IMG/VR virus record: IMGVR_UViG_3300032893_000231
Span: 1 to 28,731 of that record
Source of the DNA: a virus
Direction: 5' to 3' (one strand)
Length of the DNA: 28,731 nucleotides
The translations under genes and the position numbers were made by a program. The notes under the pieces were generated by a model. That model was not told the DNA's origin and did no database searches. It saw only the letters and a program-made list of their open reading frames with translations. Positions within the stretch are counted from its first letter, which is position 1, and every line of letters starts with the position of its first letter. Shown in pieces: positions 1 through 28,731 of the stretch.

Positions 1-99
1 GTAACTCCTCGAAGCACGCGTCGTCAGGTAACTACTCGAAGCACGCGTCGTCAGGTAACTCCTCGAAGCACGCGTCGTCAGGTAACTACTCGAAGCACG
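1..99 (+). repeat. 27-bp coding tandem repeat, arranged as a 54-bp duplication
   Basis: Units begin at 1, 28, 55 and 82; the last diverges after base 99. Units 1 and 3 have CCTC where units 2 and 4 have ACTC, giving alternating Ser and Tyr. The array therefore looks like a recent duplication of a 54-bp pair. It is in frame and encodes the 9-residue repeats of the DUF7666-like protein. The left edge may continue outside the window. Confidence 0.9.
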
Positions 100-296
100 A
101 AGCCACCGGCAAAAATTCTGCCGCCGCTGTCGCGGCTGTCGGAGGTCGTGCAAAAATGGCTGAAGGTGGCGCGTTTGCGTTGGCGTTCTACAACTCAGAA
201 ACCGGGTGGGATTTCGTAGTAGGTAAAGTCGGTATTAACGGCGTAAAGGCCAATACCTGGTATCACGTAGAAGACGGCAGGCTCGTCGAAGGTTGA
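1..296 (+). CDS. C-terminal part of a DUF7666-like repeat protein (5' end outside window)
   Basis: The frame is open from the window edge (first full codon at base 3) to TGA at 294-296. It starts with four 9-residue repeats of the form N-S/Y-S-K-H-A-S-S-G. A Gly/Ala-rich segment follows (SAAAVAAVGGRAKMAEGGAF), then a closing domain containing WDFVVGKVGINGVKANTWY and ending HVEDGRLVEG. Repeats of this kind followed by a closing sheet with a 'p-x-T-W-Y-x-l-x-d-G-x-f-V-E' ending are typical of phage and bacterial DUF7666-type proteins, whose molecular role is unknown. The repeats probably stack as a beta-solenoid. The N-terminal domain is missing, so the family call rests on the repeats and the last 40 residues. 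Confidence 0.7.
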   Translation, partial: NSSKHASSGNYSKHASSGNSSKHASSGNYSKHEATGKNSAAAVAAVGGRAKMAEGGAFALAFYNSETGWDFVVGKVGINGVKANTWYHVEDGRLVEG

Positions 297-297
297 C

Positions 298-648
298 ATG
301 AAAACCTACCCCGCACTTTCCGAGATCGAATCAAAAATCCTAGCCTACTGCCAAGGATTCCCGCGTTCGCCTGTGATTTCTGACGAACTAATCGAACTCA
401 TCCATCCCTACCCGCTGTTTACTGCGCACAAGACAATCGAAGGCTACACAAATGCGCAGGAAGAGTGGAAGACGCTAGCGTATGGCGATAAATCGATGAC
501 TCCGAAAGAAAGCTATTCCAGTATATGCCGACAGGCATGTACCAATCTTGTAAAACTTGGGTATATACTAGAAAACAATTGCGGATATGGGAAGTTTAAG
601 TATTACATCACGAAATGGGGGCTGAAATATGAAACTAAAGCTCAGTGA
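298..648 (+). CDS. Phage hypothetical protein with winged-helix-like C-terminus, paralogue A
   Basis: 116 residues. The ATG lies one base after the upstream stop, with GAAGG at about 288-292 as a possible ribosome site. I recognise no named family. It is clearly related to the next gene: both share an 'I-H-P-Y-P' motif near residue 40, an aromatic 'W...A-(F/Y)-G' stretch, 'ESYSSI(C/R)..AC..LV..G' in the middle, and a 'G..YKY.IT..G' hairpin at the C-terminus. The last 45 residues read like a winged helix (recognition helix then beta-hairpin), so nucleic-acid binding is possible but unproven. It overlaps the paralogue by 20 bp. Confidence 0.7.
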   Translation: MKTYPALSEIESKILAYCQGFPRSPVISDELIELIHPYPLFTAHKTIEGYTNAQEEWKTLAYGDKSMTPKESYSSICRQACTNLVKLGYILENNCGYGKFKYYITKWGLKYETKAQ

Positions 649-970
649 ACTAGGCGACGAAGAAGTTAAATTCCTGCGTTACTGCGCAGAGAAGTGCGAC
701 TACGTTGGCGAAATGGAGCTGCTTGAAGTCATCCATCCATACCCGAAATATACCGGCAATGCCGTTGATACTCTGCTCGAGAAACGCGAGTGGGGAATAC
801 AGGCATTCGGATACGGTAAGGGCAATTTACCCTACTGCGAAAGCTATTCGTCGATCCGCAATGAAGCCTGCGATAAGCTAGTTGATGCCGGCCTACTGGA
901 GCGCCAGCGCTACGGTGTGAGTTACAAATATGCGATAACAGCGAAAGGCATTCGCCTACTCGACCAATGA
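629..970 (+). CDS. Phage hypothetical protein with winged-helix-like C-terminus, paralogue B
   Basis: 113 residues. The ATG lies inside the 3' end of paralogue A, behind a G-rich stretch at 617-621. It shares the IHPYP motif, the ESYSSI..EACDKLVDAGLL helix and the C-terminal 'YKYAITAKG' hairpin with gene 298-648, so the pair is a tandem duplication that has diverged considerably. The segment from about residue 70 to the end (helix, helix, LLERQRYGVSYKYAIT wing) resembles a winged-helix DNA-binding fold. The function is unknown. Its TGA overlaps the ATG of the following micro-ORF, suggesting translational coupling. Confidence 0.7.
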   Translation: MKLKLSELGDEEVKFLRYCAEKCDYVGEMELLEVIHPYPKYTGNAVDTLLEKREWGIQAFGYGKGNLPYCESYSSIRNEACDKLVDAGLLERQRYGVSYKYAITAKGIRLLDQ

Positions 971-1095
971 AAACCATCCTCCTGCTCCTCGCGCTCTATC
1001 CATTCGTGATCTGGAGCACGCATCACAACAAGCGCTGCAAATTTAGAGAACAACCAACATACTTATGTCACTCGAAGAATACAAAGAAATGTTAG
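967..1095 (+). CDS. Small membrane peptide (42 aa)
   Basis: ATGA overlap with the upstream stop (ATG 967-969, TGA 968-970). The product has one hydrophobic segment (residues 4-16, ILLLLALYPFVIW) followed by a basic, Cys-containing tail. It could be an inner-membrane micro-protein; no lipobox is obvious. The 3' end overlaps the next gene by 31 bp, which is longer than usual here, so the real product may end in use before that or may not be made. No family recognised. Confidence 0.45.
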   Translation: MKTILLLLALYPFVIWSTHHNKRCKFREQPTYLCHSKNTKKC

Positions 1096-1298
1096 AACAA
1101 CATGACTGGTATTACATGATGTCCGACGACCACCGTGTTTACCGGGCAGGCAAAGATGCCGAATACAACCTGAAGCAAGAAGCTCGCAAAGGTGGCGATG
1201 AGTTCAAGCGCGCCTACAACAAGGCGTATTCGGATCGGTTCCACGCGCCGCCCTACAACGTTCCGCATGTTTGGCCATTCCCGGAGGTGGTGAAATGA
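1065..1298 (+). CDS. Conserved phage hypothetical protein (77 aa)
   Basis: It begins MSLEEYKEMLEQHDWYYMMS and continues with a helical, charged middle (residues 25-58) and a Pro-rich tail. The N-terminal pattern 'EEYKE.LE.HDWYY..SDD..V...G' is one I recognise from small proteins of unknown function in many phages. No function is assigned in that family. The upstream ribosome site is weak. The stop overlaps the ATG of the next gene (1295). Confidence 0.7.
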   Translation: MSLEEYKEMLEQHDWYYMMSDDHRVYRAGKDAEYNLKQEARKGGDEFKRAYNKAYSDRFHAPPYNVPHVWPFPEVVK

Positions 1299-1759
1299 AT
1301 ACTAAAACTGAATTTAAGATAATCAAAAACGAGACTGTGTTTGGACTTGCAGACGCAGTTAACGTAGAGTGCGTGAAAGGGTGGGAGCCATATGGCAACA
1401 TATTCTCTGATGACTCAAGTTTCGTGCATCATGCTCTAATCAGAAAAACAGACACTGACCGTCCGCGCATCGTCTGCCTGTGCGGCTCGACGCGGTTCAC
1501 AGATGCATTCCAAAAAGCAACGCAGCGTGAGACAATGGCCGGTCGCATAGTGTTATCAGTGGGTTCAGTAGAAGATGGCGTCGAGATAACCGAGCAGGTA
1601 AAAGCCAAGCTCGACCAACTGCATTTCCGAAAGATCGACCTGGCCGACGAGATCCTAGTACTTAACGTCGGTGGCTACGTAGGCGCGTCCACGCGGTCAG
1701 AAATCGAATATGCCGAGAGGCAAGGAAAGCCGGTTCGGTGGCTGGAAGGTACAACATGA
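1295..1759 (+). CDS. DUF1737-like domain fused to a nucleoside 2-deoxyribosyltransferase-like domain
   Basis: I place the start at 1295 (154 aa) because GGAGGTGG at 1283-1290 sits 4 nt upstream and the ATG overlaps the previous stop; an in-frame ATG at 1271 lacks such a site. Residues 1-45 (FKIIKNETVFGLADAVN...KGWEPYG) fit a DUF1737 small domain. Residues about 54-150 start IVCLCGSTRF and include DLADEILVLNVGGYVGAST followed by R-S-E-I-E-Y-A. The CGSTRF nucleotide loop and the 'GG-Y-x-G-x-S-T-x-x-E-I-x-Y-A' segment are typical of the nucleoside 2-deoxyribosyltransferase/DUF4406-type superfamily. A role in cutting or moving an N-glycosidic bond of a nucleotide is plausible; the actual substrate is not visible. 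Confidence 0.7.
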   Translation: MNTKTEFKIIKNETVFGLADAVNVECVKGWEPYGNIFSDDSSFVHHALIRKTDTDRPRIVCLCGSTRFTDAFQKATQRETMAGRIVLSVGSVEDGVEITEQVKAKLDQLHFRKIDLADEILVLNVGGYVGASTRSEIEYAERQGKPVRWLEGTT

Positions 1760-1998
1760 TTCGCCTACAAATATGTCTGGCCTGGAAAGTAATGGCGTTC
1801 GCACGTTGGCTTGAGCGTCAAACCGGCTGTTTAATTAACGCGCCATTCTGCGTGCGTCATATCGAATGTGGACTATGCAAAAAGAAAGAATGGGCGTTCC
1901 GCGTACGCGAGATGAATGACACTGCTGAATATCTTAGCGGTTCAGTTGGGATAACCTATCCTGTCTGTAAGAAATGTGAAGACAGCATACCATTCTAA
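1756..1998 (+). CDS. Small Cys-rich, putative zinc-binding protein
   Basis: 80 residues from the ATG at 1756, which overlaps the upstream stop (ATGA). An in-frame GTG at 1738 is less likely. Cysteines occur as C-x(5)-C-x2-C in the middle (FCVRHIECGLCKKKEW) and a second C-x2-C pair near the end (PVCKKCED), giving a plausible four-Cys zinc ribbon split by about 45 residues. The N-terminus is an amphipathic, aromatic helix. No named family recognised. Confidence 0.6.
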   Translation: MIRLQICLAWKVMAFARWLERQTGCLINAPFCVRHIECGLCKKKEWAFRVREMNDTAEYLSGSVGITYPVCKKCEDSIPF

Positions 1999-1999
1999 C

Positions 2000-2101
2000 A
2001 TGATAGCCTTACTTTTCACGTTAACAATCGGCAAGGCCATATGCTTCGCGGCAATAGCATTTGTATTTTTCGTGCTAGGGTATATTTCTAACGATGAATG
2101 A
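2000..2101 (+). CDS. Single-span membrane micro-protein (33 aa)
   Basis: Too short for usual gene callers. The ATG is one base after the upstream TAA. The product is nearly all hydrophobic (MIALLFTLTIGKAICFAAIA then FVFFVLGYISNDE), consistent with one membrane span and a short acidic end. The stop overlaps the next gene by 8 bp. It fits the packed gene order and fills what would otherwise be the only gap in this block. Function unknown. Confidence 0.5.
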   Translation: MIALLFTLTIGKAICFAAIAFVFFVLGYISNDE

Positions 2102-2348
2102 ACCAACCTACATCGAACAACTCGCGCAGTGGCATGATAAACTTGCTGCATCGCATCTCGATACGATTTGTGATCATGAGAAAGGACTACAATTTCGCGC
2201 CACCGCAACCGCGCTTAGGAAAATGGAGGCGGCGCTTGAATACTATTCACATGCACCCTGGGCCGAGGTCCCTGGAGTTGCATGGTTTAGATATAGTTTT
2301 GCCACAAAGGCAAACGAAGCACTCCAACCACCAACAAATCAGCCATGA
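2094..2348 (+). CDS. Phage hypothetical protein (84 aa)
   Basis: I prefer this frame over a rival ATG at 2098, because it ends with an ATGA overlap into the next real gene and has the balanced composition of its neighbours. It contains an amphipathic helix pair (IEQLAQWHDKLAASHLD and RATATALRKMEAALEYY). No catalytic motif is seen. It resembles small helical accessory phage proteins; no family recognised. Confidence 0.6.
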   Translation: MNEPTYIEQLAQWHDKLAASHLDTICDHEKGLQFRATATALRKMEAALEYYSHAPWAEVPGVAWFRYSFATKANEALQPPTNQP

Positions 2349-2536
2349 GTCAATATATCGACGTAGAGGGAATGCATAGCGCTGCGAGGCGTATGGAAAA
2401 CGCGGCAGATAGCGCACAGCGTTCCGCCGATAGAATTGAGCAGGCCGTGAATCAACTGAAAATCTTGCTCGACGACGGCTATGGCAACAACGCATGCAAG
2501 CTAATTGAACTGCTATCAAAGGAAACTCAGACATGA
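2345..2536 (+). CDS. Small helical phage protein (63 aa)
   Basis: ATGA overlaps at both ends tie it to its neighbours. The product is almost entirely helical with heptad-like spacing (AARRMENAADSAQRSADRIE, then AVNQLKILL), suggesting a coiled-coil oligomer. No motif identifies a function. Confidence 0.6.
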   Translation: MSQYIDVEGMHSAARRMENAADSAQRSADRIEQAVNQLKILLDDGYGNNACKLIELLSKETQT

Positions 2537-3288
2537 TAACCACACAACCAAACCAACCGCCAGCGCTTACGCCTGAGCGGCTTGTTGCTACGATACGCGA
2601 AACGGAATTTAAACACGGTGCCTATGGTCCATATGAGACTTGGTGTATTTCTGATAAAACTTCCGTGCAGCTAATAGCTGATTACGTTGCGCAATTATGC
2701 AAGAAGCAAATTCAACATGAAGCCGTTCTTACTATTCATAGCGCTAAACTAGAAACTGAACTAGTCGCCCTCCGCACGGCGATTGCGAAGAAGGATAAGG
2801 CGTTAGAATCAGCAGAAATTTTGCTACGCCGAGCTACAGCTTGGTGCCCACAAGACAGGAATGATCTGGTGCTGAGAAATATAGAGAGCACTAATTCCGC
2901 TCGTTTACTCACGCCCGCCGCAGTCGCCGACGAACTGGCCGCGGTGGAAAAGGAAAGTGCACAGATAAAGAAATCCGCAGATGAAGTAGCCGAAAAAGCA
3001 CTGGCCCTAGCTTGTGATCTTGATAAGTCGAAGTACGAACTAGCCGTCAAGGACAAGCGGATTGCTGAGCTGGAGTTAGCCGTCGCACGCGCAGAGTCAA
3101 TCGAGCGCGAGGTTTGTGAAGGCCGCCATTTCTATTTGCAGCATGAGATTGATGCTGTTGCGCAACGTGCCGAAGCAGCCGAGGCTAAGGTGGCTGAACT
3201 TGAAAACGCAAACACGCTTCTAAATAAACTAGCGATAGAACGTGTAGACAGAGCTGAGGCCAGGGCGGCTGGCGAAAATGCAGGCTGA
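2533..3288 (+). CDS. Coiled-coil phage protein (Ea22-like layout)
   Basis: 251 residues. A short N-terminal globular part (LTPERLVATIRETEFKHGAY, residues about 13-60) precedes long Glu/Lys/Ala-rich coiled coils (about 65-105 and 130-245). This layout, with a C-terminal run of 'A-E-A-K-V-A-E-L-E' heptads, recalls Ea22-like/ead accessory proteins of temperate phages, but there is no decisive signature. It starts in an ATGA overlap with the gene before and overlaps the next small gene by 11 bp. Confidence 0.6.
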   Translation: MITTQPNQPPALTPERLVATIRETEFKHGAYGPYETWCISDKTSVQLIADYVAQLCKKQIQHEAVLTIHSAKLETELVALRTAIAKKDKALESAEILLRRATAWCPQDRNDLVLRNIESTNSARLLTPAAVADELAAVEKESAQIKKSADEVAEKALALACDLDKSKYELAVKDKRIAELELAVARAESIEREVCEGRHFYLQHEIDAVAQRAEAAEAKVAELENANTLLNKLAIERVDRAEARAAGENAG

Positions 3289-3445
3289 TAAGGAGCGGTT
3301 AGATTGGCTTAGCGACACGTCGAATACTGACCATATAGATGAGGCACTGAAGTTCTACTATGACTCCATCATCCTCCGCGAAGCAATAGACGCAGCTATG
3401 GCTCATGAACGCATCGACGCAGCGCGCAAAGGGTCGGGCGCATGA
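3278..3445 (+). CDS. Short acidic helical protein (55 aa)
   Basis: The ATG lies inside the end of the coiled-coil gene, and GAGG at about 3256-3259 is too distant to be a strong ribosome site. The product reads MQADKERLDWLSDTSNTDHI and continues with helices to AARKGSGA. The 'ERLDWL.......' start followed by 'REAIDAAM' is common in small phage proteins that begin with a helix packing 'R-L-D-W-L' motif. Function unknown. The codon pattern and position argue for a real gene. Confidence 0.6.
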   Translation: MQADKERLDWLSDTSNTDHIDEALKFYYDSIILREAIDAAMAHERIDAARKGSGA

Positions 3446-3485
3446 GCAAATTCTGCGTACAGAAGAACAAAAGAAGAAAAACAAC

Positions 3486-3683
3486 ATGCTCCTCTCCACC
3501 CCAATCCAATCGCTTCGTACAATTCTCGATCACTTTGAAAAGACTGAGAACTACTGCAGGGCAAAACGTCGCCATAAGCTAAAGACTCGTCGGCCAACGC
3601 CCTACGAGGAACAAATCCTATCCGACTGCGCAAAAGCTAGAGCAATTTTAAATTCATCAGAGGCACCAAATAATCTTGTTTGA
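3486..3683 (+). CDS. Small basic phage protein (65 aa)
   Basis: I choose ATG 3486; an upstream in-frame ATG at 3405 would overlap the preceding gene by 41 bp and add a low-complexity basic leader. A separate 46-residue frame opening at ATG 3442 (ATGA overlap) is an alternative but has poor composition. The product has an N-terminal helix (PIQSLRTILDHFEKTENY), a basic middle (RAKRRHKLKTRR) and 'EEQILSDCAKARAIL'. No family recognised. The stop codon lies in the loop of the palindrome described next. Confidence 0.5.
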   Translation: MLLSTPIQSLRTILDHFEKTENYCRAKRRHKLKTRRPTPYEEQILSDCAKARAILNSSEAPNNLV

Positions 3684-3713
3684 CAAGATTCAACATTCAA
3701 AACATCCTTTAAT
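3672..3713 (+). promoter_or_regulatory. Palindrome over a consensus -35 hexamer upstream of the GT9 gene
   Basis: AATCTTG (3672-3678), a 5-nt loop, then CAAGATT (3684-3690) form a perfect 7-bp inverted repeat. The loop and right arm contain TTGACA (3680-3685), a perfect sigma70 -35. At 17 bp there is only a weak -10 (CATCCT, 3703-3708); TTTAAT (3708-3713) is better but 22 bp away. No U-tract follows, so a terminator is unlikely. An operator-covered promoter is a possible reading, with low certainty. Confidence 0.35.
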
Positions 3714-3718
3714 TTCAC

Positions 3719-4810
3719 ATGCATATACTCACACTACAAGATAGCGTTGACCTAGGAGATCAGACAATTGAGCAAGGCCGATACATCATAGACGACCTGA
3801 ACGCAGCTCACCTACTGGTCCTGGCGAGCAGAGGCCAGATGACAACCTTAGACGAAGTTCGCCCACTTGATGAGAATCAAGATTGGAACGATAAGAAAAT
3901 CCTTTTCATGCGTGCAGGCGGATTCGGCGATCTCGTATTACTCACGCCCGTGTTGCGCGAGATCAAACGCCGCTGGCCGAACTGCCACTTAGCGATATCG
4001 ACCATGAAGCATTATGCGCCGGTCATATCAAATCTGGAGTTAATCGACGAAATCATAGAGTACCCAGTCCCATTCGATATCGGAAATTCCTTCAACGCAT
4101 GGGTATTCCTTGAGAACGCGATCGAGCGCAACCCACGCGCCAGAGAAATTCACATGACGGAACTATTCGGGGAGATCGCTGGCGTCGCTTCAATCGACAA
4201 CCTTCTGCCTGAATACCGAGTTAAAGCCACCGAAGCAATCTGGGCCAATGAGGCATATCCTCGCGTGAACGGCACGAAGCGCTGCTGCATCCAGGTTGGC
4301 ACTTCCGCACTTTGCCGTACGTATCCGCGGTCAAAACTTAGCGAGGTCTGCATAGAACTACTTCAACGCGGTTGGGAAGTATTTCTTCTGGGCGCTAAGG
4401 GCGAAGTGAAGTTTGACAAAGCTCCGCCTGCTGGGCTTCGGAATTTAGCTGATGCGAATCTCACGCTGCGCCAGTCTGCTGCCGTAATGAGCCAGTCGGA
4501 CGTTTTCTTGGGTTCTGATTCGGCGCTGCTTCATATTGCAGGCGCGCTCGCAGTTCCGGCAGTAGGGCTCTATGGTCCGTTCCCATGGCACCTACGTACG
4601 AAGCATTGCCCAACGACCGTAGCGATTTCTGGTAACGGCGCATGCGCACCTTGCTTCCATCATGTGAATGCCGCTCGTAGGAATCATTTTCCAACAGATT
4701 GCCCATCGCGATCAAAAGGAATCTGCGAAGTACTGGCTGATATCTCGCCAGCGCGGATCGTTACGAAGCTCGAGGCGATTGCCGCGCATGAGCCGCGGGC
4801 GCATGGTTAG
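3719..4810 (+). CDS. Glycosyltransferase family 9 (heptosyltransferase-like)
   Basis: 363 residues. After a 58-residue N-terminal extension that is not typical of the family, ILFMRAGGFGDLVLLTPVLR (residues 61-80) gives the GT9 glycine-rich loop and first helix. CCIQVGTSALCRTYPRSKL opens the C-terminal Rossmann domain. FLGSDSALLHIAGALAVPAV then G-L-Y-G-P (from about residue 263) is the nucleotide-sugar binding motif that defines GT9. Enzymes of this family move heptose or related sugars from ADP/NDP donors to LPS-type acceptors. Here it could modify a host or virion glycan. The stop codon TAG (4808-4810) lies inside the first GTTAGGC core of the cassette region, so the natural C-terminus may have been replaced by cassette insertion. 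Confidence 0.85.
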   Translation: MHILTLQDSVDLGDQTIEQGRYIIDDLNAAHLLVLASRGQMTTLDEVRPLDENQDWNDKKILFMRAGGFGDLVLLTPVLREIKRRWPNCHLAISTMKHYAPVISNLELIDEIIEYPVPFDIGNSFNAWVFLENAIERNPRAREIHMTELFGEIAGVASIDNLLPEYRVKATEAIWANEAYPRVNGTKRCCIQVGTSALCRTYPRSKLSEVCIELLQRGWEVFLLGAKGEVKFDKAPPAGLRNLADANLTLRQSAAVMSQSDVFLGSDSALLHIAGALAVPAVGLYGPFPWHLRTKHCPTTVAISGNGACAPCFHHVNAARRNHFPTDCPSRSKGICEVLADISPARIVTKLEAIAAHEPRAHG

Positions 4811-4812
4811 GC
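4806..4812 (+). other. Left-boundary recombination core GTTAGGC
   Basis: The core fits GTTRRRY exactly and supplies the GT9 stop codon. I find no RYYYAAC partner within 141 bp upstream (the nearest GCCCAAC is at 4608, about 205 bp away). It may therefore be a secondary insertion target or an attI-like single site rather than a full attC. Confidence 0.55.
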
Positions 4813-4824
4813 GTTACAAGTTTT

Positions 4825-5073
4825 ATGACTATACACACAGATTTCAAAATGGTCCCGCTGGGCTTGTTCTTAATTCGGATGCAGCACGAAAGCACAGGAG
4901 GTCCTGTGTTGCACATCGGCCTGAAAGTGCGAGATGCAGAATGGTACGAGCAACCGACCTGCCCAGTTTACTCTGAAACGGCGTCGAAAAAACACTGTGC
5001 GGAGTTCTGGGCGTGGGCTGAAGAACACCTCCCAATCTATGAATACCCAAATACCGTCAAGGCGGCTGGTTAG
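4825..5073 (+). CDS. Cassette 1: hypothetical protein (82 aa)
   Basis: The leader runs from the core to the ATG at 4825 (TTACAAGTTTT, no good Shine-Dalgarno), as is common for cassette genes. The product starts MTIHTDFKMVPLGLFLIRMQ, contains 'VLHIGLKVRDAEWYEQP' and ends 'YEYPNTVKAAG'. TAG lies in the next core, GTTAGAG (5069-5075). No known family is recognised; it looks like a small mixed alpha/beta protein. The cassette lacks a recognisable RYYYAAC box, so its attC is degenerate or lost. Confidence 0.6.
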   Translation: MTIHTDFKMVPLGLFLIRMQHESTGGPVLHIGLKVRDAEWYEQPTCPVYSETASKKHCAEFWAWAEEHLPIYEYPNTVKAAG

Positions 5074-5075
5074 AG
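5069..5075 (+). other. Core GTTAGAG between cassettes 1 and 2
   Basis: It matches GTTRRR but has G instead of Y at the last base. It overlaps the stop of cassette 1. Its exact complement, CTCTAAC, occurs at 5360-5366 near the end of the following gene, supporting it as the left end of cassette 2. Confidence 0.5.
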
Positions 5076-5084
5076 ATTTTTACC

Positions 5085-5390
5085 ATGAGCCACGATACAA
5101 ACTGTCCTTACTGCCAAGCCGAAATCGAAATCAATCATGATGACGGCTATGGATATGGCGACGACCAATATCAGCAGACATGCAGATCGTGTGGCAAGGC
5201 GTTCGTCTTCACGACAACGACGGTCCATTATTACGATGTCGAAAAGGCGGACTGCCTGAACGGCGGCGAGCATAAATGGAAACGCACATGCACCATACCG
5301 CGTGAGTTCGAGCGGATGCGCTGCGAAATGTGCGGCGAAGAAAAACTGATTCCTGATTTCTCTAACGATCAAGGTGTGGCGCGTCGCTGA
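5085..5390 (+). CDS. Cassette 2: double zinc-ribbon-like protein (101 aa)
   Basis: The N-terminal half has C-P-Y-C (residues 8-11) and C-R-S-C (about 32-35), framing an acidic Gly/Tyr stretch; the pattern NCPYCQAEIEINHDDGYGYG is that of a zinc ribbon. After a Cys/His linker (DCLNGGEHKWKRTC), a third pair, C-E-M-C-G-E-E (about 84-90), occurs. Similar two-ribbon proteins are found in phages and integron cassettes without known function; nucleic-acid or protein binding is likely. It starts 15 bp after the cassette's left end, with no strong ribosome site. Confidence 0.7.
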   Translation: MSHDTNCPYCQAEIEINHDDGYGYGDDQYQQTCRSCGKAFVFTTTTVHYYDVEKADCLNGGEHKWKRTCTIPREFERMRCEMCGEEKLIPDFSNDQGVARR

Positions 5391-5397
5391 AAACTTT

Positions 5398-5508
5398 ATG
5401 GGAAATCCAACACAAACAAACGCAGCGCAACGGAGCGTAATCGCCTTCGGTCTAACGCCCAAGGTCTGCCACGGAGCGATAGCGACGTTGGCAGTAGCGC
5501 CTAGTTAG
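5398..5508 (+). CDS. Possible micro-ORF across attC (36 aa)
   Basis: The ATG follows AAAACTTT, like the leaders of neighbouring cassette genes (ACTTTATG). The product MGNPTQTNAAQRSVIAFGLT continues through the attC to a TAG inside GTTAGGC. Its start resembles that of the gene at 5779 (MENQNTP...QSV). It may be a remnant of a small fused cassette rather than an expressed gene. Confidence 0.3.
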   Translation: MGNPTQTNAAQRSVIAFGLTPKVCHGAIATLAVAPS

Positions 5509-5510
5509 GC
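5450..5510 (+). other. attC site 1 (61 bp), short hairpin type
   Basis: R'' GTCTAAC (5450-5456) and R' GTTAGGC (5504-5510) pair with one G-T wobble. Inside, CTGCCA (5466-5471) pairs with TGGCAG (5488-5493 region), with a GAGCGATAGCGA loop. This box order and an inner L''/L' pair with an unpaired central segment match canonical attC recombination sites recognised as folded single strands by IntI. Confidence 0.8.
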
Positions 5511-5515
5511 ACTTT

Positions 5516-5737
5516 ATGAAATACGAAGAACATAAACAAAGATTAGAAACAGTCCCATATATCAAGGAACGTAGGGCGACCCTAATGCACGCATGCGGTG
5601 CTTGCGGCGGAAGTGGATTCATCGACTGCGGCAATTCAGAAAGTGGGGATGTCGGCTATGGCCACGAATGCCGTATCTGTTCTGGCTCGGGTCGCAACGC
5701 GGAACCGTATCACGGCCAACTTTACATCGGTGCCTAA
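5516..5737 (+). CDS. Cassette 3: small DnaJ-type Cys-rich zinc-finger protein (73 aa)
   Basis: The ATG is 11 bp from the cassette's left end (leader TTAGGCACTTT). The C-terminal half has two C-x2-C-x-G-x-G units: C-G-A-C-G-G-S-G-F and C-R-I-C-S-G-S-G-R, the motif of the DnaJ/Hsp40 zinc-finger domain. The rest (MKYEEHKQRLETVPYIKERR) is a charged helix. There is no J domain, so it is a free-standing zinc finger that might bind unfolded proteins or RNA. The stop TAA is inside its attC box GCCTAAC. Confidence 0.7.
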   Translation: MKYEEHKQRLETVPYIKERRATLMHACGACGGSGFIDCGNSESGDVGYGHECRICSGSGRNAEPYHGQLYIGA

Positions 5738-5845
5738 CGCCAGTGATGACCAACGCTCTGCGGAGCGTAAATAACTCTATGGAAAACCAAAACACACCGA
5801 GCGTAGAAAACGCTCAATCAAACGGACAGATGCAGAGCGTTAGGT
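5732..5845 (+). other. attC site 2 (114 bp)
   Basis: R'' GCCTAAC (5732-5738) is the exact complement of this cassette's left end (GTTAGGC at 5504). R' is GTTAGGT (5839-5845). A perfect 10-bp inverted repeat, AACGCTCTGC (5752-5761) with GCAGAGCGTT (5832-5841), plus an inner GAGCGT/ACGCTC hairpin near 5795-5815, give it a long folded structure. The next gene starts inside it. Confidence 0.75.
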
Positions 5846-6177
5846 CTGGCACATGGTTGGCCGTCGGTGCTTCCGTGACATGGTGCCACTCCACGTCGAA
5901 CGGGCGAAGCATAGGTTTCAGCACACGGCGCGGAAAGATCGTTCAGATCAACCATGAAAACGGCATGGCATTCGTGAAGTATCGCCAGAAACACCTATGG
6001 GTTCAGATTAAGCGACTCCGCTCTGCCAGTGCGCGAACCGAACTCACCGAAATGGTAATGGGTGAGGTCGCGGAATCGGATAAACGAATGAACAGCTACA
6101 CTCAAGAGCAGCGTGCCCAACTTGAGCATGAGGCCCGCAGTATCATCGCTTCGGCCAACACCCGAGGTCTGCCATGA
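5779..6177 (+). CDS. Cassette 4: small beta-rich (SH3/KOW-like) hypothetical protein (132 aa)
   Basis: I choose ATG 5779 (leader AATAACTCT), which lies inside the previous attC; an in-frame ATG at 5854 is not excluded. An upstream extension of this frame to 5593 only overprints cassette 3. After a polar N-terminus encoded by attC DNA, residues 22-76 (SGTWLAVGASVTWCHS, then RRGKIVQINHENGMAFVKYR) look like a small beta-barrel of the KOW/Tudor/SH3 type. A charged helix follows (about 80-125). The function is unknown. The C-terminus (SANTRGLP) is encoded by the next attC. Confidence 0.6.
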   Translation: MENQNTPSVENAQSNGQMQSVRSGTWLAVGASVTWCHSTSNGRSIGFSTRRGKIVQINHENGMAFVKYRQKHLWVQIKRLRSASARTELTEMVMGEVAESDKRMNSYTQEQRAQLEHEARSIIASANTRGLP

Positions 6178-6210
6178 GCGAAGCGAATTGGCAGTAGTGC
6201 ATGGTTAGAC
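6153..6210 (+). other. attC site 3 (58 bp), homologous to site 1
   Basis: GGCCAAC (6153-6159) and GTTAGAC (6204-6210) are the outer boxes. The inner CTGCCA/TGGCAG pair and GAGCGAAGCGAA loop align base for base with attC site 1 apart from one deletion and scattered changes. R'' is off-consensus at its second base and does not match this cassette's left end (TTAGGT), so the cassette may be recombinant. Confidence 0.7.
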
Positions 6211-6227
6211 ATTATTAATTCAACTTT

Positions 6228-6548
6228 ATGCCAACAAAAGGATTAAATTTCATACCAAGACCAGACGCAATCGAGTGTCTGACGTACCAAGAGCTTGAAG
6301 CCAAGCTCCGATTATTCGACAGGATGCTAAAGAAATGCTTTGCACATCTCGGAGAAGAGATAAGCCGAAAGAGACTGAGCGAGTCTGCGGCAGACGGGAC
6401 ACAAGTTCTTTCGCGAGAGGTGGCGCAGGCTCTCGACTCTCTTTGGTCTAACAAGCAAATCTTCGCCCAGCCAGCCGCGCCGACCGCGCAGAAAGGCTTT
6501 ATTCCTGAGGATGACCGTACGCAAGCGCGCGAAGCGCGTTCGCTGTAA
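6228..6548 (+). CDS. Cassette 5: hypothetical helical protein (106 aa)
   Basis: The leader of 23 nt ends AACTTT before the ATG. The product starts MPTKGLNFIPRPDAIECLTY, then has a helical charged core (QELEAKLRLFDRMLKKCFAH, about residues 22-41) and further helices to about residue 80. Its last 33 residues (KQIFAQPAAPTAQKG... ending REARSL) are encoded by the attC itself and look non-specific. No family recognised. Confidence 0.6.
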   Translation: MPTKGLNFIPRPDAIECLTYQELEAKLRLFDRMLKKCFAHLGEEISRKRLSESAADGTQVLSREVAQALDSLWSNKQIFAQPAAPTAQKGFIPEDDRTQAREARSL

Positions 6549-6561
6549 CGCGTGGTTAGCC
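6446..6561 (+). other. attC site 4 (116 bp)
   Basis: R'' GTCTAAC (6446-6452) is the exact complement of the left end of cassette 5 (GTTAGAC). R' is GTTAGCC (6555-6561), which departs from GTTRRRY at one base. GC-rich dyads near 6520-6545 (GCGCGCGAAGCGCG) could form the stem. The gene's coding frame runs through most of it. Confidence 0.65.
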
Positions 6562-6570
6562 AATTTATTT

Positions 6571-6918
6571 ATGATACTACCGATAGAAATTCCCGATAGC
6601 CTACACCAGGACACGATCTCGCTCGTGATTCGTTTTTCAGAGGCGCTTGCCAGGAAACTCTATAAGGCCGAAGTCAAGTACGGATACTCTGATGGTTGGA
6701 TGCACCCGGAGTGGGTAGAGAATGGCGAATGCTCAGGGCATTTGATGCAGCATCTCGTCAAGGGAGACCCACGCGACGTGGCGGCATACTGCGCTTTTCT
6801 TTGGCATCACGATTCGAGCACGACGCCAGACGCTGACGATCTCCACGCCATGTTCACGCAGCTTTTGGCTAACACCGACGTTCCCCTCGGCCCTCGTCGT
6901 CTTTTATCCGCAGAATAA
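6571..6918 (+). CDS. Cassette 6: conserved phage-type hypothetical protein (115 aa)
   Basis: I choose ATG 6571 rather than an upstream in-frame ATG (6511), because it follows the core and an A/T leader (CAATTTATTT) as in other cassettes. The segment LARKLYKAEVKYGYSDGWMH followed by 'HLVKGDPRDVAAYCAFLWHH' is one I recognise from conserved proteins of unknown function in many phages and prophages. A phage-type gene in cassette form is notable. The C-terminus overlaps its attC. No catalytic motif is known for the family. Confidence 0.7.
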   Translation: MILPIEIPDSLHQDTISLVIRFSEALARKLYKAEVKYGYSDGWMHPEWVENGECSGHLMQHLVKGDPRDVAAYCAFLWHHDSSTTPDADDLHAMFTQLLANTDVPLGPRRLLSAE

Positions 6919-7005
6919 ATAAGATGAGCCACGCGCCAGAAGACTATTTCGAGCGAAGCGAGCAGCGGACGCTTGCCCGCGTTGGGCTCTGTCGCCGGGT
7001 TAGGC
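6867..7005 (+). other. attC site 5 (139 bp)
   Basis: R'' GGCTAAC (6867-6873) exactly complements the left end of cassette 6 (GTTAGCC). R' is GTTAGGC (6999-7005). Other core-like heptamers occur at 6981 (GTTGGGC) and 7008 (GTTAAGC), so the exact right edge is ambiguous. The GAGCGAAGCGAGCAGCG segment resembles the loops of sites 1 and 3. Confidence 0.65.
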
Positions 7006-7235
7006 GGGTTAAGCCAAAACGCACAGCTAAGCGTCAGTACGTGGACAGGCGGATTATTGTGACCGTGTACTGTCCTAAGCTGCCAGCTGTGCGCGAAGAC
7101 GAAGCGCATGAACGCATGCTCAACCTCGCAAACTATCGAGACGTGGAGTGGCTAACTTTTATGCAAGACAATTATTCGATGCTCGGCGGGGAACTACCGA
7201 CACTATTCCCTGCACTGCCTAACAAAGCGGATTAG
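6924..7235 (+). CDS. Cassette 7: hypothetical protein (103 aa), N-terminus encoded by attC
   Basis: ATG 6924 starts MSHAPEDYFERSEQRTLARV, a stretch that simply reads through attC site 5. The cassette proper begins at 7000, and an in-frame GTG at 7041 would give a shorter product beginning VDRRIIVTVYCPKLPA. The remaining 64 residues look like a normal small alpha/beta protein of unknown function. TAG is 10 bp past the box GCCTAAC. Confidence 0.5.
   Translation: MSHAPEDYFERSEQRTLARVGLCRRVRRVKPKRTAKRQYVDRRIIVTVYCPKLPAVREDEAHERMLNLANYRDVEWLTFMQDNYSMLGGELPTLFPALPNKAD
7217..7223 (+). other. Orphan R'' box GCCTAAC at the right end of the array
   Basis: It is an exact complement of the left end of cassette 7 (GTTAGGC at 6999), but no GTT occurs between it and the next gene at 7378. 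The right half of this attC has been lost, which would stop further excision of the cassette. Confidence 0.6.
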
Positions 7236-7377
7236 CACGATCTGCAACTAATAATTAAACCTAATGATAGTAGCACTACTCAGGTATCAGAAGCATGTCA
7301 GGCACACGTAAACTACCGGCTAGATTTAGACCTTAATATGCCATAAAATCATAGGCATACCGAACATAACGTATCTT
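7236..7377 (+). other. 142-bp intergenic spacer after the cassette array
   Basis: A/T-rich, with no ORF. It holds a small AGTAG/CTACT dyad near 7268-7281 and a 6-bp stem with 11-nt loop, TATGCC (7337-7342) with GGCATA (7354-7359). No U-tract follows either, so neither is a good terminator. No convincing -35/-10 pair is seen. Confidence 0.5.
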
Positions 7378-7587
7378 ATGAAATATAAACCAGAAGTAAA
7401 GCAACACGAACAAGTCAGTGGTACATTGCGCGCAACAAAACGAGCCCTTCGGGATCACATCGCTACAGCTAAATTGATTTTACGAAGAGGTCTGACAATT
7501 AAAGGCGCACCAATGAAAGAAAAACAGAAGCGAGCACTAAGGGAATTTATAACTGATTACACGGAGCGGTTGAAATCTTTGGACTAA
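7378..7587 (+). CDS. Small basic helical protein (69 aa)
   Basis: Lys/Arg-rich helices (TLRATKRALRDHIATAKLIL, then KEKQKRALREFITDYTERLK). It could bind nucleic acid, but no motif supports a family. There is no clear ribosome site. It is the first gene after the array and starts the downstream gene set. Confidence 0.55.
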   Translation: MKYKPEVKQHEQVSGTLRATKRALRDHIATAKLILRRGLTIKGAPMKEKQKRALREFITDYTERLKSLD

Positions 7588-7614
7588 AATAAAAAACTAC
7601 CTACTCCAAACTAA

Positions 7615-7857
7615 ATGCCATACAAACACAAAAAAGACCGCAACCAAGCCTGTGCTCGCTGGCGCAAGAAGAACCCAGAGTACATGGCGAAGTACGGTCG
7701 TAGGTACTACAAAAAAGTAACCCGACCTAAAATACTTGAAGCCAAAGCAAACCAGCCAAAACCCAAGATAGATCCTATTGCCAAGATCTGGGAAACAACT
7801 CTCACTTCACGGGTACCACGCAAGCGAACCTACACTGAAAACCTCCTTCAATCATGA
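7615..7857 (+). CDS. Small basic protein (80 aa), HNH-endonuclease-like N-terminal pattern
   Basis: MPYKHKKDRNQACARWRKKN followed by P-E-Y-M-A-K-Y-G-R-R-Y-Y-K-K resembles the 'K-D-P-E-K-R-x-x-x-x-R-x-Y-R' N-terminal stretch seen in many phage HNH-type endonucleases and associated proteins. The HNH catalytic part is absent. It may be a stand-alone DNA-binding remnant. It ends with an ATGA overlap into the glycan gene cluster. Confidence 0.5.
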   Translation: MPYKHKKDRNQACARWRKKNPEYMAKYGRRYYKKVTRPKILEAKANQPKPKIDPIAKIWETTLTSRVPRKRTYTENLLQS

Positions 7858-8492
7858 AAGTATTCACATACTATAACCACGTTGCATGCCTAAACGATCC
7901 TGATCTAATTGCGCTATGGAAGTCATCCTGGGCTAAGCACGGATGGGAACCTATCGTACTATCCGAAGCGGATGCATTAGCTGCTGATCCGGCGATGTTC
8001 GAACGCTTCAAGCGCTCGCCGCTGCTACTGAGCTGCCCTACGAACCCCGCAGGCTACACGTTGGCAGCTATGCTGCGCTGGGTAGCGATGACGGCCATCA
8101 ACGAGCCGTGCCTACACACAGATTGGGATGTCATGTGTAACGGCTACCGGCCAGAGCATGCGCCCGCGATCGGCTATCCTCCAACTTTTTTCGCCGGCTG
8201 CACCTGCCCGTGTGCAATCTTCGCCGATGGCCGCGGATGGAAGATGATCGCCGCTGCTATGGAGATGGTGCCACACACGCCGGAATTCAAGGCAGAGGAC
8301 CTATTGAAGGACTCCTGCGATCAATACGCGCTATCGGTTGCGCCAAAGAGCTGGTCTATCATCGACCCAGCGCGTCCGTGCCGGAATTATAATGGCGATG
8401 TCGAATGGCATGGCGCGCCGATGATCCATTTCCCGAACGCCACCACACCCTATCCCCGTAGTCAGACAATTAGGAGCCTTGGAATCGGATGA
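7854..8492 (+). CDS. Putative GT-A glycosyltransferase (212 aa)
   Basis: MKVFTYYNHVACLNDPDLIA begins like sugar transferases of the GT32/GT-A type found in phage and capsule loci. 'AMLRWVAMTAINEPCLHTDWDVMC' places a D-x-D-like acid pair (DWD, about residue 94) after a hydrophobic strand, the usual metal and nucleotide-sugar site. A Cys-rich turn (FAGCTCPCAIFADG) follows. Sequence similarity to a named family is not certain. The four genes downstream are coupled to it by 4-bp overlaps. Confidence 0.6.
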   Translation: MKVFTYYNHVACLNDPDLIALWKSSWAKHGWEPIVLSEADALAADPAMFERFKRSPLLLSCPTNPAGYTLAAMLRWVAMTAINEPCLHTDWDVMCNGYRPEHAPAIGYPPTFFAGCTCPCAIFADGRGWKMIAAAMEMVPHTPEFKAEDLLKDSCDQYALSVAPKSWSIIDPARPCRNYNGDVEWHGAPMIHFPNATTPYPRSQTIRSLGIG

Positions 8493-9271
8493 AAACCTGC
8501 GTTGTAGTTCCGTGGCATAATGAGCGACAGAAAGAATCATTTCTGCTCAACTGGGGATTATGGGGTAAACCAATTCCAAATTGGCTACATCTACAGCAAG
8601 ACGCAGTCAAAGATGGCTGCGCTATTACAAAAAATAAGGGAATAAAACAGGCCATTTACAGTGGCTACGAAATCATCTGCGTACTAGACGATGATTGTTT
8701 CCCGGCAGAATGTGGACCGAAGTGTTTAGACGAGTTCATGCATCTGCATGAGAAGGCGCTTGAGCCACAGAGTATAGACCTATTTCGAGTGGTTACAGAT
8801 CCACCTAGCCGTGGTACGCCCTACTACAATCGATCGATTAAAATGCCGGTAGCGGCATCGATGGGGTTCTGGGAGAACGTTCCTGACCTCTGCGCTCCTG
8901 CTCAGCTAGTACGTGGCCCGCTATGTCCAATGACGTTTGATAAGCGCCCAGTATTCGGCCAGCCGTTCCCTTACTGTGGTATGAACGTTGCCTTTCACGC
9001 GAAGTGGTGGCCATGGTGCCAGTTCGTTGATCGCCAGCGGATGGATGATATATGGGCCGGATTTTTATTCCAACGTCACGCATACAGGAATAACCATTGT
9101 TTCAATCTAAACGGCCCAATGGTGCGTCACAGCCGTCAGTCGAATGTTTGGCGCAACTTGGAAGACGAGGTTAAATACCTAGAGCGTAACGAAACGCTTT
9201 GGGCTGAAATATTCCTACATCCAAGCGACGATTATGAAGAACTCTGCAAACTACTACCGCCAAAAACATGA
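8489..9271 (+). CDS. Reversibly-glycosylated-polypeptide-like protein (GT75 / UDP-sugar mutase type)
   Basis: 260 residues. Recognisable RGP-family landmarks occur in order: a VVPWHNER start; ICVLDDDCFPAECG (about residues 64-77; the D-D-D-C acid motif); PSRGTPYYNRS; AASMGFWENVPDLCAPAQL (the 'G-W-x-N-x-x-D-L-D-A-P-T-Q' equivalent); and CGMNVAFHAKWW with RMDDIWAGFLFQR (residues about 165-195). Plant RGPs and bacterial relatives interconvert UDP-arabinopyranose/furanose and self-glycosylate. The actual sugar here is unknown. It sits in a tight cluster with other sugar enzymes and a methyltransferase. Confidence 0.75.
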   Translation: MKTCVVVPWHNERQKESFLLNWGLWGKPIPNWLHLQQDAVKDGCAITKNKGIKQAIYSGYEIICVLDDDCFPAECGPKCLDEFMHLHEKALEPQSIDLFRVVTDPPSRGTPYYNRSIKMPVAASMGFWENVPDLCAPAQLVRGPLCPMTFDKRPVFGQPFPYCGMNVAFHAKWWPWCQFVDRQRMDDIWAGFLFQRHAYRNNHCFNLNGPMVRHSRQSNVWRNLEDEVKYLERNETLWAEIFLHPSDDYEELCKLLPPKT

Positions 9272-9828
9272 ATCCACTATTCACAGTTAAATCCCGCCTA
9301 GATTTCATTCGCTATCTCAATAGCCGTGGTCTTACCAACGTCGGCGTTGAGATAGGTGTGCTGTTCGGCGAGTACTCGGAGTTCATACTCTCAAACTGGC
9401 CTGGCACGCTATACATGATTGATCCGTGGGAAAACCAGAAGCCAAGCGAATACCTCGATGGCTGCAACGCTGTGGACATGGAGAAGGCCATGAAGAAAGC
9501 CATGGCGGTTACTGGCAGGTTCGGTGATCGGGCGAAGATGTTCAGGGCATACTCAGCACATGCACCGCACCTTATTCTTAACCACCATGTCCCGATCGAC
9601 TTCGTTTTCATCGACGGAAACCACAAGCAATCGGCAGTAAAACAGGACATTGAAACATTCTGGCCGATCATCAAGTCTGGTGGCGTGCTGGCCGGCCACG
9701 ACTTCTACGAACGCCACGATGCCTATCAGGATTGCGGAGTGAAGACTGCGGTACAGAATTTTGCTCGTGAGAATCGCCTAACGGTTGTACTCACAAACGA
9801 CACGAGCTGGTTCATACAAAAGCCATGA
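9268..9828 (+). CDS. Class I SAM-dependent methyltransferase (Methyltransf_24-like)
   Basis: 186 residues. NVGVEIGVLFGEYSEFIL (about 24-41) is motif I, the SAM-binding loop. LYMIDPWEN (about 47-55) holds the acidic end of strand 2. VFIDGNHKQSAVKQDIETFW (about 112-131) and SGGVLAGHDF are the motif III/IV segments typical of the family that methylates sugars in O-antigen, rhamnolipid and glycan loci. It probably finishes a sugar made or attached by its neighbours. ATGA overlaps at both ends. Confidence 0.8.
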   Translation: MNPLFTVKSRLDFIRYLNSRGLTNVGVEIGVLFGEYSEFILSNWPGTLYMIDPWENQKPSEYLDGCNAVDMEKAMKKAMAVTGRFGDRAKMFRAYSAHAPHLILNHHVPIDFVFIDGNHKQSAVKQDIETFWPIIKSGGVLAGHDFYERHDAYQDCGVKTAVQNFARENRLTVVLTNDTSWFIQKP

Positions 9829-10547
9829 TCTGCGCCATCGGCATTTCTCATCGTGATCTTGATCGAGCCAAACGCTGGCTAGAATGGGTTGCGATATTGG
9901 AGGCTAGAGAGACGGCTCTTAGCTTTCGTGTGCCGATGATAATTATGTGCACGCAGTCGCTTAACCAATATCAGGTCCAGATGCTGCGAGAGGCTACGGA
10001 TAGATTCACCGGCCAAGTAGATATTACGATCATGCCGGATACCGAAGAAACAGGATATCCGAAATCGGCCTCGCATCTATTCCTGCGCACCATGGAATAC
10101 TGTGAGGCGAAATACCCAGCCGAACCCATTCTATGGGTAGAAGCTGATACGGTGCCGATGCGGCCAGGATGGCGTGAATCGATAGCCGCTGAGTATATGC
10201 AGTGTGGTAAGCCGTTTATGGGCGTTATCGAGCGCGGACATGGATTCGCCCACCTTGCGGGCGTTGCCGTGTATCCTCCAGACTGGCGCACGCGAGCACC
10301 GCTCCTGGCTGACGTATTGAACGCTGGCGATATATTTTGGGGTCCTAAACTTGGCCAGGCGTTCGACACTTATGCAGCGCCACAGACGGTCCCACAGTCG
10401 GCAGAGGCGCGTACTATCCAGCAAATATGGAGGCCGCACCTACCACTTACCATGCAATGGATGGGCACAAATATCCGCCAAGAGGTTGAGCTTTTCCACC
10501 AATGTAAAGATAACAGTGCAATAGAAGTACTAAAAGGAAGATTATGA
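9825..10547 (+). CDS. Putative glycosyltransferase-like protein (240 aa)
   Basis: The N-terminus (ICAIGISHRDLDRAKRWLEW) and mid-protein 'ILWVEADTVPMRPGWRESIA' (about residues 103-122) fit a GT-A fold, with E-A-D-T in the D-x-D position followed by 'P..P.W', a pattern frequent in phage sugar-transferase-like proteins. 'FMGVIERGHGFAHLAGVAVY' resembles the acceptor-side strand. A named family is not certain. It lies in the coupled set 7854-11230. Confidence 0.55.
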   Translation: MICAIGISHRDLDRAKRWLEWVAILEARETALSFRVPMIIMCTQSLNQYQVQMLREATDRFTGQVDITIMPDTEETGYPKSASHLFLRTMEYCEAKYPAEPILWVEADTVPMRPGWRESIAAEYMQCGKPFMGVIERGHGFAHLAGVAVYPPDWRTRAPLLADVLNAGDIFWGPKLGQAFDTYAAPQTVPQSAEARTIQQIWRPHLPLTMQWMGTNIRQEVELFHQCKDNSAIEVLKGRL

Positions 10548-11230
10548 AAATGTTCTCAGTCATCCATGCATCGTATGGACGACCAGAAAAAGCAATCGCA
10601 GCGATGAACACGTTGCTTGCAGCGGCAGCGTATCCGGAAGAAATAGAGTATATTTTTGCTCTCAATGATGACGACTCAACTTATAAGTCGGTGCTAGAAA
10701 TGGCTCCGAATGCCAAGTATGTAGTTGGCAGATTCAAAGGCTCAGCGCCAGCGTGGGATGCTGGGGCCAAGGGGTCATTTGGTCAGATTCTAATCCAGAT
10801 GCAAGACGATGTTATCCCGCCATACCATTGGGATGAGATCTTGCTTACTACAATTCATGAGGCGATTGCAGCGCCACCGGCTATAAGCCCAAAAGAAAAT
10901 CCTATTTTCGTAGCCGTATCAGATGGCTATCGCCTAGATGGGTTCTGCTTCATGGCGATCATGAATCGCGCTTACTATGAGATGCGAGGTGAGTTTATCC
11001 ATCCTGGATACATATCAGTATACAGTGATGATGATGTGTACTTTCAGGCCAAGAAGGCATCCGATGAAGGGAAGGCCGTACTAATCGAAGCTCGCGATAT
11101 AATTTGGAGGCATGATCACCATTACCACAATCCCAACGTACCAATGGATAAAACCTATCTGCGTGAGAACAGCGATAAGGCATATGCGCACGGGCTTGAA
11201 TTATTCAACAAGCGGTGCAGAGAGGATTAA
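10544..11230 (+). CDS. GT2-like glycosyltransferase (228 aa)
   Basis: FSVIHASYGRPEKAIAAMNT (residues 4-23) is the first strand-helix of a GT2 enzyme; LNDDDSTYKSV (about 42-52) holds acidic residues after strand 2; ILIQMQDDVIPPYHW (about 83-97) is the D-x-D-type site; 'SVYSDDDVYFQAKKA' and 'IIWRHDHHYHNP' (about 160-205) fit the catalytic and metal-binding end. It probably uses a nucleotide-sugar donor. The next gene is related in fold and starts 8 bp downstream. Confidence 0.65.
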   Translation: MKMFSVIHASYGRPEKAIAAMNTLLAAAAYPEEIEYIFALNDDDSTYKSVLEMAPNAKYVVGRFKGSAPAWDAGAKGSFGQILIQMQDDVIPPYHWDEILLTTIHEAIAAPPAISPKENPIFVAVSDGYRLDGFCFMAIMNRAYYEMRGEFIHPGYISVYSDDDVYFQAKKASDEGKAVLIEARDIIWRHDHHYHNPNVPMDKTYLRENSDKAYAHGLELFNKRCRED

Positions 11231-11238
11231 GGTTATAA

Positions 11239-11988
11239 ATGAATCCTAAAATCCTAGTATATATTCCGTGCAAAGACCGGAAGCGCATCGCAGAGCTGTG
11301 CATTCCGACCGCAGAGTACGGACTAGAATCAGAGGATAAGCTTTCGATTTGGAACGACGGCTCTACAGAGTACGATGACCACTGGCTGAAACAGTGGGCT
11401 GATGAAGTACGCCACCCACGACTTCCTACCGGTGAGTCTATTTTCATTTCTGTCGGTATCGAGCGCCAGCGCCGCGAGCACTTTATGGATTTCTTCGAAC
11501 GAGAAGAAGGGTTCACGCATATGTACCTAACGGATTGCGATGCGATTCATGACCCACAATGGCGATCATATGCGCTCGCGCTTCAAAATAAGTATTGTGG
11601 CGTGCCAGTTTGCTTGTACGACACGAAAGCCCACTCAAGCCTTATAGGTAACACGCTCGAAGATAAACCGGATAGCGACGTTATCTGGAGGCGAGTAGCG
11701 CCAGGTATATCCTACCTTCTAACCGCTGCGCATGTCGCAAAGATTGTAGAGACGATACAGCACTTGCCTGATCCTCTTAACTGGGATTGGACTGTGCCAG
11801 CAATACTTGGAAACTGGTTTGCCATATCTCGAACAAGCTACGTTGATCACATAGGGTGGCGCGGCCTGCACCACTCTGAATCATACGGTATATGTGGAGG
11901 CGATAGGGCTGAAAATCCAACGCCTTATCTTGTAGCTAAGCGTAAGGAAATCATTAGCGAGTTAGAGGAGTTCCATGCAAAGTATTGA
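11239..11988 (+). CDS. GT2-like glycosyltransferase (249 aa)
   Basis: AAGG at 11229-11232 lies 6 nt before the ATG. ILVYIPCKDRKRIAELCIPT (N-terminus) and LSIWNDGSTEYDD (about 34-46) match the GT2 donor-binding core. MYLTDCDAIHDPQW (about 95-108) carries the D-x-D motif with the usual 'd-p-x-w' after it. 'SYGICGGDRAENP' near residue 214-226 could be the C-terminal catalytic acid region. It completes the sugar-transferase set. The following gene overlaps by 14 bp. Confidence 0.7.
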   Translation: MNPKILVYIPCKDRKRIAELCIPTAEYGLESEDKLSIWNDGSTEYDDHWLKQWADEVRHPRLPTGESIFISVGIERQRREHFMDFFEREEGFTHMYLTDCDAIHDPQWRSYALALQNKYCGVPVCLYDTKAHSSLIGNTLEDKPDSDVIWRRVAPGISYLLTAAHVAKIVETIQHLPDPLNWDWTVPAILGNWFAISRTSYVDHIGWRGLHHSESYGICGGDRAENPTPYLVAKRKEIISELEEFHAKY

Positions 11989-12223
11989 TTTATTGCGCAA
12001 CCACGTAGGAAGCGTTGTCAGGATTTTTAAAACAGAACCCGATAGGGTTATAGACCTTGGCGTATTTCACGTAGAAATGCATGCAGGTGGCCTAATGGCG
12101 GTTCAGCATACGCATATGAACCATAGAGTAATCGACATTGAACTAGCCAATAAAACGGCATATCAATGGAGCCTTGCAGATGTAGTTCCGTTAAAAGAAA
12201 TGATTTCATTCTACGAAAAGTAA
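11975..12223 (+). CDS. Hypothetical beta-rich protein (82 aa)
   Basis: MQSIDLLRNHVGSVVRIFKT, then alternating hydrophobic strands with several His residues (HVEMHAGGLMAVQHTHMNHR). The His cluster could bind metal, but no known motif fits. It overlaps the upstream glycosyltransferase by 14 bp and is 1 bp from the acetyltransferase gene. Confidence 0.55.
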   Translation: MQSIDLLRNHVGSVVRIFKTEPDRVIDLGVFHVEMHAGGLMAVQHTHMNHRVIDIELANKTAYQWSLADVVPLKEMISFYEK

Positions 12224-12224
12224 T

Positions 12225-12632
12225 ATGACATCTGAAGTATTCATATCTACAGATCCTTCGCTGCTCGACAAGGAATGGGTCGTAGACGTAATCCAGTCCA
12301 GCTACTGGGGGAAGAGATTCACGAAAGACCAGCTACTGCGAGCCATGGATACGACTCTATGCTTCGGCGTTTATATGCGCACAGGGAATCGCCAGCAGTT
12401 AGGGTTCGCCCGCGTGCTAACAGACGGCGTTACATTATCATCGGTCACTGATCTAATCGTACGCGAAGGCCACAGACGGCTAGGACTAGGCACGCTACTT
12501 ATGAAAGCCGTACTAGCGCATCCGCGTGTTAGCCCGACGATCTGCGTACTCCAATCTCGCGACGCCGTTGAGTTCTATAAGAAGCTCGGATTTTCCAGCG
12601 TCACTAACGTACTAACCCACGATCCAGCGTGA
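12225..12632 (+). CDS. GNAT-family N-acetyltransferase (135 aa)
   Basis: CFGVYMRTGNRQQLGFARVL (about residues 45-64) and SSVTDLIVREGHRRLGLGTL (about 69-88) carry the GNAT strand 4 and the acetyl-CoA pyrophosphate loop (R-x-x-G-L-G). VLQSRDAVEFYKKLGF (about 107-122) is the standard C-terminal 'F-Y-x-k-l-G-F' signature. The substrate may be a sugar amine made by the upstream cluster or a protein; not visible. Its stop overlaps the GTG of terL. Confidence 0.85.
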   Translation: MTSEVFISTDPSLLDKEWVVDVIQSSYWGKRFTKDQLLRAMDTTLCFGVYMRTGNRQQLGFARVLTDGVTLSSVTDLIVREGHRRLGLGTLLMKAVLAHPRVSPTICVLQSRDAVEFYKKLGFSSVTNVLTHDPA

Positions 12633-14452
12633 ACGAAAAAGAATTTATTGAGACAGCAATCAAGACCCATGCTGGAGCATGGTTCGAATCACCCTATTGT
12701 AAGATATTCGGAAAGAACCGTGCTCAGGGCGTATTCACTCCACATCAAAATTATCTCCAAAGGAAGATACAGCGTGTCATCGACAAGATGGAAGACCTTG
12801 GCCTTCCGGTTAGAATTATAGGACTAAAGCCGCGCCAGAAGGGGTCTACCACTTATTTCGCTGCGTGCGTTTATCACACTCTCAGGCGACGCTCTACATC
12901 AGCCATATTGATCGGCGGACAGCTATCGCAGGTCGCTGAGGCGTGGGGTATGATGCAGACATACTCCAAGCATGATCGTATCGACTGGAAGAATACAGGC
13001 GACATCAACACGAAGGAAGGTCGATGGTCTCATGGCTCAAAGCTCATCGGTGAAACCGCAAAAGACGTGCTCGCTGGCGTCGGTGGCACTCACCAGGTAT
13101 TACATGCCTTTGAGGTGGCGCGCTGGGGTGAGCATGGCGTAGCTAACACAGCCGAGGTGCTAACCAATATATTGAAGTCAATTCCGCTGCTGCCGGATAC
13201 GATGGTAATCCTTGAATCTACCGCTGAAGGCGCAGCCGGCGAGTTTCCAACGAGGTATTTTGATGCAACACCAGCAGAGGACTTCCTGGATGGCACTGTC
13301 GATGTAAAGCCGGGATCTTATGTTCGAGTTTTTGCACCCTGGTATGAGTTTGAGGACTCTGCGCTCAGACTAACCGATGAAGAGCAGCAGCAGGTACAGG
13401 CTACGCTTGACGCCGATGAGGAATATGCAGGCGAAAAAGAACTTATCGAAAACTACCTCACTGAAGAAGATGGGGTGCAGCGCTTAGGCAGTGCCGTAAC
13501 TGGGTTCAACGTGTGGGAACAACTCGCGTGGCGTAGACATGCAATACATCAAGACTGTAAACGAGACATTAACATTTTTGACCGCGATTATCCAAAAGAT
13601 GAGCGCACAGCCTTCCAGAAATCAGGCAATCTCCGCTTCAACTACACTGGCATAAATGTAATCCGTAAGCGCGCTGCAAAGATCACCCCACTTCACGGAG
13701 TAATCGAAGAATCAAACAAGCGTTTTGCATTCCGCCAAGTGCCGATAAATGAAGCACAGATAACCATCTTCGAGAAACCAACTCCAGGGCGCAGGTATAT
13801 AGTATCGGTAGACCCAATGACTGGTGCTTCTCAGACATCAGGAGCCGACCCTGATTTCCATGCAGCATTTGTAATGCGCTCAGGATTTTGGAATGGCAGC
13901 GGTGTTTGGGTTAGGCCGTGTACAGCTGCTCGCGTGATACCGTGCCGCTGGGATATCGACGTCCTTGAGGAAGCCGTGTGGAAGCTCGCCAGATATTATG
14001 GTCCGCCTGGTTCAAATGCAAAGATAGTGATAGAGATGAATCAGGACAAGGGTATCACCGAACTGCTCAAACTTCGCAGTGCTAATCTTTATCAGCGCGA
14101 AGTATTCAACAAGATGGAGTTCAAGACAACGAAATCGCTTGGGTACGTCACCAATACGAATACCCGAGAGAAGCTTATAGAGACCCTGGCAACCGCAATT
14201 CGCGAATGGGATAAGCCAGGTGAAGGCATAGACATATATTGTCCAAACGCTATCGACCAGCTAGATAACTTCGTTAGAAAATCAAACGGTCGATCAGAAG
14301 CCGCCGAAGGCAATCATGACGACGATGTATTTGGGATCGGTCTCGGACTTGAGTTAATCGAACACGGTACTATATATATTCCTGAACGCAGCATATTCGG
14401 ACCTCCGCCGCTTTCAGAGAATCGACAACCAATTGGCTCGCCATACTCCTAG
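12629..14452 (+). CDS. terL: Terminase large subunit (DNA packaging ATPase-nuclease)
   Basis: 607 residues with a GTG start in a GTGA overlap. IIGLKPRQKGSTTYFAACVY (residues 63-82) contains the Walker A-like loop KPRQKGSTT. VLHAFEVARWG (about 157-167) supplies the Walker B strand and catalytic Glu162. MVILESTAEG (192-201) is the coupling motif. The C-terminal RNase-H-like nuclease has acids at D395 (VSVDPMTGAS), E469 (IVIEMNQDKG) and D564-D566 (DDDVFGIGLG). This matches two-domain TerL proteins that translocate DNA into proheads and cut the concatemer. No small-subunit terminase is recognised next to it; the small genes upstream do not look like one. Confidence 0.92.
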   Translation: MNEKEFIETAIKTHAGAWFESPYCKIFGKNRAQGVFTPHQNYLQRKIQRVIDKMEDLGLPVRIIGLKPRQKGSTTYFAACVYHTLRRRSTSAILIGGQLSQVAEAWGMMQTYSKHDRIDWKNTGDINTKEGRWSHGSKLIGETAKDVLAGVGGTHQVLHAFEVARWGEHGVANTAEVLTNILKSIPLLPDTMVILESTAEGAAGEFPTRYFDATPAEDFLDGTVDVKPGSYVRVFAPWYEFEDSALRLTDEEQQQVQATLDADEEYAGEKELIENYLTEEDGVQRLGSAVTGFNVWEQLAWRRHAIHQDCKRDINIFDRDYPKDERTAFQKSGNLRFNYTGINVIRKRAAKITPLHGVIEESNKRFAFRQVPINEAQITIFEKPTPGRRYIVSVDPMTGASQTSGADPDFHAAFVMRSGFWNGSGVWVRPCTAARVIPCRWDIDVLEEAVWKLARYYGPPGSNAKIVIEMNQDKGITELLKLRSANLYQREVFNKMEFKTTKSLGYVTNTNTREKLIETLATAIREWDKPGEGIDIYCPNAIDQLDNFVRKSNGRSEAAEGNHDDDVFGIGLGLELIEHGTIYIPERSIFGPPPLSENRQPIGSPYS

Positions 14453-14477
14453 TAAATTGACATTCGCCTAGTATGGC
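14440..14477 (+). promoter_or_regulatory. Inverted repeat with -35-like TTGACA and a 6-codon leader before the giant gene
   Basis: GCCATACT (14440-14447) and AGTATGGC (14470-14477) form a perfect 8-bp dyad spaced by 22 bp. Between them is TTGACA (14457-14462), with a weak TATAGC 15 bp downstream. An ATG at 14473 opens a 6-codon leader (MAIASV) whose TGA (14491-14493) overlaps the giant gene's ATG. The dyad could be an operator or attenuator-like hairpin. Low confidence as a promoter. Confidence 0.35.
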
Positions 14478-14492
14478 TATAGCCAGCGTTTG

Positions 14493-17400
14493 ATGCCAAC
14501 ATCGCCAGCAAGCAAACCGCTCGATGAAGACGAAGATTCCCCAGCTTTAATTGAGGGTGATCCGAGTAAGCCTATCTCGCGTGACCGTTTAAACACAGCC
14601 GTTCGCGCTACATCGGTTAACCAACCGACCCCAAATGAGGAACAGCCACAGGAACAGCCCGATCAAGCGCCAGAACCCAAGATCATAGGTACTACTGGCG
14701 GTGAGGTGCCGACATTCGAAAGCGATCGGCCACATCAGCCTATCAAGTGGTCAGCTGATCCAGCTGAGCGCCAGAATCAGGTGCAGCAGGAAATTGCCCG
14801 ACGCCGGCAAGTTCAGGGCGAAGCCGAGCATCCATTTATGCCCTCTAGCTGGGCACCAGATGTGGCGTCAAATAATACTCCCCGCGACGATCGCGAGGTA
14901 GAACAGACTGCCGAAAATCAATTTCAATTCCAGCGCCAGCAGGAGGTCGCCAAGCGCCGCCAGGATATAGCGCAGAGCCGAGCAGACCTAGCCAATTACA
15001 ACTCCCAGCAGCTTGCTAAGTTCACAGCCAATGGCCAGCGTCACTATGTAGATCCCGCCAGCGGTAAGGTCACGCCGGTACTCGACGAGCAGGGACGCCC
15101 ACAGTTCACGCCAACTAAATGGGAACTTACGCAGCATCCAAAGACCGGCCAACCCGCGCTGATGATGCGTGATCGGTTTGGCCAGCGGCAGTTCAAAGAG
15201 CCACAGGTTGTCGCACCGCTAGATCCCACCGACGACAATATGTACCACCAGCTCCCAGATGGTACACTGTCAGACAAACCCGCAGGGAAGATTTCAGATC
15301 TTGCGCAATCGCCTAATTATAGAATAGCGAAGGTAGCTCTTGCCGCCCAGAAGCGTAACATCCACGCCAAACATCAGGAGGCACTGGCTGGTTCCAAAGC
15401 GCTGCTCGACGACGCAACGGCGTCGCTTAACGACGTCAGAACACAGCGCGATGACCTAGACAGTCAGATAGCCGATACTGAGAAACTGTTCGCTACTACG
15501 ACCGATCAAACTAAACTCGACGCGCTGACGGCTACGCTACAGCAGCAGAACGAGCAACGCGATGCCCTCAACGAACGGATTAAGCCAAACGGCGATCTTG
15601 GGAATATGGTCAGCCGTAATCGCGCTGCTTATGTCGCGGCACGTGCGGCGCAGGCGGTCGATACTTACCGTGCCCAAGAGGCAGAGATTGCGGCTGCAGT
15701 TAAGGCCCGCGGTGGAAAACTCGAAGACGATCCGGCCTACAAAGACAACCTCCGAAATATCCAGATCAACGAGCAGCTAAAGAATAGCGCCGAAGCCGAG
15801 CTCCAGAAAACGACTGCGCTTCAGCCAAAAGGTGAACCCAATCAATCTCCAGTCGATGCAGCTCTATCTAGCGCCGAACCCTACATCCGTGCAGGCAAGG
15901 GCGTGAAGATGATTGGAAGTGTTCCGATCCAAGAATTCTCGAATGAATTCGGTGATGGCCGCGGGCCGGTAAACCCGCAATCGGTTCTGAAGCTATACGA
16001 CAGGAGCAAGGAAATAGATGGACTTCTCAAGAACGATTCAACCACGAAGCTAACGCCAGTCGTACTATCTCATCTCCAACAAGAAAAGGACTACATCGAT
16101 ACTCTGGCAAAGCAGCGATTCGCTCGCCTTCCACAGGATCAGCAAAAACAGATCACTGAGATCACAAGAGATCCTACCTTGGGAGAAAAGCGTGTAGCAA
16201 TGGAAACAGGCTTCCTACGTGGGGTTGGTAATACACTAGCCGAAGGTGGTAAGGGCGTCACGAGTTTCTTTAGTAGAAGGCTGATAAACCCGACTGTAGT
16301 AAATCCAGACGATAATCTCATCACGCGTTCAATCGATAAGGCGCAGAAACTGATGAATGATAATCTGGTGGTAGGTGGAGTTACTCCAGAGGTTCAGCAA
16401 AAGCTCCGCGATAGTTTTGTAACCGGTACCGCACCTGAAACCGCCGGCCAAATCTACGCTCTATTCGCACCATCAGGCGCGGCCAGTAAAATAGGCAAAG
16501 CGGCTGGAATGTCAGAAGAGGCGCTAGGATTCATCAACCGGTATGGAACTGCAGCCACAGCTGCTGCAACAGGCTCCAATTCGATGCGCGAGCAGGCTAT
16601 CAAGGTTCTCAAACCAAAGCTCGACGCCGGCCAGATAACCCAAGACGACTACCAGAAGGCTGTCGGGATGTCGGAACTTGCCGGTGGCGCGATCGGTGCA
16701 GCTGCGTTCGTACCTGTCAGCCGCATGCTCAACCGCGTCTCAGGACTGCCAGCCGGCCAGACGCTGATTACGTCACTGCTCGACCGCGCGGCAAAGGGCG
16801 GGAAAGTTTCTGCTATGAAATGGCTGGCCGGAAATGCCGGCAAACAGGCCGTTACGAACGCAGTCTCTGAAGGCGTTGAAATGGGCGGTATTGGCTGGGC
16901 ACAGAATGTCGCTAATGACCTTGCGGCCAAAACAATCTTCGACCCCAATCGACAGGTCAGTTTCAAGGATGCATCGGACAGTGGTGCAAGTATGGGCGTG
17001 CTTGCAGCGCTCACATCGGCATTCACACATGCGCTTCCGGCTGTTGCAAATAAGCTCGGCAAAGGTCCGGGTGGAACGCCAGAAGAACCAGGCGCAACTG
17101 CACCGAAGGCCCCGACGCCACCGGCTGGCGAGCCAACTCCAGAATCAACCAAGCCAGCTGAGCCTAATACGCCTACTAAGCCAGCCAAGATTCCTGCTGA
17201 GCACAAAGAAGTTCTAGACCGTCTAGCCGACGCTGCAGAGAGAGCTCACACCGGAACCCCAGAAGAGCAGGCAAGCGCCAACGCTGAGCTTGAGAGAATC
17301 CTGGCTGAAGGCGCTCCTAAATCAGAACCCGTAGCTGAAGCGAATGTAGAGCAAAAATCAACTGAACCGGCTAAAACCGAAAAGCCGACTAAGATTGATA

Positions 17401-20400
17401 TGAACGATGAGGCCGCGATCGAGGCTGCAGCTGAAAAACAGAAGCAAAATAAAACACCAAATGAACAGGAAATAACACCTAAACTATCAGACATATCTAT
17501 ACCAGAGGGGCACATCCAAGTAGAGATAGAGAGGCCAAATGGCTCAAGATATAGAGCCATAATGAATGGATATGTTGAAAACGGGAAGGGAGATCTAATA
17601 CCACACATAGGCAGGCAATCAGGTGGGGGATGGTCTCATTCATCCCTTAAAGATGGTGAGAAAATTATAGGAGGGAATCCTTCTCCTGATCTTTGGCAGA
17701 GAGATGCCACTGGCCGTATTGAGCTCAAGAACAAACCTAACGAAACTGAATCACCAGCTAGAGCGCCAGAGGTATTGAGCAAATTACCTGAAGGAACAGA
17801 AATAAAATATCTGGGTAAATCTCATTCAGTAATTGAAGGAATGGGTGACAAAATTGACCACTGGTCGATTAAGCTTCCTGGAGAAACACAATCCGAAAAA
17901 CTTACAGCAGAAGCTTTAGCTAAACGAGGCTATCTTCCACCTGAAGAATTAACCACTAAAAAGGAGAAACAATCCAATGCCACTATTACCGGGCAAGAGC
18001 CCAAAGAAAATATCGTACAACATCAGGGAGCTACATCAGGGACCGCAGTTCAAGAGAACGTCGGCAAAGTTCGGCAAAGAAAAGGCCGACAAGCAGGCAA
18101 TAGCAATCGCGCTGTCGAAGGCACGCGAGAGCAACAACAGCCACGAAGCGTCGGAGAGCCCGAGCTGGGAAGCCAAGGAACAGAAGCTGGGGATACCGGA
18201 GTCGGTGGAGGACAAGTTGCCAAAGAAGAAAGTGCGCCAGCTATTCCAGAAGAAACACCTGTAGCAGCCAAGAAGCCTAAAAAAGAAAATCTGCCCGAAA
18301 CCACAGCTCCTGTCGAAGAAAAGCCAAAGGCCGTACAGCCGCCAGCTGGAGAGATACTTCCGTCGCAGATGAAGCGCGAGGACCGCATCGCAGAACTCAA
18401 AGCTGGTGGCATCACTACGATCAAAGGGAAATCCCTGGAAGACGCTACCGCTGGCGAGACCATGGTTGCGCTTAGCCGGTTGCGCGCATCGAAACTATCG
18501 AACGAGCCGATAGCAGAAAAGGCTAAGCCGGATATCATAGATCGCCTCAAAGCGATGAAGAAGGATACTGCTGGCAAGCTCTATTCAGCGCCGGAAGGTC
18601 TTTATGATGCAGCTCATAATGCTGCGATCGACGTAGCAATTCTTGCCGTAAAGGCAGGTCGAAAACTCAACGATGTCATCAAGCTCGCGCTAGATCGGTT
18701 TAAAGCCAAGTTTCCAGACTATAGGCAGGAACACCTAGACCAAGTTGAGAATAGCATCCGTGAGACGCTGATGAAACAGGAGAAGCGTGCCCAGGGCGAG
18801 AAGATGGCAAAAACTGAATCGGCTGCGCTAAAAGATAAAGGCGTATTGGATGAGATCCAGCGCATATTTGCCCCGCAAACCCGAGGTGAAGCCGCTCGAG
18901 AAACAGCAGGTGCGCTACGTGAACACGGTGCCGAGCTCGCTCAACGCGCCGACCGCGCCGCAGCCGCGCTTGATACAGCCAGCAAGCATCTCGCATCGTT
19001 GCCTGAAGCGGCACGCTGGGATTTCGTTGATGCTATTGAGAAAGGTGAAAAGCAGTCGAATCCTGAGCTTCAACAATTCGCCGATACGATGCGTTCGATC
19101 CTCGACAAGAAGCGAGAGGAGGTTCAAGCGCTCGGCAAAGGCGCGCTAGATAAATTTATCGAGGATTATTTCCCACACATATGGAAGAATCCAGATCAGG
19201 TGATTAACGCATTCCAGGAAGCTGGCGCAAAGAAGCCGATAGAAGGCGGTAAATCATTCCTGAAAAAACGCACTATTCCGACCACTAAAGAAGGTCTGGC
19301 GCTCGGTCTTGAACCTGCATCTAAAAATCCAGTAGACCTATTACTGCTCAAAGCTCACGAAATGGATAAGTTCATCACCGCGCACAACACGATGAACGAG
19401 CTGAAGTCGAAAGGCTTTGTGAAACTGGTTCGCGCTGGTGATACGCCGCCTCCGGGTTACGCAAAGATTAACGACAAGATAGCTACCATTTACGGGCCGA
19501 AGGAAGGCGCTGTTGGATTGCCAGAAGCCGCCAAAGAGGCGGGCGTGAAACAGGAAGACGTAAAGGTATATGGCCGTCGAATCATGGGTGAGTATTACGC
19601 GCCAGAATCGGTCGCCACCGTGATCAACAATTATCTCTCTCCAGGGCTTCGTGGCAGCCCATCGTTCCGCGCCTATCTCACGATGGCGAACTCAATGAAT
19701 CAGCTGCAGCTTGGTCTGTCTGCATTCCACTTGGGATTCACGTCAATCGACGCAGCTACGTCTAGGCTGGCAGTTGGTCTTGAGGATGTGATGAATGGAA
19801 AACTCGTAAGGGGATTGGGTAACATAGCCTCAGCAATGCACCCACTCTCCCCAATTACGATCGGCATAGAGAATGCCGTGAAAGGAAATAAAGTCCTCCA
19901 AGAATGGTATAAGCCTGGAAGCCAAGGTGCCGAGATGACTAAGATAGTCGATGGACTTAAAGCTGCCGGTGGCCGAGCAAATATGGATAGGTTCTATCAG
20001 ACCGAAATATCCAAAAAGATGATGGATAATTTCCGTGAAGGTGGCGCATTTAACTATGCAAAAGGCACACTGCGCGCCCCGTTCGCCCTTATTGAAAAGG
20101 CTGCAAAGCCCATCATGGAATATATCGTGCCAAGACAAAAGCTTGGCGTATTTGCTGACATTGCCCGTCGTGAGCTTGAGAAGCTTGGACCCAATGCATC
20201 TCGAGAAGATGTTCGTCTAGCTATGGGTAAGGCGTGGGATTCGGTAGATAACCGAATGGGCCAGCTGGTCTACGATAATCTGTTCTGGAAGAAGGCCGCG
20301 AAGGATCTTGGTGCCGCATCGGTTCGTTCCCTCGGCTGGAATCTCGGTACGCTTCGCGAGCTCGGCGGTGGAGCGGTTGATACTGCAGTCCAGAGCGGAA

Positions 20401-21323
20401 AGCTTCTCAGTGGTAAAAAGGCTGAGTTTACGCATCGCATGGCCTACCTTGCCGCACTACCGGTTATGACTGGTATGCTTGGCGCAACCACTCAGTACTT
20501 ACTAACAGGTAAAGGCCCTGATGAGCTACGAGACTACTTCTTCCCTAAGACGGGCGAAAAAGACGCGCAGGGGCGCGACATTCGACTAACTATCCCTTCG
20601 TACATGAAGGATGTTTACCACTATGGTCACGACACTGTTGGCACGATAGCAGGTAAGGTACATCCAGCTATTTCTCTGGTTAGAAATATGCTCAATAACA
20701 AGGACTATTTTGACCGTCCTATTCGCAATGCTGATGATCCGTTCATAAAGCAGCTCTGGGATACAGCAAAATATACCGCACAGCAGATGTCTCCAATCGG
20801 CATTACTCAGGCCGTGCAAGCAGCATCAAATTCTCAGCGCCCTGCAGAAACAGCAGCCAATTTCGTTGGCGTTACTCAAGCTCCTAAATGGCTATCAATG
20901 TCTAAGGCCGAGCAATTAGCGCAGAAACTAAATTCCGCGCATCAAGGTAGTGGATCTGTTGAGACTGCGGGAGCCCAAAAGCAGTACACAAAGAAGAACG
21001 ATATTCTTGATCGGCTTCGCAATGGAAGCCAGGCAGATAAGTTCGCAGCGCAGCGTGATCTTCAAGAGATGGTGGCAAGCGGTGAACTTCCTGCCAATAG
21101 CGCACGGCATATAGTCTCCAACTCAAAACACGCCTATCTTGTCAATCAACTCACACACCTAGACGCGAATGAAACACTGCGTGTTTACCGCGCTGCAACC
21201 CCTGAAGAACGCGCACAGATTAAAGATCAGGTAGCCTCCAAAATTACCCGCTCACAACTCATGAAAACCGATAAGAGCGAGATGATGCGTGAGTTTAGCT
21301 CACTCTCTACATCGAAGCGTTGA
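14493..21323 (+). CDS. Giant virion-associated / polyvalent-type protein (2276 aa)
   Basis: I use ATG 14493 rather than the adjacent TTG 14490; it shares an A with the leader's TGA (TGATG). The N-terminal 100 residues are polar and disordered. Helical/coiled-coil stretches follow (about 100-190 and 290-460). Ala/Gly-rich membrane-seeking segments (about 650-870; e.g. SELAGGAIGAAAFVPVSRML) precede Pro/Thr/Glu linkers. A helical region (about 1350-1450), then FIEDYFPHIWKNPDQV (about 1552-1567) and an Ala-rich hydrophobic stretch near 1982-2006 (MAYLAALPVMTGMLGATTQY), match large phage polyvalent or internal-virion proteins with 'Y-F-P-H' domains. It lies between terL and portal, suggesting a virion protein that may be ejected with DNA. 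Residues about 980-1260 differ in composition and overlap a nested gene. Confidence 0.75.
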   Translation: MPTSPASKPLDEDEDSPALIEGDPSKPISRDRLNTAVRATSVNQPTPNEEQPQEQPDQAPEPKIIGTTGGEVPTFESDRPHQPIKWSADPAERQNQVQQEIARRRQVQGEAEHPFMPSSWAPDVASNNTPRDDREVEQTAENQFQFQRQQEVAKRRQDIAQSRADLANYNSQQLAKFTANGQRHYVDPASGKVTPVLDEQGRPQFTPTKWELTQHPKTGQPALMMRDRFGQRQFKEPQVVAPLDPTDDNMYHQLPDGTLSDKPAGKISDLAQSPNYRIAKVALAAQKRNIHAKHQEALAGSKALLDDATASLNDVRTQRDDLDSQIADTEKLFATTTDQTKLDALTATLQQQNEQRDALNERIKPNGDLGNMVSRNRAAYVAARAAQAVDTYRAQEAEIAAAVKARGGKLEDDPAYKDNLRNIQINEQLKNSAEAELQKTTALQPKGEPNQSPVDAALSSAEPYIRAGKGVKMIGSVPIQEFSNEFGDGRGPVNPQSVLKLYDRSKEIDGLLKNDSTTKLTPVVLSHLQQEKDYIDTLAKQRFARLPQDQQKQITEITRDPTLGEKRVAMETGFLRGVGNTLAEGGKGVTSFFSRRLINPTVVNPDDNLITRSIDKAQKLMNDNLVVGGVTPEVQQKLRDSFVTGTAPETAGQIYALFAPSGAASKIGKAAGMSEEALGFINRYGTAATAAATGSNSMREQAIKVLKPKLDAGQITQDDYQKAVGMSELAGGAIGAAAFVPVSRMLNRVSGLPAGQTLITSLLDRAAKGGKVSAMKWLAGNAGKQAVTNAVSEGVEMGGIGWAQNVANDLAAKTIFDPNRQVSFKDASDSGASMGVLAALTSAFTHALPAVANKLGKGPGGTPEEPGATAPKAPTPPAGEPTPESTKPAEPNTPTKPAKIPAEHKEVLDRLADAAERAHTGTPEEQASANAELERILAEGAPKSEPVAEANVEQKSTEPAKTEKPTKIDMNDEAAIEAAAEKQKQNKTPNEQEITPKLSDISIPEGHIQVEIERPNGSRYRAIMNGYVENGKGDLIPHIGRQSGGGWSHSSLKDGEKIIGGNPSPDLWQRDATGRIELKNKPNETESPARAPEVLSKLPEGTEIKYLGKSHSVIEGMGDKIDHWSIKLPGETQSEKLTAEALAKRGYLPPEELTTKKEKQSNATITGQEPKENIVQHQGATSGTAVQENVGKVRQRKGRQAGNSNRAVEGTREQQQPRSVGEPELGSQGTEAGDTGVGGGQVAKEESAPAIPEETPVAAKKPKKENLPETTAPVEEKPKAVQPPAGEILPSQMKREDRIAELKAGGITTIKGKSLEDATAGETMVALSRLRASKLSNEPIAEKAKPDIIDRLKAMKKDTAGKLYSAPEGLYDAAHNAAIDVAILAVKAGRKLNDVIKLALDRFKAKFPDYRQEHLDQVENSIRETLMKQEKRAQGEKMAKTESAALKDKGVLDEIQRIFAPQTRGEAARETAGALREHGAELAQRADRAAAALDTASKHLASLPEAARWDFVDAIEKGEKQSNPELQQFADTMRSILDKKREEVQALGKGALDKFIEDYFPHIWKNPDQVINAFQEAGAKKPIEGGKSFLKKRTIPTTKEGLALGLEPASKNPVDLLLLKAHEMDKFITAHNTMNELKSKGFVKLVRAGDTPPPGYAKINDKIATIYGPKEGAVGLPEAAKEAGVKQEDVKVYGRRIMGEYYAPESVATVINNYLSPGLRGSPSFRAYLTMANSMNQLQLGLSAFHLGFTSIDAATSRLAVGLEDVMNGKLVRGLGNIASAMHPLSPITIGIENAVKGNKVLQEWYKPGSQGAEMTKIVDGLKAAGGRANMDRFYQTEISKKMMDNFREGGAFNYAKGTLRAPFALIEKAAKPIMEYIVPRQKLGVFADIARRELEKLGPNASREDVRLAMGKAWDSVDNRMGQLVYDNLFWKKAAKDLGAASVRSLGWNLGTLRELGGGAVDTAVQSGKLLSGKKAEFTHRMAYLAALPVMTGMLGATTQYLLTGKGPDELRDYFFPKTGEKDAQGRDIRLTIPSYMKDVYHYGHDTVGTIAGKVHPAISLVRNMLNNKDYFDRPIRNADDPFIKQLWDTAKYTAQQMSPIGITQAVQAASNSQRPAETAANFVGVTQAPKWLSMSKAEQLAQKLNSAHQGSGSVETAGAQKQYTKKNDILDRLRNGSQADKFAAQRDLQEMVASGELPANSARHIVSNSKHAYLVNQLTHLDANETLRVYRAATPEERAQIKDQVASKITRSQLMKTDKSEMMREFSSLSTSKR
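17961..17966 (+). promoter_or_regulatory. Shine-Dalgarno AAGGAG for the nested gene
   Basis: AAGGAG lies 10 nt before ATG 17977, inside the giant gene. It is one of the best ribosome sites in the window, comparable to AGGAG before 25863. Its presence in the middle of another gene supports internal initiation in the +1 frame. Confidence 0.6.
17977..18264 (+). CDS. Nested (overprinted) small phage protein of the 'MPLxxGKSxxxISxNI' family
   Basis: 95 residues in the +1 frame relative to the giant gene, with AAGGAG 10 nt upstream. It starts MPLLPGKSPKKISYNIRELH and continues FKRTSAKFGKEKADKQAIAI then ALSKARES. The MPL..GKS..-IS.NI start and the KFGK.KA.KQAIAIALS.AR core are, in my knowledge, the hallmark of a small, widespread phage protein of unknown function. 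The giant frame over the same bases is low-complexity (Gln/Gly/Glu-rich), so this frame looks ancestral. From residue about 58 on, the tail is charged and may be divergent. It could be a separate gene trapped in, or fused into, the giant ORF. Confidence 0.7.
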   Translation: MPLLPGKSPKKISYNIRELHQGPQFKRTSAKFGKEKADKQAIAIALSKARESNNSHEASESPSWEAKEQKLGIPESVEDKLPKKKVRQLFQKKHL

Positions 21324-21355
21324 ACAATTCCTAATCGCAGCCTAACCATTCTACA

Positions 21356-23716
21356 ATGAATTCGAATACCCAAGTCGCAGGCTTCATCAGCAAGGCCGAC
21401 CAGATGCTCAGGGATGCAGGCGCTGAAGCAATTCCACATGATCAGCCGAAGGTTCCTTTCCAGTCCGCGCTCAAGCTTACTGCCGAGCAAGAAAAGAAGA
21501 TGATCGAGCATGCCTTCAAGCGACTTGAGACGCTTTCGAATGAGTCAGGACGCAATCAAACCCAGAGTCCTACGTGGTGGACAAGCCAGGTTGCTGCTGG
21601 CGCTAACACCGCGCTCGCATCGCAGGGATTGATTACTGCTGCCGATACATTCCTAGGGAAGCGCTCCCGCTACGATGCTACATTCCTGAACGACGTTTCA
21701 TGGCGACCATTCACGATGGGGCCAGAGAGTATTTTCAACTCTTCGAACATCACGGTTCCGCTTGTACGTCGCATCTGCCGGCAGATGATAGCCCGTGCGA
21801 TTAATTCTTTTTTTGGCTCTGATCCATGGTTCTCTGTAGATCCAGCACCAGTGCCTGAATTCGACCAGCAAGACGATGCTGGACGCTCGCAGCGGATTGA
21901 ACGATTCTGCCGGTTCAAACTCCATGAATCTGGCTCTCGCGACGACAAGGAGCGCGCCATCAAGCGTGCGCTTATTCTAGGTGAATGTGCGGTGAAGACA
22001 TCCTACGTCGTACGTGATCAGCTTTTCAATGTGGAGGCCCGTGTACTCACCGATGTAGACGGACAGGCTATTCGCGCAAGCGATGGGAATCACATCACCG
22101 AGCAAGATGAGTTTGTAGATGCTCAAGACGGCACAGGTCAGAAAGTCCTGAAGCGCGACGGGAAGACACCGATGCCAGAAGCTCCGCTATACACGAATCA
22201 GCCACTCAACCGCCGCCAGGTACTATTTGAAGGCGCACGATCCGAGCCGATTTTCTATAAAGATTTCCTGTGCCCTCTGACAGCAACCGACGTACAGACT
22301 GCCGACGCCGTTGTGCATCTCTACGACAAGCCAGTCATGGAATTCGTGGACCTTGTTGTGAAACGCGGAATGGTAGGCGGAGAAGCAGATGATCGCCTTG
22401 AGGCTACACAGAAGATGGTGGCGCTAATCAAGCAGATGTCTAACAATACTCCACAACCAAAGTCCGCTTTAGATGCGCAGAATCGTCCGAACGATAATTT
22501 CCAGGCTGCTCCATCTGTGGATACTGGTGGGCCGGTATCTGAGTTCGCCGAGTTCTATATGTGGTATGACGCAAACGAAGACGGCGTAGCTGAGAACATC
22601 ATGCTCATTGCTGATCGAAAATCTCGCGCTCCTATTTTCTACGATCACGTTGCGAATATCACCACCGATGGACTTCGACCGATCGAGATCGTACGAATCA
22701 ACCCAGTTGAAGGGCGCTGGTATGGTCTTGGTATCATGGAGCTATTTGAGTCGTATGGCACCATTACCGATCTCCTGGTGAACCGCTGGAACTTCTCTCA
22801 GTCACGCTCTGGTCGTGTAGATTTCTGGACTCCTACAAACACCCTCGAGGGTGATCGCGATCCATCAATGCGCATGAACTGGGGGCAGACTTACACGCTC
22901 AAGCCTAACTGCAAGCCAGAGGAAACCTGTAAGCCTGTCTACTTAACAGATACAAAGTTTGAGGCCATCCACACAATGATCCAGTTCTTCATGCAACTTG
23001 CTATGAATGAATCTGGTGTCACTAATGCAAACGATGACCAGGCAGCTGGCATGCAGTCCGCAAAACTTGCAACCGGAATTATTGAGGTCTCCAAGTCTGG
23101 CGATGAACTTTTCATGCCGATAATTCAGGATCTGAAAGGGCCGCTTGAACGCCTGCTTAATCGTGAGGTTGATGTAACGCTAGCGAACATGAATCCCAAG
23201 GAAGTTTACACCTACCTAGAGGGTGATACATTGGGTATCGACACGCTTACGCCCGACGATGTACGCAACTTGAAGTTCAAATGTCAGATCGAGCTCACGT
23301 CGATGAAGGACAACCAGAGCCTTCAGATGTCTGCACAAGCTTCTGCGCTCGTAGAAAAATTCTATATGCTCACACCTGAAGTGCAGCAAAAGGTTGCCGG
23401 ATTCTATCGTCGTCAGCTACGTGTACTCGATCCAAAGGCCGATGCCGATAATGCTATCCAGCCAATACAGCCAGCACCGAAGGACGAGACAAAGACCGCC
23501 GTTGCAGTATCTGCGAAGATCGAGATGTTGAACCCAGAGGAGCGCGCGGCTGTGATGGGAAAGCTTGGTGTCAATGAAGACCCAAATAGCTTACCAGCAG
23601 CACAGCCTGCAAAGCCGACTTCAAATGGATCAACCCACAAGCTTGGCGATGCAGGAGCGGCTGGCTCAACGCGATTTAGCACGCAGCTTACACAGGCAGG
23701 AAATAAGCGGGGTTAA
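21356..23716 (+). CDS. Portal protein (786 aa)
   Basis: Residues about 60-230 form the N-terminal stem and clip preface (SNITVPLVRRICRQMIARAI; FGSDPWFSVDP). 'AEFYMWYDANEDGVAENIML' (about 395-414), then GLRPIEIVRINPVEGRWYGL with G-I-M-E-L-F (about 440-465) is the usual portal pattern, in which metabolite-free linker strands precede a long helix (ITDLLVNRWNFSQSRSGRVD). Helices and a Gln-rich, polar C-terminus (about 690-786) follow, resembling the barrel/tail region of large portals of podovirus-like or T4-unlike phages. It would form the dodecameric ring through which TerL pumps DNA. The upstream neighbour is the giant protein. Confidence 0.8.
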   Translation: MNSNTQVAGFISKADQMLRDAGAEAIPHDQPKVPFQSALKLTAEQEKKMIEHAFKRLETLSNESGRNQTQSPTWWTSQVAAGANTALASQGLITAADTFLGKRSRYDATFLNDVSWRPFTMGPESIFNSSNITVPLVRRICRQMIARAINSFFGSDPWFSVDPAPVPEFDQQDDAGRSQRIERFCRFKLHESGSRDDKERAIKRALILGECAVKTSYVVRDQLFNVEARVLTDVDGQAIRASDGNHITEQDEFVDAQDGTGQKVLKRDGKTPMPEAPLYTNQPLNRRQVLFEGARSEPIFYKDFLCPLTATDVQTADAVVHLYDKPVMEFVDLVVKRGMVGGEADDRLEATQKMVALIKQMSNNTPQPKSALDAQNRPNDNFQAAPSVDTGGPVSEFAEFYMWYDANEDGVAENIMLIADRKSRAPIFYDHVANITTDGLRPIEIVRINPVEGRWYGLGIMELFESYGTITDLLVNRWNFSQSRSGRVDFWTPTNTLEGDRDPSMRMNWGQTYTLKPNCKPEETCKPVYLTDTKFEAIHTMIQFFMQLAMNESGVTNANDDQAAGMQSAKLATGIIEVSKSGDELFMPIIQDLKGPLERLLNREVDVTLANMNPKEVYTYLEGDTLGIDTLTPDDVRNLKFKCQIELTSMKDNQSLQMSAQASALVEKFYMLTPEVQQKVAGFYRRQLRVLDPKADADNAIQPIQPAPKDETKTAVAVSAKIEMLNPEERAAVMGKLGVNEDPNSLPAAQPAKPTSNGSTHKLGDAGAAGSTRFSTQLTQAGNKRG

Positions 23717-23747
23717 ATAAAATATATATTCCTGCTTGACGATACAG

Positions 23748-23775
23748 CATATACCGTTCATTCGTGCGGTATATG
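23748..23775 (+). promoter_or_regulatory. Perfect 9-bp inverted repeat covering the start codon of the next ORF
   Basis: CATATACCG (23748-23756) and CGGTATATG (23767-23775) flank a 10-nt loop. The right arm ends with the ATG of the 52-aa ORF, so in mRNA the start codon is within a stem. It may act as a translation switch or as a DNA operator. TTGACG at 23736 is nearby, but no -10 at usual spacing is found. Confidence 0.55.
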
Positions 23776-23931
23776 GCAACCACAGCTAATCGTGTCGGGT
23801 TCTACGTCGAACTCAAAAAAGAAACTATCGATAAGATTAAGTACGCTGCGTCCAAGACAAAATCTGGAACTCAGTGGGAAGCTATCGATATCAAATTCAG
23901 CAAAGTAAAACTACCGTCTAAAAGAAAGTAA
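23773..23931 (+). CDS. Small basic protein (52 aa) preceding RecT
   Basis: It is absent from standard-length gene lists because of its size. MATTANRVGFYVELKKETID then K-I-K-Y-A-A-S-K-T-K; a strand then helix followed by basic 'KFSKVKLPSKRK' could be a tiny DNA-binding fold (ribbon-helix-helix-like), but this is only a resemblance. The stop is 2 bp before the RecT ATG. The start codon sits in a 9-bp inverted repeat, so it may be controlled or self-regulating. Confidence 0.6.
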   Translation: MATTANRVGFYVELKKETIDKIKYAASKTKSGTQWEAIDIKFSKVKLPSKRK

Positions 23932-23933
23932 TT

Positions 23934-25058
23934 ATGTCAGACCAACAGTTAGCAGTACGCCCCAAGGCGTCTCAGCAACTCGCAACACTAATCGGTATGG
24001 AGCCAGCAGCGATGCTGGATACCATAAAAGCCCAGTGCTTCAAAACAAACCCAGCTAACGTATCTGATGCGCAGCTGGCTGCATTCGTATCGATCGCATC
24101 GGAGATGAAGGTTAACCCATTGCTACCAGGAATGCTTTACGCATATCCTGTTTCAGGCGGAGGCATTGTCCCTATTATGGGGCCAGACGGTATCTACAAA
24201 AAGCTCGCCGAAAATCCAGATATCGACTCTTGGGAAACCGAAGTATTTCCAGCTGATCCAGCGCTTCCCCCAACCCACGCAACAACTAAGATTTGGCGTA
24301 AAGGTCGCGAGCATCCGCTTAGCTACACGGCACTTATGTCTGAATGGAAAGTTAACTCCAATCCAAACTGGAATGTGCGCCCGCGCCATATGCTTTCCTT
24401 GCGATCTCTAAAGCACTGTGCACGCCAGATCATCCATGGTCTTCCAGGAGATGAAGATGATCGTATCATCTCTGGTGAGATTAACGTAACCCCAACAGAA
24501 ACAACTGGAGTACCATCAGAGCCACAGAATCGACCAGCACCTCCACCGCGCCAAAAGAAAGGCGCTGCCGCTGTAGATAGCGCCGCGATCGATATTCCAA
24601 CTACCGTAGTCAAAGAGCAGGAAAAGAAAGTAGAACCGACCAAGCCAGTTGAGCCACCAAAGCAGGAACAAAAGCCCGCTGAGAAACCGGTGGAGAAGAT
24701 CCCAGAACCATCAAAAAACCAGGCCCCACGCCAATCACTTCAGGACAAAGAACAGCTCTCTACTGTCTGCATTCCCCAGGAGGTATTCGCGCTAAATATT
24801 CGTAAGTCTGGCGTGGATACGCCTTCTGTGAAGGCCAGTGTATCAGGTGGCTTTATTGGCGAAGTACTTCACTTCGGCGGATCTACCCGCAACGCATCCG
24901 GTGACGGATTCACCGCTATTCCTGAATGGAAAGTAGGCGTTCCAGTAAAACTAGATCTCATTGGTAAGCTCAACTCGGTAAGCGGAAAGCTGCTCACCAT
25001 CGTTGAAAAGATCTCAGCTGTAGAGGCGGAGCCCGACACGGCTTCGGAAGTTGAGTGA
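23934..25058 (+). CDS. recT: RecT/Bet-family single-strand annealing protein with C-terminal extension
   Basis: 374 residues. Residues about 15-185 carry the family core: TIKAQCFKTNPANVSDAQLA, FVSIASEMKVNPLLPGMLYA, GGGIVPIMGPDGIYKKLAEN (the 'g-i-v-p-x-x-g-x-d-G' signature), and 'SLRSLKHCARQIIHGLPGDE'. These proteins coat and anneal single-stranded DNA during phage recombination and replication. A Pro/Glu/Lys-rich linker (about 190-275) joins a second beta-rich domain (about 280-365), which is not usual for RecT or Bet (about 260-270 aa). The exonuclease-like gene 1.1 kb downstream is the expected partner. GTGA overlap with the next gene. Confidence 0.85.
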   Translation: MSDQQLAVRPKASQQLATLIGMEPAAMLDTIKAQCFKTNPANVSDAQLAAFVSIASEMKVNPLLPGMLYAYPVSGGGIVPIMGPDGIYKKLAENPDIDSWETEVFPADPALPPTHATTKIWRKGREHPLSYTALMSEWKVNSNPNWNVRPRHMLSLRSLKHCARQIIHGLPGDEDDRIISGEINVTPTETTGVPSEPQNRPAPPPRQKKGAAAVDSAAIDIPTTVVKEQEKKVEPTKPVEPPKQEQKPAEKPVEKIPEPSKNQAPRQSLQDKEQLSTVCIPQEVFALNIRKSGVDTPSVKASVSGGFIGEVLHFGGSTRNASGDGFTAIPEWKVGVPVKLDLIGKLNSVSGKLLTIVEKISAVEAEPDTASEVE

Positions 25059-25852
25059 GTGAAGCCATTACGCTAGCAGCGATCACACCAGCAAACCCGT
25101 TGGTGTTGGTCGATGCAGGTTTTATTTCTACGCTCGTCGCGGTAGAAGCACAAGTAGCTGCGCTGAAGATAACTGATGCACCTTCAGCGCAGCAAGCTGC
25201 CGACCTACAGATTCAGCTAACAACGGCTGGCCGTAAGCTCGAGGAAGCACGAAAGACGCTAAAGCAGCCCTTCATCGATAAAGGCAGCGAGATCGATGCT
25301 GCAGCCCGTGGCCCACAGCAACGTATCACTGCAGCTAAAGATGCGATCAAGAAACGCCTCACCGATTTCGAGGCAGAGCAACAGCGCATTGCCGATGAAG
25401 CCGAGCACGCACGCCTTAAGGAGCTTGATCGCCTTGAGCAACTACGACGGAAGGAAGAAGCCGATGCAAAGCAGAAGGCCGCTGAATTAGCCAAGCTAGC
25501 AGCCGAACAAGCTGCCAAATCTAATACGCCTATAATCGAAATAGATTTCGGTGACGAGTCTGCTGAGCCTGCTATAAAAACAGAGACTGAAAAGAAGATC
25601 GACGCTATCCGCTATGCGCCGGCACCGGTTGTCGCAAAACCAACAGGCGTCAGATTCAAGACCATCTTGGTCGCAACGATAGAAGACGTATCAAAGCTTC
25701 CTGATATGTTCGTAATTAAGACTGCAAATCTTGCGGCTATTAAATTGACCTTCTGTAGCGGATACCGAGAAGGAATGCCAATACCTGTATTGCAGGGAGT
25801 AAAATTCGAAGCTAAACGTGAAGTAGATTCAACAGGGCGTCGTACGCTCTAA
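25055..25852 (+). CDS. Coiled-coil protein of the RecT locus (DUF1351-like layout)
   Basis: It starts with GTG (25055) in a GTGA overlap with recT. Residues about 30-170 are almost continuous coiled coil (EAQVAALKITDAPSAQQAAD; QQRITAAKDAIKKRLTDFEA; many Lys/Glu/Ala heptads). A short acidic link with IIEIDFGDES precedes a compact C-terminal domain (about 200-265: GVRFKTILVATIEDVSKLPD). Coiled-coil proteins beside RecT and exonuclease genes (DUF1351 type) are common in phages and may help assemble the recombination complex. The family match is based on architecture, not on a signature. Confidence 0.6.
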   Translation: MSEAITLAAITPANPLVLVDAGFISTLVAVEAQVAALKITDAPSAQQAADLQIQLTTAGRKLEEARKTLKQPFIDKGSEIDAAARGPQQRITAAKDAIKKRLTDFEAEQQRIADEAEHARLKELDRLEQLRRKEEADAKQKAAELAKLAAEQAAKSNTPIIEIDFGDESAEPAIKTETEKKIDAIRYAPAPVVAKPTGVRFKTILVATIEDVSKLPDMFVIKTANLAAIKLTFCSGYREGMPIPVLQGVKFEAKREVDSTGRRTL

Positions 25853-25862
25853 AAGGAGAAAA

Positions 25863-26186
25863 ATGAAAGGCAAGAAACTGAAGCAACGCTACGTCGTCAC
25901 AAAAGACGGCGTAGATTGTGGATTCGCAACTGCGGTCGAGCTAGGTCTTGGCCACGAGTTATTGTCAGGTCATGTGGTTCGTTCAACGCTGATGGGTAAG
26001 CGCGGCGTATTGGTTAAGAAGCCAAATAATCCATACGATTTCGCTACAGAGAAATCAGCACAGAAGTACATCACGATAGCCGAGCGCTGTGCGAATAAGT
26101 TCCGCGGTACTATGGTTGATGAGATGCCAAAGCTCCAGCCATTGATAGAGCGTGGGGTATTTGCTGTTAGGACGATGCATCGATGA
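25863..26186 (+). CDS. Conserved-context hypothetical protein (107 aa)
   Basis: A strong ribosome site (AGGAG at 25854-25858) lies 4 nt before the ATG. Lys/Arg-rich N-terminus (MKGKKLKQRYVVTKDGVDCG), then VELGLGHELLSGHVVRSTLM and a helical C-terminal half. No family recognised. It lies between the coiled-coil protein and the exonuclease and overlaps the latter by 4 bp, so a role in recombination is possible only by context. Confidence 0.6.
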   Translation: MKGKKLKQRYVVTKDGVDCGFATAVELGLGHELLSGHVVRSTLMGKRGVLVKKPNNPYDFATEKSAQKYITIAERCANKFRGTMVDEMPKLQPLIERGVFAVRTMHR

Positions 26187-27322
26187 AACCCAGCATACGC
26201 TGCAGCGAACTCGACCGAGTCCTATTATGTAACGGCTCTCTCACGCTAACGCGCATCGTTGATGCCCGCAAGGGTGACGAGGGCGATGAAGGCACTGACA
26301 TTCATGCCAAGATAGCATGGCGATTGGTTAATGAACTAGGTGCCGCGCACAATGGGTTCCCAGATGGATTTAGCTATGAGCCAGGCCAGCACATTACGGA
26401 CTGGATTGTGAACTTCTGTTTCAACACCGTGCGCGACGGAACTCCGCCTGATTGGTCAATCGAGTGCGAGGTGCCGCTCGAGGTAGAGTTCGATCAGTTC
26501 ATACTTACAGGGCACCCGGATCTTGTGGCGATAAACCAAGACGTCACAGAGTTCAACATCGACGACTACAAGACTGGGTACAATCCGGTCGATATCGCCG
26601 AATCAAACTGGCAGCTACTTGGATATGCCGTGCTCCTAAAGAGCGCCTACCCCACGCTGAAACGTGGCCGCATCCGCATCATTCAGCCGCGCAACGATGA
26701 AGACGAAGGCTTCCCGCGGATCAGCGAATACATGATCGAGAACCTTGACGCCTCGATCTTCGGACTAGAAAAGCATGTCAATATGGCCATCGCTAATTCG
26801 ATGGAACTAAACTCAGGAAAGAAACAGTGCGCATGGTGCATCGGATGCCAATGCCCAGCGCTACAAGAGGAGCAACGCCTTATGAAACTCACGCTCACGC
26901 CAGAGATGCTGGCCAAAATTAAATCCCAGCCAGAAGACGCGATACTAGCCGACTGGGTTATCACAGCACGCACGCTTTCACGTCCTACTGATGATGCCGA
27001 GAAGATCCTACATGAGCGCCTAGATAGCGTGCCATCAATTCAAGCTGGGTGTGGCGTTACAATCACGCGCAAGATCCAAAAAGGAAGCTATTCGTTCCCA
27101 GATATGCCGGCATTCTTTTCGGCGTTCCGTGAACTACTACCAGGCGATGATGCGCTAGCTAAGTGCGTCACACCGTCAGTAACCAAAGTTAAAGATCAGC
27201 TTTCCGAAAAGCTGGGCATACCAAAATCGGGGAAGGCCCCAGTCACAGCCGAAGGGCTATTTGATTCACGCTTGAGACCCTTCGTAGTCCAAGGCGAAAG
27301 AAAAATATTACAATTCACATGA
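26183..27322 (+). CDS. PD-(D/E)XK exonuclease, DUF2800/Cas4-RecB-like
   Basis: 379 residues. N-terminal CSELDRVLLCNGSLTL and 'EGTDIHAKIAWRLVNE' (T-x-x-H motif, about residues 38-45) begin the fold. FILTGHPDLVAINQDV (G-H-P-D, about 112-127) and FNIDDYKTGYNPVDIAESNW (D-x-K, about 131-150, then 'W-Q-L-x-x-Y') are the PD-(D/E)XK acids and helix. CAWCIGCQCPAL (about 216-227) is a four-Cys cluster recalling the Fe-S/Zn-binding region of Cas4 and AddB nucleases. It is the expected 5'-3' exonuclease partner of RecT. ATGA overlaps on both sides. Confidence 0.8.
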   Translation: MKPSIRCSELDRVLLCNGSLTLTRIVDARKGDEGDEGTDIHAKIAWRLVNELGAAHNGFPDGFSYEPGQHITDWIVNFCFNTVRDGTPPDWSIECEVPLEVEFDQFILTGHPDLVAINQDVTEFNIDDYKTGYNPVDIAESNWQLLGYAVLLKSAYPTLKRGRIRIIQPRNDEDEGFPRISEYMIENLDASIFGLEKHVNMAIANSMELNSGKKQCAWCIGCQCPALQEEQRLMKLTLTPEMLAKIKSQPEDAILADWVITARTLSRPTDDAEKILHERLDSVPSIQAGCGVTITRKIQKGSYSFPDMPAFFSAFRELLPGDDALAKCVTPSVTKVKDQLSEKLGIPKSGKAPVTAEGLFDSRLRPFVVQGERKILQFT

Positions 27323-27486
27323 AGATAGTAGAACGACCATACAAGAAATCAAAATACCGTAAGCGCACCATCTCGCGCCTACCTCAGCTCAACAAAGCTA
27401 ACCAGCTTTACCGACGCCTCGTTGGTGGAATACGTCCAGCACTTCAAAACATAATCCCAGTTTTACATGGCCAGGAGATTGACTGA
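27319..27486 (+). CDS. Short basic protein (55 aa)
   Basis: Not in typical-length lists. The ATG overlaps the exonuclease stop (ATGA). MKIVERPYKKSKYRKRTISR then helical LPQLNKANQLYRRLVGGIRP. Strong positive charge suggests nucleic-acid contact. It overlaps the VRR-NUC start by 20 bp. No family recognised. Confidence 0.55.
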   Translation: MKIVERPYKKSKYRKRTISRLPQLNKANQLYRRLVGGIRPALQNIIPVLHGQEID

Positions 27487-27940
27487 CGCTGATCTAGCTG
27501 AACTGCTGACAAAGCAAGGGCTTGAAGTAGACTTCAAGTTCCGCAAGAACCCTGTGCGATCAGCTGGTCCATCTGAGTCACAGATTCAGCAGGCGCTGAT
27601 TCACTGGTGGCATCATGCGTGCGGCGCGTATTCTATACCAGAGAGATTGCTCATGGCATTCCCTCTTCAGGCTGCGCGCACACCGCGCAATGGAGCCAGA
27701 ATGAAAGCCGAAGGATGCCGTGCAGGAACGCTAGACCTTATGCTAGCCGTATCCCGTGGTAGATTCCACGGCTTATGGATAGAAATGAAAACCCCGAAAG
27801 GGATCGTCTCACCAGATCAAAAAGAGGTAATCAGTCTATTACTATCTCAAGGCTACTCGGCTAGCATATGTAGATCTACGGAAGAAGCAATAGAAGCCAT
27901 TCAAACCTACCTCGCACTCGGAGGTGGCCGTGACGGATGA
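27467..27940 (+). CDS. VRR-NUC domain nuclease (157 aa)
   Basis: SESQIQQALIHWWHHACGAY (about residues 37-56) holds the early catalytic Glu. GTLDLMLAVSRGRFHGLWIE followed by M-K-T-P-K-G (about residues 88-113) gives the 'D-L...E-x-K' core. VSPDQKEVISLLLSQGYSAS is the typical 'S-p-e-Q...l...G' helix. VRR-NUC domains occur as Holliday-junction-like or repair nucleases (FAN1-type) and as stand-alone phage enzymes. In this locus it probably acts with the helicase in replication or recombination. Its end contains GGAGG, the ribosome site of the helicase. Confidence 0.85.
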   Translation: MARRLTDADLAELLTKQGLEVDFKFRKNPVRSAGPSESQIQQALIHWWHHACGAYSIPERLLMAFPLQAARTPRNGARMKAEGCRAGTLDLMLAVSRGRFHGLWIEMKTPKGIVSPDQKEVISLLLSQGYSASICRSTEEAIEAIQTYLALGGGRDG

Positions 27941-28731
27941 AATAATAGAGGTAGATTTCGGCGATCAACCTAAGAGGTTGTTTGCGCTTAGAGACTATCA
28001 GGTAAATGCGCACAAGGCCGTGCATGAAGGATGGCAGATGTACTCTCGCCAGCTCGTTGCAGCGGCAACAGGAACCGGTAAAACAACTCTGTTCGCAGCA
28101 ATTGCGGCGGATGAGTGGACGCGAAAAGGAAGGACATTAATCCTAGAGAATCGAGATGCATTGGTCCGTCAGACTGCGAAGCGCATTAAGGAAGAAACAG
28201 GTGTAGAGTGCGAAATAGAAATGGCAGATATGCATGCCAGCATAAATGCGCCTATCGTCATAGCATCAGTTCCTACGCTTTGCAGAGATAAACGACTGAC
28301 AGGATTCCCTGATAATCATTTCTCACTGGTTATTACTGACGAAGCACACCATTCACTGGCCAACTCTTACACAAAAATACTTTCGTATTTTCATTATGGA
28401 TACGAATCTTCAGCCGAAGGCTGGATAGCACCTCCCGATGGTACATATCAGCCAAAGGCTAGAATTCTAGGTGTAACCGCAACTCCTGAATTGTCGTCTA
28501 AAAGAACCCTTGGCGAGGCTTATCAGACGATCGCATTTTCGTATCCACTAATATCGGCAGTGCGAGACGGATGGCTTGTTCCTCCAATAACAAAAAACAT
28601 ACCCCTCAAGATAGATATCAGAGGGCTAAGGCCGGGGCGTACCCCAAATGGCAGTGACTTCAAGATGGATGATTTAAGCGAACGCCTTGTACCTGTGCTT
28701 GAGGCGCTAGCTGAACAGATATGCCAAATAG
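27930..28731 (+). CDS. SF2 DEAH-box helicase, N-terminal part (3' end outside window)
   Basis: It starts with GTG 27930, chosen because GGAGG (27920-27924) lies 5 nt upstream. It overlaps VRR-NUC by 11 bp. ALRDYQVNAHKAVHEGWQMY (Q-motif region), AAATGTGKTTLFAAI (Walker A), LVITDEAHHSLA (Walker B/DEAH) and ILGVTATPE (motif III-like SAT position) follow in order over about 190 residues. Then comes an inserted acidic or variable segment and PLISAVRDGWLVPP, the usual start of the linker to RecA domain 2. This is the RecG/UvsW-like or type-III-Res-type helicase used by phages for DNA unwinding; the exact subtype needs the missing C-terminus. Confidence 0.85.
   Translation, partial: MTDEIIEVDFGDQPKRLFALRDYQVNAHKAVHEGWQMYSRQLVAAATGTGKTTLFAAIAADEWTRKGRTLILENRDALVRQTAKRIKEETGVECEIEMADMHASINAPIVIASVPTLCRDKRLTGFPDNHFSLVITDEAHHSLANSYTKILSYFHYGYESSAEGWIAPPDGTYQPKARILGVTATPELSSKRTLGEAYQTIAFSYPLISAVRDGWLVPPITKNIPLKIDIRGLRPGRTPNGSDFKMDDLSERLVPVLEALAEQICQI

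Follow-up and report, generated by a model that had tools for sequence, protein, structure and literature searches.

An integron cassette array with Opitutaceae-type attC sites and opposed ORFs in a tailed-phage genome

Is a run of small genes in a phage genome a set of integron gene cassettes and, if so, which enzyme would exchange them? This question is raised by the window analysed here (the whole 28,731-nt stretch of the record IMGVR_UViG_3300032893_000231), for which an initial annotation had proposed a phage-borne CALIN. The proposal held up: attC models trained on host sites were significant only in the array, the related phage G001 carried a different array in the same slot, and the record contained no recombinase. 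We consider it probable that the window bears an Opitutaceae-type attC cassette array in an integrase-less phage genome, with cassettes exchanged by IntI acting in trans.

Genomic context of the array

Two tailed-phage hallmarks occur within this single record: a large terminase gene (12629–14452, plus strand; PHROG 24361, 5e-6) and a portal or head-tail connector-like gene (21356–23716, plus strand), the latter with a weak match to PHROG 332 (7.5e-4) and relatives in 8 viral contigs. The array occupies positions ~4806–7235. It is flanked on the left by a GT9-type glycosyltransferase gene (3719–4810, plus strand; Pfam PF01075, 2e-15), whose stop codon overlaps a half-site at 4806, and on the right by a gene encoding a small basic protein (7615–7857, plus strand). 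Homologues of both genes also flank the array of G001 (76% at the amino acid level for the GT9 protein; 50% over 34 aa, 2e-7, for the small basic protein). With regard to a lysogeny integrase, which a virulent phage would lack, tyrosine recombinases (PF00589) were found neither in the window record nor in the nearly whole G001. The absence of intI stated in the initial annotation was also confirmed for the window record, which may be incomplete, as it contained no match to IntI and hence no complete integron. No promoter was identified for the array.

Since the window is a single metagenomic record, a bacterial integron contig might have been joined to a phage contig during assembly. Such a chimaera is scarcely credible: the GC content is even across the junctions (0.52 within the array and 0.50 around it), the G001 array lies between the same flanking genes, and its left junction shows 99.99% agreement with that of G022, which comes from a separate metagenome. 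Moreover, such arrays also occur on further phage contigs that carry a terminase or portal gene (G267, found by pattern without any model match, was left out), and the ORF polarity described below differs from that of bacterial arrays.

Identification of attC sites

A scan against Rfam retrieved no matching family and, therefore, we built our own covariance model (R2), trained exclusively on Opitutaceae chromosomal attC sites and run with filters off. Class 1 plasmid integrons were considered as training data but left out because the host attC sites proved better. An arm-pairing score devised by hand, with GTT/AAC as anchors, proved too noisy for telling sites and background apart; a box-and-extrahelical-base finder took its place, together with the covariance models. 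The attC covariance search, a check already suggested by the initial annotation, yielded four significant sites (E from 1.7e-9 to 7e-4) and a weak one, all inside 5450–7005 and none in the flanks; outside the array, no R2 score in the window exceeded 11 bits. A narrower model (R1) retrieved the sites at 5510–5450 and 6210–6153, and a fixed L''...R' pattern occurred 2 times in the window versus 0 in 100 shuffles. As a CALIN is defined by two or more attC sites in close proximity (about 4 kb at most), the four significant sites within 1.6 kb place the array in this class. Covariation across 65 phage attC sites was 0.494, versus 0.134 in shuffled and 0.036–0.060 in slid alignments, and these compensatory changes indicate that the pairing is maintained.

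All these sites are on the minus strand. The best one (5450–5510, 61 nt; R2 49.2 bits, E 1.7e-9; R1 45.7 bits, E 4.9e-10) has the boxes R'' GCCTAAC, L'' CTGCCA-A, L' TGGCAG and R' GTTAGAC. The second (5732–5862, 131 nt; R2 37.7 bits, E 8.7e-7) is common to G001, has DNA fold z-scores of −3.8 and −4.7 (0 of 200 shuffles) and encloses the start codon of the ORF that follows. A core that had been placed at 5839 turned out to lie within the stem of this site (GTTAGGT), the real outer box being GTTGGCC at 5856. The other two significant sites are at 6153–6210 (58 nt; R2 30.5 bits, E 4.4e-5; R1 29.4 bits, E 1.2e-5) and at 6910–7005 (96 nt; R2 25.4 bits, E 7e-4); the latter has one degenerate core and likewise takes in the next ORF's start codon. 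The weak site (6465–6561; R2 15.3 bits, E 0.17) is degenerate and not significant by itself. The left array end has a GTTAGGC half-site (4806–4812) with no R2 match around it, and no attC was detectable there or at a second half-site at ~5069. The right end carries a terminal core without hairpin (7217–7223, GTTAGGC on the minus strand), a candidate attI-like array end with a short similarity to the right end of G001 (ACGATCTGC). Thus, of the seven cores initially described as separating seven small ORFs, the attC array between small ORFs was retained, whereas seven complete attC sites were not, those at 4806 and ~5069 being half-sites.

The hairpins are located between genes and two of them include start codons, as regulatory hairpins can, so that they might be phage RNA elements (terminators or processing sites) merely resembling attC. 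We regard this as very improbable. The sites keep the anatomy of host attC (R''/R' and L''/L' boxes, unpaired spacers, extrahelical base and variable central part) and are scored by a model trained only on host sites. In addition, the homology of the cassette shared with G001 begins exactly at the core 5732–5738, the predicted crossover point, and an IntI gene adjoins such an array in the related phage G003.

Cassette ORFs and their orientation

The array contains seven ORFs, all on the plus strand and all small. The first two, at 4825–5073 (82 aa) and 5085–5390 (101 aa, Cys-rich, with a weak CPXCG match at 3e-4, below the Pfam cut-off), are without attC sites. They are followed by ORFs of 73 aa (5516–5737; weak DnaJ-type CXXCXGXG match), 132 aa (5779–6177), 106 aa (6228–6548; weak wHTH match), 115 aa as counted from the ATG at 6571 (6571–6918; supported by its coding score) and 103 aa (6924–7235, the last of the array). 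The 132-aa ORF is the sole one of the window array in common with G001 (58% overall, 72% over 92 aa); the predicted structure of its protein had a mean pLDDT of 41.8, and we claim no fold for it. The searches assigned no function to any of the window cassettes. Most gaps between these ORFs measure 5–50 nt, and every gene reads the same way as the phage genes on either side.

A gene cassette usually, although not by strict definition, consists of one promoterless ORF reading towards its attC. The window cassettes depart from this usual CALIN trait, since their small, separate ORFs read away from attC sites located on the opposite strand. This inversion, like the intI of G003, was absent from the initial annotation, which had also listed the sites in the wrong direction: their canonical strand is the minus strand, so that cassettes end at AA|C cores (5450–5456, 5732–5738, 6153–6159 and 7217–7223) and not at GTT. 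The extrahelical base points to the same attC strand. Leader peptides read across the border of two cassettes were also considered, and dropped because the attC polarity puts the ORF start in its own attC.

The opposed orientation extends to the phage cassettes of 8 contigs, where 37 of 37 clearly called ORFs were opposed to their own attC and 0 were on the same strand, versus 1 opposed and 65 on the same strand among 66 clear cases in host chromosomal integrons (p = 3e-27). These counts come from a codon-based test, which superseded strand calls based on the longest ORF (37 opposed, 12 same). With ORFs opposed to attC, the strand folding for recombination would be the phage coding strand. This ORF orientation is new relative to earlier work. 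It sets the phage cassette pool apart from that of the hosts, provides a simple test (ORF strand versus attC strand) for recognising phage cassettes in metagenomes, and prompts one to ask how such backwards cassettes arise.

Cassette turnover in related phages

The comparison with related phages, also suggested initially, revealed in G001/G022 a larger array (6.5 kb in G001) in the same slot, between the homologues of the GT9 gene and of the gene at 7615. The window and G001 arrays have one cassette in common; with the slot conserved and nearly all cassettes different, cassettes appear to turn over there. The more distant relatives G004 and G005 possess the GT9 gene without an adjoining array and showed no attC matches.

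An alternative is that the array is a passive, decaying piece of a chromosomal integron of the host, acquired by chance and with no ongoing exchange. The lack of intI in the window, the two half-sites and the degenerate sites at 6465 and 6910 agree with decay and, given also the left two ORFs devoid of attC, the array may be partly dead. However, we consider it unlikely that this explains the whole array, because G001 has retained an array in this slot, with nearly all of the cassettes being different, because ORFs derived from hosts would be expected on the attC strand (65/66), whereas the clearly called phage ORFs all face the other way, and because cassette ORFs, including those of methyltransferase cassettes, are shared between phages and not with the sampled host arrays. 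Indeed, of the comparison with host integrons proposed in the initial annotation, the shared attC type was verified, but the tested phage cassette ORFs matched none in the sampled host arrays.

Host and source of the integrase

The host, judged from the attC type alone, would be a member of the Opitutaceae (Verrucomicrobiota). A search of 84,980 genomes for exact matches to the pattern gave 14, of which 10 came from MAGs with Opitutaceae, Opitutae/Opitutia, Lacunisphaera or Verrucomicrobia in their titles. Within 120 genomes of the family Opitutaceae, such attC sites were present in 76 and an IntI above the curated cut-off in 43. In 252 Opitutaceae genomes, the portal gene had relatives in 3, all remote, and the cassette shared with G001 was found in none. 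In the literature searched, we found no paper that mentions integron gene cassettes together with Opitutaceae.

An integrase gene exists in the same phage family as the window: G003 carries an intact IntI adjoining such an array (TIGR02249, 312 bits versus a cut-off of 265), which aligns over its length with the solved IntI structure 2a3v and keeps the catalytic motifs. A suspected frameshift in this gene was ruled out. A second, partial intI is found on the minus strand of G273. The two proteins form one clade (support 100/99) and share 55% identity, whereas their identity to the IntIs encoded in 388 Verrucomicrobiota genomes does not exceed 49%. Since a related phage carries IntI, these phages may possess a gene-swapping system of their own.

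The phage IntI clade might serve phage-specific inverted cassettes across phages, with the host integron not being the supplier. The identities within and outside the clade, the cassettes common to phages and the ORF polarity unlike that of host cassettes point in this direction, but IntI was found on only 2 contigs, one of them partial, and the abundant host IntIs could act on the same attC sites; we consider this exclusive reading quite improbable. In our preferred interpretation of exchange in trans, IntI would be provided either by a host chromosomal integron or by a co-infecting IntI-bearing phage such as G003. Backwards cassettes would be expressed through transcription of the phage genes, with no need for the integron promoter Pc, so that the array, predicted to be co-transcribed, would act as a block of small accessory genes open to exchange. 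The cassettes of several relatives encode DNA methyltransferases, which could counter host restriction; the array thus likely serves as a set of exchangeable, co-transcribed accessory or counter-defence genes, the counter-defence role being suggested by the cassettes of the relatives and not by those of the window itself. More tentatively, Verrucomicrobiota phages might possess a self-contained integron system, with their own IntI clade and a pool of cassettes with inverted ORFs whose coding strand is the one that folds and recombines, cassettes and intI forming one operon, IntI-less phages borrowing the enzyme in trans, the pool being traded between unrelated phages, and DNA-modification genes prominent in it; we see this as possible, although doubtful.

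Comparison with known systems

The initial annotation knew of no well-described cassette array in a lytic-type phage, but such CALINs had already been published: Qi et al. 2023 (PMC9892861) reported 17 CALINs and 3 complete integrons among 10,705 phage genomes; the same study demonstrated recombination of lytic-phage attC sites with IntI1. The CALINs of virulent phages (TJE1, P12002L, PH101 and MW202573; PMC9892861) are, like that of the window, attC arrays without integrase, and include methyltransferase cassettes, as in the relatives of the window. They belong, however, to different phages, and the window attC sites are of Opitutaceae type. In TJE1, the one site found is on the ORF strand, unlike the opposed ORFs of the window and its relatives; MW202573 has weak, non-significant matches on the opposite strand. 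Neither slot conservation with cassette turnover nor an IntI-bearing relative is described in that study.

The sedentary chromosomal integrons of Opitutaceae found in this analysis have attC sites with the same sequence and structure as those of the window, including GTTCGGC-type cores, and their attC polarity relative to intI equals that in G003. They differ in possessing intI and in having ORFs on the attC strand (65/66 clear cases). The complete integrons of Vibrio phage p16, P1 L-II and Shewanella M16-3 (Qi et al. 2023) combine intI and cassettes in a phage, as G003 does, and Virus Rctr41k has an integrase-like gene with weak attC matches on the ORF strand; the G003 IntI is about 36–41% identical to its counterparts in these four. 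In the reverse integron of Treponema denticola (PMC4909258), intI and cassettes point one way, as in G003. By contrast, intI of G003 is located downstream of its cassettes and has the usual polarity to attC, and it would be the ORFs that have turned. Whereas phage cassette arrays were formerly known as scattered single cases, here one lineage keeps the slot while its cassettes turn over.

A cassette array in a shared genomic slot

The viral record of 28,731 bases encodes a terminase (12629-14452), a portal-like protein (21356-23716), a RecT/Bet-like annealing protein, an exonuclease and a Holliday-junction-resolvase-like nuclease; the phage may be virulent, with a host possibly among the Opitutaceae. 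A single ORF of 2277 aa (14490-21323) between the terminase and portal genes is poorly conserved in relatives and had no match in PHROG. Short peptide repeats (STRRQVT / NSSKHASSG) occur in frame at the left edge (1-219). A GT9 glycosyltransferase gene (3719-4810) and a small gene starting at 7615 flank seven small ORFs, all on the plus strand and mostly 5-50 nt apart.

Comparison with related phages agreed with the initial annotation: in a 61.7-kb contig (G001), a GT9 gene 76% identical to that of the window is followed by ~6.5 kb of cassettes with attC sites and then by a homologue of the 7615 gene. Only one cassette is common to both arrays. A contig from another metagenome (G022, L138-L140) is 99.99% identical to G001 and circularly permuted, which rules out misassembly at the left junction. 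It also bridges the G001 ends with about 129 bp, which makes about 61.8 kb the probable full length of the G001-type genome; separate DNA repeats occur close to the right end of G001 (L009:19508-20523). In two further contigs, G004 and G005, no cassettes adjoin the GT9 gene, and an attC search in them gave no matches. The comparison with G001 shows a conserved slot with cassette turnover.

attC sites of the Opitutaceae type

An Rfam scan for attC sites gave no match. A short pattern derived from two candidate window sites and related G001 sites matched twice in the window (0 expected). It also matched four stretches of three viral contigs and, across 84,980 genomes of bacteria and archaea, 14 stretches; 10 of these 14 came from MAGs whose titles name Opitutaceae, Opitutae/Opitutia, Lacunisphaera or Verrucomicrobia. 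These pattern-matched bacteria carry true integrons, as IntI genes scored above the curated cut-off in five of the eight verrucomicrobial MAGs examined first and in 43 of 120 Opitutaceae family genomes. Such integrons are frequent in Opitutaceae chromosomes (L127-L137 and other loci), with up to 40 attC matches per genome. An attC-like sequence near the Opitutaceae type was also seen in a cyanobacterial MAG (Candidatus Cyanaurora vandensis, L032:2310-2347).

The covariance models R1 (11 host attCs) and R2 (150 sites from eleven additional arrays and from two MAGs of the first set) were trained without any phage sequence, yet the first host sites came via the phage-derived pattern. With filters off, nothing in the window outside the array exceeded 11 bits with R2. 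The integron array initially proposed, with seven cores, was thus upheld in part: host-trained matches are confined to it, but comprise four significant sites and one weak. Compensatory changes back the pairing across 65 phage sites and 147 distinct host sites, both alignments being fitted to the model and therefore biased towards its structure. Single-strand folding energy by itself was notable only for the 131-nt window site; anatomy and the covariance model, not folding energy, identify the window sites as attCs.

Inverted polarity of phage cassettes

According to the strand-specific models, every window attC lies on the minus strand and the ORFs run on the other one; the extrahelical base beside L'' gives the same call (arms GAGCCA-A-CGG / CCG-TGGCTC in hosts, CTGCCA-A-CG / CG-TGGCAG on the minus strand of the window). 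In host arrays, attCs lie upstream of intI on the opposite strand to it, with cassette ORFs on the attC strand. By a codon-based test of the coding strand, 65 clear host cassettes were assigned to the attC strand and 1 to the opposite one, versus 0 and 37, respectively, in eight phage contigs (Fisher p = 3e-27, cassettes within one array not being fully independent). Counted per contig, polarity was inverted in 8/8 phage contigs versus 0/13 host loci; the window, G001 and G003 belong to one phage family. Contig G271 has two arrays of opposite polarities, both inverted. The weak sites of TJE1 and Rctr41k lie on the ORF strand; inversion is therefore not general among phages.

As is established for integrons, IntI cleaves the canonical attC strand at G|TT within R'; that strand is the minus strand here, so that the cut would fall at AA|C on the plus strand. 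Homology in the cassette common to the window and G001 begins at the core GCCTAAC / GACTAAC, not at GTT, which supports a reversed reading of the cassettes. Under this reversed polarity each attC precedes its own ORF, and start codons lie inside the longer window attCs (5779 within 5732-5862; 6924 within 6910-7005).

An integron integrase in a relative

As the initial annotation stated, no IntI was found in the window, nor in G001. The 66-kb relative G003 (portal 74%, terminase 55% and GT9 57% identical) has at least 14 attCs on the minus strand (49478-59184) and, beside this inverted array, an intact IntI of 318 aa on the plus strand (59441-60394; L167:13442-14395). It aligns over its length with the solved IntI 2a3v, retains the catalytic motifs and has a best match of 49% among 388 Verrucomicrobiota genomes. 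A partial IntI in G273 (32478-33122), 55% identical, groups with it (support 100/99); placement of the pair relative to host IntIs is less sure, as both branches are long. In G003 the next phage gene directly follows GT9, so its integron lies elsewhere, separately acquired or moved. Virus Rctr41k (KX853513) encodes an integron-type integrase with weak ORF-strand attC matches between small ORFs (L178:4680-10842), which looks like a phage integron of ordinary polarity.

Cassette contents and known phage integrons

Phage cassettes encode mostly small proteins without recognised function. G001 and G003 share a cassette for a C5 cytosine methyltransferase and one for another methyltransferase; N4/N6 methyltransferase-like ORFs, located in G268, G270 and G271, are also shared among phages, and one G272 cassette resembles PAPS-reductase/SspD. 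The comparison with host integron cassettes suggested initially was negative: phage ORFs matched host arrays (about 236 host attCs) only in the attC stretches themselves, and the cassette common to the window and G001 was not found in 252 family genomes. Cassettes might be exchanged by IntI acting in trans, expressed by read-through and used in counter-defence.

A 2021 attC taxonomy paper leaves Verrucomicrobia unmentioned, and no paper naming Opitutaceae together with integron gene cassettes was found in the literature searched. The initial annotation knew of no well-described cassette array in lytic-type phages, but CALINs have been reported in lytic phages, with attCs active with IntI1 (Qi et al. 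2023, PMC9892861). One published phage CALIN (MW202573, L027:2069-3446) has weak R2 matches opposite to the ORF strand (E 0.014-0.53, not significant); this array may also be inverted. Phage CALINs are thus already known; the uniform inversion is the apparently new element, as no report of uniformly inverted-ORF arrays was found in the partial literature searched.
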